A program made the translations under genes and the position numbers. The notes under the pieces are model-generated. The model saw only the letters and a list, made by a program, of their open reading frames with translations. It had not been told where the DNA came from and did not search any database. A stretch of DNA of 64,000 nucleotides from Hwangdonia lutea (GTDB taxonomy: Bacteria > Bacteroidota > Bacteroidia > Flavobacteriales > Flavobacteriaceae), in contig NZ_CP136521.1 in the NCBI RefSeq assembly GCF_032814565.1, positions 310,001-374,000 of the forward strand. Reading direction: 5' to 3'. Shown here piece after piece: positions 1 to 64,000 of this stretch (positions are counted from its first letter, which is position 1; every line of letters begins with the position of its first letter).

Positions 1-742
1 AAAACTGTGGTCTGTAAATATTAAACTTGCCTTCGTAACATTGTTGGTCAAAATCAATGGGGCGTATTTTATACACCACATGGTCAAAATCGTGGGTGGG
101 CACAATTACGTAGTTGTAAGAGCGCATATCGCCCAAAAGCCTAATCATGCAGCGTTCGTTAAATTTTACAAACTCTTTGGCGATTTGGGATTTTTCAGAT
201 TTCGAGCATTTTGGCAACATCTTTTTTATAAACTCATCACCCGGAACACCCGCAATGTGCTCCTCGATCAGGGTATTGTTGTACACCAAAAAATTCAAAT
301 TATAAGGCGATAACATGTGCTCCAATTCCAGGCCGTAAACACGCGATGCATCTGCAGTTTTTACATAAAAATAGGTGTAATTATCATTTAAAATATTTCT
401 GATTTTTATACGGAAGGGTTTCGAGTTTCCAAAGGTACAGTAATCAATGGCATCTACATTTAAAAACGGAATCGTGCTTTCGTTACCATCAGAATGTAAA
501 ATGGTGTATACCTTTTTTAAGGATAAATCTATCTCTTCCCGCTCGTAATCGTTATAATAAACCCGTATCCACAACGTGTCGTTATCATCTTTATCATAAA
601 CCACTACCGAACCTTGAAAGCGCAACAAATCATCATAAAAGATAGGAATTTCTATATTTCTGTTATATTCAGAAAGATAATCGTTCAACTGATCCGATAT
701 CGGGAATGATGGCTTTTTTTTAGATATTTTTAAATCTTGCAT
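1..742 (-). CDS. Conserved hypothetical protein, C-terminus cut by window edge
   Basis: An open frame starts with ATG at 742 and runs without a stop off the left edge, giving about 247 visible residues beginning MQDLKISKKKPSFPIS. The translation has ordinary protein composition: many charged residues, no signal peptide, no membrane segment, so it is probably cytoplasmic. The visible end contains PTHDFDHVVYKIRPIDFDQQ; a repeated Asp-Phe-Asp is reminiscent of metal-binding loops in kinase-like folds, but this is only a resemblance. It is divergent from the ABC transporter gene at 866. I do not recognise the family and assign no function. Confidence 0.75.
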   Translation of the reverse strand, partial: MQDLKISKKKPSFPISDQLNDYLSEYNRNIEIPIFYDDLLRFQGSVVVYDKDDNDTLWIRVYYNDYEREEIDLSLKKVYTILHSDGNESTIPFLNVDAIDYCTFGNSKPFRIKIRNILNDNYTYFYVKTADASRVYGLELEHMLSPYNLNFLVYNNTLIEEHIAGVPGDEFIKKMLPKCSKSEKSQIAKEFVKFNERCMIRLLGDMRSYNYVIVPTHDFDHVVYKIRPIDFDQQCYEGKFNIYRPQF

Positions 743-865
743 AAGTTGTAAAATTATTCAAAGTTAAAGCTTTTATTCATAATCGTGTAACAAAACAAGT
801 TAAGCATCGTCATACTTAAATAACTAACCGTGTTGAAATTTATTCAGCATAAAAACCAAGCATAT

Positions 866-1762
866 TTGGAACCAATACTTACAATTAATAATCTTACCAA
901 AAAATTTGGGTATTTAACCGCTGTAAAAGACTTGTCGTTTACCATTAACAAAGGTAATGTTTACGGCATTTTAGGACCAAACGGAAGCGGAAAATCCACA
1001 ACCTTAGGCATTGTTTTAAATGTTGTTAATAAAACGCATGGCGATTTTAAATGGTTCGACGGCCAAACAACCACGCACGATGCGCTAAAAAAAGTTGGTG
1101 CTATAATTGAACGACCAAACTTTTACCCGTATATGACGGCGACGCAGAATTTAAAACTGGTTTGCAAAATTAAGGGCGTAGATTACAATAAAATAGAAGA
1201 GAAGCTTGAAGTTGTAGGTTTGCGAGAACGCAAAGACAGCAAGTTTAAAACCTATTCTTTAGGGATGAAACAGCGTTTAGCCATTGCCTCGGCACTTTTG
1301 AACGACCCTGAAATATTGATTTTAGACGAACCCACAAACGGATTGGATCCACAGGGTATACATCAAATACGGGAAATTATAAAGCAAATTGCAGCCAAAG
1401 GCACTACCATTTTATTGGCATCGCACTTATTGGATGAAGTTGAAAAAGTCTGTTCGCACGTGGTGGTATTGCGCAAGGGCGTAAAGTTATATTCGGGGCG
1501 TGTTGACGAGATGATTTCCAGTCACGGTTTTTTTGAATTGAAATGCAACAAGCAAGAGGATTTAGTGAAACTTTTGGAAAACAATCCGTCGTTCAAATCG
1601 ATTAAGGAAAAAGATGGCTTGGTAACCGCTTTTTTAAACGAACCCATGCTTTCTGAAGATTTTAACAAATATCTTTTCGAAAACGGCATTATTCTCACCC
1701 ATTTAGTACAGCGTAAAGAAAGTTTGGAAGAGCAATTTTTACAATTAACAGACAACAACTAA
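866..1762 (+). CDS. ABC transporter ATP-binding protein (ABC-2 type)
   Basis: This is the nucleotide-binding subunit of an ABC-2 exporter, working with the permease encoded 31 bp downstream. Visible motifs are Walker A (GPNGSGKST), the signature YSLGMKQR, Walker B with ILILDEPTNGLDP, and a switch His in LLASHLLDE. A C-terminal extension of about 80 residues follows the ATPase core, as in bacitracin or natural-product exporters of this class. The frame stays open upstream to a GTG at 830, but the family normally starts just before (M)EPILTINNLTKKFG, so I prefer the TTG at 866. The substrate cannot be read from the sequence; it is not GldA by motif context. Confidence 0.9.
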   Translation: MEPILTINNLTKKFGYLTAVKDLSFTINKGNVYGILGPNGSGKSTTLGIVLNVVNKTHGDFKWFDGQTTTHDALKKVGAIIERPNFYPYMTATQNLKLVCKIKGVDYNKIEEKLEVVGLRERKDSKFKTYSLGMKQRLAIASALLNDPEILILDEPTNGLDPQGIHQIREIIKQIAAKGTTILLASHLLDEVEKVCSHVVVLRKGVKLYSGRVDEMISSHGFFELKCNKQEDLVKLLENNPSFKSIKEKDGLVTAFLNEPMLSEDFNKYLFENGIILTHLVQRKESLEEQFLQLTDNN

Positions 1763-1793
1763 AACCCATCCTAACCAAAAACACACGAACTAT

Positions 1794-2618
1794 ATGTTAC
1801 GTCTTTTAAGCTTAGAACTACAAAAACTACTACTAAACAGAACCAGTAAAATACTCATATTCGTATCGTTTATCCTGCCTTTCTTTGTTATATTATTATC
1901 CTCGTTAAGGATTAATGTATTCGGTTTTTTTACATTGGAACTCGGGGAATTAGGTGTTTTCAACTTCCCCATAATATGGCACTTAACCACCTTTTTCGCA
2001 TCGCAATTCAAGTTCTTTTTTGCTATTGTTGTGGTAAGTATGATTGGTAACGAGTACAGCAACAAAACCATTAAACAAAACTTAATTGATGGGTTGAGTA
2101 AAAAGGAATTCATCTTATCTAAATTCTACACCATCGTTTTCTTTTCGTTGGTTTCAACAATACTTATTGGGTTAATTTCATTATGTATTGGTTTATACTA
2201 TTCAAGTTATACTGAAGCCTCAATTATTTTTAGAGAAGTCGAATTTTTACTTGCTTATTTTGTAAAATTAGTTGGCTTCTTTAGCTTATGTTTATTTCTT
2301 GCTATGTTAGTAAAAAGGTCCGCATTTGCTTTAGCTTTTTTGTTTATAACTTTTATTTCTGAATGGTTAATATTTTTACTTGTAATGTGGCAAACTTCCA
2401 CTGAAACAGCTTGGAAAGTTATAGAAGTCTTACCTATTCAATCCATGTGGGAGCTTATTAACCAACCGTTCCAACGTATAGCCATGACTAAGTTTCCAGA
2501 CAAAGGAGAATTAATATATGACTATGCCGTCCACGGGTACGAATTTGCCATAGTAATTGGTTGGACTGCTCTATTTATCTTTTTATCGTACAGATTATTA
2601 AAAAAGCGAGATTTATGA
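1794..2618 (+). CDS. ABC-2 type transporter permease
   Basis: A 274-residue integral membrane protein with about six hydrophobic segments: near residues 20-45, 65-90, 105-135, 150-175, 180-205 and 245-265. It begins MLRLLSLELQKLLLNRTSK, the cytoplasmic amphipathic start typical of ABC-2 permeases, and contains the short conserved NEYSNKTIKQNLIDGLSK loop found in bacterial ABC-2 permeases that act with a separate ATPase. It follows the ATPase gene directly and is followed 28 bp later by a T9SS cargo gene, so the three may be co-transcribed. The substrate is unknown. Confidence 0.85.
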   Translation: MLRLLSLELQKLLLNRTSKILIFVSFILPFFVILLSSLRINVFGFFTLELGELGVFNFPIIWHLTTFFASQFKFFFAIVVVSMIGNEYSNKTIKQNLIDGLSKKEFILSKFYTIVFFSLVSTILIGLISLCIGLYYSSYTEASIIFREVEFLLAYFVKLVGFFSLCLFLAMLVKRSAFALAFLFITFISEWLIFLLVMWQTSTETAWKVIEVLPIQSMWELINQPFQRIAMTKFPDKGELIYDYAVHGYEFAIVIGWTALFIFLSYRLLKKRDL

Positions 2619-2646
2619 TACCTTTGGTGGCATTCGCTACTGAAAG

Positions 2647-5355
2647 ATGAAAAAAATTGCCATATTCTTAATAAGCTGTTTAATCGGTTTAAACGGTTTT
2701 GCCCAAAGTGAAGCTGCCAATTGGTATTTTGGCTTTGGCGGTGGCATAAAATTCAACCAAATTAATAATACGGTTACCTCGGTAAGCGACGGACAATTGT
2801 TTACAAACGAAGGTTGCGCATCCATTTCGGACAGTTCTGGAAATTTATTGTTTTATACAGATGGCACCCGAGTTTGGAATAAAAACCATGCCACCATGTC
2901 AAACGGTTTGGGGTTGTATGGCGACTCGTCCAGCACACAATCTGCCATAATTGTACCCAAACCAGACGATGAGAATATTTACTACATTTTCACGGTTGAT
3001 AATGGTCTAGACGGAAACGATTACGGTTTAAACTATTCTGAAGTTAACATGACTTTAGATGGTGGCTTAGGTGCAGTTACCTCAAAAAACACAAATTTAC
3101 TTCAGCGTTGTTCTGAAAAAATTACAGCCGTTTTAAAAGATTGTATTACCAAGTCCATTTGGGTACTTACCCTAGCATCAGAAAATGGCGATGCCGATAT
3201 TTTCAACACTTATCACGCTTTCGAAGTCAATAATTTTGGCGTTAACACAACATCGGTTAAGTCAACATTTAATCTTATGGTTTCAGATGCGCGAGGCTAT
3301 TTAAAGCTATCGCCCGATGGCGAAAAAGTGGCATGTGCCAATGTTAGAGATGGTCTGTATTTATATGATTTTGATGCCGCCACAGGTGTTGTAAGTAATC
3401 AGTTGCAACTTAATTTACCATCTGTTAATTATGCGAGTTATGGTGTAGAGTTTTCACCAAACAGTCAATTGCTTTATGTGCATTCGTATAACAATTTTTT
3501 CGATTTTGAAACGCCTGCCAATAATAATATCCCATCAAATCATACATCATCGCTACTCCAATACAATCTTTTAGCATCAAATATTTCTTCATCTTCATTT
3601 GTTATCGATGATCGAGAATTATATAGAGGTGGTTTACAGCTTGGACCAAACGGTAAAATTTACAGAGCATTAAGCGCCACTTATAATGATGGCTTACCCT
3701 ATCTCGGTGTCATCAATAACCCCAACGGCATTGGGTTTAATGCAAACTATAGCCACAACGCCATTAGTGTTTCACCAAATAATTCGTCACAAGGATTACC
3801 TCCTTTTATAGCTTCTTTTTTTAACGAAAAAATAGACATTATTAAAAACGGTGAAAACTCTACAAATCTGTCGCTTTGCGTCAATGATACATACACTTTA
3901 GCGGCCGACCAAATAACGGGTGCCACCTATAGTTGGACACGTGATGGAAATCCTTTAGCTGAAAGTGATTATGATTTATTAGTTACTCAAAACGGGCATT
4001 ACGAAGTTTATATCGACCCTAATAACGGTGATTGCGCTATTGAGGGTGAAGCCTTTGTGATTTTTAATCCAAACCCCGAAGCCTACAACCACACCCTGTT
4101 GCAGTGCGATGAAGATGGTACGGCCGATGGACGCACGCAGTTCAACCTCAACCAAGCCAACGCTGTTTTAACCAATAACGTCGCGGGCCTTTCAACCAGG
4201 TTCTATACCGATGCGGCCAGAACCAACGAGGTTAACAGCAATGCCTTTACCAACACAGCCAATCCGCAAACCATTTACGTAAACGTCGTTAACGATGCCA
4301 CGGGGTGCTTTTCGGCATCGGAACTGACCCTGAACGTGAGCGTCACCGATTCCGGAGACACCCAACTTATTGCCTGCGATAACGACGGTATCGAGGATGG
4401 GTTTTTCAACTTTAATTTAAGCGATGCCGATAGTGCCATTGTAAGCGGGCTTCCAACCGGTTTAACCATTGCCTACTACGAAACTTACGATGATGCCTTA
4501 CTTGAAACAAATAATTTGGGAACCACGTTTACAAACACAAATCCGTACACCCAAACTATTTACGCACGGGTTGAAAATGCCAACAACTGCTACGGCATCA
4601 GCGAAGTGGCCTTGACCGTAAACGAATTGCCAAATATTGAAACCGAGGCTCTGGCATATTACTGCCTTAACTTTTTTCCTGACACCATCACCTTGGATGC
4701 CGCCGTTATAAACGATGCGCCTTCAAACTATAGCTACAGTTGGTCTACCGGTGAAAGCAGCTATCAAATCGACGTAAACCAAGCGGGCACTTACAACGTT
4801 ACCGTTACCAATGCCAATGGCTGCACCAAACAACGCACCATTACCGTAGAACCTTCAAACATTGCCACCTTTGAGAACATTGAAGTGGTCGATGCCACCC
4901 AAAACAACAGCATTACCGTTTTGGTTTCCGGCGAAGGCGTTTATGAGTACCGCTTGCTGGACCAGAACAATGTGGTTTACGCACCCTATCAGGAAAGCAA
5001 TGTGTTCGAAAACGTTTCCCCGGGCATTTACACCCTTAGCGTTCGCGACATAAAAAACAACTGTGGTACCGTACAAGAGCTGGTTTCTGTTATTGGGTTC
5101 CCTAAATTTTTCACGCCCAATAACGATGGCGATAACGATACCTGGCAGGTCCAAGGGATTTCGGGCATGTTCCAGCCCAATACCAACATCCTTATTTTTA
5201 ACAGGTTTGGAAAACTAATAAAACAGCTGAACCCGTTGGGCGAAGGTTGGGACGGACGCTTTAATGGCCAAAAACTGCCTGCGGACGATTATTGGTTTGC
5301 GGTGACCCTGCAAGATGGAAGGGTATTAAAGAATCACTTTACTTTAAAACACTAA
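2647..5355 (+). CDS. Secreted T9SS type B sorting-domain protein, propeller N-terminus
   Basis: A 902-residue surface or secreted protein. Residues 1-20 form a signal peptide ending GFAQ. Residues about 25-400 contain GNLLFYTDGTRVWN and STQSAIIVPKP, typical of the beta-propeller-like N-terminal region of many Bacteroidota T9SS proteins. Two Cys-Asp repeats begin near residues 485 and 575. An Ig-like block with SYSWSTGESSYQID follows near 690, and the type B sorting domain (FPKFFTPNNDGDNDTW to the C-terminus) covers about the last 85 residues. T9SS would export it and anchor or release it at the outer membrane. The 3' 1285 bp are nearly identical to the next gene. Its biological role (adhesin, gliding or matrix protein) is not determinable here. 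Confidence 0.9.
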   Translation: MKKIAIFLISCLIGLNGFAQSEAANWYFGFGGGIKFNQINNTVTSVSDGQLFTNEGCASISDSSGNLLFYTDGTRVWNKNHATMSNGLGLYGDSSSTQSAIIVPKPDDENIYYIFTVDNGLDGNDYGLNYSEVNMTLDGGLGAVTSKNTNLLQRCSEKITAVLKDCITKSIWVLTLASENGDADIFNTYHAFEVNNFGVNTTSVKSTFNLMVSDARGYLKLSPDGEKVACANVRDGLYLYDFDAATGVVSNQLQLNLPSVNYASYGVEFSPNSQLLYVHSYNNFFDFETPANNNIPSNHTSSLLQYNLLASNISSSSFVIDDRELYRGGLQLGPNGKIYRALSATYNDGLPYLGVINNPNGIGFNANYSHNAISVSPNNSSQGLPPFIASFFNEKIDIIKNGENSTNLSLCVNDTYTLAADQITGATYSWTRDGNPLAESDYDLLVTQNGHYEVYIDPNNGDCAIEGEAFVIFNPNPEAYNHTLLQCDEDGTADGRTQFNLNQANAVLTNNVAGLSTRFYTDAARTNEVNSNAFTNTANPQTIYVNVVNDATGCFSASELTLNVSVTDSGDTQLIACDNDGIEDGFFNFNLSDADSAIVSGLPTGLTIAYYETYDDALLETNNLGTTFTNTNPYTQTIYARVENANNCYGISEVALTVNELPNIETEALAYYCLNFFPDTITLDAAVINDAPSNYSYSWSTGESSYQIDVNQAGTYNVTVTNANGCTKQRTITVEPSNIATFENIEVVDATQNNSITVLVSGEGVYEYRLLDQNNVVYAPYQESNVFENVSPGIYTLSVRDIKNNCGTVQELVSVIGFPKFFTPNNDGDNDTWQVQGISGMFQPNTNILIFNRFGKLIKQLNPLGEGWDGRFNGQKLPADDYWFAVTLQDGRVLKNHFTLKH
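4071..5355 (+). repeat. Copy 1 of a 1285 bp duplicated T9SS 3' cassette
   Basis: The segment matches 6523-7807 at a constant offset of 2452 bp with no indel. The encoded 428 residues differ at about 18 positions (around 96% identity). It covers two Cys-Asp repeats, the Ig-like block and the sorting domain. By hand count, bases 4081-4140 have 36 of 60 G+C and 5221-5280 have 32 of 60, against 18 of 60 at 3481-3540, so the cassette differs in composition from the 5' part of its own gene. The left boundary is sharp at the codons for NPEAYN. Confidence 0.95.
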
Positions 5356-5359
5356 TCAT

Positions 5360-7807
5360 TTGAAATTAGCCCCAAAATTATTCATCTTTTTCATTTTTCT
5401 AGCGCATAATAATATAGCATTTGGGCAACAGCCAACGGATTGTATTGATGCCGTTATTGCTTGCGGAAACTCAAATATCAACCTTAATGTTAGTGGCGTT
5501 GGCACACAAGAATTAAGCGGTTCTAACACCTGTTCCAGTCAAGAAAACAACAGTGTTTGGTTAAAAGTTACTTTAGTAACAAGCGGCACTTTAGGCTTCA
5601 CATTAACTCCTAACAGCACCGCAATAACCGAAGATTATGATTTTTTTGTATTTGGGCCAAATGCAACTTGTGGTAATATTGGGCAAGCCATTCGGTGCTC
5701 GACAACCAACCCTTCAGCTGCCAATCAAGGTAACAATTTAACCGGTATGAATAGCACATCAACTGATACTGCAGAAGGCCCTGGTGCTAATGGCGACAGC
5801 TTTGTAAAATGGTTGGATGTGCTAGCTGGAGAAACTTATTTTATTGTAATCGATAGACCCATCGGCAACAGCCCTTTTAGTTTACAGTGGACGGGAACGG
5901 CACAGTTTTCCGACCCGCCTTCAGATCAGTCTAAAACAAGTGGTACCCCTTTAAATTTAGAAAGTTGCGATGTCGTGGCGCCATTTGATGATGGGTTTAC
6001 AACATTCAACTTAACCGACAATACTAGTTTAATAACAGGAACACAAAGCGACATTACCATTACGTTTCACGAAAACATAAGTGATGCTAATATTGGGATT
6101 AATGAATTAAGTAGCCCGTACACCAACATTAACAATCCGCAAACCATTCATGCCAGAATCACCAACAACACGACAGGATGTTTTGAATTGACGAGCTTTC
6201 AATTAGATGTAAATTTAGGTCCAAACTATGCACCGCCAGCGGATTACGAACTTTGTGATGATGCCATGGACGGAAACAACACCAATGGTCGCGTAAATTT
6301 TGATTTATCTTCCAGAAATTCTGAAATATTAAATGGTCAAAATCCAGCAGATTTTAATATTACCTATCATACGTCACAGTTTGATGCCGAAAATCGGGCA
6401 AATCCTTTGTCGAATCCCTACTACAATGCAACACAATTTAACGAACAGGTTTTTGTGAGAATTGAGGATGCGCTAAATACAGACTGTAAAAGTGTAACGC
6501 CTTTAAATTTAGTGGTGTATTTAAACCCCGAAGCCTACAACCACACCCTGTTGCAGTGCGATGAAGATGGTACGGCCGATGGACGCACGCTGTTCAACCT
6601 CAACCAAGCCAACGCTATTTTAACCAATAACGTCGCGGGCCTTTCAACCAGGTTCTATACCGATGCGGCCAGAACCAACGAGGTTAACGGCAATGCATTT
6701 ACCAACACAGCCAATCCGCAAACCATTTACGTAAGCGTTGTTAACGATGCCACGGGCTGCTTTTCGCCATCGGAACTGACCCTGAACGTGAGCGTCACCG
6801 ATTCCGGCGATACCCAACTTATTGCCTGCGATGACGACGGTACCGAAGACGGGTTTTTCAACTTTAATCTAAGCGATGCCGATAATGCCATTGTAAGCGG
6901 GCTTCCAACCGGTTTAACCATTGCCTACTACGAAACTTACAATGATGCCTTACTCGAAACAAATAATTTGGGAACCACGTTTACAAACACAAATCCGTAC
7001 ACCCAAACTATTTATGCACGGGTTGAAAATGCCAACAACTGCTACGGCATCAGCGAAGTGGCCCTGACCGTAAACGAATTACCAAATATTGAAACCGAAG
7101 CTATGGCTTATTACTGCCTTAACTTTTTTCCGGACACCATCACCTTGGATGCCGCCGTTATAAACGATGCGCCTTCAAACTATAGCTACAGTTGGTCTAC
7201 CGGTGAAAGCAGCTATCAAATCGACGTAAACCAAGCGGGCACTTACAACGTTACCGTTTCCAATGCCAATGGCTGCACCAAACAACGCACCATTACCGTA
7301 GAGCCTTCAAACATTGCCACCTTTGAGAACATTGAAGTGGTCGATGCCACCCAAAACAACAGCATTAGCGTTTTGGTTTCCGGCGAAGGGGTTTACGAGT
7401 ACCGCTTGCTGGACCAGAACAATGTGGTTTACGCACCCTATCAGGAAAGCAACCTGTTCGAAAACGTTTCCCCGGGCATTTACACCCTTAGCGTTCGCGA
7501 CATAAAAAACAACTGTGGTACCGTACAAAACGTGGTTTCGGTTATTGGGTTCCCCAAATTTTTCACGCCCAATAACGATGGCGATAACGATACCTGGCAG
7601 GTCCAAGGGATTTCGGGCATGTTCCAGCCCAATACCAACATCCTTATTTTCAATAGGTTTGGAAAACTAATAAAACAGCTGAACCCGTTGGGCGAAGGTT
7701 GGGACGGACGCTTTAATGGCCAAAAACTGCCCGCAGACGATTATTGGTTTGCGGTGACCCTGCAAGATGGGAGAATTTTTAAAAATCATTTTACACTAAA
7801 ATATTAA
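5360..7807 (+). CDS. Secreted T9SS type B sorting-domain protein, PPC-like N-terminus
   Basis: An 815-residue T9SS cargo paralogue of the preceding gene, starting with TTG only 4 bp after its stop and so probably translated from the same mRNA. The signal peptide ends near NNIAFGQ. Residues about 25-185 form a pre-peptidase C-terminal (PPC)-like module, with WLKVTLVTSGTLGF and DYDFFVFGP. Four Cys-Asp repeats begin near residues 201, 297, 398 and 489. The Ig-like block and type B sorting domain follow. The C-terminal 428 residues are nearly identical to the upstream gene, while the N-terminal half is unrelated. This suggests domain shuffling or gene conversion between cargo genes. No catalytic domain is visible, so an adhesive or structural role is the most cautious inference. 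Confidence 0.88.
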   Translation: MKLAPKLFIFFIFLAHNNIAFGQQPTDCIDAVIACGNSNINLNVSGVGTQELSGSNTCSSQENNSVWLKVTLVTSGTLGFTLTPNSTAITEDYDFFVFGPNATCGNIGQAIRCSTTNPSAANQGNNLTGMNSTSTDTAEGPGANGDSFVKWLDVLAGETYFIVIDRPIGNSPFSLQWTGTAQFSDPPSDQSKTSGTPLNLESCDVVAPFDDGFTTFNLTDNTSLITGTQSDITITFHENISDANIGINELSSPYTNINNPQTIHARITNNTTGCFELTSFQLDVNLGPNYAPPADYELCDDAMDGNNTNGRVNFDLSSRNSEILNGQNPADFNITYHTSQFDAENRANPLSNPYYNATQFNEQVFVRIEDALNTDCKSVTPLNLVVYLNPEAYNHTLLQCDEDGTADGRTLFNLNQANAILTNNVAGLSTRFYTDAARTNEVNGNAFTNTANPQTIYVSVVNDATGCFSPSELTLNVSVTDSGDTQLIACDDDGTEDGFFNFNLSDADNAIVSGLPTGLTIAYYETYNDALLETNNLGTTFTNTNPYTQTIYARVENANNCYGISEVALTVNELPNIETEAMAYYCLNFFPDTITLDAAVINDAPSNYSYSWSTGESSYQIDVNQAGTYNVTVSNANGCTKQRTITVEPSNIATFENIEVVDATQNNSISVLVSGEGVYEYRLLDQNNVVYAPYQESNLFENVSPGIYTLSVRDIKNNCGTVQNVVSVIGFPKFFTPNNDGDNDTWQVQGISGMFQPNTNILIFNRFGKLIKQLNPLGEGWDGRFNGQKLPADDYWFAVTLQDGRIFKNHFTLKY
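6523..7807 (+). repeat. Copy 2 of the 1285 bp duplicated T9SS 3' cassette
   Basis: Direct repeat of 4071-5355 in the same orientation, starting at the codons for NPEAYN and ending at the stop codon. Similarity stops abruptly on the left, where the two genes encode unrelated sequence. Only scattered substitutions separate the copies, most of them conservative or synonymous, which points to a recent duplication or continuing gene conversion. Confidence 0.95.
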
Positions 7808-7945
7808 TATTGCTATCATGAAAACCAATTAAAATCGTATTTTATCGGTTATATTTTGCGCTTCATCTGAAAAAAGTCTATTTTTCATAATAAATTCAAT
7901 TTATGCATTAATTGAGTTTTCCAAATAAAAAAGAAACCTACTGCT

Positions 7946-10900
7946 ATGAAATTTGTTAACTGCTTATTAGGACTGCTTTTACTTGGGAGTAGTTATGCGT
8001 TTTCGCAACAGATTTCAGTCGATGATTCCGTTGGTTTGCAACAACTTATAGAAGACAATTTAGTACAGAATAGCTGTGTTGAAATTACCAATATTACCTC
8101 GTTTGTAAACGGAAGTTCCAGTGGTTTTTCAAGTTATGCTCAATTTGACCGGGCAGGTTCCAACTTCCCTTTTCAAAACGGTATAATGCTTACTACTGGG
8201 AATGCGACCTCTGGCGGAAATAATGTGACCACCCCAACACTTAGCGAAGGCTCAACGGTTTGGGGAACTGACCCGGATTTAGAAGCTGCTTTGGGTATTT
8301 CCAATACTCTGAATGCCACTTCCATCGAGTTTGATATTGTATCTATATCAAGTCAACTTCAGTTTAATTATTTATTGGCTTCCGAAGAATATTTCGGCAT
8401 TAATCCTTGCCAGCTTTCCGATGGTTTTGCGTTTTTAATTAAAGAAACCGGTAGCCCACTACCCTATCAAAATATCGCCTTAGTTCCTGGTACTTCAACA
8501 CCGGTTAACACCAATACCATACATGATGAGATTTTTGGTGTTTGTCCAGCTCAAAATGACCAGTATTTTGATGGATACAACGTTGGTGACACCAATTACA
8601 ACGGTAGAACAACGGTTTTAACAGCTCAAACAACCATAACGCCTTACGTTCAATATCATATCAAATTGGTGATAGCCGATCAAACCGATATTGAATATGA
8701 CTCGGCAGTTTTTATTGAAGGTAATAGTTTTAAAATTTTAGATTTGGGCGAAGATGTTTCCACATGCGCGCCTTCGGTAACCTTGGATGCCGATATAGAC
8801 AATCCACTCGCAACTTATGCTTGGTTTTTGGATAACGCACCCTTGGCAACCACGCTCCCAACAATAAGCGCCACTCAAGATGGTACGTATAGGGTTGAAG
8901 TAACTGTAGATTTAAATGGTACTGCTTGTGTTGAAACCGACGAAATCGTAGTCGTTTTAAATACCGAAGAGCCCATAAACCCAATAACAGACTATGTTTT
9001 ATGTGATGACATTAGTGGTGATGAAACTGAGGTGTTTGACCTTAGCTCTAAAAATGCCGAAGTAATCAACAATATTCCTTTTACAAATTATGACTTCTCC
9101 TATCATTTATCCGATGCCGATGCTAGAAACAATGTAAATCCTGTTTCGGGTAATTTTTCAAATACCATAAACCCGCAAACCATTTATGTTCGAATCCAAG
9201 ATAATGATACAGGCTGCTATGGGTTTACTACATTTAATTTAATAGTAAATCCAGTACCAACCATAACCGATCCAACAGATTTAGAGGTATGCGATAGCGA
9301 CACCCAACCTGATGGATACACCGTTATAGATTTAACTCAAAAAGACGACGAAATAACAGGTGGACAAAGCAGTTTACTAGTAAGTTATCATTACACTAGT
9401 GCCGATGCAGACAGTGGGGCAAACCCAATCCCTATACCATATGTTAACACAAACACACCAACTGAAGTGGTTTACATAAGGGTAATTGATACGCAAACGG
9501 GTTGTGTAAACTCTTCATCATCTTTAACCATTAATATTACAACAAGTCCAATTGTAAATAGGGATACTCAGTATTTAGATGCCTGTGATATGGATCATGA
9601 CGGTAGCGCCGAATTCGATTTAACCCAAGTAATTAACGATGTTTTAATGGGCTTAACCGGAGTAACCTTTACGTTCCATGAAACCTTGCCCGATGCTCAA
9701 TCGGGAGATAATCCAATTGCAAACGAAACCAATTATCAATATCAAAATGCTTTATTAGAACCCGGAAACGCCACGCTTTACATAAGAATTGTAGACGATA
9801 ATACGGGTTGTGCATCCATAGTGCCACTTGAAGTCCACACCAATTTACTACTAACAGGCACAGATACGGGCGATTTTGCCTTATGTGATAACAACGATGA
9901 TGCTACCGATACTCTAGCGTTTGATTTAACTACCGTTGCTCTATATATTGCTGATGAATTGCCTAACATTTTCGTTACATTTTATGAAACTGAAACAGAT
10001 CGGGATTCCGGTACAAACCCACTAGATGATAGCATACTTTATCCTGCTACCAGCCCTACAACATTATATATTAAAATAGATGATACCGCTAGTGGTTGTT
10101 CAGATTTCTCAGAAATCACATTATTGGTAAACCCTGTGATATTGTTCAATCCTGCTAACCCTTTACCATACTGCGATACCGACGATGACGGTATTGTAAG
10201 TATCGATTTGGCTTCGTTAGACGATACCGTAACTGGCGGAAACACAGATTTTGAAGTACGATACTATCCCTCTAGTACCGATGCCGAGAACAATTCCAAT
10301 CAATTACCTCCTTTCTACACCAACACAGGTCCTATTGAAACCATTTACGCACGCATTGAAAATATAGATACGGGCTGTAGCACCATCAACCCATTTGATA
10401 TTGAAATTTATGTGGCACCAGCGGCGACATCGCCAAGTCCAGAAGTGATTTGCGACAATGATAGCAACCCTGAAGATGGATTTTCAATCATCAATCTTGA
10501 TGATGCTATTTCTGAAGTTGTAGCAAACCCAACAGGACTTAACATCGGTTTTTTCAACTCCTTTGATGATGCCGATAACAATGTAAACCCAATTACAAAC
10601 ACGTCCAATTATAACGCCAACACGCAAATCGTGTACATTCGGGTTGGAAATAACGATAGCCTAGGGTGTTATAATATTGTGGAATATGAAATTACCGTAA
10701 ACACCACACCTATAATTCCGGACATAACCCCGTTTCAAATATGTAAAGACGATGGCACTTTTACAGCAGATTTTTTATTAGTTGATAAAGATGCCGAAAT
10801 ATTAAACGGTCAAACCGGAAAAGAAGTCTTTTATTTTGAAGATGCAGCGTTTACATTGCCTATAGACAAAAATACAGCTTACCAAAATACAAGCCCATCG

Positions 10901-12832
10901 CAAACCATATTTATTCGTGTTGAGAATATTACCGATGCGAATTGCGCTGCGACCTCATCGTTTACAATACAAGTATCGTCCGACCCTATTTACAATACGT
11001 TTAGCCCGTATTTGATTTGTGACGATATTACTAACGACCAGCAACACGAATTCGATTTATCTGAAAAAGTAACCGAAATATCCCAAGGTTCGCCAGATAT
11101 TCTTAATGTTTCATTTCATTTAAACCGACAAGATGCCGAGGATAATTTAAACCCGCAACCGTTACAATATACTAACGTTTCAAATCCACAGTCGCTTTAT
11201 GTTCGAATAGAAAATAGCAACTCGTTTTGTTTTGTTGTTGAAGAATTGGGAATAAACATCATTGCATCGCCAGATTTAACAGAGGCTACGCCTTTTGAAA
11301 ATTGCGACACCGATTACGATGGCTTTGTAAGCTTTAATTTGGAAGATGCCGATTTTCAAATTAATGACAGATTGCAAAACAATCTCATCACCAATTACTT
11401 TGAAAACTTTTTAGATATTAATCAAAATGACGGTTTAGATAACAGCAACGAAATTACAGATCCCACCAATTATATTTCGGATACCAAAACAGTTTATATA
11501 AAAGTTGCTAATACCTTAACGGGCTGTTTTAGTGTTATTCCGTTGGATTTGGTAGTCGTTTCACCACCGCCAACAAATAACATTGGCACCATCGAAATTT
11601 GTGATAACGATACCCAGACATTTGATTTAACTACGGTAGATGCCCAAATTGTGAATGACCCAAGTGCTGTAAATATTACGTACCATGACAACCAAAACGA
11701 TGCTGATAACGACCAAAACCCTATTGGAACCACATTCAACTATACCGCGAGTAGTCATATTATTTATGTAAGAGTCAACGATCCGTTGGTTAATTGTCCA
11801 ATAACAGTATCTTTTAACTTACAAATAAATGCAAACCCCATTGCCAATACATCTCCAGATTTAGTAGCATGTGATGATGATTTTGATGGCTTTTTCGAAT
11901 TTGATTTAACGGCAAGCGCCAGTGCAGTAATTGGTTCGCAAAATACTTCAACACATTCGGTAACCTATTATAGCGATGCAACAAATGCCGAAGCTGCTAC
12001 AAACCCTCTGCCAAATTTACATTCTGCTTTTGATGGTGAAATTATTTTTGCACGCATTCAAAATGATAATACAGGATGTTTTGCCGTATCGCAATTTGCC
12101 ACTCGTATAAACCCTTTGCCGGTAATTCCAATAGACGACTTTGTACCCCTTTGTATTAACGATTTACCTTTGATTATTAGCGCAGATACCGGTAACCCAA
12201 ACGACACTTATTTATGGTCTACTGGCGAAACAGCAACCGAAATACTTTTAAATGATACCACAGATATTGGCGATTATTGGGTAACCGTTACAAGGCCCTA
12301 TGTTATAGGTTCAGACTGCTCGTATACCAAAAACTTTACGGTTATTGAATCTGAAGATGCAACCATCAATTTCACCACAAAAGTTGATTTTGCAGACCCC
12401 AACAGCATTACCGTTGATGTTAGCGGTATTGGCGAATATGTATTTATTTTAGATGACGGCGAACCACAAACATCAAACGTTTTTGAAAATGTAACTTTTG
12501 GTTTGCACGTAGTAACCATACGCGATTTAAATGGCTGTAAAGATGTAACCACCGAGGTTGTGGTCATTGATATCCCAAAATTTGTTACGCCAAATAACGA
12601 TGGTACTTTCGATACCTGGCATATTGTTGGCGTGCAGGAAATCCCAGGAACCGTAGTTTACATTTATAACCGACACGGTAAATTATTAAAAACACTTCCA
12701 CATACTTCTGTTGGTTGGGATGGTACTTTTAACGGACAGAACATGCCATCAGATGATTATTGGTTTGTGGCAAAAGTGATTCAAAATGGTGAAGCCTTCG
12801 ATATTCGGGGTCATTTTGCTTTAAAGCGTTAA
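7946..12832 (+). CDS. Giant secreted T9SS type B protein, choice-of-anchor L plus 11 repeats
   Basis: A 1628-residue secreted protein. The signal peptide ends at YAFSQQ (about residue 21). Residues about 35-235 match the choice-of-anchor L domain, with NGIMLTTGNATSGGNN and the acidic Ser motif LLASEEYFGINPCQLSDGFA. An Ig-like segment follows, then eleven repeats of about 85-95 residues from about 345 to 1392. Each starts with a Cys-Asp acidic motif (such as VICDNDSNPEDG, PYCDTDDDG, ACDDDFDG) and ends with a motif like TIYVRVxNxxTGC. An Ig-like block with YLWSTGETATEI precedes the type B sorting domain (IPKFVTPNNDGTFDTW). It is separated from the previous gene by 138 bp and may have its own promoter. 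It is probably an extended surface fibre or adhesin; no enzyme domain is seen. Confidence 0.9.
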   Translation: MKFVNCLLGLLLLGSSYAFSQQISVDDSVGLQQLIEDNLVQNSCVEITNITSFVNGSSSGFSSYAQFDRAGSNFPFQNGIMLTTGNATSGGNNVTTPTLSEGSTVWGTDPDLEAALGISNTLNATSIEFDIVSISSQLQFNYLLASEEYFGINPCQLSDGFAFLIKETGSPLPYQNIALVPGTSTPVNTNTIHDEIFGVCPAQNDQYFDGYNVGDTNYNGRTTVLTAQTTITPYVQYHIKLVIADQTDIEYDSAVFIEGNSFKILDLGEDVSTCAPSVTLDADIDNPLATYAWFLDNAPLATTLPTISATQDGTYRVEVTVDLNGTACVETDEIVVVLNTEEPINPITDYVLCDDISGDETEVFDLSSKNAEVINNIPFTNYDFSYHLSDADARNNVNPVSGNFSNTINPQTIYVRIQDNDTGCYGFTTFNLIVNPVPTITDPTDLEVCDSDTQPDGYTVIDLTQKDDEITGGQSSLLVSYHYTSADADSGANPIPIPYVNTNTPTEVVYIRVIDTQTGCVNSSSSLTINITTSPIVNRDTQYLDACDMDHDGSAEFDLTQVINDVLMGLTGVTFTFHETLPDAQSGDNPIANETNYQYQNALLEPGNATLYIRIVDDNTGCASIVPLEVHTNLLLTGTDTGDFALCDNNDDATDTLAFDLTTVALYIADELPNIFVTFYETETDRDSGTNPLDDSILYPATSPTTLYIKIDDTASGCSDFSEITLLVNPVILFNPANPLPYCDTDDDGIVSIDLASLDDTVTGGNTDFEVRYYPSSTDAENNSNQLPPFYTNTGPIETIYARIENIDTGCSTINPFDIEIYVAPAATSPSPEVICDNDSNPEDGFSIINLDDAISEVVANPTGLNIGFFNSFDDADNNVNPITNTSNYNANTQIVYIRVGNNDSLGCYNIVEYEITVNTTPIIPDITPFQICKDDGTFTADFLLVDKDAEILNGQTGKEVFYFEDAAFTLPIDKNTAYQNTSPSQTIFIRVENITDANCAATSSFTIQVSSDPIYNTFSPYLICDDITNDQQHEFDLSEKVTEISQGSPDILNVSFHLNRQDAEDNLNPQPLQYTNVSNPQSLYVRIENSNSFCFVVEELGINIIASPDLTEATPFENCDTDYDGFVSFNLEDADFQINDRLQNNLITNYFENFLDINQNDGLDNSNEITDPTNYISDTKTVYIKVANTLTGCFSVIPLDLVVVSPPPTNNIGTIEICDNDTQTFDLTTVDAQIVNDPSAVNITYHDNQNDADNDQNPIGTTFNYTASSHIIYVRVNDPLVNCPITVSFNLQINANPIANTSPDLVACDDDFDGFFEFDLTASASAVIGSQNTSTHSVTYYSDATNAEAATNPLPNLHSAFDGEIIFARIQNDNTGCFAVSQFATRINPLPVIPIDDFVPLCINDLPLIISADTGNPNDTYLWSTGETATEILLNDTTDIGDYWVTVTRPYVIGSDCSYTKNFTVIESEDATINFTTKVDFADPNSITVDVSGIGEYVFILDDGEPQTSNVFENVTFGLHVVTIRDLNGCKDVTTEVVVIDIPKFVTPNNDGTFDTWHIVGVQEIPGTVVYIYNRHGKLLKTLPHTSVGWDGTFNGQNMPSDDYWFVAKVIQNGEAFDIRGHFALKR

Positions 12833-12866
12833 CAGTCTCTAATAAGTTAAGTTTGCAACTCATTAT

Positions 12867-13514
12867 TTATTCTGCTTCTTCTAATTGTTTATGAGAACCG
12901 TCGCAATTTGGCTTTCGTTTTGATAGTCCGCAAACACAATCGTTCAAACCATATCCATCCATAATTCGTTGGGTGTTCTTTTCAATTCGCAATATTTTAG
13001 TTTTTGATTGTTTTGGTTTGTTAAAATATAAGAGATAACCTATTTGTCTGCCTTCGGTGAGGCTTTTAAATGCTTTTTCAAATTTAGGGTTTTCTGTAAA
13101 TTTTTGTTCCAGCTCCTTTGGCATTTCAAAATCGGAAGTCTTTTTCTTTTTAACTTTCAATCCCAATTTTTCTATCGCTATGGCTTCCTCAATGTACTGC
13201 TTTATAATTAGTTTCTGTTCTGTAATTTCTGGCGTATCTGTAAATCGGATTTGTCGTGCAGATTGTGTATTTTCAGCTTGTTGAATTAAAATGTTTTCAG
13301 AGTCTTTCAATAAAACACCTTTATGAAACAGAATGGCGCAATAATCTTTGAATTCATGGATTAGAACAATGTTTTTTCCATTGCTTGTATAACAAGGATG
13401 CATCCATTTAAAATCTTCTTTTAGTCCGCAATCCAAAATAATCTCGCGAAGTTTCGTCAATTCGTCCTGCCATTTTTTAAGGCCGTTCAAATATTCATTT
13501 ACTTCTTGGTTCAT
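12867..13514 (-). CDS. DUF1801/YdeI family protein with C-terminal CDGSH iron-sulfur motif
   Basis: A 215-residue cytoplasmic protein. Residues about 1-110 form a DUF1801 fold (WQDELTKLREIILDCGLKE, FKWMHPCYTSNGKNIVLI). Residues 115-185 form the YdeI/OmpD-associated helical part (PKELEQKFTENPKFEKAFKS and a basic segment). The C-terminus contains CVCGLSKRKPNCDGSH, which fits the CDGSH pattern C-x-C-x2-S-x3-P-x-C-D-G-S-H exactly, so it can be expected to bind one [2Fe-2S] cluster. The paralogue at 29808-30401 ends without the motif. It lies in the minus orientation between T9SS cargo genes. The physiological role is unknown; a redox or stress link is inference from the cluster motif. Confidence 0.85.
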   Translation of the reverse strand: MNQEVNEYLNGLKKWQDELTKLREIILDCGLKEDFKWMHPCYTSNGKNIVLIHEFKDYCAILFHKGVLLKDSENILIQQAENTQSARQIRFTDTPEITEQKLIIKQYIEEAIAIEKLGLKVKKKKTSDFEMPKELEQKFTENPKFEKAFKSLTEGRQIGYLLYFNKPKQSKTKILRIEKNTQRIMDGYGLNDCVCGLSKRKPNCDGSHKQLEEAE

Positions 13515-13773
13515 ATTTTTAAGACAGCTTTTATCAAATGTTGCACAACCTTAAATATACCAAATAAAACTAAAAATCGCCGATAATAAATTAAAATCGT
13601 AAAATCGGCCATTTTCAAAGTTCATTTCAATATTATACTTAGACAAATACTACTCACTTCATCTTAAATAATTAAACCTTTAACTTTTTTATAAGTTCAA
13701 CTTAATTAAATGCTATATTTTAGTTGCTTCCTTAATATATGAGCAAATATATTTGATAGCCATGATTTTTTAT

Positions 13774-16700
13774 ATGAAGAAATTAAAAACTCGATTATAT
13801 ATTATTACAACATGTGCATCCGCATTATTTACCTTTTTTAGCAATTCTATTCATGCCCAAACAAACTGTACGTTTGGCGTCGCTGTTTTTAAAGAAGATT
13901 TTGGTTCGGGTACAGCAAGACTTGGCCCTTCTTTAAATCAAGACCCCAATAATGTGCATCCAAACTTTAGGCCTGCCGATTTGTACACTTACGTAGGAAC
14001 TGGAAGTGTAGGTCAAGATCAATATGGCATAATGAAAACCCCTAAAGATGCCGCTCCAAATGGTGCGGATTGGAACGATGATTTTCCAGACCATACCGGC
14101 AACCCCAATGGCTATTTATACTATTGTGATGCCAAAGAAGATTTGAATGTGTTTTATGCACAAAAAATTGATGGTTTGTGCGATGATATACAATACGAAC
14201 TTTCTGCTTGGTTTGCAAAAACAAATGCCCCCGATTACTTTATAGACCCCAATATTAAGTTAATAATTGGGTACACCGATATTAACGACCAGAATATTGG
14301 CAGCATTGTTGAAGCAGACACCGGCCCCATTGAAGGTGTGGGAACGAACAGGTGGCATCGCAGAAGTCTTGTTTTTTCCGTTCCAACGGGAACCGAAAAC
14401 ATCTACTTTATGTTAAAAAATAATGTGGCTGGCTTAGCCGGAAACGATTTAGCAATTGATGATATTCAAATTAGACCATGCGGACCGGTAATTGATAGCA
14501 TCGATCAATTAACAAGCGATCCTTCCTTCAATAATTCTTTTTGTATTACAGACACATCTAATAATACCATTAGTTTATCGGCCAACGTACCTAACAGTTT
14601 TGCCATGCAATGGCAGGAATCTACAACTCCAGGTGTTTGGGTGGATATTCCGAATGAAACATCTAGCGTTTTAAACCATACCATACCCGCCAACTCAAAC
14701 GCAACGCATTTAATAAGGCTTAAATTTGCCCACACTTTAGCCAATTTACTTAATTCTAAATGTCATTTTTTATCAGAGGTTTTAACTTATAATAAAACCT
14801 ATGCGAACCAAGCTTCTCATATGCAATTGTGTGATGACACCGGCGATGGCAAATCGCTATTCGATTTATCATCACAAAACAATTTTATAAACGCTGGTGG
14901 CGGTGTAACGATTACCTATCATAGTTCTCAAAATGATGCGGACACGGGAAACTCCCCATTACCAAACATGTATGATAGCGGAAATGCAACCATTTATGCG
15001 CGGGTAGAAAACAACACCCAATTATTGGGCAATATTTGTTATACCACCACAAGCTTTAATTTAGAAGTTTATTCCACGGTAATTAACACACCCATAAGTG
15101 CTCTGAGCAGCTGCGACAACACCTCCGTTGGTGCCGATACCGACGGCTACAATGTATTCGATTTAACCCTAAAAGAAACAGAACTTTTAAACGGCCAATC
15201 CTCATCAGATTTCACAATTACTTATTTTATTGATGCGGCTTATACCACTCAAATTACAACGCCCAATGCTTTTGTGAATACTACCGCTAGCGGACAAACC
15301 ATATATGTAAGAATCACGAATAACTTAAACCCCATCTGTTACACAGAGACCTCTTTTAACATTGAAGTGCTCTCATTACCTGATGCAAATTACCCAAACA
15401 CCTATAGTCAATGCGATGATGCCTCAAACGACGGACAAGCATTTTTTAACCTAACCCTCAATCATATTAAAGAAGAAATAAACCCTAACTATTTAAGTGA
15501 AGGGCTCATGTTTAGCTATTATGAAAACAAAAACCAAGCAGATAGTGCAACGAGTCCCATCGTAAATCCTACTACTTATCAAAACAGTATTGGTTTTGCC
15601 CCAGAAACCGTGTGGGTTAGAGTCGAAAACCCTAATGGCTGTTTTAGGGTTGTTCCGCTAACATTAGAGGTAAACCCATCAAGCGCAGCGTTAAACCAAT
15701 ATAACCCTCCGCCATTTTCCCTTTGTGACAATGGACCAAATAATAGAGATGGTTTTTCTACTTTTGATTTAACAGGACTAAAGAACCATATTTCAAACAC
15801 TATTTTCTCAACATTTAATGTTACTGTTCATTTTTATGAAAGTCAATTGGATGCTGAATTAGAAACAAATGAATTAACAAATATTGCCAATTACCAAAAC
15901 ACAATCGCTAACAGCTCGCAAAGCCTTTGGGTGCGTGTAAAAAGTGATTTAGGCAATAATTGTTTAGGTTTAAAAGAATTTGCTAACATACTAAACGTTG
16001 AAGCTTTACCCACGGCAAACCCGGTAACCATAAACAGACAATGCGATTTTGATACAACCGATACGGTGGTAAACTACCCGTTTGACACCTCACAAATTGA
16101 AACCGATTTACTAAATGGGCAATCGTCTACAAACGTAACGGTTACCTATTTTGATGAAAATAACGCACCATTACCCAGCCCTTTACCAAATCCATTTTTA
16201 ACAGAAAGTCAAACCATTACTGCGCGGGTAACCAATAATGCAACTTCAGCCCCAAATGGCCCGTGTTATGATGAAACAACGATTGAATTTATTGTAGATG
16301 AACAGCCTATAGCAAACCCCGTTTTCATTCCAGCAGTTTGCGACGGCGATGATGGGTTTGATGACGCTGATGGTTTACACCATTTCGATACCTCAACCAT
16401 TCAAAACAACATTTTAGGTATGCAAACGGGCATGGACGTTTACTATTCTTATTTAGATGAATTTGGGAGTCAAATTACCAATAGTCCGTCGCTACCAAAT
16501 CCATTTGTTTCGGGAACGCAAACCATTACGGTTGATGTTATAAACCCCACAAACCCTACCTGTACAGCATCTACAAATATAGATTTTATAGTAAATCCTT
16601 TACCCGATTTTTCTATTGAAACACCTCAAATTGTTTGTTCTTCCGACCCAACTTTTACAATTATTTTAGATCCTTTGGAAGACAACCCTTCAGAGAATTT

Positions 16701-17343
16701 TGTTTATGAATGGGTTTATGAAGATGGAACAACACTATCCAACAACCCTACATTAACAGTTTCAACCCCCGGAACTTATTCTGTTACACTCACAAAAACT
16801 GATGGTACCGGATGCTCAAGAACACGTGATGTTTTTGTAAATGCTTCCGAACTTGCCACCATCACTTTAAATGATGTTGTTATTGTTGATATTTCAGATA
16901 ACAATTCAATCACTATAAATGAAACCAATCTCGGACTTGGAGATTACGAATACGCTTTGGATGAAGAGTTTTCATTTTATCAAGATGAACCATTTTTCGA
17001 CAACATAAAGGCAGGATTTCACACCGTTTATGTGCGCGATAAAAAAGGTTGCGGTACAAGTTCAATTGATGTTTCTGTGATTGGTTACCCCAAATATTTC
17101 ACGCCAAATGGCGACGGTGTAAATGATTATTGGCAAATTTTAGGAGTAAATAATCAGTTTCAGCCCAATAGCACCATCCAGATTTTTGATCGTTACGGAA
17201 AATTAATAAAACAAATTCAAAGCGCATCTGCTGGATGGAATGGCACATTCAACGGCGAGTTATTAAATACAGATGATTATTGGTTTAAGGTTTATCTTGA
17301 AGATGGCCGGCAATTTATGGGGCATTTCACTTTAAAACGCTAA
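13774..17343 (+). CDS. Secreted T9SS type B sorting-domain protein with six repeats
   Basis: About 1189 residues from the ATG at 13774, which opens directly on a signal peptide ending in SNSIHAQ. The frame is open to a TTG at 13753 and an ATG at 13762, but these would add unneeded residues. Residues about 25-240 form a jelly-roll-like module (GTNRWHRRSLVFSVPTG, IDDIQIRPC), like carbohydrate-binding or laminin-G-like domains, then an Ig-like segment. Six Cys-Asp repeats begin near residues 352, 446, 546, 650, 756 and 855. An Ig-like block and the sorting domain (YPKYFTPNGDGVNDYW) end the protein. It is the fourth cargo gene of the cluster; the domain arrangement supports cell-surface display. 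A glycan-binding role is possible but unproven. Confidence 0.88.
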   Translation: MKKLKTRLYIITTCASALFTFFSNSIHAQTNCTFGVAVFKEDFGSGTARLGPSLNQDPNNVHPNFRPADLYTYVGTGSVGQDQYGIMKTPKDAAPNGADWNDDFPDHTGNPNGYLYYCDAKEDLNVFYAQKIDGLCDDIQYELSAWFAKTNAPDYFIDPNIKLIIGYTDINDQNIGSIVEADTGPIEGVGTNRWHRRSLVFSVPTGTENIYFMLKNNVAGLAGNDLAIDDIQIRPCGPVIDSIDQLTSDPSFNNSFCITDTSNNTISLSANVPNSFAMQWQESTTPGVWVDIPNETSSVLNHTIPANSNATHLIRLKFAHTLANLLNSKCHFLSEVLTYNKTYANQASHMQLCDDTGDGKSLFDLSSQNNFINAGGGVTITYHSSQNDADTGNSPLPNMYDSGNATIYARVENNTQLLGNICYTTTSFNLEVYSTVINTPISALSSCDNTSVGADTDGYNVFDLTLKETELLNGQSSSDFTITYFIDAAYTTQITTPNAFVNTTASGQTIYVRITNNLNPICYTETSFNIEVLSLPDANYPNTYSQCDDASNDGQAFFNLTLNHIKEEINPNYLSEGLMFSYYENKNQADSATSPIVNPTTYQNSIGFAPETVWVRVENPNGCFRVVPLTLEVNPSSAALNQYNPPPFSLCDNGPNNRDGFSTFDLTGLKNHISNTIFSTFNVTVHFYESQLDAELETNELTNIANYQNTIANSSQSLWVRVKSDLGNNCLGLKEFANILNVEALPTANPVTINRQCDFDTTDTVVNYPFDTSQIETDLLNGQSSTNVTVTYFDENNAPLPSPLPNPFLTESQTITARVTNNATSAPNGPCYDETTIEFIVDEQPIANPVFIPAVCDGDDGFDDADGLHHFDTSTIQNNILGMQTGMDVYYSYLDEFGSQITNSPSLPNPFVSGTQTITVDVINPTNPTCTASTNIDFIVNPLPDFSIETPQIVCSSDPTFTIILDPLEDNPSENFVYEWVYEDGTTLSNNPTLTVSTPGTYSVTLTKTDGTGCSRTRDVFVNASELATITLNDVVIVDISDNNSITINETNLGLGDYEYALDEEFSFYQDEPFFDNIKAGFHTVYVRDKKGCGTSSIDVSVIGYPKYFTPNGDGVNDYWQILGVNNQFQPNSTIQIFDRYGKLIKQIQSASAGWNGTFNGELLNTDDYWFKVYLEDGRQFMGHFTLKR

Positions 17344-17358
17344 CCCATTTATTTTGTG

Positions 17359-17366
17359 TAATTTTG
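17359..17366 (+). promoter_or_regulatory. Candidate -7 element of uvrB, 4 nt before the ATG
   Basis: TAATTTTG fits the Bacteroidota -7 consensus TAnnTTTG and ends 4 nt before the uvrB start codon. The predicted transcription start would fall on or next to the ATG, implying a leaderless mRNA. No clear -33 TTG was found. Confidence 0.4.
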
Positions 17367-17370
17367 CAAA

Positions 17371-19374
17371 ATGAAATTCAAAATAGATTCAGAATTTAAA
17401 CCAACTGGCGATCAACCACAAGCTATAAAGCAACTTGTTAATGGCATTAATACGGATGAAAAGTACCAAACTTTACTCGGTGTAACCGGTTCGGGAAAAA
17501 CCTTCACGGTTGCCAATGTGATTGAAGATGTGCAGCGCCCTACTTTGGTTTTAGCGCATAACAAAACACTCGCAGCGCAACTATATTCTGAGTTTAAACA
17601 GTTTTTCCCAGAAAATGCCGTTGAGTATTTTGTATCGTATTACGATTATTATCAACCCGAAGCTTACATTCCCGTTTCGGGCGTTTACATAGAAAAAGAT
17701 TTATCCATCAACGAGGAAATCGAGAAGATGCGTTTAAGCACAACATCCTCATTGCTTTCGGGCAGACGCGATGTAATTGTAGTCGCATCCGTATCCTGTT
17801 TATATGGTATTGGTAATCCGGTGGAGTTTCAAAAAAACGTCATCACCCTCACAAGAGACCAAGTTATTTCGCGCACCAAACTACTGCATCAATTGGTGCA
17901 AAGTTTATACTCGCGTACCGAGGGCGAATTTAATCATGGGAATTTTAGGATTAAAGGCGATACTGTAGATATTTTCCCGAGTTATGCCGATGATGCTTTC
18001 AGGATTCATTTTTTTGGCGATGAAATTGAAGATATTGAATCCTTTAATATTCAAACCAACGAAGTCATTGAAAAATATGACATTCTAACCATTTACCCAG
18101 CAAACATGTTTGTGACCTCGCCAGAGGTTTTACAAGGTGCTATTAAAAACATTCAGGATGATTTGGTAAAACAATACGATTATTTTAAGGAAATCGGAAA
18201 ACATTTAGAAGCAAAACGTTTGAAAGAGCGTACCGAATTCGATTTGGAAATGATACGCGAATTGGGCTATTGTTCGGGAATTGAAAACTATTCGCGGTAT
18301 TTGGATGGCAGACAACCGGGAAGCAGACCATTCTGTCTATTGGATTATTTTCCAGAGGATTACTTAATGGTTGTCGATGAAAGCCACGTTACCATTTCGC
18401 AAGTGCACGCTATGTATGGTGGCGATAGAAGCCGAAAGGAAAACTTAGTGGAATACGGTTTTAGGTTACCCGCCGCTATGGATAATCGGCCATTAAAATT
18501 TGAGGAATTTGAAGCCTTGCAAAACCAGGTTATTTACGTAAGTGCAACGCCTGCAGATTACGAACTTCAAAAATCCGATGGTATTTATGTGGAACAGGTG
18601 ATTCGCCCCACAGGGTTATTGGATCCCGAAATTGAAGTTAGACCAAGCTTAAACCAGATTGACGATTTAATTGAAGAAATACAGCAACGTGTTGAAAAAG
18701 ACGAACGCACTTTGGTAACCACGTTAACAAAACGTATGGCTGAGGAATTGACCAAATATTTGGATCGCATTCAAATACGCTGTCGTTATATTCACAGTGA
18801 TGTCGATACTTTAGAGCGCGTTGAAATTATGCAAGATTTACGTAAAGGCTTGTTTGATGTTTTAGTTGGTGTTAACCTTCTTCGTGAAGGGTTGGACTTA
18901 CCCGAAGTATCACTTGTTGCTATTTTAGATGCCGATAAAGAAGGCTTTTTACGTTCGGCCCGTTCACTTACCCAAACCGTTGGAAGAGCCGCGCGACACT
19001 TAAACGGAAAGGCCATTATGTATGCTGATAAAATTACCAAAAGCATGCAAAAAACCATTGACGAAACAGAATACAGGCGCGAAAAACAAATTGCTTATAA
19101 CACCGAAAACAACATCACACCAAAAGCCTTAAATAAAAGCTTGGACAATGCCTTATCAAAAAACTCGGTGAGCACGTATAGTTACGAATTGGAAGCTGCA
19201 AAAGCCGCCGAACCAGAAAGTGCCTATTTAAGTAAACAAGAACTGGAAAAGAAAATTCGCGAAAAGCGAAAATCCATGGAAGAAGCCGCCAAGGCTCTAG
19301 ATTTTATTGTGGCGGCCAAATTACGAGACGAAATTAAAAGCTACCAAAATAAACTAGAAAAGCTAAAGGTGTAA
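17371..19374 (+). CDS. uvrB: UvrABC nucleotide excision repair helicase subunit UvrB
   Basis: Full-length UvrB (667 aa). It loads with UvrA at DNA lesions, verifies damage and recruits UvrC for incision. Visible features are the N-terminal FKPTGDQPQAIKQL, Walker A in GVTGSGKTFTVANV, the beta-hairpin region with YYDYYQPEAYIP, DEAD-like VVDESHVTI, the helicase motif VGVNLLREGLDLPEV with QTVGRAARH, and a C-terminal UVR domain (residues about 625-665, KRKSMEEAAKALDFIVAAKL) that contacts UvrC. The start follows a -7-like element by only 4 nt. A hairpin overlapping the stop codon acts as terminator. It is probably monocistronic. Confidence 0.98.
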   Translation: MKFKIDSEFKPTGDQPQAIKQLVNGINTDEKYQTLLGVTGSGKTFTVANVIEDVQRPTLVLAHNKTLAAQLYSEFKQFFPENAVEYFVSYYDYYQPEAYIPVSGVYIEKDLSINEEIEKMRLSTTSSLLSGRRDVIVVASVSCLYGIGNPVEFQKNVITLTRDQVISRTKLLHQLVQSLYSRTEGEFNHGNFRIKGDTVDIFPSYADDAFRIHFFGDEIEDIESFNIQTNEVIEKYDILTIYPANMFVTSPEVLQGAIKNIQDDLVKQYDYFKEIGKHLEAKRLKERTEFDLEMIRELGYCSGIENYSRYLDGRQPGSRPFCLLDYFPEDYLMVVDESHVTISQVHAMYGGDRSRKENLVEYGFRLPAAMDNRPLKFEEFEALQNQVIYVSATPADYELQKSDGIYVEQVIRPTGLLDPEIEVRPSLNQIDDLIEEIQQRVEKDERTLVTTLTKRMAEELTKYLDRIQIRCRYIHSDVDTLERVEIMQDLRKGLFDVLVGVNLLREGLDLPEVSLVAILDADKEGFLRSARSLTQTVGRAARHLNGKAIMYADKITKSMQKTIDETEYRREKQIAYNTENNITPKALNKSLDNALSKNSVSTYSYELEAAKAAEPESAYLSKQELEKKIREKRKSMEEAAKALDFIVAAKLRDEIKSYQNKLEKLKV

Positions 19375-19407
19375 ACCTCTAGCTTTTCCATAACCCAAAA
19401 GGGTTTT
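19361..19407 (+). terminator. Two hairpins at the end of uvrB
   Basis: AGCTAAAGGT and ACCTCTAGCT pair with one mismatch around a GTAA loop and are followed by TTTT; this hairpin includes the uvrB stop codon. A second small hairpin, AACCC-AAAA-GGGTT followed by TT, comes just after. Together they look like a Rho-independent terminator. Confidence 0.6.
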
Positions 19408-19444
19408 CACAACACAAGTAAATTATTACTTAGCAGATAAAATT

Positions 19445-19858
19445 TTAATTGTACTGTGTTTTAAAAATATCTATTAATACGTCCGGAGGTACAATTTTAT
19501 TCGGGAAACTTTCCATTAAATACAAAACCTTGGTTATCGATTCGTGGCTCAATCCCATTCTCAACCCAAAATTATAAAGTTTTATAACGCCTGCAGAGTT
19601 GTTTCCATCGCCGTATTCTTGTTCGATATTCATCAACAAAACCAGTCTGTGAAACTGAACGATTCGTTCGCTATGCGATTTTAAATGCGTATAGGTAACA
19701 GGGTGTTCTATTAAATATTCAAAATCTTCACGAGATATTTCAAGCTGTTTGGCCACACCTAACAAAAAGTTATACTCAATATGTTTTATGTCTTTATCAT
19801 ATTTTGCAAAAGCAATCATTTCAGATAAAAGACTCAATTTTTCGACTCTATTAATCAT
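19445..19858 (-). CDS. TerB-like helical protein
   Basis: A 137-residue cytoplasmic, mostly alpha-helical protein. The opening MINRVEKLSLLSEMIAFAKY with following DKDIKHIEYNFLLGVAKQL and ISREDFEYLI resembles the TerB/tellurite-resistance helical fold, in which acidic residues between helices can bind metal. The resemblance is at fold level, and the function is unknown. It is convergent with uvrB. Homologues beside uvrB may have been labelled as excinuclease subunits by proximity; nothing in this sequence supports that label. There is no signal peptide or membrane segment. Confidence 0.7.
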   Translation of the reverse strand: MINRVEKLSLLSEMIAFAKYDKDIKHIEYNFLLGVAKQLEISREDFEYLIEHPVTYTHLKSHSERIVQFHRLVLLMNIEQEYGDGNNSAGVIKLYNFGLRMGLSHESITKVLYLMESFPNKIVPPDVLIDIFKTQYN

Positions 19859-20226
19859 GTTTTGAAGGGATTAATTAATTATACTATAAAGATACACAGA
19901 AGCGTCCTTAAATAATCGTAGATATAATGTAACTTATCGAAAAACAGGGCGTTATTAATCGAAGATTTTAATTATTTCATCATAAACCCATTTTTTTTAT
20001 CCGATTTTTAAGTAAAACACAGAAGTGAAATAGCATGTGTTTAACCCATTAATTTAATTAATTTTCTCATTATCAGTAAATTAAACGAATAATTTTCACA
20101 TTCATTATTTAAGCATAAAATCATTATTTAAAGTATCTTTATGGAATATTAAAAACGTCAATAAGGCGTATTCATAAAAATAAAATCGATGAAACGCACG
20201 GATAGATAAAACAGATTATAATAAAT
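19859..20226. other. AT-rich intergenic region between two divergent genes
   Basis: 368 bp without a convincing ORF. It holds TATCTTTA at 20134-20141 (plus) and the same octamer on the minus strand close to the TerB-like gene; both are one mismatch from the TAnnTTTG -7 element, so they are plausible divergent promoters. No stable RNA or repeat was seen. Confidence 0.4.
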
Positions 20227-20484
20227 ATGACTAACAACGATATTTTAAAAAAATTACGAGTAGCTCTAAAACTGAGAGATGATGATATTGTAAAGATTTT
20301 AAGTCTTGTGGATTTTAGAATTTCCAAAAGTGAATTGGGTGCTTTTTTCAGACGAGAAGACCATCCGAAATACATGGAGTGTGGCGACCAAATTCTAAGA
20401 AATTTTTTAAATGGTTTGGTAATTCATTTACGAGGGCCCATGCCAAAAAAGGGTGAAACTAAAGCACAAAAAAAGAGCAACTGA
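20227..20484 (+). CDS. DUF1456 family protein, single-domain form
   Basis: An 85-residue cytoplasmic protein matching one DUF1456 unit: MTNNDILKKLRVALKLRDDD, then the short motif SKSELGAFFRREDHPKY and FLNGLVIHLRG. E. coli YehS has about 156 residues with two such units; here only one is present, followed by a short basic tail. The function of DUF1456 is unknown. The gene is convergent with sucC, and a strong bidirectional hairpin overlaps its stop codon. Confidence 0.88.
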   Translation: MTNNDILKKLRVALKLRDDDIVKILSLVDFRISKSELGAFFRREDHPKYMECGDQILRNFLNGLVIHLRGPMPKKGETKAQKKSN

Positions 20485-20500
20485 TAATGTTGCTCTTTTT
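20470..20500. terminator. Bidirectional terminator between DUF1456 gene and sucC
   Basis: AAAAAGAGCAAC and GTTGCTCTTTTT form a perfect 12 bp stem around a 7 nt loop (TGATAAT), with A and T tracts on opposite sides. It suits convergent termination of both flanking genes. Confidence 0.85.
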
Positions 20501-20529
20501 CTCATTATATAACTATTTGTAGGTTATAT

Positions 20530-21720
20530 TTAACCTAAAACTTCTTGTACTTTATCGGCGGCTTCTTGAAACTCCGTAGCACTCATTACATCTAACCCTG
20601 AATTATCAATTAATTCTTTTGCTATGTCAGCATTGGTGCCTTGCAAGCGTACAATGATAGGTACATTAATATTACCCATGTTTTTGTAGGCATCAATAAC
20701 GCCCTGTGCCACACGGTCGCAACGTACAATACCACCAAAAATGTTAATTAATATAGCTTTTACCGCTGGGTCTTTTAAAATGATTTTAAAAGCTGCCTCA
20801 ACACGAGCAGCATCAGCAGTTCCACCAACATCTAAAAAGTTTGCCGGCTCGCCGCCCGCTTGTTTAATTAAATCCATAGTCGCCATGGCTAAACCAGCGC
20901 CATTTACCATACAGCCCACGTTTCCATCTAAATCCACATAATTTAAACCGAGTTCCCCTGCTTCAACTTCAATGGCACTTTCTTCACGAATATCGCGTAA
21001 ATCCACATAATTTTTATGTCTGTACAACGCATTATCGTCAATTGTAACTTTAGCATCAACAGCCATTATTTTATTATCGCTCGTTTTTAAAACGGGGTTT
21101 ATTTCAAATAAAGACGAATCTGATTTTACATAGGCCGTATAAAGATTTGTAACAAACTTGGTCATTTCCTTAAATGCCAATCCAGATAATCCTAAATTGA
21201 AAGCAACACGTCTTGCTTGGAATGGCATTAAACCTACCGATGGATCTACTTCTTCGGTAAAAATTAAATGTGGTGTTTCCTCTGCTACGGTTTCAATATC
21301 CATCCCACCTTCAGTAGAATACATAATCATATTTCGCCCGGTACCGCGATTTAATAAAACCGACATATAAAACTCACTGGTTTCAGATTCTCCTGGGTAA
21401 TACACATCTTCAGCGATTAAAACTTGATGTACTCTTTTACCTTCGGCAGAAGTTTGGGGTGTAATTAAATTCATCCCAATAATTTCCCCAGCAATGGTTT
21501 CTACTTCTTGCAAATTTTTAGCAAGCTTTACACCGCCACCTTTACCACGTCCGCCGGCATGAACTTGAGCCTTTATAACATGCCAACTCGTACCTGTTTC
21601 CTGTGTTAATTGTTTTGCTGCGGCAACCGCCTCCTGTGCATTTTGGGCAACAATTCCGCGTTGAATACGCACTCCAAAGGTGCTTAATATTTCTTTACCT
21701 TGATATTCGTGTAAATTCAT
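20530..21720 (-). CDS. sucC: Succinate--CoA ligase [ADP-forming] subunit beta
   Basis: A 396-residue SucC of normal length. It is the ATP-grasp subunit that, with SucD, converts succinyl-CoA to succinate with substrate-level phosphorylation in the TCA cycle. Visible are the start MNLHEYQGKEIL, the ATP-grasp region with KAQVHAGGRGKGGGVKLA, the metal and phosphate-binding segment around FEINPVLKTSDNKIMAVDAK, and the C-terminal NFLDVGGTA and ILINIFGGIVRCD of the CoA-ligase domain. sucD is not adjacent, as is common in Flavobacteriaceae. A -7-like element lies 26 bp upstream. Confidence 0.98.
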   Translation of the reverse strand: MNLHEYQGKEILSTFGVRIQRGIVAQNAQEAVAAAKQLTQETGTSWHVIKAQVHAGGRGKGGGVKLAKNLQEVETIAGEIIGMNLITPQTSAEGKRVHQVLIAEDVYYPGESETSEFYMSVLLNRGTGRNMIMYSTEGGMDIETVAEETPHLIFTEEVDPSVGLMPFQARRVAFNLGLSGLAFKEMTKFVTNLYTAYVKSDSSLFEINPVLKTSDNKIMAVDAKVTIDDNALYRHKNYVDLRDIREESAIEVEAGELGLNYVDLDGNVGCMVNGAGLAMATMDLIKQAGGEPANFLDVGGTADAARVEAAFKIILKDPAVKAILINIFGGIVRCDRVAQGVIDAYKNMGNINVPIIVRLQGTNADIAKELIDNSGLDVMSATEFQEAADKVQEVLG

Positions 21721-21745
21721 AACTTGCTTAATAGTTTAAGATGCA

Positions 21746-21753
21746 CAAATGTA
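21746..21753 (-). promoter_or_regulatory. Candidate -7 element for sucC
   Basis: On the minus strand this reads TACATTTG, a match to TAnnTTTG, 25 bp upstream of the sucC ATG. No clear -33 TTG was seen. Confidence 0.4.
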
Positions 21754-21854
21754 AATAATCGCTATTAATTACACTAATGTTTTATTTAAGAATGAAGAAA
21801 ATTAAAATTACAATCCATGATTTGTTATATATTTAACACTTTGTTTAATTTGAT

Positions 21855-21862
21855 TAATTTTG
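21855..21862 (+). promoter_or_regulatory. Candidate -7 element for lysA
   Basis: TAATTTTG, a match to TAnnTTTG, lies 61 bp upstream of the preferred lysA ATG. No TTG at ideal -33 spacing. Confidence 0.35.
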
Positions 21863-21923
21863 TGTTTAATAATTTTATTTTGAAAATAATAAAATATCTT
21901 TGAAAAAAAATAATGTTGTACTT

Positions 21924-23159
21924 ATGACCAATAATCAGTTGCTTAACATAGCAAAAGAATACGGAAGTCCGGTTTACGTTTACGATGCTGAAAAAATTAC
22001 AGCGCAGTATAATCGCTTAACCAATGCTTTTAAGAATGTTAAAACCCTAAAGTTGAATTATGCCGTAAAGGCGTTATCGAATATTTCAATTTTAAAACTT
22101 TTTAAAAGCTTAGGCTCTGGAATTGACACCGTTTCCATTCAAGAAGTTAAATTGGGTTTGGCTGCAGGCTTTTTACCGGAAGAAATAATTTTTACTCCAA
22201 ACGGCGTATCACTTTCAGAAATTGAAAAAGCTGCAAAATTAGGTGTTCAAATAAATATTGATAACTTGGCTATTTTAGAGCAATTTGGCACTAAACATCC
22301 AAATGTTCCGGTTTGTATTCGTATTAACCCACATGTTATGGCTGGTGGAAATAGCAATATTTCTGTGGGGCATATCGATTCTAAATTTGGCATTTCAATT
22401 CATCAAATTCCGCATTTATTGCGTATCGTAGAGAATACTAAAATGACAATTAATGGCATTCACATGCATACGGGCAGCGATATTTTAGATATTGATGTGT
22501 TTTTATATGCCAGCGAAATACTTTTTGAAACGGCAAAACAATTCAAAAATTTAGACTTTATTGATTTTGGTTCGGGTTTTAAAGTGCCTTATAAAGATGG
22601 AGATATTGAAACCAATATTGAAGAATTGGGAAAAAAATTATCTTCAAAATTCAATCAATTTTGTAAAGATTACGGTAAAGAATTAACCCTAGCTTTTGAA
22701 CCCGGTAAGTTTTTAGTGAGTGAATCCGGTAGGTTTTTAACCACCGTAAATGCTGTGAAGCAAACCACCTCAACAGTTTTTGCGCAAGTTGATTCTGGGT
22801 TTAATCACCTAATTCGCCCTATGTTTTATGGGTCGCACCACGATATTATTAATATTTCCAACCCAAATGGACGCGAGCGTTTTTACACCGTTGTGGGCTA
22901 TATTTGCGAAACCGATACTTTTGGAAACAACCGACGTATTAACGAAATTAGCGAAGGTGATATTTTATGCTTTAAAAATGCCGGTGCCTACTGTTTTTCC
23001 ATGGCTAGCAATTATAACTCGCGCTACCGACCTGCAGAAGTTTTATGGCACAAAAATAAAGCACATTTAATTAGAAAAAGAGAAACTTTTGATGATATTT
23101 TAAAGAATCAAATTGAAGTTGATTTTTCAGTTGAAAAAGAAAAGCAATTGGTTAAATAG
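21924..23159 (+). CDS. lysA: Diaminopimelate decarboxylase
   Basis: PLP-dependent fold type III enzyme that makes L-lysine from meso-diaminopimelate, about 411 residues. The PLP lysine lies in KLNYAVKALSN. Further motifs are HTGSDI, FGSGFKV (glycine-rich phosphate site), EPGKFLV and the CETDTFG / NAGAYCFSMAS C-terminal active-site residues. The frame opens with TTG at 21900, but the ATG at 21924 gives the usual N-terminus MTNNQLLNIAKEYGSP and is preferred. It is divergent from sucC and ends in a clear terminator. Confidence 0.95.
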   Translation: MTNNQLLNIAKEYGSPVYVYDAEKITAQYNRLTNAFKNVKTLKLNYAVKALSNISILKLFKSLGSGIDTVSIQEVKLGLAAGFLPEEIIFTPNGVSLSEIEKAAKLGVQINIDNLAILEQFGTKHPNVPVCIRINPHVMAGGNSNISVGHIDSKFGISIHQIPHLLRIVENTKMTINGIHMHTGSDILDIDVFLYASEILFETAKQFKNLDFIDFGSGFKVPYKDGDIETNIEELGKKLSSKFNQFCKDYGKELTLAFEPGKFLVSESGRFLTTVNAVKQTTSTVFAQVDSGFNHLIRPMFYGSHHDIINISNPNGRERFYTVVGYICETDTFGNNRRINEISEGDILCFKNAGAYCFSMASNYNSRYRPAEVLWHKNKAHLIRKRETFDDILKNQIEVDFSVEKEKQLVK

Positions 23160-23185
23160 CCTGTTTAAATCTTAGTTATAAAAAC

Positions 23186-23213
23186 GCCCAACTTATTAGT
23201 TGGGCATTTTATT
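23186..23213 (+). terminator. Rho-independent terminator of lysA
   Basis: GCCCAAC and GTTGGGC form a 7 bp stem around a TTATTA loop, followed by a T-rich tail. It lies between convergent lysA and the lipoprotein gene. Confidence 0.8.
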
Positions 23214-23251
23214 TTATAGCGTTCAAAATATAGTTCTTTTTTATTGACGCT

Positions 23252-24571
23252 TTACAATCCGCTTATGGTATAAATACTTACTCCTGTTGTAGTTGCTAAA
23301 ACAAGGTCGCTTCCGCTTTTAGCCAAACCATTAACAGAAATACCTTCTGAAAATTCAACATGACCGTAATCTTCATCCAGTCGGTTTTTATTAAAATTAT
23401 ATTTTATGATATAAAACCCTGCTTCACCTGCTGCAATATAAAACACACCGTTTCTAAAAATAAAAGAGTTCACTACATCGTTGGGTTTGTTCGGGTCTAA
23501 AATTTGCTCCTTGATTTGTTGTACCAATTCTGCGGTTTTGTTTCCTCCACTATCCGTATTAATTTTAAATAAACCAATACCATCGCTCCCTAAACTAACC
23601 GCCAACCGATCTTTCTTAACGGCCGTTAAACTGTGTTTAGCTTCAACATTCATATTATTAAATACGCCCAAACTAACCTCGTAATTAAAACTCATGATAT
23701 CGGTTTTCTTGGAAATATCATAATAAAAAGCCTTTAATTCTTTGGTATCATTATTAAATGCTAATGCCACAAAATTATAAGCATTATTGTGCTTTTCTAT
23801 AGACGTATCTAAAATAAACAAGCCTTCGGTTTCATTTGATTCGTGCTTAATCAGCGTATTGGTTTTTTCATTAAAAGCGAAAATAACGCCTGAGTTTCCA
23901 CCACCAGATCCAGTTATAATACCATTAATGGTTTTTATGCTTCGGAGTTTATTTCCGAAAATTGAATGAAACAAATCTTTCTCACTCAAACTAAAAACAT
24001 CCCTTTTTTTGTTGTATTGTATTTGATATCGACCTAAAAACGAAGGGTAATCGCCACCATAGTATTCCCTTGCATCAAAACCACCTCCAAACAAGAGGTG
24101 TTTACCATCCGAAAAATCGACAGCATCAATATCCCTGTGTGGTAAAACCAAGGTTCCATCTAAGTTTGGAGCACCATTTTTAGGGACACTTATTACATCT
24201 ACCCCTCCTGAATATGGCTCACCAATTAAACTGTAAGAAACCGCTATTCTTCTATTCTTTACTGCCACATGGTTCGCATTTAACAGCACTATTTGCCCTT
24301 TATGAACGACATATAACGGATCGACTATAGCTTTAAGTTTTAAATAGATGCTATTTCCTTTTTGAGATTTAGACGATTTCCCCGAAAGTGATGTTTTAAC
24401 GTTTATTACTTTATCATGCTGTGTTAATCGTGTACCATCTTTGGTAACTTCTATTCCACAGTCTTCACAAATTAAATCCTCCAACAGGTCTTCTTCTTGA
24501 ATGGGATCAGAGTCTTTTTGACATGAGACTATTAATAACACAAGGCTAAAAACTAAGGTAATTTTTTTCAT
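23252..24571 (-). CDS. Lipoprotein with beta-propeller-like repeats, function unknown
   Basis: A 439-residue lipoprotein. The signal peptide ends in the lipobox LLIVSC at residues 12-17, predicting a lipid-anchored N-terminal Cys, followed by an acidic Asp/Glu-rich linker. The rest is rich in beta strands with recurring patterns such as VVNSFIFRNGVFYIAAGEAG and VNGLAKSGSDLVLATTTGVS. These resemble LVIVD-type or other propeller repeats. No catalytic motif was recognised. Export through Sec and lipidation are firm; its place on inner or outer membrane and its function are open. Confidence 0.8.
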   Translation of the reverse strand: MKKITLVFSLVLLIVSCQKDSDPIQEEDLLEDLICEDCGIEVTKDGTRLTQHDKVINVKTSLSGKSSKSQKGNSIYLKLKAIVDPLYVVHKGQIVLLNANHVAVKNRRIAVSYSLIGEPYSGGVDVISVPKNGAPNLDGTLVLPHRDIDAVDFSDGKHLLFGGGFDAREYYGGDYPSFLGRYQIQYNKKRDVFSLSEKDLFHSIFGNKLRSIKTINGIITGSGGGNSGVIFAFNEKTNTLIKHESNETEGLFILDTSIEKHNNAYNFVALAFNNDTKELKAFYYDISKKTDIMSFNYEVSLGVFNNMNVEAKHSLTAVKKDRLAVSLGSDGIGLFKINTDSGGNKTAELVQQIKEQILDPNKPNDVVNSFIFRNGVFYIAAGEAGFYIIKYNFNKNRLDEDYGHVEFSEGISVNGLAKSGSDLVLATTTGVSIYTISGL

Positions 24572-24827
24572 ATTCGTAGGTAGGTTTTGGGGTTGTTCAT
24601 TTAATATAATCGCAATTATACATATAATTGTCAGTTTTTACCAAAAAACAATAAAAAAACATACTCTTAAACGACTTTTAATGTATTTCATCGGATGTTG
24701 TTATTATAAATAATGTTCTAATACATTGCAAAAAACTTCTTTGAGTTTGCTTTTATAAATTTGATTTACAGTGCATTAAACAACATAGAATAAAAATATG
24801 CTATTAAAATCAACTAGAATTAAATCC

Positions 24828-24926
24828 TTACACATGCTTTGAGGCATCACCATCTTTATGGCGATAGTGCCTTGATCCACTCAAGACACTTACCCCAAAA
24901 ACTATACTAATAATTATTAATATCAC
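24828..24926 (-). CDS. Possible small single-span membrane protein (32 aa)
   Basis: A GTG-initiated ORF giving 32 residues: a hydrophobic stretch (ILIIISIVFGVSVL) followed by a polar, His/Arg/Lys-rich tail (SGSRHYRHKDGDASKHV). This single-helix plus basic tail layout is typical of small membrane proteins. Against it are its short length, GTG start and no obvious promoter. It could also be the 3' remnant of a decayed gene. Confidence 0.3.
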   Translation of the reverse strand: MILIIISIVFGVSVLSGSRHYRHKDGDASKHV

Positions 24927-25106
24927 TGATTATCCGATTTTTAAATATGGTGAGGGTACTTGAATTTTGATTTTTGGCAGCTATTGGAAATACATGATCA
25001 TTACCGCCAAAGCATAATAAAATGCAAAACCAATAAATTATGATTATTCGCTTTTTGTTCTTATATGGTTGGAAAGATTTAACCAGTAAACATATATGAA
25101 TTAAAA

Positions 25107-25134
25107 AGCCACCAATTAAACATAATTGGTGGCT
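25107..25134. terminator. Terminator downstream of the DUF3276 gene
   Basis: AGCCACCAATT and AATTGGTGGCT form an 11 bp perfect stem with a 6 nt loop. On the minus strand it is followed by TTTTTAATTC, suiting termination of the gene ending at 25170. Confidence 0.8.
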
Positions 25135-25169
25135 GTGTTTTTTTATTTATAAAAAACTAAGTGCGTCTG

Positions 25170-25556
25170 CTAAATATCCTCAAAGTCAATATCTGTAAAA
25201 CTTTCGGGAGTTTTTAGCTCATCTTCAGTTACTCTTGGGGTATTGTTGTTATATTCTTTTTTAAAGTCTTTTTGATGGCGTTCGCTAATCACTTCGTCAC
25301 CTTTTTCTTTAATGATATAATCGGTCATTTCTGCAAGAATATCTTTAAATTCAGCAAAGTCCTCTTTATAAATATAAATTTTATGTTTTTTATAATGATA
25401 AGAACCATCATCATTAGTAAACTTTTTGCTTTCGGTAATTGTTAAGTAATAATCTTCTGCTTTTGTAGCTCTTACGTCAAAAAAATAGGTGCGTCTTCCA
25501 GCTCGTAATACTTTTGAAAAAATCTCCTCGCGCTCCATCATACCATTATTATTCAT
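25170..25556 (-). CDS. PUR family DNA/RNA-binding protein (DUF3276)
   Basis: A 128-residue cytoplasmic protein of the DUF3276 family, which has the PUR-alpha fold of Bacteroidota and Borrelia nucleic-acid-binding regulators. Visible is the PUR core EEIFSKVLRAGRRTYFFDVR followed by YYLTITESKKF and the strand-helix segment KIYIYKEDFAEFKDILAEM, then an acidic C-terminal tail (TPESFTDIDFEDI). It is expected to bind single-stranded DNA or RNA and act as a regulator. It has its own terminator. Targets are unknown. Confidence 0.88.
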   Translation of the reverse strand: MNNNGMMEREEIFSKVLRAGRRTYFFDVRATKAEDYYLTITESKKFTNDDGSYHYKKHKIYIYKEDFAEFKDILAEMTDYIIKEKGDEVISERHQKDFKKEYNNNTPRVTEDELKTPESFTDIDFEDI

Positions 25557-25721
25557 AGTTATTTAGAAATTTATTGAATACTTTATTATATGTATCAAAA
25601 ATCTAAAAAAATCACATATTAACCAACAAATATTGAATTTTCTTTTTTTTAAGTTTACAATTGTTGAATTTTATGGAATAACAGAATAATGTATCTATCT
25701 AAAATTCAATGAGTTTACACA

Positions 25722-27479
25722 TTATTTGGCGTCTGACTCACTAAGTTGTTTTAAATACAAATCTTTGTAATAACCGTCGGTATTAATAAGTGAATCGTGA
25801 TTTCCTTTTTGGACTATTTCACCATTTTCCAGCACAATTATTTTATCGGCATTTTTAGCCGAAGATACGCGATGACTAACAATTAGTGTTGTTTTTCCTT
25901 TTGATAATTTGTTTAAGTTTTCAAGGATTTTCTCTTCGGTTTCGGTATCGACCGCCGATAAACAATCATCAAACAATAAAATCTTAGGCGATTTAATAAT
26001 GGCTCTCGCAATGGATACACGTTGTTTTTGTCCGCCGGAAAGTGTAATACCGCGTTCACCCAATACCGTGTTGTAACCTTGGTTAAATTTTACAATGTTT
26101 TTATGGACTTGTGCGTTTTTTGCCGCTTTAATAACATCCTCGTCCGTGGCATCTTCCTTCCCAAATCTGATGTTGTTTTTTATAGAATCTGAAAACAAAA
26201 AAGCATCCTGTGGCACATAACCGATACTATTTCTTAAATCGTTAAGGTTCAGTTGATTTATTTCGGTACCGTTAATCGTAATCGAGCCCGCATCAACATC
26301 ATAAAGTCGACCAATCAAATCTAAAATGGTCGATTTTCCCGAACCGGTTTTTCCTAAAATAGCCAGTGTTTCACCTTCATTTATTTTAAAACTGACATCT
26401 TTTAAAGCCTGAATATTGGTGTCATCGTAAGTAAAAGACACCTTGTTAAACGCAATATCCCCAGTGATTTCGGTATGATTAGGCGTATTGTTTTTTATTT
26501 CGGGCTCAATTTTTAAAAACTCGTTAATGCGTTTTTGCGATGCCTCGGCCTGCTGTACAATGGAGGTGACCCAACCCACCGTAGCCACCGGCCACGTGAG
26601 CATATTTACGTAAATAATAAACTCTGCGATGGTACCCAAACTTTCAATTTCGCCATTTATATACTGCATGCCGCCAATGTAAATAACCAATAAATTGCTC
26701 ACGCCAATAAGCAAAATCATCATCGGGAAAAACAAGGCCTGTACTTTAGCCAAATTAACTTGCTTTTCTTTACTGGTTGCCGAAAGGGTTTCAAAATTTG
26801 AAGCTGTTAATGGCTCAATACCATAAGCTTTTATTACCGATATACCACTAAAAGACTCTTGCGTGAAGGTTGAAAGTTTCGATAAATATTGCTGCACAAT
26901 GGTGCTGCGTTTATGTATCTCCCGGCTTAATTTATAAATGGCAATCGACAAAATGGGCAAGGGCGCAATGGTGAACAACGCTAACTTAGGTGCTGCATTA
27001 AACATGTAAATTAACACAATTACAAAAAGCGTAATGGTATTGATACTGTACATTAATGCGGGGCCCGCGTACATGCGCACACGACTTACGTCTTCGCTTA
27101 TCCGGTTCATTAAATCGCCCGTTCTGTTCTTTTTATAGAAATTTAACGAGAGTTTTTGGTATTGCGCATAAACCTCATTTTTTAAATCGTATTCAATATA
27201 ACGTGACACATTTATTATGGTTTGGCGCATAAAAAAAGTAAGTATTCCAGCAAAAACAGCGGCTCCGATAATGTAAAGAATGGCTTCGGTTAATTCGGCT
27301 TTAAACACAGCTTTGTTAATGGAATTATCCGAGTATTTTTCAATAGTGATAAAAATTTCCTTTACATAACGCGGTGTAAAAAGCAAAAATATTCGGGCAA
27401 CAACAGTAATAACGCTACCAATTAATAGGTGTGTTTTATACTTTAAAAAGTATTTGTTTAAATGCTGAAGTTCCTTCAT
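25722..27479 (-). CDS. ABC transporter, fused permease and ATPase (MsbA-like exporter)
   Basis: About 585 residues. The N-terminal 300 form a six-helix type I exporter domain with the characteristic YDLKNEVYAQYQKLSLNFY and NRISEDVSRVR segments. The C-terminal ATPase has Walker A LGKTGSGKSTIL, the Q-loop in GYVPQDAFLFSD, signature LSGGQKQR, Walker B KILLFDDCLSA and H-loop LIVSHR. It likely works as a homodimer or heterodimer. The substrate is not visible; lipid or drug export is usual for the family. The frame opens earlier with TTG at 27515, but that codon overlaps a perfect -7 element, so the ATG at 27479 is the supported start. Confidence 0.92.
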   Translation of the reverse strand: MKELQHLNKYFLKYKTHLLIGSVITVVARIFLLFTPRYVKEIFITIEKYSDNSINKAVFKAELTEAILYIIGAAVFAGILTFFMRQTIINVSRYIEYDLKNEVYAQYQKLSLNFYKKNRTGDLMNRISEDVSRVRMYAGPALMYSINTITLFVIVLIYMFNAAPKLALFTIAPLPILSIAIYKLSREIHKRSTIVQQYLSKLSTFTQESFSGISVIKAYGIEPLTASNFETLSATSKEKQVNLAKVQALFFPMMILLIGVSNLLVIYIGGMQYINGEIESLGTIAEFIIYVNMLTWPVATVGWVTSIVQQAEASQKRINEFLKIEPEIKNNTPNHTEITGDIAFNKVSFTYDDTNIQALKDVSFKINEGETLAILGKTGSGKSTILDLIGRLYDVDAGSITINGTEINQLNLNDLRNSIGYVPQDAFLFSDSIKNNIRFGKEDATDEDVIKAAKNAQVHKNIVKFNQGYNTVLGERGITLSGGQKQRVSIARAIIKSPKILLFDDCLSAVDTETEEKILENLNKLSKGKTTLIVSHRVSSAKNADKIIVLENGEIVQKGNHDSLINTDGYYKDLYLKQLSESDAK

Positions 27480-27512
27480 ATATAAGTTTATCGGTCTTTT
27501 ATTTTGAAGAAA

Positions 27513-27520
27513 CAAAGATA
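27513..27520 (-). promoter_or_regulatory. Candidate -7 element for the ABC exporter
   Basis: Minus-strand TATCTTTG matches TAnnTTTG and lies 33 bp before the ATG at 27479. Its position argues against use of the upstream TTG at 27515. Confidence 0.45.
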
Positions 27521-27621
27521 ATAGATTAAAACCATTAATCGATTTTACTTTAAACCCTACATTGTTAAATAAAGCCTAAAATAATTAGTTATTAATATGT
27601 AGCGTTTTTTTAAAATAGTAT

Positions 27622-27629
27622 TATTTTTG
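27622..27629 (+). promoter_or_regulatory. Candidate -7 element for nusB
   Basis: TATTTTTG matches TAnnTTTG and lies 52 bp before the nusB start. It is preceded by a T-rich stretch; no clear -33 TTG. Confidence 0.4.
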
Positions 27630-27681
27630 CAGCACGAAAAATCACTTAAACTTTCGTTTTTATAATTTAAAGTTCTTTGTA

Positions 27682-28629
27682 ATGATGCTAAACAGAAGAC
27701 ATATTCGTGTAAAAGTAATGCAAACCCTGTATGCCTTTAAAGGTGGCGAAAGCGACGATTTTAGTAAAGACCAGAAATTTTTACTGTTTAGTATCGATAA
27801 CATGTACAACTTGTACCTTTTGTTAATTTCGCTTCTTATTGAAGTTCAAAAAAGAGCCGAAACCGATTTACAAAAAAAACAGAATAAACATTTAGCGACC
27901 AAAGAAGACAAAGACCCAAACCGGAAATTTGTAAACAACCAAGTATTGCACATACTTAAAAGCAATACACAGCTAAAAAACCAGCTTGAAACTTTTAAAA
28001 TTACCAATTGGGAATTGGATAACGAGTATGTAGATATTATATTTAAAACTATAATTTCCAGCGATTTGTATAAAGATTATATGCAAACCAAAGTATCTGA
28101 TTTTAAAGAAGATAAAGATTTTATAGTTGATGTTTTCAAGGAAATTATCGCTCCAAACGACAAGCTTTACGATTATATGGAAGATAAAAATCTAACTTGG
28201 CTAGACGATCTTCCAACGGTAAACACCACGATTTTAAAGCTATTGCGAAAGGTTAAACTCACATCTCCAGAAAACCATTTTACACCACAATTGTATAAAG
28301 ACACCGAGGATAAACAATTTGCCATTGAGCTGTTCAGAAAAACGTTTTTAAATAAAACAGCCTTAAATGAAGAAATTGAACAAAAAACCAAAAATTGGGA
28401 TGCCGACCGTATCGCCAATGTAGACTACGTATTGCTTCAAATGGCCATTTGCGAGTTGAAACATTTTAGCTCAATTCCGGTAAAAGTAACCATTAACGAA
28501 TATTTAGAAATCGCCAAAGAATATTCAACCCCAAAAAGCAGCATTTTTATAAACGGTATTTTAGATAAGTTGGTAAAAGAATATACCGCCGACGGGAAAT
28601 TGAATAAAATAGGGCGTGGCTTAATGTAA
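27682..28629 (+). CDS. nusB: Transcription antitermination factor NusB
   Basis: A 315-residue protein of the long Bacteroidota NusB type. The family signature MLNRRHIRVKVMQTLYAFKG is at the N-terminus, and the conserved NusB C-terminal half lies near residues 230-300 (NWDADRIANVDYVLLQMAICEL, split here as NWDADRIANVDYVLL and QMAICEL, and YSTPKSSIFINGILDKL). E. coli NusB has only about 139 residues; the extra central helical region is typical of this phylum. It binds boxA RNA with NusE in rRNA antitermination. ATG at 27682 or 27685 are both possible. It heads a nusB-DUF1573-yajC run. Confidence 0.95.
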   Translation: MMLNRRHIRVKVMQTLYAFKGGESDDFSKDQKFLLFSIDNMYNLYLLLISLLIEVQKRAETDLQKKQNKHLATKEDKDPNRKFVNNQVLHILKSNTQLKNQLETFKITNWELDNEYVDIIFKTIISSDLYKDYMQTKVSDFKEDKDFIVDVFKEIIAPNDKLYDYMEDKNLTWLDDLPTVNTTILKLLRKVKLTSPENHFTPQLYKDTEDKQFAIELFRKTFLNKTALNEEIEQKTKNWDADRIANVDYVLLQMAICELKHFSSIPVKVTINEYLEIAKEYSTPKSSIFINGILDKLVKEYTADGKLNKIGRGLM

Positions 28630-28712
28630 TAAACTGTTAAGAGTATAATAAAAGTTTTTAATCGTTTAAATAATTGTTATTTTTACCACCCAAAATGATA
28701 AAACCACTTAAA

Positions 28713-29258
28713 ATGAAAAAAGTAATATTAGGGTTGAGCGCCATGTGCTTAATCGCTTTTACATCATGTAAAGAAAATGCCGCCAAAAAGATAGAAGAAA
28801 GCAATTTGGTAGCAGCAGCAGAAAGAGATGCCGTATCGTCTAAATTTCCAAAATTAGAGTTTGATAAAAAAGAACACGATTTTGGCGAAATTGAAGCGAG
28901 AACAAACGTGGAAACAGTATTTAAATATAAAAACACCGGTGATGCACCTTTGGTGATTACTGATATTAAAAGTACTTGTGGTTGTACCGTTCCTAAAGAT
29001 TGGAGCAGAGAACCGTTGGCCGTTGGCGAGTCGGGAGAATTTACAGTAAAATTTAACGGCACGGGTCAAAACAAAGTTACAAAAACAGTTACAGTTACAG
29101 CAAATACGGAAAAAGGAACAGAATCTGTAAAAATCACAGCTTTTGTAAAACCCGATCCGAATGCTAAAACCACAACACCACAACCAACTTTAACAGCACC
29201 CAACAAACCGGTAAAATCTAGTACACGACCAGGTCACGAAGGGCACAACCACGATTAA
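28713..29258 (+). CDS. DUF1573 lipoprotein
   Basis: About 181 residues from the ATG at 28713, which begins the signal peptide MKKVILGLSAMCLIAFTSC with a lipobox at CLIAFTSC. An upstream in-frame ATG at 28674 would spoil the signal peptide. The single DUF1573 domain (residues about 45-140) shows FDFGEIE-like HDFGEIEARTNVE and the family hallmark STCGCTVPKDW. The C-terminus is Thr/Pro-rich and ends HEGHNHD, a possible metal-binding tail. DUF1573 proteins are abundant Bacteroidota envelope proteins with an Ig-like fold; the role is unknown. It sits 12 bp before yajC. Confidence 0.9.
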   Translation: MKKVILGLSAMCLIAFTSCKENAAKKIEESNLVAAAERDAVSSKFPKLEFDKKEHDFGEIEARTNVETVFKYKNTGDAPLVITDIKSTCGCTVPKDWSREPLAVGESGEFTVKFNGTGQNKVTKTVTVTANTEKGTESVKITAFVKPDPNAKTTTPQPTLTAPNKPVKSSTRPGHEGHNHD

Positions 29259-29270
29259 AAAACAATAACA

Positions 29271-29567
29271 ATGGGAGAAGGAATAGGGCAATTTATGCCG
29301 TTTATATTAATGTTTGTAGTCATCTACTTTTTTATGATTGCACCACAAATGAAACGTGCAAAAAAAGAAAAAAAGTTTGCGGCCGAATTAAAACGTGGTG
29401 ATAAAATAATTACCAAAAGCGGTATGCACGGTAAAGTTTTAGAACTTAACGATAAAGATGGTAGCTGTGTTATTGAAACCATGTCGGGTAAAGTAAAGTT
29501 TGAGCGCTCTGCGATTTCAATGGAAATGAGTAGCAAACTAAATGCACCAGTAGCAGCAAAAAAATAG
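29271..29567 (+). CDS. yajC: Preprotein translocase subunit YajC
   Basis: A 98-residue inner-membrane protein of normal length. One N-terminal membrane helix (FMPFILMFVVIYFFMIAPQ) is followed by the conserved cytoplasmic stretch QMKRAKKEKKFAAELKRGDK and TKSGMHGKVLEL. YajC associates with SecDF at the Sec translocon. It follows the DUF1573 lipoprotein by 12 bp and ends before a strong terminator. Confidence 0.96.
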   Translation: MGEGIGQFMPFILMFVVIYFFMIAPQMKRAKKEKKFAAELKRGDKIITKSGMHGKVLELNDKDGSCVIETMSGKVKFERSAISMEMSSKLNAPVAAKK

Positions 29568-29637
29568 ATATTTTATATTTTGAATATATTTCAGAATTAA
29601 TAAATACTTTTAATAACATTATTAGAAACTGAAACAA

Positions 29638-29655
29638 TCCCGATAGTTATCGGGA
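29638..29655. repeat. Small palindrome downstream of yajC
   Basis: TCCCGATA and TATCGGGA form a perfect 8 bp stem with a 2 nt loop. It precedes the main terminator and could add to it or be an independent short palindromic repeat. Confidence 0.55.
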
Positions 29656-29664
29656 CAGTTTTAC

Positions 29665-29697
29665 GAAAAAAAGCTTCCAAATTGGAAGCTTTTTTTG
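29665..29697 (+). terminator. Rho-independent terminator of the nusB-yajC run
   Basis: AGCTTCCAA and TTGGAAGCT form a 9 bp stem flanked by an A tract and a run of seven T. The layout is typical for a Rho-independent terminator on the plus strand. Confidence 0.88.
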
Positions 29698-29700
29698 TTG

Positions 29701-29783
29701 TTTGTCATTCCTGCGAAAGCAGGAATCTATTATATTGACAAAAAGAAAAGCTTGTGGATTCCTGCTTTCGCAGGAATGACAAA
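29701..29783. repeat. REP-like element with 27 bp inverted arms
   Basis: Two perfect inverted arms of 27 bp (29701-29727 and 29757-29783) start TTTGTCATTCCTGCG outward and enclose about 29 bp. Each arm itself contains the short palindrome TTCCTGCGAAAGCAGGAA. The same outer end occurs at 44424-44604. It looks like a REP pair or a miniature non-autonomous element; no transposase is nearby. Confidence 0.85.
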
Positions 29784-29807
29784 ACTTCTGTAAAATCAGT
29801 ATCTATA

Positions 29808-30401
29808 TCAACAATTTTTATATTTATCGTGTAAGCCAACACCTTTTAAAATCATAGGCTTGATTTTTTCCAACCGGGTTTGTTTGGTGGCTTCTCGTTT
29901 TGCCGAACTTATATATTCGCAATATTCACGCTGTTTATAAGCCGATAACTGTTCAAAACTGGTTTTTAAATCGTTAACCAAAACAGCCATTAGCTCCGGT
30001 GGTACAATGGTTTCTTTCTTGCTTCGGTCGGGTTTAATTTCTTTGCCTAATTTTTGGTTCTCTATGGCTTCTTTAACATAGGCCAAAACCAGGTTTTTAT
30101 CGATATCGTTAACCGATTCAAAACGCATTTGCCGTAAGGCTTTTGTTTTTTCTTCTTGAGCGTTTACAAGTAAATGATGCTCATCTTTTAAAAACACACC
30201 GTTAAAAAACCAAATACCAAAATGCTTTTTAAAAGCCCCCAAACCAATAACGTTTTTATTGTTTAACGTATAAACGGGCGCACTCCATTTTATGGTTTCT
30301 TCAAGTTCGGTAGTGTTAATTAAGTCTCGTAAAATGCTCAAGGCTTCACTAAAATGAGCGTTTTTCTCAATGTATTCTTCAACTGTGTGTATTTTATCCA
30401 T
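29808..30401 (-). CDS. YdeI/OmpD-associated family protein (DUF1801)
   Basis: A 197-residue cytoplasmic protein with an N-terminal DUF1801 fold (ILRDLINTTELEETIKWSAP, FGIWFFNGVFL) and the C-terminal helical YdeI part (PPELMAVLVNDLKTSFEQLS, ending GLHDKYKNC). E. coli YdeI-type proteins have been linked to peptide resistance, but the molecular activity is unknown. It is a paralogue of the CDGSH-tailed protein at 12867-13514 and lacks that tail. It stands alone in minus orientation between the REP-like element and the symporter operon. Confidence 0.85.
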   Translation of the reverse strand: MDKIHTVEEYIEKNAHFSEALSILRDLINTTELEETIKWSAPVYTLNNKNVIGLGAFKKHFGIWFFNGVFLKDEHHLLVNAQEEKTKALRQMRFESVNDIDKNLVLAYVKEAIENQKLGKEIKPDRSKKETIVPPELMAVLVNDLKTSFEQLSAYKQREYCEYISSAKREATKQTRLEKIKPMILKGVGLHDKYKNC

Positions 30402-30588
30402 TGGTGTTTTTTTTCAGGTTAATATTAACATCATCAATTTAAAGCACAGTATAATTATGATCTAATAACTTATGCTAAGGTAATTTTTATTTCAATAAAT
30501 TTTATGAGGTTTTCCTATTAAAGTATAAACATTTTTAATAGTTTCACGCATCTTTTATACATTTAAAACGAAAACGAACTCATTTTTT

Positions 30589-31968
30589 ATGGAACAACTC
30601 AAACAACTGGCTGCCAATTTTTCTAGTGCAGTTTGGGGATTGCCTTTGCTTATACTTCTTATTGGTGGCGGATTGTATTTGCTCATCCGATCGAGGTTTG
30701 GAACATTTCGCTTAATTGGGCATGCCGTTCATGTTCTTCGCGGCAAATACGACGACCCAAACGATCCCGGGCAAATCAGTCATTTCCAAGCGTTAACTAC
30801 GGCCTTGTCTTCTACCATTGGTATGGGGAATATTGCAGGGGTTGCTGTCGCCATTTCCATTGGTGGCCCTGGCGCTGTTTTTTGGATGTGGGTCAGTGCC
30901 GTTGTTGGGATGTCGACTAAGTTTTTCACTTCAACCTTGGCTATTATGTTTCGAGGTAAAGATAGCAATGGCGAGTTACAAGGTGGCCCCATGTATTTTA
31001 TTATGGAAGGTTTGGGTAAATCTTGGAAACCTTTGGCCATTATGTTTAGTGTGTGCGGTTTGGTTGGAGCGCTGCCTGTTTTTAATGTCAATCAGCTTAC
31101 ACAAGCCATTAACGATATTTTATTGGCACCCAATGGCGTTGAAGTTGGATTTACTTCCAATTTAATTGTTGGACTGGTTTTAGTTAGCATAACGGCTATT
31201 GTTATTCTTGGTGGTATTGGACGTATAAGTAAAACGGCAGCAAAGCTTGTGCCCTCTATGGTGTTGCTTTATTTTGTTTCTGTTACCATTATTTTAGTTG
31301 TTAATATTGAGGTGGTTCCTAAATATTTCGCCATGATTTTTACAGATGCTTTTGCTGCCAATAATTTTAAAGGCGATGCTTTTTTTGGCGGAATTGTTGG
31401 CGGATTGATATTACTAGGAATTAAACGTGGTGCGTTTTCAAATGAAGCAGGTATTGGTACCGCTCCCCTAGCCCATGGCGCCGCAAAAACCGATGAGCCT
31501 GTTCGCGAAGGTTTAGTCGCTATGTTAGGTCCAGCCATCGACACCTTAATTGTGTGTACACTTACCGCTCTAGCCATTTTGGTTACTGGTGTTTGGGAAA
31601 CCACCGCCGATAACGGTGTGAGTTTAACCGCCAATGCTTTTGGTAATGCTATGCCCGGATTTGGCAAGTATTTGCTGTTAGTTTGTATAGCGGTGTTTAG
31701 CATATCCTCATTGTTTTCATTTTCATATTATGGCTCAAAATGTTTGTCGTTTTTAATAGGTGCAGATAAAATGCATTATTACAACTATTTCTATATTGCC
31801 AGTATTGTTTTAGGCGCAACCATGACGTTGGATATGATGATAAATCTTATCGATGGCGTGTTTGCTTTAATGGCAATTCCAACCATGTTATCCACCATAA
31901 TATTGGCTCCAAAAGTTGTAAAAGAATTGGCTGCTTATAAAGAACGTTTAAAAGAAAATAAAGTATGA
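30589..31968 (+). CDS. Sodium:alanine symporter family protein
   Basis: A 459-residue inner-membrane protein of the AgcS family, with about eleven helices, predicted to take up alanine or glycine with Na+. Visible family motifs are FRLIGHAVHVLRGKYDDP, ALTTALSSTIGMGNIAGVAVAI (read as ALTTALSSTIGMGNIAG and following VAVAI), PGAVFWMWVSAVVGM, and GIKRGAFSNEAGIGTAPLAH. Its TGA stop overlaps the ATG of the next gene (31965-31968), so the two are translationally coupled. No promoter was pinned down in the 187 bp upstream. Confidence 0.95.
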   Translation: MEQLKQLAANFSSAVWGLPLLILLIGGGLYLLIRSRFGTFRLIGHAVHVLRGKYDDPNDPGQISHFQALTTALSSTIGMGNIAGVAVAISIGGPGAVFWMWVSAVVGMSTKFFTSTLAIMFRGKDSNGELQGGPMYFIMEGLGKSWKPLAIMFSVCGLVGALPVFNVNQLTQAINDILLAPNGVEVGFTSNLIVGLVLVSITAIVILGGIGRISKTAAKLVPSMVLLYFVSVTIILVVNIEVVPKYFAMIFTDAFAANNFKGDAFFGGIVGGLILLGIKRGAFSNEAGIGTAPLAHGAAKTDEPVREGLVAMLGPAIDTLIVCTLTALAILVTGVWETTADNGVSLTANAFGNAMPGFGKYLLLVCIAVFSISSLFSFSYYGSKCLSFLIGADKMHYYNYFYIASIVLGATMTLDMMINLIDGVFALMAIPTMLSTIILAPKVVKELAAYKERLKENKV

Positions 31969-32222
31969 GCCATCAAAACAAACCGAAAGCGTACTGGAAA
32001 GAGAATATAAAAATTGTACTCATCCTGCTTACCATTTGGTTTCTGGTGTCATTCGGCGCAGGAATCATTTTTAAAGATGTTTTAAATGAAATAAAAATAG
32101 GCGGATTTAAACTCGGATTTTGGTTTGCCCAACAAGGCTCAATGTACGTATTTGTTATACTGATTTTCATCTACGTTAGATTAATGAATAAACTCGACAA
32201 AAAATATGGCTACGATGAATAG
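31965..32222 (+). CDS. DUF4212 small subunit of a sodium/substrate symporter
   Basis: An 85-residue membrane protein with two helices (residues about 17-37 and 52-74) and the family sequence YWKENIKIVLILLTIWFLVS. Proteins of this family are encoded directly before SSS symporters of the VC_2705 type and are thought to be their small subunit. It overlaps the AgcS gene by 4 bp and the SSS gene by 17 bp. The overlap suggests coordinated synthesis of all three. Confidence 0.9.
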   Translation: MSHQNKPKAYWKENIKIVLILLTIWFLVSFGAGIIFKDVLNEIKIGGFKLGFWFAQQGSMYVFVILIFIYVRLMNKLDKKYGYDE

Positions 32223-33939
32223 TTTATTGATAGCCCAACAGATAAGCGTACAAAATTGGACTTACATTTTAGTAGGCTTAACCTTCACCTTATATATCGG
32301 TATAGCCATTTGGTCTAGAGCAGGTTCTACAAAAGATTTTTATGTCGCTGGCGGTGGTGTTTCGCCATTAGCCAATGGTATGGCAACGGCAGCCGATTGG
32401 ATGAGTGCCGCATCTTTTATATCCATGGCAGGTATTATTTCGTTTGCAGGATACGATGGCGCCGTGTATTTAATGGGATGGACAGGTGGTTATGTGTTAC
32501 TCGCATTACTACTAGCACCATATTTACGAAAGTTCGGAAAATTTACCGTTCCCGATTTTATCGGAGATAGATATTACTCTAAAACCGCACGCATTGTGGC
32601 TGTGTTTTGTGCCCTATTGGTCTCGTTTACATATGTAGCCGGACAAATGCGTGGCGTTGGTATTGTATTTTCCCGTTTTTTAGAAGTCGATATCAATACG
32701 GGCGTTATTATTGGCATGCTTATCGTTTTGTTTTATGCCGTTTTAGGCGGAATGAAAGGCATCACGTATACGCAAGTGGCACAATATTGTGTATTGATAT
32801 TCGCCTTTATGGTGCCTGCTATTTTCATTTCTATTCAAATGACGGGAAACCCCATTCCGCAATTAGGATTTGGTAGTGAATTGGCAGATGGTTCGGGAAC
32901 TTATTTATTGGATAAACTAGACGGATTAAGCACAGAATTAGGCTTCGCCGAATATACCGAAGGCTCCAAATCGTTAGTCGATGTATTCGCCATTACCCTC
33001 GCTTTAATGGTTGGTACTGCCGGATTACCGCATGTTATTGTACGTTTCTTTACTGTAAAACGGGTTAAAGACGCCCGTAAATCCGCTGGAATCGCATTGC
33101 TTTTAATTGTTGTTCTATACACCTCAGCACCTGCGGTGGCCGTATTTGCGAGAACAAATATGATTGAAACCGTTTCCAACCAACCGTATGCCGATGTGCC
33201 GGATTGGTTTAAAAAATGGGAAACTACGGGGCTTATCACTTTTAATGATAAAAATGAAGACGGATTAATCGCTTACCTCGCTGATGACAATAAAAATGAA
33301 TTAACCGTCGATAGAGATATTATGGTACTGGCAAATCCCGAAATCGCAAAACTTCCAAACTGGGTGATAGCTTTGGTAGCCGCGGGTGGATTAGCTGCAG
33401 CACTATCAACAGCAGCAGGTTTGTTATTGGTGATTTCATCTTCGGTATCTCATGATTTGATCAAAAAAATAATAAAACCTTCCATTTCTGAAAAAGGCGA
33501 ACTTATCGCAGCACGTTTATCGGCTGTTGGTGCGGTTTGTGTAGCCGGGTATTTTGGAATCAATCCGCCAGGGTTTGTTGCAGCGGTGGTTGCTTTGGCT
33601 TTTGGATTGGCAGCCGCTTCATTTTTTCCAGCTATTATCTTAGGCATTTTTTACAAACGCATGAATAAAGAAGGCGCTATCGCCGGTATGGTTGTGGGCA
33701 TTACAGCCATGTTATTATATATGATTAAATATAAACTGGGTTGGTTTGATGAAGTGCTGCCCAATAAAAGCGAATGGTGGTTTGGAATTTCTCCCGAAGG
33801 TTTTGGTACCGTTGCCATGGTGCTTAATTTTATAGTGTCTATTACCGTTATGAAATTTACCAAAGCGCCACCAAAAGAGGTTCAAGAAATTGTTGAAAAA
33901 ATTAGAATTCCAAGTGGCGCGGGCGAGGCTACCCATTAA
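32206..33939 (+). CDS. Sodium:solute symporter, VC_2705 type
   Basis: A 577-residue SSS-family protein with about 13 membrane helices, likely taking up a carboxylate such as acetate or lactate with Na+. The conserved SSS segments are FYVAGGGVSPLANGMATAAD, FTVPDFIGDRYYS, SFTYVAGQMRGVGIVFSRF and GGLAAALSTAAGLLLVISS. An inserted hydrophilic loop after TVKRVKDARKSAG (residues about 325-390) is typical of the VC_2705 subfamily. Start at 32206 or the second ATG at 32215. It is convergent with the exonuclease/DUF294 pair, which elsewhere accompanies such symporters. Substrate is inference. Confidence 0.93.
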   Translation: MATMNSLLIAQQISVQNWTYILVGLTFTLYIGIAIWSRAGSTKDFYVAGGGVSPLANGMATAADWMSAASFISMAGIISFAGYDGAVYLMGWTGGYVLLALLLAPYLRKFGKFTVPDFIGDRYYSKTARIVAVFCALLVSFTYVAGQMRGVGIVFSRFLEVDINTGVIIGMLIVLFYAVLGGMKGITYTQVAQYCVLIFAFMVPAIFISIQMTGNPIPQLGFGSELADGSGTYLLDKLDGLSTELGFAEYTEGSKSLVDVFAITLALMVGTAGLPHVIVRFFTVKRVKDARKSAGIALLLIVVLYTSAPAVAVFARTNMIETVSNQPYADVPDWFKKWETTGLITFNDKNEDGLIAYLADDNKNELTVDRDIMVLANPEIAKLPNWVIALVAAGGLAAALSTAAGLLLVISSSVSHDLIKKIIKPSISEKGELIAARLSAVGAVCVAGYFGINPPGFVAAVVALAFGLAAASFFPAIILGIFYKRMNKEGAIAGMVVGITAMLLYMIKYKLGWFDEVLPNKSEWWFGISPEGFGTVAMVLNFIVSITVMKFTKAPPKEVQEIVEKIRIPSGAGEATH

Positions 33940-33956
33940 TCGGCCAAAGTCAAATA

Positions 33957-34625
33957 TTATGTCTTATTTAAAAGGTAATCCCAATTTAAGTGCTTGCGCC
34001 TGTTTAATCGCGATAATATCTTTAAAAACACAATGGCCGTAATAAGGGCGTCGCCACTGGCTGTATGTCTATCTACTTTTGGCACATTAAGTTCGGCACA
34101 TAAATCGTCTAATGTGTAATGGTCTTTTAGGTTTTCTCGGTATATAATATGCTTTGATTTACTAAACAAATAACCCGTATCTATAAATTCATTTTTTAAT
34201 TTTCCTAAGCCATGTCTCAATAACATTTCGTTAACCATGTCTTTATCGAAATTAGCATGGTGCGCTATCAAAACAGCATCTTTTATATAGTCTAAAAACG
34301 ATTCTATAGCGTCTAATTCTGAAACTTTTTTTAAAGAACCTGTTTTTAATATACCGTGTATTTCTACGGTTTTGTTACTAAAAACATCTTGTTTTAAATA
34401 TACCTCATAACTTTCGTTAACTTCAATGGATTTGTCTAAAATAGAAACCGCTCCAATAGATAATATTCTATCTTTTTTTTTATCAAATCCCGTGGTTTCG
34501 GTATCAAACGCTACAAATCTGGTGGTGGCTATTGTTTCATTTTTATTGTTGTTGAAAGTTTCTAAATAGCGCAACCAAAATTCGGGATAATGTCTTTTTT
34601 TCCGTTTAAACCAACCTAATATCAT
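33957..34625 (-). CDS. DEDDh 3'-5' exonuclease, DnaQ-like
   Basis: A 222-residue protein of the RNase T/DnaQ exonuclease superfamily. All three motifs are present: ExoI FVAFDTETTGFD (about residue 40), ExoII LIAHHANFDKDM (about 125) and ExoIII DRHTASGDALITA (about 185) with the DEDDh His. A separate Pol III epsilon role is unlikely because the gene is coupled to the DUF294 signalling gene upstream, overlapping it by 4 bp. The pair is well known next to SSS symporter genes in Proteobacteria and Bacteroidota. The substrate in this context is unknown. Confidence 0.9.
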   Translation of the reverse strand: MILGWFKRKKRHYPEFWLRYLETFNNNKNETIATTRFVAFDTETTGFDKKKDRILSIGAVSILDKSIEVNESYEVYLKQDVFSNKTVEIHGILKTGSLKKVSELDAIESFLDYIKDAVLIAHHANFDKDMVNEMLLRHGLGKLKNEFIDTGYLFSKSKHIIYRENLKDHYTLDDLCAELNVPKVDRHTASGDALITAIVFLKILSRLNRRKHLNWDYLLNKT

Positions 34626-36541
34626 ATGGGTAACGTTTTTAAATCAAACCTTAGCGTCAGTGTTTTTTGGATTTCATCAATAGGCTTAAAGCAGCGCTTT
34701 AGCTTTAATTTTTCTTCGTTGGACAATGTTTCTAAATCTATAAATTTACCAGAATTATTATGTTTTAAACCGTGTTTTGTTCTAAACTTGGTAAGGGCCT
34801 TAAATGCGTAAGAACAGGATTCGTACAGCTCTTTATTATTCGGTTCAATTTGGGCCAGTTTTTCGTATCGCTCAAAGGTGTTGTTTATACCTTTTATATG
34901 CTTGGTTAAAACCAATAAACGCGCTGCATCAACTAAAGGCATGAGTCCTCTGTTTTTTATGTTGAACAAGTCTTTTTGTTCTCCATTTTTTTCTACCAAA
35001 AACTGTCTGAAAAACCCCAATGGTGAAGGACTTTTTACGGCATCTTGGGCTAGCATTTTATAAAACAAGTTACTTTCTTCCAAGGCTTCATAAATGGTAT
35101 CTGTTAACTGATCGGTTAGGTTCTGACTTCCGTAAACCATACTGTAATCGAAAAAGATAGAAGATAGCAGCACAGCCTCTTCCCCCGGCGATAATATCCA
35201 TTCTTTAAATTGGTTTTTCCATTCAGAAATTGATTTGCACCAAGCACTATTGCTCGCCATCATATCGGCTTCGCAATACTCGAATCCTATTTTATTTAAG
35301 GATTTTGTCACATGTTTTGAAAGCTCTAAAAAGTAATCTTGGGTTTCCTTATATTTTGCTTTGGGCACATCTTCAAACACAAGTGCATTGTCTTGATCGG
35401 TGTACAGTAATTGTTCCTTTCTGCCTTGACTTCCAATGGATAACCACGAAAATTTAACCGGTGGCGGCGTTGGCATTTTCGGTAATGCAATTTCTATAGC
35501 CCTTACCGTTAGGGCATCGTTAATTTTAGAGATAACCTTTGTAATGTGTGTAATAGGAATGTTTTGCTCTAAATAATTTTTGAGTAACGTATCTGCTTTA
35601 AGTCGTGCGTTACGCAATTTTTTGGTGCGTTTTGCCCGTATAATTTCTTTGAGTATCGCTGTTGGATTGTTGCCCAATGCTACCAATATGTGGTGATTTG
35701 TTAATACGCCTACGAGTTTAGAATTTACCGTACCATCTTTGGTGATGCACAAATGGGCAATGTTATGCTTTATCATTTGCAATTGGCCATCTGCAACGGT
35801 TAGGTTTTTATTACCCGTTATAACGGGCGAACTCATAATATTGGTTACAGCCGTATCTATAGGAAAAATACCCGTCGCGATTTTATTTTTTATATCGCTA
35901 TTTGTAATAATACCTAAAGGCTTTTTAGCATCGTCAATAACTACAATGTACCCAATTTTGTTTTCACTCATTTTTAAAGCAGCTTCTTTTAAAGATGAGT
36001 TAACCGAACATGTAACAGGCTTTTTGGTGTAGTTGGCCGTTTGAAAATTAGCAATGTCTCGCGAATTACTAGGCAAGTAATCGACAAAAATCTCATGGGT
36101 TTCTTTGGTTGTGTAAGCATCGTATGCATTAGTGGCAAAGGCAGTAATGAGATATTTGTAAACTCTGGAGTTGTTTTCGGCTGCCAATCTAAAACTGTCA
36201 ATAGGAATGCCGTAAACAATAGACTCTTCGTGCGCAGACGCAGTAAGTTTATAATTTTCTTGTGCGATTAAAGGTCTTACACCAAATATATCACCGGCAT
36301 CACTCATGGAAACAATTTCTTGTGCGTTGTTGTTTGAATAGGTTAGGCTGATGGCACCATTTCTAACCATGTAAAAGTGATTGTTACAACTGGCACCTTG
36401 TTTAAATAAAACATCACCTTTTTCCAAATAAATAATAACCACTTCCTTGGCTATATTAAGAAGTTTTTTTGCATCCAATAAATCAAAGGGCGGATGATTC
36501 TTCAAAAAATCACTGACACGTTCTGCTATAGAATTTTTCAT
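34622..36541 (-). CDS. cNMP-binding/CBS/DUF294 nucleotidyltransferase-like protein
   Basis: A 639-residue cytoplasmic signalling protein. Residues about 15-135 form a cyclic-nucleotide-binding domain (LEKGDVLFKQGASCNNHFYMV, here noted as EKGDVLFKQG and YMVRNGAISL). Residues about 165-290 hold two CBS domains (IGYIVVIDDAKKPLGIIT, VGVLTNHHIL). Residues about 300-480 are the DUF294 nucleotidyltransferase fold with SIGSQGRKEQLLYTDQDNAL, the GS...DQD catalytic pattern. The C-terminal 150 residues form the DUF294 C-terminal domain. It may modify or regulate a partner in response to nucleotides. It overlaps the exonuclease gene by 4 bp. Confidence 0.92.
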   Translation of the reverse strand: MKNSIAERVSDFLKNHPPFDLLDAKKLLNIAKEVVIIYLEKGDVLFKQGASCNNHFYMVRNGAISLTYSNNNAQEIVSMSDAGDIFGVRPLIAQENYKLTASAHEESIVYGIPIDSFRLAAENNSRVYKYLITAFATNAYDAYTTKETHEIFVDYLPSNSRDIANFQTANYTKKPVTCSVNSSLKEAALKMSENKIGYIVVIDDAKKPLGIITNSDIKNKIATGIFPIDTAVTNIMSSPVITGNKNLTVADGQLQMIKHNIAHLCITKDGTVNSKLVGVLTNHHILVALGNNPTAILKEIIRAKRTKKLRNARLKADTLLKNYLEQNIPITHITKVISKINDALTVRAIEIALPKMPTPPPVKFSWLSIGSQGRKEQLLYTDQDNALVFEDVPKAKYKETQDYFLELSKHVTKSLNKIGFEYCEADMMASNSAWCKSISEWKNQFKEWILSPGEEAVLLSSIFFDYSMVYGSQNLTDQLTDTIYEALEESNLFYKMLAQDAVKSPSPLGFFRQFLVEKNGEQKDLFNIKNRGLMPLVDAARLLVLTKHIKGINNTFERYEKLAQIEPNNKELYESCSYAFKALTKFRTKHGLKHNNSGKFIDLETLSNEEKLKLKRCFKPIDEIQKTLTLRFDLKTLPI

Positions 36542-36681
36542 TTAAATGCTGTGTTTTGTATTTTACAATAATTTAAACCCCACTGATTGGTGTTCGTTGA
36601 AACATATAAACAATGTACTCAAAATATAACAAACTCCTCGAATAGAATCAAAAATGAAATCATGTATAATTAACCATTAGT

Positions 36682-37887
36682 TTAAGCATTTATAAATGCA
36701 ACTTTTCGCTTCACAATTATAAATACCAAAAGTGATAAAATTCCGAAAATTGAAAACCCAATAAACAGCGGTAACACCGAAGTGGTAACAAATCCGCCAA
36801 TATAGTTGGCAATAGGCACTGCCATAACCGTTGATACAAAACCGTTTAAAGCAGCACCAATACCGGCAATATGCCCTAAAGGTTGCATGGCTAAAGCCCG
36901 TAAGTTTCCGAATAAAAAACCAACGGCAAAAAACTGTAAAGCAAAAAAGCTTAATAAAACGGTAATACTTGGGTTTTCTCCCGATGAAAACAGAACCACA
37001 TATAAAATGGAAATTACAGCGTAAGCGATACAAGAGACATAAGCAATTTTTAGCATACCGAATTTAACCACAAACCGGCTGTTTAAAAATGTTGCCAACC
37101 CCACTGAAATAGCTAAACTCGCAAAAATATACGGAAACATTTCAGCCAAATTATACTGCTCTTGAAAAATTTGTTGCGACGTGCTTAAATACACCAAAAA
37201 AGACCCCGTAATAAAACCGGAAACCATAGTAAAAGCTACGGCTTCCTTATATTTAAAAAATTCTTTTACGCCATTAACAAAAAGGCGACTTGTAAATGTA
37301 ATACGCTTGTGTTTTGGCAGAGTTTCTGGTTGCCGTAGCCAAAACCAAAACATTATTAAAACACCAAATATCAAATTAAAATGAAATATCGATTTCCAAG
37401 TAAAAAGATAGAGCAAAAGTTGGCCTAAGGTTGGAGCAACCACCGGTACCAAAATAAAAAACATGACCACAATAGATAGTATTTTTGCCATATAATTGCC
37501 ACTGTAAGAGTCGCGAATCATAGACATGCTTAAACTTCTGGGAGACGATAGCCCAAAGCCCTGAAGTATGCGCCCCAAAATCATCACTTCAAAACTATTG
37601 GTTGTTACGCAAATAATGCTTGCCACGATAAAAACGATAAAACCAATATAAACTATGGGCTTTCTTCCAAAACTATCCGATAATGGTCCAAAAAGGAGTT
37701 GCCCGAAACCCAAGCCCAAAAAAATCATGGTAATAAGCAATTGTTTATCGGCCGGATTTGTAACCCCTAAATCATACCCTACTTCGGGTAAAGCAGGCAA
37801 TAGCGCATCAATGGATAAAGCTACAATAGACATTAAAGACGCCATTAAAGCGACAAACTCAAACTTAACGGTGTTGTTATTTTGCAT
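36682..37887 (-). CDS. MFS exporter, Bcr/CflA family
   Basis: A 401-residue inner-membrane protein with twelve helices, a proton-driven drug or sulfonamide/bicyclomycin-type exporter. Visible is the family pattern ALSIDALLPALPEVG in helix 1, the MFS loop 2-3 motif FGPLSDSFGRKPIVY, and GFGLSSPRSLSMSMIRDSY in helix 5 region. The start ATG at 37887 is preceded by a -7-like element by only 4 nt. It is divergent from the half-helicase gene. The actual substrate cannot be read. Confidence 0.93.
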   Translation of the reverse strand: MQNNNTVKFEFVALMASLMSIVALSIDALLPALPEVGYDLGVTNPADKQLLITMIFLGLGFGQLLFGPLSDSFGRKPIVYIGFIVFIVASIICVTTNSFEVMILGRILQGFGLSSPRSLSMSMIRDSYSGNYMAKILSIVVMFFILVPVVAPTLGQLLLYLFTWKSIFHFNLIFGVLIMFWFWLRQPETLPKHKRITFTSRLFVNGVKEFFKYKEAVAFTMVSGFITGSFLVYLSTSQQIFQEQYNLAEMFPYIFASLAISVGLATFLNSRFVVKFGMLKIAYVSCIAYAVISILYVVLFSSGENPSITVLLSFFALQFFAVGFLFGNLRALAMQPLGHIAGIGAALNGFVSTVMAVPIANYIGGFVTTSVLPLFIGFSIFGILSLLVFIIVKRKVAFINA

Positions 37888-37891
37888 TGGG

Positions 37892-37899
37892 CAAAAGTA
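37892..37899 (-). promoter_or_regulatory. Candidate -7 element of the MFS gene, 4 nt before the ATG
   Basis: On the minus strand TACTTTTG matches TAnnTTTG and ends 4 nt before the ATG, the same spacing as for uvrB. It predicts a leaderless transcript. Confidence 0.45.
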
Positions 37900-37985
37900 A
37901 ACTAATTATTTTCTAAATATCAATAATATCTTAACTCTCATAGATATTTAAAAACCTACCTTTACAGCATAATGAAAATCTTATT

Positions 37986-38594
37986 ATGTCTTTTAAAAAA
38001 TTAATTGAACCTTTAGCAGATACTCTTCATCACAACGAATTTAAAGCCCCTTTACCCCTTAAAAAGCAAATTTTATCTAAAATAAAGGGAGGTGCAAGTT
38101 TGTTTGTTATTGCACCAGAAGGCAGTGGTAAAACCACAAGCATTGTTATTAGCGTCATTCAAAAATTAAAACATGCCGTTGAGGATGCACCGAGAGCCTT
38201 AATTTTTGTAAAAGACAAACAAGCCGCTTTAAGTTTAGAGTTGGAATTTAATGCATTTAAACGCGGTACCGATTTAAGGGTGTATTGCGCTTACGACGAA
38301 CATAATATTGATATACAGCGCGATGAGATTTATGAAGGCACCGACATCGTAATTGCTACGCCAAAACGTTTAAATCGATTGTTTTATCTCAATGGCATAA
38401 ATTTGAATAAATTACAAATGTGCATAATTGAAGATGCCGACTTTTTATTTAGAAACAATAATTTAGCAGAAGTTACCAGAACGCCCGAAAGTATTGGCAA
38501 ATGCCAATATCTTGTTTTTGCCGAAAAGTTCGATGCCCGTTTTAAGCGTTGGCAAAACTCTTTTATGTACAACGCGCAAATTGTAAAAATTTAG
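37986..38594 (+). CDS. Single-RecA-domain DEAD-box helicase-like protein
   Basis: A 202-residue cytoplasmic protein that equals only the first RecA-like domain of a DEAD/DEAH helicase. Visible are a Q-motif-like start (PLPLKKQILSKIKGG), Walker A IAPEGSGKTTS, motif Ia LIFVKDKQAAL, motif Ib-like IVIATPKRLNRLF, and motif II changed to CIIEDADFLF where DEAD would be. The usual SAT motif III is replaced by LVFAEKF. The second RecA domain is absent and the C-terminus is natural, so it cannot be a complete helicase. It may be an ATP-dependent nucleic-acid-binding protein or act with a partner, perhaps the next gene 19 bp downstream. Confidence 0.85.
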   Translation: MSFKKLIEPLADTLHHNEFKAPLPLKKQILSKIKGGASLFVIAPEGSGKTTSIVISVIQKLKHAVEDAPRALIFVKDKQAALSLELEFNAFKRGTDLRVYCAYDEHNIDIQRDEIYEGTDIVIATPKRLNRLFYLNGINLNKLQMCIIEDADFLFRNNNLAEVTRTPESIGKCQYLVFAEKFDARFKRWQNSFMYNAQIVKI

Positions 38595-38613
38595 ATTTTT
38601 TGAAACCCAAAAT

Positions 38614-39054
38614 ATGAAATTTAACTTAGATAAAATTTTAGCCGCTTTTGGCAACATTCGTGCTATGGAGCGTACACATGTTGACAACCATACCGAAGAC
38701 ATCATCAATTCTATTACAGATGATGCTTTTGCCATATCTGAAAAAAACGTGCTTTACGCCAGCACTAAAGAATTAGGTGGCTTCCACTACGTGATTACAA
38801 TAATTGTGGGTGCTTTTAAAATTAAAACCATGAAAGGTGCTAATCTTAACATTGAAGGCAATGATTTTAATTTGGATTTGAAATCGGATATGGATGAGTT
38901 TCAATCAGACCATTCAAATGTATCAAACCGATTTATAACCAGAATCGATTTTCAAATTGAAAAAGAAGATGTTGAAAAATTTGATAAAGCACGTATCAAT
39001 ACATTAAAGTTAACTGCAAAAAAGCACAACATTATATTCAAAACTTTAAAATAA
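38614..39054 (+). CDS. Conserved hypothetical protein beside the half helicase
   Basis: A 146-residue soluble protein starting 19 bp after the half-helicase stop, so very likely in the same operon. It begins MKFNLDKILAAFGNIRAMER and has an alternating strand pattern in the middle (FHYVITIIVGAFKIKTMKG, IEGNDFNLDLKSDMDEF), a basic C-terminus, and no signal peptide or membrane helix. I do not recognise the family. Its 3' end lies 7 bp from the end of recQ in convergent orientation. A role with the half helicase is inference from spacing. Confidence 0.8.
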   Translation: MKFNLDKILAAFGNIRAMERTHVDNHTEDIINSITDDAFAISEKNVLYASTKELGGFHYVITIIVGAFKIKTMKGANLNIEGNDFNLDLKSDMDEFQSDHSNVSNRFITRIDFQIEKEDVEKFDKARINTLKLTAKKHNIIFKTLK

Positions 39055-39061
39055 TCGATGC

Positions 39062-41266
39062 TTAATTAGCCACCTCGCTAATAAACTTAATACGGTATAA
39101 ACGCAATTCCTCATCGTCGTAATCACCATCAAATTCTTCAATGGCTTCATGGATGCTATCGGAATCCGATTCCATAAAATACTCATGGATTTCTTCTTGT
39201 TGGTCTTCGTCTAAAATCTCATCAATCCAATAGTTAATATTCAGCTTGGTACCCGAATATACTATGGCCTCCATTTCTTTTATGAAATCTTCCATAGACA
39301 TATTTTTAGACGATGCTATATCATCTAAAGGTAATTTTCGGTCTACATTTTGAATGATATAAAGCTTATTTGCAGAATTGCTACCGGTGGATTTTACAAC
39401 TAAATCGTCTGGACGTGTAATGTCGTTTTCCTCAACATATTTTGAAATAAGACTGATAAAATCCTTACCGTATTTTTTTGCCTTGCCATCGCCAACACCA
39501 TGAACGTTACTAAGCTCGGACATGGTAATAGGATATTTTAAAGCCATATCTTCCAGCGACGGGTCTTGGAAAATAACGAACGGTGGAACGCCCATTTTTT
39601 TGGCATTCTTTTTACGCAAATCCTTAAGCATACCCATAAGCACATCATCGGCTACGGCACCACCACTTTTTGCGGCAACAATAATTGATCCGTCTTCTTG
39701 CTCTCCTTCATAAATATGGTCTTCGGTCATCATAAACGACACCGGTTTTTTTATAAACGCCCTACCTGCATCTGTTAATTTTATAACACCGTAAGTTTCT
39801 ATATCTTTTTTTAGATAGCCCGATACCAATACCTGCCTCAATAAAGCCATCCAATGCTTGTTGTCTTGCGCTTTACCTTTTCCAAAAAAGTCTTGTTCGT
39901 TGGTTTTATGTGAATTTATTAGCGCATTTTCTTTACCGATAAGCACGTTTACTAAATCTTTCGATTTATATTTTTCGTTGGTTTTATCAATAATTTCCAA
40001 GAGTAACTTTACATCGTCCTTAGCTTCTTTTTGCTTTTTAGGGTAACGTACGTTGTCGTCCATATCGCCACCTTCGCCGGTTTTGTTATCAAACTCTTCA
40101 CCGAAATAATGTAAAATGAATTTTCTGCGCGATATTGATGTTTCCGCGAAAGCGACAACCTCCTGCAATAAAGCATGCCCAATTTCTTGTTCGGCAACGG
40201 GTTTACCAGACATGAATTTCTCTAGTTTTTCAATGTCTTTATAAGCGTAAAATGCCAAACAATGGCCTTCGCCTCCATCGCGACCGGCACGACCGGTTTC
40301 TTGATAATAACTTTCTATACTTTTAGGAATATCATGATGGATTACAAAGCGCACATCGGGCTTATCGATACCCATACCAAAGGCAATAGTGGCCACAACA
40401 ACATCTACATCTTCCATTAAAAACTTATCTTGATGGCTCGATCTGGTTTTGGCATCTAAACCCGCATGATATGGCACTGCTTTAATGCCGTTTACCTGTA
40501 ATACCTGTGCCAATTCTTCAACACGTTTTCTACTTAAACAGTAAACAATACCCGATTTTCCTTCGTTTTGTTTAATAAATCGAATAATATCAGCATCAAC
40601 ATTTTTTGTTTTTGGTCGAACCTCATAATATAAATTAGGTCTGTTAAACGACGCTTTAAACGTTGTAGCGCCAGCAATACCCAAGTTTTTTATAATGTCT
40701 TCTTGAACTTTTGGGGTGGCCGTAGCGGTTAAGCCAATGATAGGAATATCGTCGCCAATGCGCTCTTTTATATGACGGAGATTCCTATATTCCGGTCTAA
40801 AATCGTGCCCCCATTCGCTTATGCAATGGGCTTCATCAATAGCCATGAAAGACACTTTTACCGAGCGTAAAAACTCAACGTTTTCTTCTTTAGTTAACGA
40901 TTCCGGTGCTACATAGAGCAGTTTGGTAATACCGTTAACTATATCATCTTTTACCCGTTTTACTTCGGTTTTATTTAATGAAGAATTTAATACATGCGCA
41001 ACACCTTCTTCATTTGAAAGACCTCTAATGGCATCCACCTGATTTTTCATCAAGGCTATTAAAGGCGATACCACAATAGCTGTACCTTCTTGCATTAATG
41101 CCGGTAATTGGTAACACAGCGATTTTCCGCCCCCGGTTGGCATAATTACAAACGTATGGTTTCCTGATAAAATACTTTTAATTACATCTTCCTGCAGCCC
41201 TTTGAATTTGTTAAACCCAAAATACTTTTTTAGTGCAGCATGAATGTCACTTTTTGCTGTTAACAT
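39062..41266 (-). CDS. recQ: ATP-dependent DNA helicase RecQ
   Basis: A 734-residue RecQ-family 3'-5' helicase for recombination and replication repair. The order is helicase domain 1 with FGFNKFKGLQEDVIKSIL, Walker A MPTGGGKSLCYQ and DEAH box MAIDEAHCISEWGHDFRP; domain 2 with GMGIDKPDVRFVIHHDIP and QETGRAGRDG; a RecQ C-terminal zinc/winged-helix region in the middle; and an HRDC-like helical domain near residues 560-640. An acidic C-terminal tail of about 80 residues (many Asp/Glu, SDSDSIHEAIEEFDGDYDDEE split as SDSDSIHEAIEEF and DGDYDDEE) extends beyond the E. coli protein (609-610 aa), as is usual in Flavobacteriaceae. Confidence 0.97.
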   Translation of the reverse strand: MLTAKSDIHAALKKYFGFNKFKGLQEDVIKSILSGNHTFVIMPTGGGKSLCYQLPALMQEGTAIVVSPLIALMKNQVDAIRGLSNEEGVAHVLNSSLNKTEVKRVKDDIVNGITKLLYVAPESLTKEENVEFLRSVKVSFMAIDEAHCISEWGHDFRPEYRNLRHIKERIGDDIPIIGLTATATPKVQEDIIKNLGIAGATTFKASFNRPNLYYEVRPKTKNVDADIIRFIKQNEGKSGIVYCLSRKRVEELAQVLQVNGIKAVPYHAGLDAKTRSSHQDKFLMEDVDVVVATIAFGMGIDKPDVRFVIHHDIPKSIESYYQETGRAGRDGGEGHCLAFYAYKDIEKLEKFMSGKPVAEQEIGHALLQEVVAFAETSISRRKFILHYFGEEFDNKTGEGGDMDDNVRYPKKQKEAKDDVKLLLEIIDKTNEKYKSKDLVNVLIGKENALINSHKTNEQDFFGKGKAQDNKHWMALLRQVLVSGYLKKDIETYGVIKLTDAGRAFIKKPVSFMMTEDHIYEGEQEDGSIIVAAKSGGAVADDVLMGMLKDLRKKNAKKMGVPPFVIFQDPSLEDMALKYPITMSELSNVHGVGDGKAKKYGKDFISLISKYVEENDITRPDDLVVKSTGSNSANKLYIIQNVDRKLPLDDIASSKNMSMEDFIKEMEAIVYSGTKLNINYWIDEILDEDQQEEIHEYFMESDSDSIHEAIEEFDGDYDDEELRLYRIKFISEVAN

Positions 41267-41369
41267 TGATAGAATAAAAAATTAATATACATGATAAAAA
41301 CACACTATTTCTAAGTATGATATTCATTAATTTAGCAGTGTATTTAGAGAACCCTCATGTTTTTTTCGT

Positions 41370-41377
41370 TAGTTTTG
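41370..41377 (+). promoter_or_regulatory. Candidate -7 element for the kdsD-lptB operon
   Basis: TAGTTTTG matches TAnnTTTG and lies about 94 bp before the kdsD start, in the divergent recQ/kdsD intergenic region. No ideal -33 TTG. Confidence 0.38.
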
Positions 41378-41471
41378 TATCGCAATTCGAATTTACAATA
41401 AAAATTCAATATTGATTAACATTTAAAGATAACAAAATCTTTAAAGCTTCAACCAAAAAATATAATAAATT

Positions 41472-42437
41472 TTGAAAGAAGAAATTTCTATTATTGGTAC
41501 TGCCAAACACACCATTGAAATGGAAAGTAAGGCTATTTCTAACTTAGCCACTCTTATTACCGATGATTTTGCCGATGCGGTAAAACTTATTTACAACTCC
41601 AAAGGGCGTGTTATTATCACGGGAATTGGCAAAAGTGCCATTATTGCCAATAAGATTGTAGCCACCTTAAACTCTACCGGAACGCCTGCCATTTTTATGC
41701 ACGCCGCCGATGCTATTCATGGCGATTTAGGCTTAATTCTTAAAGACGATGTGGTGATTTGCATTTCCAAAAGCGGAAACACACCGGAAATAAAAGTTTT
41801 GGTGCCTTTAATTAAAAGTGCCAAAAACAAAATGATTGCCATTACAGGTAACACAGATTCATTTTTAGGGCAACAGGCAGACTTTGTTTTAAACGCTTAT
41901 GTCGAGCAGGAAGCCTGCCCCAATAATTTGGCACCAACAACAAGTACTACGGCACAATTGGTAATGGGCGATGCGCTCGCCGTTTGTTTATTGGAGTTAC
42001 GAGGTTTTTCGAGCAACGATTTTGCAAAATATCACCCCGGTGGTGCTTTAGGAAAGAAATTGTATTTACGGGTTCACGATATTTCCTCTGTTAATCAAAA
42101 GCCACAAGTACATCTGAATACGGGCATAAAAGAGGTAATTATCGAAATTTCAGAAAAAATGTTGGGTGTTGCTGCCGTAGTTGAAAACGAAAAAATTATA
42201 GGTATTATTACCGATGGTGATTTACGTAGAATGCTAACAAAAGTTGATGATTTTTCTACCTTAACCGCCAAAGATATTATGAGCGCAAACCCCAAGCATA
42301 TTAACGTAGACGCCATGGCTGTTGATGCTTTAGAAGTGATGGAAACCAACGGTATTTCTCAGTTACTTGTTGAAGATAACGGCAATTACGCAGGCGTAGT
42401 TCATTTACACGATTTAATTAAAGAAGGCATTATATAA
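41472..42437 (+). CDS. kdsD: Arabinose-5-phosphate isomerase, KpsF/GutQ family
   Basis: A 321-residue enzyme that converts ribulose 5-phosphate to arabinose 5-phosphate, the first step of Kdo synthesis for LPS. A SIS domain (residues about 35-170) contains VIITGIGKSAIIANKIVATL and ICISKSGNTPEI; two CBS domains follow (about 205-320) with GIITDGDLRRML and VVHLHDLIKEGI. The start is TTG at 41472. The family start at MKEEISIIGTAKHTI fits. Its stop overlaps tatC by one base. It heads a four-gene run kdsD-tatC-ahpD-like-lptB in which two genes serve LPS. Confidence 0.93.
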   Translation: MKEEISIIGTAKHTIEMESKAISNLATLITDDFADAVKLIYNSKGRVIITGIGKSAIIANKIVATLNSTGTPAIFMHAADAIHGDLGLILKDDVVICISKSGNTPEIKVLVPLIKSAKNKMIAITGNTDSFLGQQADFVLNAYVEQEACPNNLAPTTSTTAQLVMGDALAVCLLELRGFSSNDFAKYHPGGALGKKLYLRVHDISSVNQKPQVHLNTGIKEVIIEISEKMLGVAAVVENEKIIGIITDGDLRRMLTKVDDFSTLTAKDIMSANPKHINVDAMAVDALEVMETNGISQLLVEDNGNYAGVVHLHDLIKEGII

Positions 42438-43261
42438 TGGCGAAAAAGAATATTAATGAGATGTCTTTTTTAGACCATCTTGAAGATTTGCGGTGGCATT
42501 TAATAAGAATTTGTATTGCCGTAATTGGCGTAGCCACTTTGGCTTTTATTTTTAGCCGATTTATTTTTGATGAGATTATTTTTGCACCCTTGGAAATGAG
42601 TTTTCCAACCTATAATTTTTTATGTAATGCAGCAAACTTTATAGGTCTAGAAACTACGTTTTGTGCCGAGGAAATGCCTATGATACTGCAAAACCGAACT
42701 ATGGCAGGCCAGTTTTCGGCAGATATTTGGACCGCTATTTTAGGAGGCTTCATCATATCCTTCCCATACGTTATTTACCAATTATGGAAATTTATTAGCC
42801 CCGGATTACATTCAAACGAACGCCGGCATTCGCGTGGTTTCATCATCATTTCATCACTCTTATTTTTTATTGGGGTATTGTTTGGCTATTATATTGTAAC
42901 GCCTTTATCACTAAACTTTTTAGCCAATTACAGCATTTCTGATGCGGTAGACAATCAAATTGATATTGGCTCGTACATTGCTTTGGTGCGATCTTCGGCA
43001 TTGGCCTCCGGATTGATTTTCGAGCTGCCCATCATCATCTATTTTTTAACCAAAATAGGTTTAGTAACTCCAGAAGTTTTAAGAAAATACCGAAAATATG
43101 CGCTTGTAGTTGTGCTCATACTTTCAGCAATTATAACGCCTCCAGATATTGCCAGTCAAGTTATAGTAGCTATCCCTATTATTATCTTATATCAAATAAG
43201 TATTTACATCTCTAAAGTAGTCGTTAGAAATCAAAAAAGAAAAGAAAAACAACATGTCTGA
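42437..43261 (+). CDS. tatC: Twin-arginine translocase subunit TatC
   Basis: A 274-residue, six-helix inner-membrane receptor of the Tat pathway that exports folded proteins with twin-arginine signals. Family hallmarks are MSFLDHLEDLRWHLIRI at the N-terminus, SFPYVIYQLWKFISPGL before helix 2-3, and FELPIIIYFLTKIGLVTPE with the conserved ALVVVLILSAIITPPD. An insertion between helices 1 and 2 (residues about 45-85) is a Bacteroidota feature. It shares one base with kdsD and 8 bp with the next gene. TatA/TatB genes are not in the window. Confidence 0.97.
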   Translation: MAKKNINEMSFLDHLEDLRWHLIRICIAVIGVATLAFIFSRFIFDEIIFAPLEMSFPTYNFLCNAANFIGLETTFCAEEMPMILQNRTMAGQFSADIWTAILGGFIISFPYVIYQLWKFISPGLHSNERRHSRGFIIISSLLFFIGVLFGYYIVTPLSLNFLANYSISDAVDNQIDIGSYIALVRSSALASGLIFELPIIIYFLTKIGLVTPEVLRKYRKYALVVVLILSAIITPPDIASQVIVAIPIIILYQISIYISKVVVRNQKRKEKQHV

Positions 43262-43601
43262 TATCGTTACCGAATTTAATGAGTATCGCCAGAGAATGAA
43301 CGATAAGATTCTTGCCGATAACAATAAAGTTATTAAACGCATCTTTAATTTAGATACCAACGCTTTCGCGGAAGGGGCTTTAGATGTTAAAACAAAAGAG
43401 CTTTTAGGCTTGGTGGCATCTATGGTTTTACGTTGCGACGATTGTGTAAAATACCATCTTGAAACCTGTTATAAAGAAGGCATACCAAAAGCACAGGTTG
43501 TTGAAACTTTAAGTATTGCGAATTTAATTGGTGGCACCATTGTTATTCCGCATTTGCGGAAAGCTTACGAATTTTGGGATGCTTTAGAAGCCAATAATTA
43601 A
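43254..43601 (+). CDS. Carboxymuconolactone decarboxylase/AhpD-like protein
   Basis: A 115-residue protein with the AhpD-type redox motif CDDCVKYH (C-x2-C-x3-H, about residues 63-70), followed by [18 protein letters not shown] typical of the CMD domain. The family includes peroxidases that use the Cys pair and true gamma-carboxymuconolactone decarboxylases; the CxxC motif favours a peroxide or thiol-redox role. It overlaps tatC by 8 bp and precedes lptB by 23 bp, and thus belongs to the same operon. The physiological partner is unknown. Confidence 0.9.
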
Positions 43602-43624
43602 TTAAAATTTACGTTATTGCAATT

Positions 43625-44365
43625 ATGATTTTAAGAGCCGAAAATTTAATGAAGTCCTACAGCGGACGAAAAGTTGTAAAAGATGTTTCCCTTGAGGTAA
43701 ACCAAGGTGAAATTGTGGGGCTTTTGGGTCCAAATGGTGCTGGTAAAACCACCTCGTTTTACATGATTGTGGGGTTAATTAAACCAAATGGTGGCCATAT
43801 TTTTTTAGACAATACCGAAATTACCAAATACCCCATGTACAAACGGGCGCAAAATGGTATTGGGTATTTGGCGCAAGAAGCATCGGTATTTAGAAAACTG
43901 AGTATTGAAGATAATATTTTAAGCGTGTTGCAACTTACAAAGCTGAGTAAAAAGCAACAGCACGATAAAATGGAATCGCTTATTGAGGAATTCGGACTTG
44001 GCCATATTCGTAAAAACCGTGGCGATTTACTCTCCGGTGGCGAGCGCCGGCGTACCGAAATTGCGCGTGCCTTGGCAACCGACCCGAGTTTTATACTTTT
44101 AGATGAACCATTTGCTGGCGTTGATCCTGTGGCGGTTGAAGATATTCAGCGTATCGTGGCGCAACTTACCAAAAAAAATATCGGTATTTTAATTACCGAT
44201 CACAACGTGCAGGAAACCTTGGCTATTACCGACAGAACTTATTTAATGTTTGAAGGCGGCATTTTAAAAGCCGGAAAACCAGAAGAATTAGCCGAAGACG
44301 AGATGGTGCGAAAAGTGTATTTAGGACAGAATTTTGAGTTGCGTAAAAAGAAAATCCGTGAGTAA
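43625..44365 (+). CDS. lptB: LPS export ABC transporter ATP-binding protein LptB
   Basis: A 246-residue LptB, the ATPase that drives LPS extraction from the inner membrane with LptFG. Visible are Walker [17 protein letters not shown], the LptB-type loop [16 protein letters not shown], the signature [16 protein letters not shown], and Walker [17 protein letters not shown] followed by the H-loop [10 protein letters not shown]. It is the last gene of the kdsD-tatC-ahpD-like-lptB run; two of these four proteins serve LPS synthesis or transport. Confidence 0.97.
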
Positions 44366-44423
44366 AGCCTAAGGCTTATTTGATTATTTTTTATTGGTTA
44401 GCTTTGTCGTCGTTTTTAAGTTG

Positions 44424-44604
44424 TTTGTCATTCCTGCGCAGGCAGGAATCCACAAAAAGACTAATAATTATTCTACCTTGAATAATATATTTTGGTTTTA
44501 TGTAAACCTAAACAGTGTAGATTGATGAGACTTTAAAGTGACTTTGTTGTTTCTTAATTTTCTAACTATTCTTTTATTTGTCATTCCTGCGCAGGAATGA
44601 CAAA
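44424..44604. repeat. REP-like element pair flanking 126 bp
   Basis: The left arm (44424-44450) starts TTTGTCATTCCTGCG and contains an internal palindrome. The right arm (44577-44604) is a perfect 28 bp palindrome whose half is TTTGTCATTCCTGC. The outer ends are identical to those of the element at 29701-29783. The region between carries no ORF. It separates lptB from the convergent DUF808 gene. Confidence 0.85.
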
Positions 44605-44644
44605 TAGCAAAGTTTTGAGCTTCCTAATTATTCAAAGTAATATT

Positions 44645-45526
44645 TTATCCGTTTTTACCTTTTCGTTTAAAAACACTCTTAAAAGCCTTAACCACGAAAA
44701 CCGAAATTAAGCCAACCAACAACCCAACAATAAAATCCCTTAAAATAGAAGGTAGCACCTCTAAAAAGTGATGCAAAAACTCTATATTATGAACAAAAAT
44801 ACCACCCGAAACCAACAGTAAAGCTATCGTACCAATTACCGCTAAACTTTTAATTACAACAGGCAATGCATTTATTAAAAAATTGCCGATGAACTTTGAA
44901 ACACTTTTTTCTTTGCGGCTCATTCTTACCAGCCTAAAACCAAAATCGTCCATTCTTACAATAAGCGCCACAATACCGTAAACACCAACGGTGGCGATAA
45001 TGGCAACAATGGAAACCACTATAATTTGAAACAAAATTGGTCTGCCCAAAACCGTGCCCAAAGCGATAATTACAATTTCTACAGATAAAATAAAATCGGT
45101 AAGAATAGCCGATTTAATCTTACTTTTTTCGGTTTTTAAAATAGCTTCTTTAGAAAGGTTTTCAGGTTTAACTTCCACTTTAGCATGTTCGTGGGGCACA
45201 AAAAACCCGTATATTTTTTCGGCGCCTTCAAAAGCCAAATACACACCGCCCAATATTAAAGCCAATGTAACCGCCCAAGGCGCAAAAGCACTAAGCAAAA
45301 AGGCAATGGGTAAAATGATTAATTTATTTAAAAAAGATCCTTTGGTAATTGCCCACAAAACGGGTAACTCTCTTGAGGATACAAACCCTGTCGCTTTTTC
45401 GGCATTTACCGCTAGATCGTCACCCAAAATACCTGCCGTTTTTTTGGTACTTATTTTACTCATTACAACCACGTCGTCCATTAAAACCGCTATGTCGTCG
45501 AATATTGCAAAAAATCCTGATGCCAT
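44645..45526 (-). CDS. DUF808 family membrane protein
   Basis: About 293 residues from the ATG at 45526, whose product begins MASGFFAIFDDIAVLMDDVV, the conserved DUF808 start; the frame is open further upstream, but that part overlaps pssA. The family (E. coli YedI) consists of inner-membrane proteins with around seven helices; the visible hydrophobic stretches cover residues 75-110, 155-190, 195-220 and 245-290. Its function is unknown. It starts 5 bp after the pssA stop codon and is probably co-transcribed with pssA. Confidence 0.88.
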   Translation of the reverse strand: MASGFFAIFDDIAVLMDDVVVMSKISTKKTAGILGDDLAVNAEKATGFVSSRELPVLWAITKGSFLNKLIILPIAFLLSAFAPWAVTLALILGGVYLAFEGAEKIYGFFVPHEHAKVEVKPENLSKEAILKTEKSKIKSAILTDFILSVEIVIIALGTVLGRPILFQIIVVSIVAIIATVGVYGIVALIVRMDDFGFRLVRMSRKEKSVSKFIGNFLINALPVVIKSLAVIGTIALLLVSGGIFVHNIEFLHHFLEVLPSILRDFIVGLLVGLISVFVVKAFKSVFKRKGKNG

Positions 45527-45531
45527 TTGTT

Positions 45532-46257
45532 TTATTTTGAAGTTAGATTGTCTAAAACAGACATGGAAATATAAAGTATTATAATAATTGGAATGGCCGC
45601 AAACTGCAACACCATTAAAAGCACTACACATAACAGTATAAAAATATAGCGTGTCACATTGTTTTTAAAACTCCAATCTTTAAACTTTAAGGCGAACAGC
45701 TTTATGTTTGCGTTTAGTATCCAACAGCTAAAAACAGTTACACCAATTAAAAACCATTTATTTAAAATTATGGCGTTAATTATATCGCTATTCTGGTATT
45801 CCATAATGAGTGGCAGCGATAAAATAAGCAAAGCATTTGCTGGTGTTGGCAGGCCTTTAAAATAGCTTTGTTGCTCGGTGTCGATATTGAATTTTGCCAA
45901 TCGATAAGCTGATGCAAGTGTGATTGACAGCCCTAAAAGCGGAATTATCGGCAATCCAAAACCAACAGATAAATCAATTTCTCCCCAACCTGACTCAACA
46001 ATTTCCAACAATTTAAACATTATAATCCCTGGCACCAATCCGCTGGTAACCACATCGGCCAGCGAATCCAACTGTAAACCCAATTCGCTTTGCACGTTTA
46101 GTTTTCGTGCTGCAAAGCCATCAAAAAAATCAAAGAAAATACCGAGAAACACAAACAAAGCCGCGGCTACAAAATTATCGTTAACGGCGAAAATTACGGC
46201 AATACATCCTGAAAAAAGATTTAAAAGAGTGAGTGCATTCGGAATATATCGCTTCAT
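45532..46257 (-). CDS. pssA: CDP-alcohol phosphatidyltransferase, likely phosphatidylserine synthase
   Basis: A 241-residue inner-membrane enzyme that joins a CDP-activated diacylglycerol to an alcohol, probably serine, in phospholipid synthesis. The catalytic pattern DGFAARKL...GLQLDSLAD (DGxxAR-x8-Gx3Dx3D) lies at residues about 46-68. About six to seven helices are visible. The N-terminal IPNALTLLNLFSGCIAVIFA is the usual start of bacterial type II PssA. It precedes DUF808 with a 5 bp gap. Confidence 0.9.
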   Translation of the reverse strand: MKRYIPNALTLLNLFSGCIAVIFAVNDNFVAAALFVFLGIFFDFFDGFAARKLNVQSELGLQLDSLADVVTSGLVPGIIMFKLLEIVESGWGEIDLSVGFGLPIIPLLGLSITLASAYRLAKFNIDTEQQSYFKGLPTPANALLILSLPLIMEYQNSDIINAIILNKWFLIGVTVFSCWILNANIKLFALKFKDWSFKNNVTRYIFILLCVVLLMVLQFAAIPIIIILYISMSVLDNLTSK

Positions 46258-46386
46258 AAATATATAATTTTAGAGCTGTAAAAATAACAAACTATTGTTG
46301 TGAAAAACAACTATCAAACAATATCTATTATTATTTCAAGTTTATTAGGTGATAAATTATATGCATATTTGTAAAAAAAATAGCGA

Positions 46387-47457
46387 TTGAAGGCTTACAT
46401 AACCACAATATTTTGCTTTTTAACATTAACTCTATGCGCTCAAACCGTTAGAAAATATTCCAACGAGTTTATGAATATTGGTGTTGATGCCGCGGCTTTA
46501 GGCATGAGCAACGCGGTTACGGCACATACCAACGATGTGAATTCGGGTTATTGGAATCCTGCGGGCCTATTACATCTTGAAGACAATCAACTCGCTTTAA
46601 TGCATTCCAGTTACTTTGCCAATATTGCCAATTACGATTATGCGGCCTTTGCTATGCCCATTGATAATAGAAGTGCTGTGGGCATTTCGCTAATTCGCTT
46701 TGCGGTTGACGATATCTTAAACACCACTCAACTCATTGATGCGCAAGGTAATATTAATTACGACAGAATTAGTTTGTTTTCGACAGCCGATTACGGCTTA
46801 ACCTTTTCGTATGCCAGAAAACTTCCGGTTCAAGGTCTAAATTACGGGATAAATGCAAAAATTATAAGACGGATTATTGGCGATTTCGCAGCGTCTTGGG
46901 GTTTTGGTTTTGATGTTGGTGTTCAGTTTGAAACCAAAAACAATTGGAAATTTGGTGTTATGGCGCGCGATATCACCACCACATTTAATGCTTGGGCTAT
47001 TGATGAAGACGAGTTTGCCAAAATACAAAATGCCGTTGCCGGACAAAACCAGGAATTACCCGAAACAACCGAAATTACCATTCCTAAACTACAAATAGGC
47101 ATGTCGAAATTAGTTGATTTTAATGTAGATTACACGCTGTTAACATCGGTTAATTTGAATGTTCGGTTTGAAGAAAATAACGATGTTATTTCGTCGTCGT
47201 TCGCCAGTATTAACCCCGCTTTGGGATTTGAGTTTGGCTATGTAGATATGGTTTATTTACGTGCCGGGGTTGGTAATTTTCAAAATGAACTTCAAATTGA
47301 TAACACCGAGCAATTGAGCTTTCAACCCAGTTTTGGCGTAGGTTTTAAATATAACGGCGTTCAAATAGATTATGCGTTTACAGATATTGGCGATCAAAGT
47401 GTGGCCTTGTATTCGAATGTGTTTTCATTAAAACTCGATTTGGGTATTTTTAGGTAA
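46387..47457 (+). CDS. PorV/PorQ-family outer-membrane protein, PorV2 type
   Basis: A 356-residue outer-membrane beta-barrel of the PorV/PorQ group linked to the T9SS. The TTG at 46387 opens a signal peptide (LKAYITTIFCFLTLTLCAQ) followed by the characteristic mature start FMNIGVDAAALGMSNAV and VNSGYWNPAGLLHL. Repeated amphipathic strands and the closing sequence YSNVFSLKLDLGIF fit the FadL-like fold. Other PorV-type proteins serve as T9SS shuttle proteins; this paralogue's exact role is not established here. The window's four T9SS cargo proteins make a functional link plausible but unproved. Confidence 0.85.
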   Translation: MKAYITTIFCFLTLTLCAQTVRKYSNEFMNIGVDAAALGMSNAVTAHTNDVNSGYWNPAGLLHLEDNQLALMHSSYFANIANYDYAAFAMPIDNRSAVGISLIRFAVDDILNTTQLIDAQGNINYDRISLFSTADYGLTFSYARKLPVQGLNYGINAKIIRRIIGDFAASWGFGFDVGVQFETKNNWKFGVMARDITTTFNAWAIDEDEFAKIQNAVAGQNQELPETTEITIPKLQIGMSKLVDFNVDYTLLTSVNLNVRFEENNDVISSSFASINPALGFEFGYVDMVYLRAGVGNFQNELQIDNTEQLSFQPSFGVGFKYNGVQIDYAFTDIGDQSVALYSNVFSLKLDLGIFR

Positions 47458-47495
47458 GTTTATAATACGCGTTTGATAAATAAAAATAATTTTAA

Positions 47496-48665
47496 ATGAA
47501 AAAAGCACTACTTCTTTTAGGTCTTCTTTTATGTATTAAAACTTCATTTGGGCAACAGGTTGAATTATCAAACCAAGCCGTAGTTAGTGTATTAACTATT
47601 GGTCCCGGCGAGTCTTTAAATGATGCTTTTGGGCATAGTGCGTTTAGAATAAAAGACAAAACAACCGGTTTAGATGTGGTTTTTGGCTATGGCGAATATG
47701 ATTTCGATACGCCTAATTTCTATTTAAAATTCGCACAAGGAAAGCTTCAATATTTAATTAGTAAAGATGATTTCCAAAGGTTTTACAGCGCATATTCCTA
47801 TTACAACAGAACTATAAAAGAACAGGTTTTAAATCTTTCACAACCCCAAAAACAAAGACTTTATAGTTTTTTAGTCGATAATTACAAGCCCGAAAACAGA
47901 GCGTATTTGTATGAATTCTTTTTTGATAATTGCGCTACTAAAATTAAAGATGTTGCCAACATTGCTTTAAATAACAACATTAGTTTTAACGTTCCCAAAG
48001 ACTTTAAACCAGAAACTTTCAGAACTTTAATTCATAATAACCTCAACAAAAATTCTTGGGGAAGTTTGGGGATTGATGTGGCTTTAGGGTCCGTAATCGA
48101 CAGAAAAGCAACACCCGAACAGCACATGTTTTTACCGGAGAATATTTATAAATTCTTTGAAAATGCCACTATTAAAACCAATAACGAGCCTTTGGTAAAG
48201 GAAAGCAAAATACTTTTTCAACAAAAAAATAGAGTTACATCAACGTCGTTTTTTACCAGTCCTTTATTTGTTTTTGGAGTTATCGGGTTGCTTATACTAT
48301 ATATCACTTACAACGACCGCAAAAACAAAAAACGCAGCACATGGCTAGACGTTGTTTTGTTCAGCATTACAGGCGTTGTTGGCGTTTTTATTTTACTACT
48401 TTGGTTAGCTACCGACCACACCGGTACGCACCAAAACTACAATTTGCTTTGGGCTTTTGCGCTTAATTTATTGATGATACCGCAACTCTTAAAAAAGAAA
48501 CCGAGCAACTGGTTTATTAAGTATTTAAAACTGCTCGTTATTTTACTTTGTTTAATGACCCTACATTGGCTCATTGGCGTACAGGTATTTGCCATTGGGT
48601 TAATTCCGTTTTTAATCGCACTTTTTATTAGATATGTGTATTTGATAAAGTACTTTAATGATTGA
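47496..48665 (+). CDS. DUF4105 membrane protein (Lnb-like N-terminal domain)
   Basis: A 389-residue protein with a signal peptide (MKKALLLLGLLLCIKTSFGQ). The periplasmic domain (residues about 25-240) has the DUF4105/Lnb core with GESLNDAFGHSAFRIKD, whose His, and DNCATKIKDVA, whose Cys, match the Cys-His layout of the permuted NlpC/P60-like fold. Five hydrophobic segments follow from about residue 250. A hydrolase or acyl-transfer activity is inferred from fold only. It starts 38 bp after porV2 and may be co-transcribed with it. Confidence 0.88.
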   Translation: MKKALLLLGLLLCIKTSFGQQVELSNQAVVSVLTIGPGESLNDAFGHSAFRIKDKTTGLDVVFGYGEYDFDTPNFYLKFAQGKLQYLISKDDFQRFYSAYSYYNRTIKEQVLNLSQPQKQRLYSFLVDNYKPENRAYLYEFFFDNCATKIKDVANIALNNNISFNVPKDFKPETFRTLIHNNLNKNSWGSLGIDVALGSVIDRKATPEQHMFLPENIYKFFENATIKTNNEPLVKESKILFQQKNRVTSTSFFTSPLFVFGVIGLLILYITYNDRKNKKRSTWLDVVLFSITGVVGVFILLLWLATDHTGTHQNYNLLWAFALNLLMIPQLLKKKPSNWFIKYLKLLVILLCLMTLHWLIGVQVFAIGLIPFLIALFIRYVYLIKYFND

Positions 48666-48789
48666 TGACAGAAGACCGTAGACTGATGACTGATAACTTT
48701 CTAAGTACTATGACTGAACTATTACCCATAAGCTTACTGAGATTCACAAAGACGCACAGCGTTTAAACCGAAAATATAATTGATCGAAA

Positions 48790-48826
48790 ACTGCGACTGA
48801 ATACTGAGACTGCGACTGAATATTGA
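48790..48826. repeat. Short tandem repeat before the end of the sugar transferase gene
   Basis: Two copies of an 18 bp unit (ACTGCGACTGAATACTGA with one mismatch), spaced by one base (19 bp period), lie just beside the stop of the next gene; looser ACTGA/GACTGAT motifs continue back to about 48665. Noncoding. Confidence 0.55.
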
Positions 48827-48827
48827 A

Positions 48828-50219
48828 TCACTGTCCTCTAAAAAATATAACGGTACTTAGTGTTTTTACAAGAATATTGGCATCCAAAAAAAAGCTTCGG
48901 TGTTTAATATAATATAAATCGTATTGAAGCTTAAGAAGGCTATCATCAACCGATGAGCCGTATCTGGTTTTTACCTGAGCCCAACCTGTTAACCCGGGTT
49001 TTATAATATGTCGGGTTTCGTAAAACGGAAGAATTTGTGATAGTTCTCTAACAAAATACGGACGTTCCGGCCTTGGGCCAATCAAACTCATATCACCCCT
49101 TAAGATATTCCAAAATTGAGGAATTTCGTCCAACCTTGAATGTCGTAAAAAATTACCGAATTTTGTAATTCTAACATCATTTTTCTGCGCCCAAACCGCG
49201 CCTTCCTTTTCAGCATTTTTAATCATGGTTCTAAATTTAATAATCCTAAAGAGGTTTCCGTTTTTACCAATCCGTTCTTGGGAATATAAAAGCGGTCCTC
49301 TATTCCCAATAGCATTTCCTATAAGAATTACGGGTAATAAAATAAGTCCAGATAAAACACCTAATATCGAAATGAGAATATCGAAAAATCGATGGAAAAA
49401 CAAATACAGTTTATTTTGGTTGCTTCGGCTGAATGGAAAATACTTATAAAAATCCTTTCCGATGAATTGTATGGGAATTCTACGGGTTAAATCTTCGTAA
49501 ACCTGTGTGTATTCTTTTATGGGAAACCCGCCTTCTAAAAGCGTAATAAGGTCTTTATAAATGGTTGGCGTTATCGTTTCGGAATTATAACTGGCAATTA
49601 CAACTTCAGAAATGCTTTCATCTTTAATAACCTGATAAATTTGTTTGGGACTATATTCAACAATGCCTTTAAATTTAACTTTATCGGTTTTATTAGCTTC
49701 ACAATTAATAAAACCCACTATTTTATAATTGGGGTCTGCCACATTAAAAGCCTCAACAATAGCTTGAATATTGGATGTTTCGCCCACTATAAGTACTTTT
49801 TTATAAAACCTCGGCGATACCACAAAGGTTATGTATGCCCATCTCCAAACAAAAAGTGCAAATAAAATAGCGAAATAAAAGTATAGGATTTGCAGTCGAT
49901 TTACGGGTAATATAGGTGTGAAAAATGGTGTTAAAAAATAGAACAAAACGGTAATGGACACCGTTAGTACAATATTGGCAGACACCGTTTCAATTTTGCT
50001 TGCTTTTTGTAAATCGTACAATTCGAAAATAGTGCCAAAAACCAATATATAAATCGTTAAAACAAAAACCCAAGTCCAGTTTTCTTTGGTCATGGTAAAA
50101 TAGTCAAAATTGAATGTATGACTCACAAAATACAATACACTAAGCACAGAAATAATATCGAATATTCGCAGCAGAACTTTACGTTCGGAAATATTAAAAT
50201 GAATTCCTTTTTTTGACAT
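48828..50219 (-). CDS. Polyprenyl-phosphate sugar-1-phosphate transferase (exopolysaccharide initiation)
   Basis: A 463-residue inner-membrane enzyme that starts polysaccharide repeat-unit synthesis by moving a sugar-phosphate to undecaprenyl phosphate. Four helices (residues about 15-115) and a nucleotide-binding-like middle (KVLIVGETSNIQAIVEAF) precede the C-terminal bacterial sugar transferase domain. The catalytic core shows FRTMIKNAEKEGAVWA, SRLDEIPQFWNILRGDMSL and IGPRPERPYFV. It matches the WbaP/WcaJ type. It is the last gene of the minus-strand polysaccharide operon and is preceded by a 57 bp gap. Confidence 0.95.
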   Translation of the reverse strand: MSKKGIHFNISERKVLLRIFDIISVLSVLYFVSHTFNFDYFTMTKENWTWVFVLTIYILVFGTIFELYDLQKASKIETVSANIVLTVSITVLFYFLTPFFTPILPVNRLQILYFYFAILFALFVWRWAYITFVVSPRFYKKVLIVGETSNIQAIVEAFNVADPNYKIVGFINCEANKTDKVKFKGIVEYSPKQIYQVIKDESISEVVIASYNSETITPTIYKDLITLLEGGFPIKEYTQVYEDLTRRIPIQFIGKDFYKYFPFSRSNQNKLYLFFHRFFDILISILGVLSGLILLPVILIGNAIGNRGPLLYSQERIGKNGNLFRIIKFRTMIKNAEKEGAVWAQKNDVRITKFGNFLRHSRLDEIPQFWNILRGDMSLIGPRPERPYFVRELSQILPFYETRHIIKPGLTGWAQVKTRYGSSVDDSLLKLQYDLYYIKHRSFFLDANILVKTLSTVIFFRGQ

Positions 50220-50276
50220 GCTTAAGTGAAAATCGAGAAGCTATAAATATAGTAAGTTAATTTAATTATGCTCTAA

Positions 50277-51287
50277 TTATTTTAAGAGGTTAATCCATAG
50301 GCCTTTAACGGTATGCCAATCCAATTGTTCTGCTTTTTCTCTGGCAGAAGTTATCATTAAATTTGCTTGTTCGGGTTGGTTTTTAATTGTTTTTATGGCA
50401 TTTGTAAACTGTTCAATACTATTAGGTTCTACCAAAATACCATCAATTTCATTGGTAATTAAATAAGGCGTACCACCCACATTGGTAGAAACTACAGGCA
50501 AACCCAACGCCATGGCTTCAATAACGCTTACAGGCATGTTGTCAAAATTGGTGGTATTTATAAAAATATTGTAGTTTTCTGATAATTTTATCCATGCTTC
50601 TTTTTCCAGTTTTCCGGTAAAAGTTACTTTTACGTTAAGGTTTTCGGCAAGTTTTTTTACTTCTTTTAAACTCCCGTCGTTTTCGGGCCCAACCATACAA
50701 AGTTCGGCTTCAATGTGTTCGTCTTTTAAAGCTTTTAAAACTTGTATAGCCAGTAACGGATTATAGATTTTTGAAAACGAACGCACCCATAATAATTTTA
50801 CTTTATCAAAGTGTCGTGCTTTAAATGGATAATTTTTAATTTCTATACTATTAGGAATACAAATGATATTTGAATAACCCAATGCTTCAAAATTAGATTG
50901 TGTATACTTTGATGGCGCCACATTTTTATAAGCATAATTAAATATAGCTTTTGATAATTTAGGATGCGATTTTAATCGATTGGGTAAATTGCCGCCATGT
51001 AATATTGGCATGTATTTTAAGTCTAACAGTCTGCATAATTGACTTACAAATAACGCGTAATAAAAATTAGAAGTGCTATAGGTATCGATTAGCACAACAT
51101 GTGTTTCTTTTCTGTACTTCATTACATGATATAACATATCTACCATTCTAAAGACCTTGTTTGTCTTATTTGACGCTGATTTAATTGCAAAACCTTCAGC
51201 TTCAAGCAACTTCCCAAAAACTTCAATAGAGGTTACTGTTTTACCCTTTTTTGATAATATGTTGCCTATGTACAATAGGTTTTTCAT
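50277..51287 (-). CDS. Glycosyltransferase family 4 protein
   Basis: A 336-residue cytoplasmic GT-B enzyme. The C-terminal donor-binding half contains KLLWVRSFSKIYNPLLAI, ELCMVGPENDGSLKEV and the ExxALG-like EAMALGLPVVSTNVGG. The acceptor half starts MKNLLYIGNILSKKGKT. It transfers a sugar from a nucleotide donor in the build-up of the operon's glycan; donor and linkage cannot be read. It is separated from its neighbours by 57 and 43 bp. Confidence 0.9.
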   Translation of the reverse strand: MKNLLYIGNILSKKGKTVTSIEVFGKLLEAEGFAIKSASNKTNKVFRMVDMLYHVMKYRKETHVVLIDTYSTSNFYYALFVSQLCRLLDLKYMPILHGGNLPNRLKSHPKLSKAIFNYAYKNVAPSKYTQSNFEALGYSNIICIPNSIEIKNYPFKARHFDKVKLLWVRSFSKIYNPLLAIQVLKALKDEHIEAELCMVGPENDGSLKEVKKLAENLNVKVTFTGKLEKEAWIKLSENYNIFINTTNFDNMPVSVIEAMALGLPVVSTNVGGTPYLITNEIDGILVEPNSIEQFTNAIKTIKNQPEQANLMITSAREKAEQLDWHTVKGLWINLLK

Positions 51288-51330
51288 CTGTTAAAGTTTT
51301 ATTGCTTTTTAATGGGTTCGATGTCATTTG

Positions 51331-52701
51331 TTATTCGCGATGATGTATTTTAATTGACGCGCTCCTTTGATTCGTCCGTTTTTCATACTGAATATTTAAC
51401 AAACACAACCCATAAATAAATGCCGGTGCCGCGATACGCATGGATGAATGATTTATGGTTAAAAACCAAAATAGATAAAAAGAGTAGAAATATATGTTTT
51501 TTTTGTTTTTGAACCTTAAAAACAAGGGTGTTAGTAATAATATAGAAAAAGCCACCACCCCAAAAAAACCATGTTCACCAACAATTCTACTCATTTCGTT
51601 ATGCGATGCTGCTTGTATGCCTTCCTTTTCAAATCGCAACTCCTTTAATTTACCCACGCCAACACCTAAAAAGGGGTTTTCGAAAAATTCGTTTAATTCG
51701 TTAGCAAGCAATCCTGTTCTTCCTGTAGTTATATCTTCTTTTTCACGTCCTAACGCATCTTGGTTACTATAACGCTTATCGATTAGGCCTTCTGTACTAA
51801 AAGAGCTTATAAACCATGTTGACATGATGCCCAAACCAAAAATTAGTAATGTAAATGTAATACGAAGTTTTGTTTTAGAAGTCGCTTTAAAATAAAACAC
51901 AGCTATAAAAACTAAAATAGCTACAACGGCGACAAAAACACCGCCTCTACTAAATGTAATAATGGCCCTATACGTCATTAAGGCTAAAATTGAAATGTTT
52001 AAAACCTTTAAAAAAAGTGTTTTGGATTGCAAAAACAATCTGGCAGCCAATAAAAAAGCCCCTAGGCCCAAGATAGTTGCGACTTGATTAGGACCAAAGC
52101 CACCCGATGCTGCAAAATTTGAGCCCGTGCCTGACAAAACTGATTTTATACTGGGGCTATATAAAAAAAGATACGTTGTTGTAGTTATTATTGGCAAAAT
52201 AGTTGCCAATAAAATATTTTGTAAAACTACAATTGAAACATTTCGTTTATAGCAATATACCGCTACGATGCCCAAACAAACTGGTCCGCTTAAGTTAAAA
52301 GCAATGGCTGTCCTAATATTGGTTTCAAAACCCAAAGTATAGACTGCCACAATAACCCCAGGTATTAAGGCGAAAATATACATGATATATATATATGATT
52401 TTTTACTAACACCATCACCCAAAGACATACCTAATAAAACAAATAAAATAACAAAATACTTTGATGCTTCGTACAATAAATTACCTCCCGTCATTCTTAA
52501 AAACACCTCGGCTCCAACCACGTACGCACAAGACCCCAACACATATATAAATCTTTTTTTTGCTGAAGCATTTACGATACTATACAAGCAAATTGCTAAA
52601 ATGGCAATAAAATAGACTTTAGATAAGGGTTTAAAAATAAATATGCCGACACCCAAAGCCAGATGAAACAGCATTAAGGTTATGTAACTATACTGTTTCA
52701 A
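51331..52701 (-). CDS. O-antigen ligase/polymerase family membrane protein
   Basis: A 456-residue protein with about twelve helices and a large periplasmic loop near residues 305-375 containing ENPFLGVGVGKLKELRF and AASHNEMSRIVGEHGFFG, the signature region of the Wzy_C/O-antigen ligase family. It probably polymerises repeat units (Wzy) in the periplasm, or ligates the glycan to a carrier. In this operon polymerase is the more likely role because an initiating transferase is present. It overlaps the upstream GT4 gene by 4 bp. Confidence 0.85.
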   Translation of the reverse strand: MKQYSYITLMLFHLALGVGIFIFKPLSKVYFIAILAICLYSIVNASAKKRFIYVLGSCAYVVGAEVFLRMTGGNLLYEASKYFVILFVLLGMSLGDGVSKKSYIYIMYIFALIPGVIVAVYTLGFETNIRTAIAFNLSGPVCLGIVAVYCYKRNVSIVVLQNILLATILPIITTTTYLFLYSPSIKSVLSGTGSNFAASGGFGPNQVATILGLGAFLLAARLFLQSKTLFLKVLNISILALMTYRAIITFSRGGVFVAVVAILVFIAVFYFKATSKTKLRITFTLLIFGLGIMSTWFISSFSTEGLIDKRYSNQDALGREKEDITTGRTGLLANELNEFFENPFLGVGVGKLKELRFEKEGIQAASHNEMSRIVGEHGFFGVVAFSILLLTPLFLRFKNKKNIYFYSFYLFWFLTINHSSMRIAAPAFIYGLCLLNIQYEKRTNQRSASIKIHHRE

Positions 52702-53768
52702 ACTTTATTATAAATTGAAATTAATTGCTCTACATTTTTCTTAGCGCTAAAATTATTTGCTACATGCTTATATAGCATTTCTCCTGCTTGTTTACGCTTG
52801 TCTTTATTATTGATATATTTTAACAAACCTTTTGAAAATGCATCAACATCATCGGGATTTACCAATATACCTTCCGTTTTTTTTGAAATGACCTTATTGC
52901 AATCCCCAACATTTGTTGCAACAACGGCTAGTTTTGCTAATCCGTATTCAACCAATGACAGCGGTAGACCCTCTGATGATGATGACAGCACTCCAATTTC
53001 ACATTGTGATAAAATATAGCTTATATCTTCTTTTAAACCATAAACAAAAACGTTTTGATTCAAACCATTCTCATCAATAAATACTTTTATCTGATTGGAA
53101 TACGCATCTTTAAAATCTTCGCCTATGAGATGCAAACTCCAATCTGTTGTCTTTTTTAAAATATTTTCAAAGGCTTCAAGCAGCAATATATGATTTTTGG
53201 GATGTTTTAAATTTGCTACACAAACTATCCGCTTTCCTTGTTTTCCTTTTAAGGTGGTATGCTGATTTTCTCCTTTTAAAACAGAAAAATTAGATAGGTA
53301 ATATATTTTTTTAACAAACAAATTTTTTTCTGCCCAAAGCTTTAAACTGGTATTTACCACAATTACTGCGTTAAAAAAAAGCGAACAGGCCTTTAGCACT
53401 ATATTTTCAAATAATCCGTTGGAACCTCTATTGCCATTGTGGTCGTGCCATATTACCTTTATATTGCGATTAAAAAGCTTTAAAATAGCTACCTGTACAT
53501 AAGATGTTGAATGGGCATGTACCAAATTAATGTTATGCGTTTTTACAAATACATTCAAAGTTTTTATAGCATTAAAATCCATGGAACTCTTTTTATTTAA
53601 AAACAGATACCCTACATTTTTATGCAAAGTATTTTTTAACGCACCTTCCATTCGTGTTGCGCACAAATACGATTCATCAACTAAACCAACCAATAAATTT
53701 GCGTAATTGACCGATGTTCGTTCGGCACCTCCTGTTTGTAAAGAATCTATTAATTGTAATATTCGCAT
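52698..53768 (-). CDS. Glycosyltransferase family 4 protein
   Basis: A 356-residue GT-B enzyme starting MRILQLIDSLQTGGAERTSV, the typical GT4 N-terminus with the glycine-rich GGAER loop. The donor domain shows RIVCVANLKHPKNHILLLEAF and SSSEGLPLSLVEYGLAKLAV where the EX7E-like pair sits. It shares one base with the upstream gene and 4 bp with the downstream polymerase gene, so the genes are tightly coupled. The sugar is unknown. Confidence 0.92.
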   Translation of the reverse strand: MRILQLIDSLQTGGAERTSVNYANLLVGLVDESYLCATRMEGALKNTLHKNVGYLFLNKKSSMDFNAIKTLNVFVKTHNINLVHAHSTSYVQVAILKLFNRNIKVIWHDHNGNRGSNGLFENIVLKACSLFFNAVIVVNTSLKLWAEKNLFVKKIYYLSNFSVLKGENQHTTLKGKQGKRIVCVANLKHPKNHILLLEAFENILKKTTDWSLHLIGEDFKDAYSNQIKVFIDENGLNQNVFVYGLKEDISYILSQCEIGVLSSSSEGLPLSLVEYGLAKLAVVATNVGDCNKVISKKTEGILVNPDDVDAFSKGLLKYINNKDKRKQAGEMLYKHVANNFSAKKNVEQLISIYNKV

Positions 53769-54886
53769 TAGCTATTTAGTAATTTTGCCACTTCAGTTTC
53801 AAAAACATCTAAAGTATAATTTTGAGACCAATTACTTGCCAATATAGACATTAGTTTTAAATCGTAGTTTTTTAAGCTTTCAAGTATCTTTTTTACTGCG
53901 CTTTCGAGATTATGTTCAATCAAAATTCCGCGTTTCCCATAATCCAACATAAAAGGCACACATGAAACTTTAGTTGCAATAGGAATGGTGCCAAAAAACA
54001 TGGCTTCAGCAATGGCCTTGGGCCAACCTTCGGACTTTGAGGCCAGTATTAAAAAATGAGCCTTTTTTAAAATCTCTTTAACTATTGATGCGTCTTGGTT
54101 ACCTTTAAATTCAACCACATTTCCTAATCCATTTTTAATAACATAATCATTGAGCTCTTTTTTTAAAGGACCTTCACCGTAAAATTCCAAAAAAACATTT
54201 TTGCCTTCTTTTTTTAGTTGTTCAACTAATTTAATAGCAAAAAGTGGTCGTTTTCCCTTTACCAAAGTACCTATAAAAACAAAGTGTAATCTGTTATTAT
54301 ATTCCCGTTTTTCAATTTTAACTCTATCTTTTTCAGAGAAAGAAGCCGTAAAAAACGGTTTAACATTTTTTGTTTTATTTTCCCAATGGCCATAAACCAA
54401 TACGTGCATATTTTTAGTTAAAAACGAATTGCTTAATAACCATTTTTGAAACCTGTAACTTAAAGGTTGCTTGCTTTTGGGATCCCAATTACCAGCATAT
54501 TTAGCAGTTTTAATTTTTTTTGGAAAACAAATTTGAACTATGCAGCCTAAAAGCCCAATATTTCCTGGGCAGCGTAAATGAATATGATCGGCGCGTTTGC
54601 AAGCCTTAAAAATAGCATACAAAATAGTTGGTAGTTTAAATAGAGAAACCATTAATGTTTTAATGGATGTAAACTGAATTTGAGGAATAGTATTTATATT
54701 AATATTCTCGTGTTGATAAGGTATATCAATAGGTGTCAACTCTTCATTTTTTGCAAGAGGCGAAACAATTGTAACACTATCCACATGTTTTAACCATAAA
54801 TTCATTTCACGAACATAAGGTGCATAAGCAAACAATTTATTTTTTTGCTTTTTATGTAGAACATGAGAAATAATTAAAAAATTCAT
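53768..54886 (-). CDS. Glycosyltransferase family 4 protein
   Basis: A 372-residue GT-B enzyme. The N-terminal half begins MNFLIISHVLHKKQKNKLF; the donor domain contains LHFVFIGTLVKGKRPLFAIK, FLEFYGEGPLKKELNDYV and SKSEGWPKAIAEAMFFGTIP with the EX7E-like Glu pair. It overlaps the GT2 gene upstream by 4 bp and the next GT4 gene by one base. Donor and linkage are unknown. Confidence 0.9.
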   Translation of the reverse strand: MNFLIISHVLHKKQKNKLFAYAPYVREMNLWLKHVDSVTIVSPLAKNEELTPIDIPYQHENININTIPQIQFTSIKTLMVSLFKLPTILYAIFKACKRADHIHLRCPGNIGLLGCIVQICFPKKIKTAKYAGNWDPKSKQPLSYRFQKWLLSNSFLTKNMHVLVYGHWENKTKNVKPFFTASFSEKDRVKIEKREYNNRLHFVFIGTLVKGKRPLFAIKLVEQLKKEGKNVFLEFYGEGPLKKELNDYVIKNGLGNVVEFKGNQDASIVKEILKKAHFLILASKSEGWPKAIAEAMFFGTIPIATKVSCVPFMLDYGKRGILIEHNLESAVKKILESLKNYDLKLMSILASNWSQNYTLDVFETEVAKLLNS

Positions 54887-55878
54887 CTTTCGACCGTAGG
54901 TTTATTATAAAATAAAGATAACCATCCAAAAAAACGACCAAAGCCCTCTGTTAATGCTTCCATTTTATTTTTTGAAGTAAGCACATTTATAAATCTAAGT
55001 TTCATTAGTAATATAAATGTTAAATTCCACTTAAATCTGTCTTTAAAATTAGGGTTAGGATGTTTAACGCGCCACACGTACCAACCATTTCTAGCAACCA
55101 TTTTTCCGTATTTGAATTTGTTGGGTCTTCCTGATTCGTCGTGATGATGACTTAATCGTGCAGAGGTATTAACGTATAATTCTCCTAACTTTGAAAGTCG
55201 CAAAGTAAAATCGGCATCTTCATACAAGCCATAACCTTCAAAATAGGTTGAAAAAGTTATTTTGTCAAACACCTCTCTTTTAAAAGACGATACACCGCCC
55301 ATAAACTGTTCCACTCGATATATTTTACCAGAAGGTGGTAAAAAACTAACGCTTCTTCCATGAGAAAATTTTGGTAACACACATGGTGGTGTATTGGGGT
55401 GCAAACCAAAAAAACGTCTTACTTTAAAACGTAAGGGTTCATTGCGTTCGAAGCCATCATAAAAGAATGTCTTTTTAGACGTTTGTCCTTCTGACTTTGT
55501 CCAAACAACTTCGTTAGTAATATAACCTCCAACCCCCATGGCGTTTGGATATAGAGAATACGTTGTAAGTAATTGTTCGAAATAATCGTTTTCTAAAAAC
55601 GTATCATCATCTAAAAAGCATATTATTTCAGATTCATTGGACGCTTCCTGTATCCCAAAGTTTCGCTGTTTTGTTAATCCTCTTTGGCTGCCTTCTACTT
55701 TAAAATATTTAAGATTCTTAAAAGGAATTTTATTTAATATTTGCTTAGTTTCATTATTTGTAGAACCATCAATGATTAAAATTTCATTTGGATATAAGGT
55801 TTGCGATTCAACCGAATTTAGCAACCTCAACAATGGTTGTGGTCTCATATAGGTGCAAATAATGAGAGAGAAGTTCAT
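54883..55878 (-). CDS. Glycosyltransferase family 2 protein
   Basis: A 331-residue GT-A inverting enzyme. It begins MNFSLIICTYMRPQPLLRLL, with the nucleotide-binding DxD-type motif in CFLDDDTFLENDYF (about residue 90) and the acceptor region GGVSSFKREVFDKITF and GYGLYEDADFTLRL near 210-235, where the ED pair supplies the catalytic base. The C-terminal segment is basic and amphipathic and may contact the membrane. It ends within the next gene's start region (4 bp overlap). Confidence 0.92.
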   Translation of the reverse strand: MNFSLIICTYMRPQPLLRLLNSVESQTLYPNEILIIDGSTNNETKQILNKIPFKNLKYFKVEGSQRGLTKQRNFGIQEASNESEIICFLDDDTFLENDYFEQLLTTYSLYPNAMGVGGYITNEVVWTKSEGQTSKKTFFYDGFERNEPLRFKVRRFFGLHPNTPPCVLPKFSHGRSVSFLPPSGKIYRVEQFMGGVSSFKREVFDKITFSTYFEGYGLYEDADFTLRLSKLGELYVNTSARLSHHHDESGRPNKFKYGKMVARNGWYVWRVKHPNPNFKDRFKWNLTFILLMKLRFINVLTSKNKMEALTEGFGRFFGWLSLFYNKPTVER

Positions 55879-55881
55879 TTG

Positions 55882-57420
55882 TTATTTGGTTCTTTTTCCT
55901 AAAGCCTTTAGTTTTTTAGCATAAAATTCTGCTTTATTAAATTGCATTAATCGATATGGTAGTTTAAGAACTCTTAATGGCAGCAGTAGCTTATTTCCCT
56001 GAAACAAGAACTTTAAAAAATATTTGTTTTTATACTCTCTTCGCTGTTCCTTAGAAAAGTGTTTATATAATTGATACATTATAGTTGGGCTTGGTACTGG
56101 TCTTATCCATTTTACAGGCGTATCGAGTTCCCAAGGTTGCTTTTTTCTTTTTTTACCTATTATTTTTGCTTGACTTCCCCAAAACCTGTAACCGCCTTGC
56201 GGTGGTTTTAAATGTAAATTGGTGGAAAATGGGTTAAATAAGACAGTCGCTCCAATTTTGGTTAGCGATATTCCAAAATCGCTATCCTCGCCGTAACCTC
56301 CATCGTAATTAATATCATTTCCTACTAGTTTAGACACATATTCCCTTTTAACACATGAATTTGCATTACTAAAAGATTGCGTTGCGCCAACTTTAAAATT
56401 GTTGGCATCAAGCTGTTCGAGTTTATCTTTTAAATCATCTAAAGTTTGGGATTGGTTATCTGCCCTAATATCCAGTCCATTACATGCACCAGCATTATAG
56501 GTTTGCAATAATTTTATGTGGTTTTCTATAAAATTTGGTGGGATTCTAATGTCATCATCTCCAAAAACTATATAGTCGCCAGTACATAAGTCGATGGCTT
56601 CATTTCGAGCCCTACAACTTCCTTTGGTTGTTTGCCATTTAAAAATTATTTCAAAAGGATAATCGTTTGGGTTATATAATGATTCGTCCCTTTTATCTTC
56701 AGGCGTGGCATCAACAACTACTACTTGACTTACTTTATAGGTCTGATTTTTTAAATCTTCAAGCAAGTTCAATGTGAAATCTTGACGCAACATGGTTGGA
56801 ATTATATAACTTACTGTTGGATTGCCTGCTATGGCATTTAATGTTCTAGCAGGTATTGGAGCAATTGGCTTTCTTAGTTTAAAATTTTTATTGGCATATC
56901 TAAACGCTTGCCATTCTTTTAGTTGCCAAATACCTTGACGAAACAACATATAGTATGAATGACTTAATTTAAAGTTCTTTTTATAGAAAACATATCTATC
57001 TTTTTTAGAGATTTCAACGTTTTCTTTTTCTTCAGAATTGAATAAGCCTTTAATATACAAAGGTATGGCACCATTATTTCTAAGTGCATTATAAGCAAAA
57101 TCCAGAGCTTGCATTTGTAGGTTTTCAAAATCGGTATCAAACCCTTTAAGTGCTTGCCAAACCGATTTTCTTATCACAAAATTATTTGGATTTAAACGCC
57201 AACTCACACATTCATCCAGATTATCAAAATCATTACCATACCAAAAAAACACTGCGGTTTGATACACGATTTCTGGAAATGCATTTTTATAACCTTGCTC
57301 GAAAGAACTGTGCCAAATATCGCCCAAACCCGTTGCAAGTTCTTCCAATAAATTAATTTTGGGTGTTCCCGTATAAAGCAATTCTTCTCCGCTGAATGTT
57401 ATGTATGTTTTAAACTTCAT
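55882..57420 (-). CDS. Two-part glycosyltransferase family 2 protein
   Basis: A 512-residue protein. Residues about 200-430 form a full GT2 domain: TVSYIIPTMLRQDFTLNLLE, GSCRARNEAIDLCTGDYIVF with the catalytic FGDDDIRIP, and GGYGEDSDFGISLTKIG (ED pair). The N-terminal 190 residues lack the nucleotide-binding DxD but contain FVIRKSVWQALKGFDTDFEN and LDFAYNALRNNGAI, which resemble the acceptor half of a second GT2 domain. It may therefore be a fused or degenerate double transferase. It overlaps the upstream GT4 gene by one base. Confidence 0.85.
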   Translation of the reverse strand: MKFKTYITFSGEELLYTGTPKINLLEELATGLGDIWHSSFEQGYKNAFPEIVYQTAVFFWYGNDFDNLDECVSWRLNPNNFVIRKSVWQALKGFDTDFENLQMQALDFAYNALRNNGAIPLYIKGLFNSEEKENVEISKKDRYVFYKKNFKLSHSYYMLFRQGIWQLKEWQAFRYANKNFKLRKPIAPIPARTLNAIAGNPTVSYIIPTMLRQDFTLNLLEDLKNQTYKVSQVVVVDATPEDKRDESLYNPNDYPFEIIFKWQTTKGSCRARNEAIDLCTGDYIVFGDDDIRIPPNFIENHIKLLQTYNAGACNGLDIRADNQSQTLDDLKDKLEQLDANNFKVGATQSFSNANSCVKREYVSKLVGNDINYDGGYGEDSDFGISLTKIGATVLFNPFSTNLHLKPPQGGYRFWGSQAKIIGKKRKKQPWELDTPVKWIRPVPSPTIMYQLYKHFSKEQRREYKNKYFLKFLFQGNKLLLPLRVLKLPYRLMQFNKAEFYAKKLKALGKRTK

Positions 57421-58556
57421 TAGTTAACGAGGTCTTTGTAAAGACTTATATTTTTGTTGGCAATAATTGTGGCTTCAAATTTTTGTTTAACAACTTGTCT
57501 AGCTTGTTTGCCACATTGTTCCGCTAGTTTATCATCCTCTAAAAGCAACTTCATTTTATTGGCATAATCAACATATTCTTTAGGGTTTACGGTAAAACCT
57601 GTTTTGCCATCAATCATCATTTCGTTTGCCCAACCAACATTTGAAGTTACCAATGCTTTTTCCATTGCCATGGCTTCTAACCACGTCATTGGAAAAGCCT
57701 CTGCAAAACTTGGTAAAGTTACCAAATTTGCTTTCGCAATAATTTGGGCAACTTCGCTGTAAGGCACTTCATTTACATGATTTACTTTAGATGCTGCTTC
57801 TTTAGATAAAATATTGAAAAACAATTCTAAAGTGGACTTATTTTCAAAGACATCTATCACATCTTTTCCTAAAAGGATTAAAGAGGCTTTTGGTTTGATT
57901 TTTACTAGCAAATTAAAAGCATGAGCGAGTTCCAAAACTCCTTTTTTTCTAATTATTGTTCCAAAATATAGAATTTGATTTTTATTGATGTCACAATCTA
58001 TAGGTTTGAAAGACTCGGTATTAATACCGTTATGAACCACTTGAATATCGTGCTTTAGTTTAAAAATGTCTTTTGTTTTTTTTGCTGTATATGCACTAAC
58101 AGATACTATTTTATCCGCATTTTGTAGTGCTTTCTTTTCAAAGAAAAAGTTTTTCTTTTTTTGTTTTCTATTATCCAAGTTACAAAAATAGGCATCTGAA
58201 CCATTGAGCCTAATTACCAATGGACACTTAAAATTCATAAACGCAGTTACACCTGTCCAATCTGGTGCTTCTAAAATGTCTATATGATTGTTTATAATAT
58301 GCTTATTTATTGTTTTTTGTAAATACTTTCTGTACAAACACCATCCAAGAAATGCATATTTTTTATGTGATATTTTATAAATTTCAATACCATTATCCAT
58401 AATTATAGCATCATTATTTTGACTGTACACAAATACAGAAACCTCGTGTTTCTCTTTTATCAATTCTACAGCCAGATTTTTTATGCTAGTCCCTAAGCCT
58501 CCTGCTTTATTTAATTTAGGATGCGGATATTCTGGAGTGATAAATGCTATGTGCAT
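57420..58556 (-). CDS. Glycosyltransferase family 4 protein
   Basis: A 378-residue GT-B enzyme starting MHIAFITPEYPHPKLNKAGG (typical GT4/GT5-like start with the G-G loop GGLGTSIKNLA). The donor domain shows ILYFGTIIRKKGVLELAHAF and the donor-site motif PSFAEAFPMTWLEAMAMEKA. It overlaps the upstream GT4 gene by 10 bp and the GT2 gene by one base. The specific sugar is unknown. Confidence 0.93.
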   Translation of the reverse strand: MHIAFITPEYPHPKLNKAGGLGTSIKNLAVELIKEKHEVSVFVYSQNNDAIIMDNGIEIYKISHKKYAFLGWCLYRKYLQKTINKHIINNHIDILEAPDWTGVTAFMNFKCPLVIRLNGSDAYFCNLDNRKQKKKNFFFEKKALQNADKIVSVSAYTAKKTKDIFKLKHDIQVVHNGINTESFKPIDCDINKNQILYFGTIIRKKGVLELAHAFNLLVKIKPKASLILLGKDVIDVFENKSTLELFFNILSKEAASKVNHVNEVPYSEVAQIIAKANLVTLPSFAEAFPMTWLEAMAMEKALVTSNVGWANEMMIDGKTGFTVNPKEYVDYANKMKLLLEDDKLAEQCGKQARQVVKQKFEATIIANKNISLYKDLVN

Positions 58557-59623
58557 GGTAATAGTTTTATGTGTTGCTTTACCATTTTATCTAAATAATA
58601 TTCTTTTTCAACCAAGGTGCTGACATCCTTGGTAATGGCACTTTTTTGAAATACAATATTTTCAATAATATTTGAGAGTGCTTCTACATCTCCAGCTAGA
58701 TATATAAATCCGTTATCTTCATGAGTAATGACTTCTAGGTTTCCTCCAACTTGGGTTGTAATTACTGGAACATTTGCTGAGAGGCTTTCTAAAATTGACA
58801 AACTAAAACACTCCATATAGGTGGGTTGTAACATATAAGCATAATTACAAAATAATTCATGCAATTTGGAGGAACTTCCTTTAAAATTTATACAATGTTC
58901 TAAAGCTAATTTTTTTGTTAAGGCTTTTAGAAATTCCTCGTGAGGGCCTTTGCCGTAAACATCTATCTTAATCTGCTTTTTAATGTCGTCATCCAATAAT
59001 GACACAGCACTTATTAAATCTTGAATACCTTTTGACTCTCTTAAATGAGACGCAACAATAAATTTGTTTTTATTATTTATGATTCTCTTTTTAAACCCTT
59101 CCACGTCGATACCATTGTAAACCACAATAGTTTTGTTATCTAAAAAATGACCATAATCATTTAGGATATGCTTTTTTGTGTACTTAGAAACAGCAATGAA
59201 TTTGTCAATATATTTTGAATACCATAACCCTTTAAGCCTATTTTTAAGTCTCTTTTTTAAAGGAAAGCCATGTAATGGTCGTGGATTATGGTCAACTGCC
59301 AAAACATAGGCTTTATGATAATCTTTCAACCATTTATAAAAAGGCGTACATAGCTCGATAAAGTGTGTCATTACAACACTATATTCTTTGTTGTTTTGAG
59401 AACAAAATTCTTTAAAAAAAGTCTCTACAGATTGTTGCCCTTTAGGGCTATAAATATTTAAGTTCTTAAAAAAATCAAACGCTTCATGGTTTGAAAAAAA
59501 CCAATCTACTTTATAGCCCAATGCTTTGGCTTTTGCATCATACGCCACATAAAATCGATCCATACCACCCACTCTATCTTCAAAGAGTTCATAGTTACAA
59601 ATAACGGCTATTCTTTTTTTCAT
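58547..59623 (-). CDS. Glycosyltransferase family 4 protein
   Basis: A 358-residue GT-B enzyme with N-terminus MKKRIAVICNYELFEDRVGG and donor motifs KFIVASHLRESKGIQDLISA, IDVYGKGPHEEFLKAL and PTYMECFSLSILESLSANVP. It starts 11 bp after the end of the unusual GT-B-like gene and overlaps the next GT4 gene by 10 bp. Donor and linkage are unknown. Confidence 0.9.
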   Translation of the reverse strand: MKKRIAVICNYELFEDRVGGMDRFYVAYDAKAKALGYKVDWFFSNHEAFDFFKNLNIYSPKGQQSVETFFKEFCSQNNKEYSVVMTHFIELCTPFYKWLKDYHKAYVLAVDHNPRPLHGFPLKKRLKNRLKGLWYSKYIDKFIAVSKYTKKHILNDYGHFLDNKTIVVYNGIDVEGFKKRIINNKNKFIVASHLRESKGIQDLISAVSLLDDDIKKQIKIDVYGKGPHEEFLKALTKKLALEHCINFKGSSSKLHELFCNYAYMLQPTYMECFSLSILESLSANVPVITTQVGGNLEVITHEDNGFIYLAGDVEALSNIIENIVFQKSAITKDVSTLVEKEYYLDKMVKQHIKLLPCT

Positions 59624-59634
59624 TTTTTAGGTAG

Positions 59635-61038
59635 TTAATTATTACCATTTAAAATAGTACTTAATGCACTCCACATGTTTTTCGATGCCTCCGTTGGTGT
59701 TTCTCCTACTACTATTTTATACCACTTTAATCCTACTGCAACATTTGACTTTTTTCCATATAAAACATCTAAAACCAATGATTCAAGATGAGTTTTATCT
59801 TCACAAAAAATTACTGCATCTTTAGAAGGCATTGACCTAAAATGAACATAATTATAATTTTGACCTATGTCTCGTATCCCTTTTTTTAGTTGTGGTTGCT
59901 CATAATTATAATATATACAAGATTTGTGATGGGCTACAAAATCAAAAACAGTTGATGAACATACATTGGTAACAAACTCACTGTGCTCACACACATTATA
60001 CAGCATTTCTGAGTCTTCTTTAGTTGGAAGCATGTCTCCCGTATTGTTAATTTGTTTCCAATAAGGATCCAAAATCCTTATAACATCTTTGTTGTTTTCA
60101 AGTACCTCGTTATACCTATCTGATATATCAAACGGGCACTTTCTATAAATAATTCCCAATTTTTCACCTTTTGAATTTAGGCTTCTTACTACTTTGGCTA
60201 AGTCTTCTAAATAGTATTGGTCTAAAGGTGATGTTGTTTTATCATCTCCTGAAAAGCAAATGTATTTGGTTTCTATATCCAGATTGTATTTTTTAAAAAA
60301 TTTGTCTTTGGGTTGTAATAATTCTTTATCATAATGCATTTCAAACTGTGGGGTACCTGTAACAATAACTTCTTCCTTTTTTATAAAAGGATAATACTTT
60401 AGCATTTCCTTTTTCATTAAATGGCTCCAAACAAAGTAATAGTCTGTTTCCAGAACTTGCATGGCTTTTGGTACATTATCCCATGACTGAACAAAACACA
60501 CTGTTTTTATACCTAAATCTTTTGCTGCTAGTAAAGCACTTAATGCCTGGGTATTTCTTTGGTTTGTACAAAACACCAAATCTGGCTTATGTTCTTCTAA
60601 CTGTTGCTTACACAATTGATATTTATCATTCTTACGTTCAAGCTTTTCTACTTTTCTTTTAAGTCTATTCAATCCGCTTTTAGAACCATAAAAAGTTATA
60701 AGAAATAGTATAAATATACTCTTTAGTGAATTTTTAATTCCTTTAAAGTTCAATGGGAACTTATAGGTATCATATACTTTATCATTAAAATCTTTTCTTG
60801 ATATATTTAACTCTATACGCTTTCTTGCCCTGGAATAGATAGGTGTTAATGGATGTGTGGATTGGTTTCCAATTTTAAGCTCCTTATAATTAAAAGTTTC
60901 TTTTATTGGAAAAGCACAACTACTCCAATAGGTTATATCATAACCCATTTTACTGCCTAAGCTATTAAATGACGAAAACACAAAATTTCTTAAACCGCCA
61001 CCATCAGGAAGAAGCACAAATATTTTTTTTTTATTCAT
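59635..61038 (-). CDS. Possible GT-B glycosyltransferase of unassigned family
   Basis: A 467-residue soluble protein that I cannot place in a named family. The N-terminus MNKKKIFVLLPDGGGLRNFV contains a glycine-rich loop, and the second half shows the GT-B-like features VICFSGDDKTTSPLD-like KYICFSGDDKTTSPLDQYY, LGIIYRKCPFDI and FVTNVCSSTVFDFVAHHKSC, similar to the donor region of CDP-glycerol or UDP-sugar transferases of polysaccharide operons. A hydrophobic patch near residues 105-125 may contact the membrane. Position between NeuB-like and GT4 genes suggests it transfers the nonulosonic acid or a neighbouring sugar; this is inference. Confidence 0.6.
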   Translation of the reverse strand: MNKKKIFVLLPDGGGLRNFVFSSFNSLGSKMGYDITYWSSCAFPIKETFNYKELKIGNQSTHPLTPIYSRARKRIELNISRKDFNDKVYDTYKFPLNFKGIKNSLKSIFILFLITFYGSKSGLNRLKRKVEKLERKNDKYQLCKQQLEEHKPDLVFCTNQRNTQALSALLAAKDLGIKTVCFVQSWDNVPKAMQVLETDYYFVWSHLMKKEMLKYYPFIKKEEVIVTGTPQFEMHYDKELLQPKDKFFKKYNLDIETKYICFSGDDKTTSPLDQYYLEDLAKVVRSLNSKGEKLGIIYRKCPFDISDRYNEVLENNKDVIRILDPYWKQINNTGDMLPTKEDSEMLYNVCEHSEFVTNVCSSTVFDFVAHHKSCIYYNYEQPQLKKGIRDIGQNYNYVHFRSMPSKDAVIFCEDKTHLESLVLDVLYGKKSNVAVGLKWYKIVVGETPTEASKNMWSALSTILNGNN

Positions 61039-61058
61039 AAAATGGTCTAAAAAAGCAA

Positions 61059-61934
61059 TTAACTTTTCTTATTCTTTAGCTTGTCTCTTTGTATTTTCTC
61101 TATTGGTAAAATATCAGCACTTTTATAATTTAGAGCTTTATATACTGCGTTTAAATCTCTTGTTAGCTTTCTCAGTCCCATAGGCTCTAATGAGGCGGCA
61201 TGGTCAGTACCTTTCCATGTTCTGTCTAATGTATAATGTCGTTCTATAATATTGGCGCCTAAGGTATAAGCCGCCATATCTATTGCAATTCCTAAATGGT
61301 GACCCGAAAATCCTATATGCTTGACATTATCTTTATAACTTTTAAGCAGTATTTCTATATCTAACAAACACACATCTTCAAAAGGTACCGGATAACCTGA
61401 TGTACAGTTATACAGCACAAGGTCTTTGTTTCTTTTTTTTATACAGAAAAAGTTAACTATTCCATTTATCTCCTCTTTTGTTGTCATTCCTGTTGATACA
61501 TGAATCTCTCCTCTATAATTATCACACAACCACTCTAACATTTCAAAATTATTGTTGCAAGCTGAAGGAATCTTAATGAATGAAGGATTTAACGATGCAA
61601 TCTCTTTAGCCGAAGTTACATCCCAAACCGATGTTGAATAAACAATCCCTATTTCTTCACAGTATGCTTTTAACAAGGCATGTTGCTCTAAATTAAACTC
61701 TAAATATTCTCTATGTAAACCATAAGTTTCTCCATAAGAGTTTGATGGGTTGGGGTGAGGCTGATTGTATTGTGCTTCTGTTAAAAGCTCCTTATTATTT
61801 CTTTTTTGAAACTTTACAGCATGTACATTACAAAATATTTTTGCTACTTTAATTAACTCTTTGGCTATTTCAATATCTCCTTTATGATTACACCCTATTT
61901 CTGCAATCACAAAAGGTTCATTATATTTTTTCAT
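61059..61934 (-). CDS. N-acetylneuraminate synthase-family enzyme without SAF domain
   Basis: A 291-residue enzyme of the NeuB TIM-barrel family, which condenses phosphoenolpyruvate with a six-carbon sugar (or its phosphate) to a nine-carbon nonulosonic acid. Visible are FVIAEIGCNHKGDIEIAKEL, VKFQKRNNKELLTEAQYNQP, IKIPSACNNNFEMLEWL, VSTGMTTKEEING, and HHLGIAIDMAAYTLGANIIE followed by RHYTLDRTWKGTDHAASLEP. Typical NeuB has about 345 residues with a C-terminal SAF (antifreeze-like) domain; here the protein ends shortly after the barrel. Neighbouring CMP-synthetase/HAD fusion fits a KDN- or sialic-acid-like pathway. Exact product unknown. Confidence 0.85.
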   Translation of the reverse strand: MKKYNEPFVIAEIGCNHKGDIEIAKELIKVAKIFCNVHAVKFQKRNNKELLTEAQYNQPHPNPSNSYGETYGLHREYLEFNLEQHALLKAYCEEIGIVYSTSVWDVTSAKEIASLNPSFIKIPSACNNNFEMLEWLCDNYRGEIHVSTGMTTKEEINGIVNFFCIKKRNKDLVLYNCTSGYPVPFEDVCLLDIEILLKSYKDNVKHIGFSGHHLGIAIDMAAYTLGANIIERHYTLDRTWKGTDHAASLEPMGLRKLTRDLNAVYKALNYKSADILPIEKIQRDKLKNKKS

Positions 61935-61948
61935 AACAATAGAATAGG

Positions 61949-63112
61949 TTAAAATCTTTTATTATAATTCAAAATAAATGCACATGCTTCTCTAATAGCT
62001 CCTTTAAGTGAATCTGCAGATAAAATAACATCGGCATTTTGTTTAACTATATCAACTGCATTGTTTGGTGCTAATGACCAGCCTACGCTACACATATTTG
62101 CCAAGTCATTTACATCATCACCCATGTAGGCTATATTATTCAAATTGAAACTTTGCTCTGATTTAAGGTGTTGCAATAATGCGTATTTATCTTTTATTCC
62201 TAAAAAGGTATTTTCTATCTTTAATTTTTTCATTCTTTGCTGTACCAATTCTGAGTTTTCTGAGGTCATTACTATAATTTCAATACCGTATTCTCTTAAT
62301 ATCTCAAGTCCCATACCATCTCTCATATCAAACTGTTTTGCTAATTCTCCGTCCTTTGAATAAAGTACCGTACCATCTGTAAAAACTCCATCTACATCCA
62401 GTACTAAATGCGAGATTTTTTGAGTTCCTTTTTGATTTTTTAAACGGTTTATCAACAAATTTTCAATTATAGTCCAATCTGTTTCACTATCTATTTCATG
62501 TAAAGTTTCTTCCGGCATTTTCACCAAGCCTATGTTGCCACTAACTCGGTTCTTAGAATTTAAAAACGCTTCTTTGGTTGTAACATATACCGCTCCGTTT
62601 TCAACCAATAAGCCTTCAAAATCTTGCCTGAGTGGTCTATTAAACACATCATAATTCAAAGGCTTCCCTTCTTCATTCCATACAAAACGATGCGTATTAA
62701 CCACGGTCAAAGCTGAATCATACTCGCTATCTGCAACTACTTTTAAAACTTTATTTATATCTGACGAAGTTGTTAATGGTGACGTGGCTTGCAACAGGCA
62801 TAAAACATGAAAGTCATTATCTATTTTTTCACAAAACTCAATCAAAGCATTCTCTGTTGAAGCAGTATCACTGGCATTCTCTTTATCTCTCAGAATAGTT
62901 TTTACTTTATTAGTCCAACCATACTGATTATTAACAAAAGTTATTATGTCTGGATCATCGGTAAACACAAAAATTTCGTCCAAGTTTGAAAAAACGGCCT
63001 CTTTTAGAACCCAAGAGAACAATGGTCGTCCAACCATTTTTCTTTTGTTCTTGTTTTTAATGCTTTTTGACCCTTTCCTTAGAGGAATACATCCTATTTT
63101 TTTTGTATTCAT
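61949..63112 (-). CDS. CMP-nonulosonate cytidylyltransferase fused to KdsC-like HAD phosphatase
   Basis: About 387 residues from the ATG at 63112 (an upstream in-frame start at 63142 adds ten residues). The N-terminal 225 form a NeuA-like cytidylyltransferase (IGCIPLRKGSKSIKNKNKRK, LQATSPLTTSSDINKVL, LVENGAVYVTTKEAFL). The C-terminal 150 form a C0-type HAD phosphatase with motif I LVLDVDGVFTDG, motif II MTSEN, motif III Lys in IKDKYALLQ and motif IV AYMGDDVNDL, all intact. One chain could thus dephosphorylate a nonulosonate 9-phosphate and activate it with CMP, as the fused vertebrate CMAS layout suggests. It follows the methyltransferase by 52 bp. Confidence 0.88.
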   Translation of the reverse strand: MNTKKIGCIPLRKGSKSIKNKNKRKMVGRPLFSWVLKEAVFSNLDEIFVFTDDPDIITFVNNQYGWTNKVKTILRDKENASDTASTENALIEFCEKIDNDFHVLCLLQATSPLTTSSDINKVLKVVADSEYDSALTVVNTHRFVWNEEGKPLNYDVFNRPLRQDFEGLLVENGAVYVTTKEAFLNSKNRVSGNIGLVKMPEETLHEIDSETDWTIIENLLINRLKNQKGTQKISHLVLDVDGVFTDGTVLYSKDGELAKQFDMRDGMGLEILREYGIEIIVMTSENSELVQQRMKKLKIENTFLGIKDKYALLQHLKSEQSFNLNNIAYMGDDVNDLANMCSVGWSLAPNNAVDIVKQNADVILSADSLKGAIREACAFILNYNKRF

Positions 63113-63164
63113 AATTATATTGAATAAATAACCGTTGTACATTTAAATTAATTGTCAGAAAAAT

Positions 63165-63812
63165 TTACTCTATTTTTCTGGCTACAATTCCATAACTCAT
63201 ACCTTTGGCTAATGGATTTCTATACTCAATAAAAGATTCCAATTTGGCCTTAAGCCAATCCTTGAATGATGCACTTTTATTATTTTTATACTGCATATTT
63301 ACAATGGCGTATTCTATAACTTCAAAACCACTTCTTTTTAAAAACTCATATACAATATGCTTCCAAGGTGTAAAAACATGGTTTTCCTTAATGTGCTTTT
63401 CTTGAAAAGCATATAGTGCACCTCTTAAAAACAAACTTAATGTATTTTTACTTGACTGAGGATTTGGAGTGGTTAAAATTAAAATACCATTCTTCTCCAT
63501 ATGATCAGAAATATTTTGTAACCCTAACAATGGGTTATCCAAATGTTCTAAAACTTCTAAAAACAAAACAATCCCCGCTTTTTCAACATCTTTTGGAGCT
63601 TTATTATTTAAATCCCATATAATAGATGCTTCCATTTTTTTAACATAATCAAAAGGTTGCCATAGGCCTTTTAAAGCTTTTACATGGGGTTGCATATGTC
63701 CAAATCCAGCCCCTATATCGCTTACAACATTATTAGGTGATGTATGTATATATTCATTCAGTTTTGCTTTGGCAAATACTGCTCGATTACTGTATGTTAT
63801 AGCTTTTTCCAC
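63165..63812 (-). CDS. Class I SAM-dependent methyltransferase
   Basis: A 215-residue cytoplasmic methyltransferase with SAM-binding motif I VVSDIGAGFGHMQ, an acidic strand-2 region, motif IV-like IVLFLEVLEHLDNP and the post-motif NGILILTTPNPQSS. The start is GTG at 63812, which overlaps the upstream ORF by 26 bp and so implies translational coupling. It likely methylates a sugar or lipid-linked glycan in this operon; the acceptor is unknown. Confidence 0.85.
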   Translation of the reverse strand: MEKAITYSNRAVFAKAKLNEYIHTSPNNVVSDIGAGFGHMQPHVKALKGLWQPFDYVKKMEASIIWDLNNKAPKDVEKAGIVLFLEVLEHLDNPLLGLQNISDHMEKNGILILTTPNPQSSKNTLSLFLRGALYAFQEKHIKENHVFTPWKHIVYEFLKRSGFEVIEYAIVNMQYKNNKSASFKDWLKAKLESFIEYRNPLAKGMSYGIVARKIE

Positions 63813-64000
63813 TTAATTTATTTACTATTCTTGTATAATACTTTTTTATTTTAATTTTTACATGAAAAAATGCATCTCTATAAATTTTATAATGTAAATT
63901 ATTAGAATTATTATTATCGTTATTTATATCAATATCTAAACTTAATAGAATATTATTTATTCTCTTCGTATGTTTTTTATTCACATTATAACTTCTTGCG
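63787..64000 (-). CDS. C-terminal end of an unidentified gene cut by window edge
   Basis: A minus-strand frame is open from the right window edge to the stop at 63787, encoding about 71 residues. The tail is rich in Lys, Asn and Ile (YKIYRDAFFHVKIKIKKYY, NKLSGKSYNIQ). A GTG at 63984 could be a start, but the frame stays open past it to the edge, so this is most likely the 3' end of a longer gene of the polysaccharide operon. It overlaps the methyltransferase by 26 bp. Confidence 0.55.
   Translation of the reverse strand, partial: ARSYNVNKKHTKRINNILLSLDIDINNDNNNSNNLHYKIYRDAFFHVKIKIKKYYTRIVNKLSGKSYNIQ

What the first reader, a model, noticed from the sequence alone, without database searches (positions are those of the whole stretch)
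2647..17343. Family of about 90-residue Cys-Asp repeats in variable copy number (2, 4, 11, 6) across four T9SS proteins
Each unit starts with C-D-x-D-x-D/N-G-like acidic sequence (for example CDTDDDG, CDDDFDG, CDNDSNPEDG) and ends with an IYVRVxNxxTGC-like motif, so each has a conserved Cys near both ends. The acidic loop resembles calcium-binding DxDxDG loops, and the Cys pair could form a disulfide. I infer stacked, Ca-stabilised Ig-like modules forming extended fibres whose length varies by copy number. I do not know a name for this repeat.
Basis: partly seen in the sequence, partly recalled or inferred. Interest (0 to 1): 0.6.

Follow-up and report, generated by a model that had tools for sequence, protein, structure and literature searches.

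The report
Fixed-length Ig-like stalks on gliding bacteria
Four neighbouring genes encode predicted cell-surface proteins with stalks of 2, 4, 11 and 6 copies of an uncatalogued Ig-like module with a conserved cysteine pair and an acidic loop, and the 11-copy stalk has kept nearly the same length across many genera of related bacteria, as if its reach matters.

Summary
Twenty-three 90-104-residue units (2, 4, 11, 6) lie in four type IX secretion (T9SS) type-B proteins; both Cys are invariant, the acidic loop is common. No Pfam or NCBIfam model covers the unit above cut-off. AlphaFold2 gives a confident Ig-like sandwich (pLDDT 92; four-unit tandem 94, pTM 0.73). Profile comparison makes it a distant relative of Pfam Ig_7 with the same Cys pair. 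Ig_7 domains build the T9SS-secreted grappling hook GhpA, the best match for the tandem. Calcium and the disulfide itself were not tested.

Unit number is mostly fixed within each protein type. The 11-unit protein has exactly 11 in 80 of 80 named orthologues (47-85% identity; the most similar of 390), and 872 of 880 units match the same-numbered window unit. D-type proteins and extra copies vary; a few exceptions exist.

No PorP/SprF shuttle gene lies beside these genes. The genome's one unattached shuttle carries the Cys-x-Cys tail that in SprF joins adhesins to gliding tracks. Best reading: orphan type-B surface proteins, probably adhesins, on set-length stiff stalks, possibly carried by the gliding machinery.

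The parts
2647..5355 (+). Protein A (902 aa): head, 2 units, PKD/Ig-like domains, type-B CTD
4084..4641 (+). 2-unit array of A
5092..5349 (+). T9SS type-B sorting domain of A (TIGR04131, 117.6 bits)
5360..7807 (+). Protein B (815 aa): different head, 4 units; its last ~420 residues are 96% identical to A's
5945..7093 (+). 4-unit array of B
7544..7801 (+). T9SS type-B sorting domain of B (115.4 bits)
7946..12832 (+). Protein C (1628 aa): choice-of-anchor L head, 11 units, type-B CTD
8048..8731 (+). Choice-of-anchor L domain (NF038133, 147.4 bits, cut-off 27)
8981..12130 (+). 11-unit array of C, same number and order in the named orthologues
12566..12829 (+). T9SS type-B sorting domain of C (104.7 bits)
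13753..17343 (+). Protein D (1196 aa): different head, 6 units, PKD domain, type-B CTD
14809..16614 (+). 6-unit array of D
16612..16830 (+). PKD domain after the array of D (PKD_4, 32.3 bits, cut-off 27)
17080..17340 (+). T9SS type-B sorting domain of D (118 bits)
830..2618 (+). ABC transporter ATPase and permease: upstream border of the cassette in 67 of 80 named loci; link to function unknown
17371..19374 (+). uvrB: downstream border of the cassette in 68 of 80 named loci

Best explanation
These are four T9SS type-B surface proteins, each built as head + stalk + anchor. The stalk is a stiff run of Ig-like modules of an uncatalogued family, a distant relative of Ig_7, the domain that recurs in the GhpA grappling hook. 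Each module very probably has one internal disulfide between its first strand and the start of its last strand; an acidic loop after the first Cys may bind Ca2+. The stalk holds a head at a set distance from the outer membrane, and its unit number is mostly a fixed property of the protein type (usually 2, 4 or 11) rather than a drifting number. Inferred further step: since no PorP/SprF shuttle gene lies beside them, they are exported and anchored by the genome's single unattached shuttle, whose Cys-x-Cys tail would let them be coupled to GldK and carried on the gliding tracks. Shown: units, CTDs, fold model, Cys conservation, nearly fixed number and order, absence of an adjacent shuttle, Cys-x-Cys tail. 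Inferred: disulfide pairing, calcium, stiffness in solution, shuttle pairing, gliding-track coupling, adhesion.
For: Type-B CTD in 4 of 4. Unit model pLDDT 92.4; four-unit tandem pLDDT 94.0, blocks across the linkers mostly 90 or more (one block 79), pTM 0.73. Tandem against PDB: six GhpA entries rank first, E 1.6e-14 to 1.5e-11; GhpA fills the first six ranks by Z, 8.4-7.6. Units versus Ig_7 profile: E 4.2e-5 with both Cys aligned; control CTD profile E 0.67. The Ig_7 profile hits GhpA at E 1.8e-105; by eye, in 8 of 8 GhpA entries the stretch aligned to our unit is one of the stronger Ig_7 stretches. 80 of 80 named orthologues with 11 units and 872 of 880 units in register. Own genome: 12 CHU_C-type CTDs, 5 PorP/SprF genes of which 4 lie beside other type-B genes and one is alone; the lone one has a Cys-x-Cys tail, kept in 24 of the 29 best-matching relatives read. 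F. johnsoniae precedent: three orphan type-B CTDs share one orphan shuttle, and the fusion with one of these CTDs moved on the helical track in 3% of cells (PMC12618676, abstract and passages); the SprF Cys-x-Cys tail bonds to GldK (PMC12635249, passages).
Against: The single-unit structural match is modest (best Foldseek E 7.5e-3 is Izumo1, GhpA second at 1.1e-2; best Z 6.2), a level the tool says can be a common arrangement. Superposition of the tandem on GhpA has rmsd 18-21 A, and two further GhpA entries (Z 6.6, 6.4) rank among ordinary Ig proteins: domains correspond, inter-domain angles do not. The unit profile finds no GhpA or other credible PDB sequence. No coordinates, hence no measured Cys-Cys distance or Ca geometry. 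247 of 1514 units keep fewer than two of the three Asp. The orphan CTDs are only slightly closer to each other (35-59%) than to the SprB-like one (36-48%). Shuttle pairing is by elimination; 5 of 23 genomes outside the family have units without that shuttle orthologue, 1 family genome likewise, and 2 family genomes have the shuttle without units. In the precedent most foci of the orphan-CTD fusion were static. Adhesion is untested.
Confidence: 0.65

Rival explanations
1. Released or statically anchored structural or carbohydrate-binding proteins (biofilm matrix, polysaccharide capture) whose repeats are ordinary spacers, with no link to the gliding tracks.
For: Another F. johnsoniae type-B CTD (Fjoh_3952) gave only static foci, and most foci of the Fjoh_1123 CTD fusion were static (PMC12618676 passages). 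Some named loci are Mariniflexile, and one Mariniflexile species is described as non-motile (PMC11278836, abstract start).
Against: The only unattached shuttle has the Cys-x-Cys tail that SprF uses to join GldK.
Confidence: 0.4
2. Ca-dependent rods like the extender domains of RTX adhesins or cadherins: the acidic loop is an essential Ca site that stiffens the stalk, the disulfide being secondary.
For: CDxDxDG-like loop; 1267 of 1514 units keep at least two of three Asp; cadherins are prominent after GhpA among matches of the tandem. Ca-stiffened Ig-like repeats are known in RTX adhesins (PMC7493085, PMC4083281, abstract starts).
Against: 71 of 1514 units have none of the three Asp, while Cys loss is near zero. 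The loop lies inside the unit, not in the linker where RTX adhesins hold Ca (highlights of PMC7493085). No ion evidence.
Confidence: 0.35
3. The fixed 11-unit length is only slow evolution or sampling of close orthologues, not selection on reach.
For: The 80 named loci were the 80 most similar of 390 candidates. Among 80 strong head matches (73 genomes) found without regard to repeats, 8 open frames fall outside 1600-1670 aa; 3 of these run off their contig, one of them with at least 15 units, and one complete one has 17 units with no 11-unit-sized frame among the strong matches of its genome. One orthologue in the same gene context (L060) has 9 units.
Against: Sequence has diverged to 47% identity while number and order stayed; second copies beside them gain units in blocks of three (14 or 17 units), so unit gain is possible.
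Confidence: 0.38

Closest known systems
Pfam PF19081 Ig_7 (Ig-like domain, CHU_C associated)
   Same: Ig-like; N-terminal and late Cys aligned; CHU_C (type-B) context; profile-profile E 4.2e-5
   Different: Below Pfam's gathering score; Ig_7 has an invariant Trp in mid-domain and aligns without the CDxDxDG loop and the helix after it
GhpA grappling-hook protein, Aureispira sp. CCB-QB1
   Same: Best match of the unit by Z and of the tandem by E and Z; hooks formed by a T9SS-secreted protein (PMC11205867 passage)
   Different: 5898-aa sequence rich in Ig_7-type domains against 815-1628 aa; no sequence match to our units; heptamer and hook not tested here
SprB / SprF gliding adhesin of Flavobacterium johnsoniae
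   Same: Type-B CTD, PorP/SprF shuttle class, Cys-x-Cys shuttle tail as in the predicted partner
   Different: SprB has its shuttle gene next door; these four are orphans with another stalk module
Ca-stabilised Ig-like repeats of RTX adhesins (MpAFP, MhLap) and staphylococcal B domains
   Same: Tandem Ig-like extender modules that bind Ca (abstract starts only); acidic loops here are only a resemblance
   Different: Other secretion route (recalled); about 120 copies in MpAFP; here the number is nearly fixed and Cys are conserved

Membership tests
T9SS type-B substrate (TIGR04131) | C-terminal sorting domain above curated cut-off | tested here: met
   4 of 4 proteins, 104.7-118 bits, cut-off 35
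T9SS type-B substrate (TIGR04131) | porP/sprF shuttle gene directly downstream (common, not universal) | tested here: not met
   None of the genome's 5 PF11751 matches lies in the window. They are orphans, a known subclass
T9SS type-B substrate (TIGR04131) | Actual export to the cell surface | not testable with these tools
   Needs cells
Pfam Ig_7 (PF19081) | Score at or above gathering cut-off 27.3 | tested here: not met
   27.2 for A, 18.3 for B, none for C and D at E<=1; 4 of 23 window units match at E<=10, best 9.8e-5; 2 of 110 units at E<=0.1
Pfam Ig_7 (PF19081) | Two conserved Cys near the start and the end of the domain | tested here: met
   Both invariant in 20 of 20 Ig_7; hhalign aligns both with ours
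Pfam Ig_7 (PF19081) | Invariant Trp of the WY motif | tested here: not met
   W invariant in 20 of 20 Ig_7; the aligned unit column is Tyr 62% / Phe 36% in 1514 units
GhpA-like hook filament | Stalk of the same domain family by sequence | tested here: inconclusive
   Fold match but no direct sequence match; linked only through Ig_7
GhpA-like hook filament | Heptameric assembly with hooks | not testable with these tools
   No complex prediction available
SprB-type gliding adhesin | Shuttle with Cys-x-Cys tail joined to GldK | tested here: inconclusive
   Candidate shuttle has the tail; its pairing with A-D is inferred

The most novel reading that the evidence does not exclude
Protein C is a molecular ruler: an 11-module, disulfide-stapled rod (perhaps 40-50 nm, from a recalled ~4 nm per Ig domain) whose length has been held by selection across much of the family, so that its choice-of-anchor L head sits at a set height beside shorter 2- and 4-module neighbours, all driven along the gliding track by one shared Cys-x-Cys shuttle.
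Probability: 0.28. Interest if true: 0.68.

Novelty: new variant of a known kind. Interest (0 to 1): 0.5.

Why it matters
Repeat stalks on bacteria are often taken to change length easily (recalled); a stalk held at 11 modules while its sequence drifts to 47% identity makes 'does the reach of a surface protein matter?' directly testable. The work also defines a so far uncatalogued domain family (1580 copies in 80 loci), ties it to Ig_7 and the GhpA hook, and names one candidate shuttle for eight orphan type-B proteins of a genome.

Tried and rejected
Family look-ups of the unit: protein C and a profile of 110 units gave no credible PDB sequence; NCBIfam gave only scattered chance-level hits for 110 units; Pfam gave only weak Ig_7 plus scattered single hits. 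The viral structure library gave general Ig-like folds, none with E <= 0.001. A single Ig_7 sequence did not find GhpA by phmmer; only the profile did. GldA identity of the upstream ABC ATPase: 171.5 bits against a cut-off of 402.6, not met. Literature: the searches listed no paper that I could recognise as describing this repeat or the ABC-uvrB cassette; only listed titles, abstract starts and passages were seen, subscription journals are not held, and the original GhpA paper was not read (it is cited in PMC11205867). Homogenised A and B tails as a general rule: rejected; 95-97% in the window and 90-98% in two close relatives (L087, L134), 65-88% in L089, but 36-63% over the units and middle part in the seven other loci. 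'The main 11-unit copy never changes': rejected, see the 9-unit L060 and the 17-unit protein in L258.
Full report
WHAT IS THERE. The window is 310001-374000 of a 3.9-Mb single-contig genome; the named loci with 85% identical C orthologues are Gaetbulibacter, Wocania and Flaviramulus, that is Flavobacteriaceae (family from recall). An HMM trained on any three of the proteins finds every unit of the fourth, far above shuffled controls. The consensus runs CD-x-D-x-DG...F-D/N-L...I...V-x-Y-Y/H...DA...N-P...Y-x-N...QTIYxRVxN...GC...F-x-L-x-V.

CONSERVATION. In 80 named loci there are 1580 units, 1514 of them scoring at least 40 bits and used for counts. The second Cys is present in 1514 of 1514; the first fails to align in 7, of which by eye four are alignment shifts, one is a truncated contig end and two lack it. 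The three Asp of the loop are less strict: all three in 668, two in 599, one in 176, none in 71. Proteins of another type with just one unit keep both Cys in 27 of 27, so the pair does not seem to need a neighbouring unit.

FOLD. The single-unit model (110 sequences) has pLDDT 92.4, with strands at 5-9, 17-19, 34-39, 55-57, 62-71, 77-88 and short helices at 20-28 and 42-46. Cys8 lies in the first strand and Cys76 directly before the last; the acidic loop is the turn after the first strand. A four-unit tandem of C (81 sequences) has mean pLDDT 94.0 and pTM 0.73, which suggests a rather defined rod. For the tandem the first six PDB matches by E are GhpA fragments (1.6e-14 to 1.5e-11), with cadherins prominent after them. 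GhpA also fills the first six ranks by Z (8.4 to 7.6), two more GhpA entries come lower (6.6, 6.4), and rmsd is 18-21 A, meaning domain-by-domain correspondence and different bending. For the single unit the matches are modest: Izumo1 is first by E (7.5e-3) and GhpA first by Z (6.2). No coordinates were available.

RELATIONSHIP. Twenty Ig_7 sequences from this genome and relatives were compared as a profile with the units: E 4.2e-5, 70% probability, both Cys aligned; the 23 window units alone gave E 1.1e-5 over the last two thirds; a type-B CTD control gave 0.67. The same Ig_7 profile hits GhpA at 1.8e-105, and in 8 of 8 GhpA entries listed the stretch aligned to our unit coincides, by eye, with a strong Ig_7 stretch. 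So the module is best seen as an uncatalogued relative of Ig_7 in which an acidic loop and a short helix follow the first Cys. It does not pass the Pfam cut-off (27.2 against 27.3 at best), and I do not file it as Ig_7.

COPY NUMBER. Read across genomes the finding changes character. Both the ABC transporter pair and uvrB flank the cassette in 57 of 80 named loci; in 21 only one of the two is on the stretch held, in 2 neither. Grouping 282 complete unit-bearing ORFs of the 80 loci by head: anchor-L heads give 11 units in 83, 14 in 4, 17 in 1, 10 in 1, and a shorter subtype 2 in 32; the B head gives 4 in 25 of 25; the one-unit type 1 in 27 of 27; the A-like group 2 in 44, 4 in 31 and other counts in 5; the large D-like group 2, 4, 6 or 7 (2, 19, 5, 1); the window's own D head 6 in 2 of 2. 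So a head group has one or two preferred numbers, except D. The best C orthologue of each locus has 11 units in 80 of 80, at 47-85% identity, and 872 of 880 units match the window unit of the same number best. These 80 were the most similar of 390 candidates, and some are the same genomes as the G-handle set. So I checked with the head alone in 199 genomes, one per genus, of which 119 had a match. Of the 80 matches above 334 bits (a threshold set after seeing the list; 73 genomes), 72 lie in open frames of 1600-1670 aa, a proxy for 11 units; the other 8 are 504, 1226, 1445, 1783, 1897, 2167, 2181 and 2189. I read four of these: 504, 1226 and 1783 run off their contigs (with 2, 9 and 15 units so far), and 2181 is complete with 17 units. 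The 1445 frame is L060, with 9 units in the ABC-uvrB context; 1897, 2167 and 2189 lie in genomes that also have a 1600-1670 frame. In the named loci the 14- and 17-unit proteins are second copies beside an 11-unit one, extended by repeating a block of units 9-10-11 or, in the 17-unit one, 9-10 and one that matches unit 1 best. So units can be gained, yet the main copy rarely changes.

EXPORT AND ANCHORING. The genome has 12 CHU_C-type CTDs and five PorP/SprF genes. Four of these lie beside other type-B genes; one stands alone at 2056 kb. Eight type-B proteins, among them A-D, have no neighbour shuttle. Their CTDs are 35-59% identical to each other (A-B 95%), 36-48% to the CTD of a >2800-aa protein that I call SprB-like for its size and its shuttle, and 22-40% to the other three. 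In F. johnsoniae three orphan type-B CTDs share one orphan shuttle (PMC12618676, abstract and passages). The lone shuttle here ends in ECRCPAVN, a Cys-x-Cys tail; it is present in 25 of the 30 best-matching loci read, this genome included. Of the other four shuttles only the one beside the SprB-like gene has it. In F. [quoted passage not shown] Among 37 family genomes, units and a shuttle orthologue above 190 bits (threshold set after seeing the list) occur together in 30, units alone in 1, shuttle alone in 2, neither in 4 (Fisher p 0.001, not corrected for kinship); outside the family 5 of 23 have units and none has that orthologue. The pairing is therefore likely but inferred.

DISTRIBUTION. 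Matches occur in 36 of 60 genomes at E <= 1e-4, this one included, and in 41 of 296 genomes sampled across the phylum at E <= 1e-5: 29 of the same family, six of the same order, six of the same class.

VERDICT. A real, widespread, uncatalogued Ig-like stalk module in orphan T9SS type-B proteins; the surprising part is not variable but mostly held length. Calcium binding, the disulfide and gliding-track coupling are testable predictions, not results.

Noticed in passing
window 4071-5352 and 6523-7804: A and B share a ~1.28-kb tail at 96% DNA identity (52 differences in 1282) behind heads only 24% alike: a recent head swap or gene conversion.
   Followed up: partly
L195:6172-7176 (G000:C1:2056171-2057175): The only PorP/SprF gene of the genome not beside a type-B gene; its C-terminal Cys-x-Cys tail is present in 25 of 30 loci read.
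   Followed up: partly
L107, L109, L129, L157, L162: Second C-type copies with 14 or 17 units, made by repeating a three-unit block near the end of the array.
   Followed up: partly
L258:2605-9147 (G145): A complete 17-unit C-type protein directly after the one-unit type, where other genomes have the 11-unit one.
   Followed up: partly
window 5062, 7514, 12536, 17050: Each protein has one Cys without an obvious partner in the domain just before the CTD (A C806, B C719, C C1531, D C1100); C1531 is invariant in 13 orthologues.
   Followed up: no
window 13753-13774: The TTG start of D may be too early; the Met at the eighth codon (13774) would give an ordinary-looking signal peptide.
   Followed up: no
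window 830-2618: An ABC ATPase/permease pair borders the cassette in 67 of 80 named loci and may be linked to it or merely a stable neighbour.
   Followed up: no
L066:3409-18846 (G033): A 5145-aa protein with 34 units after the same ABC pair.
   Followed up: no
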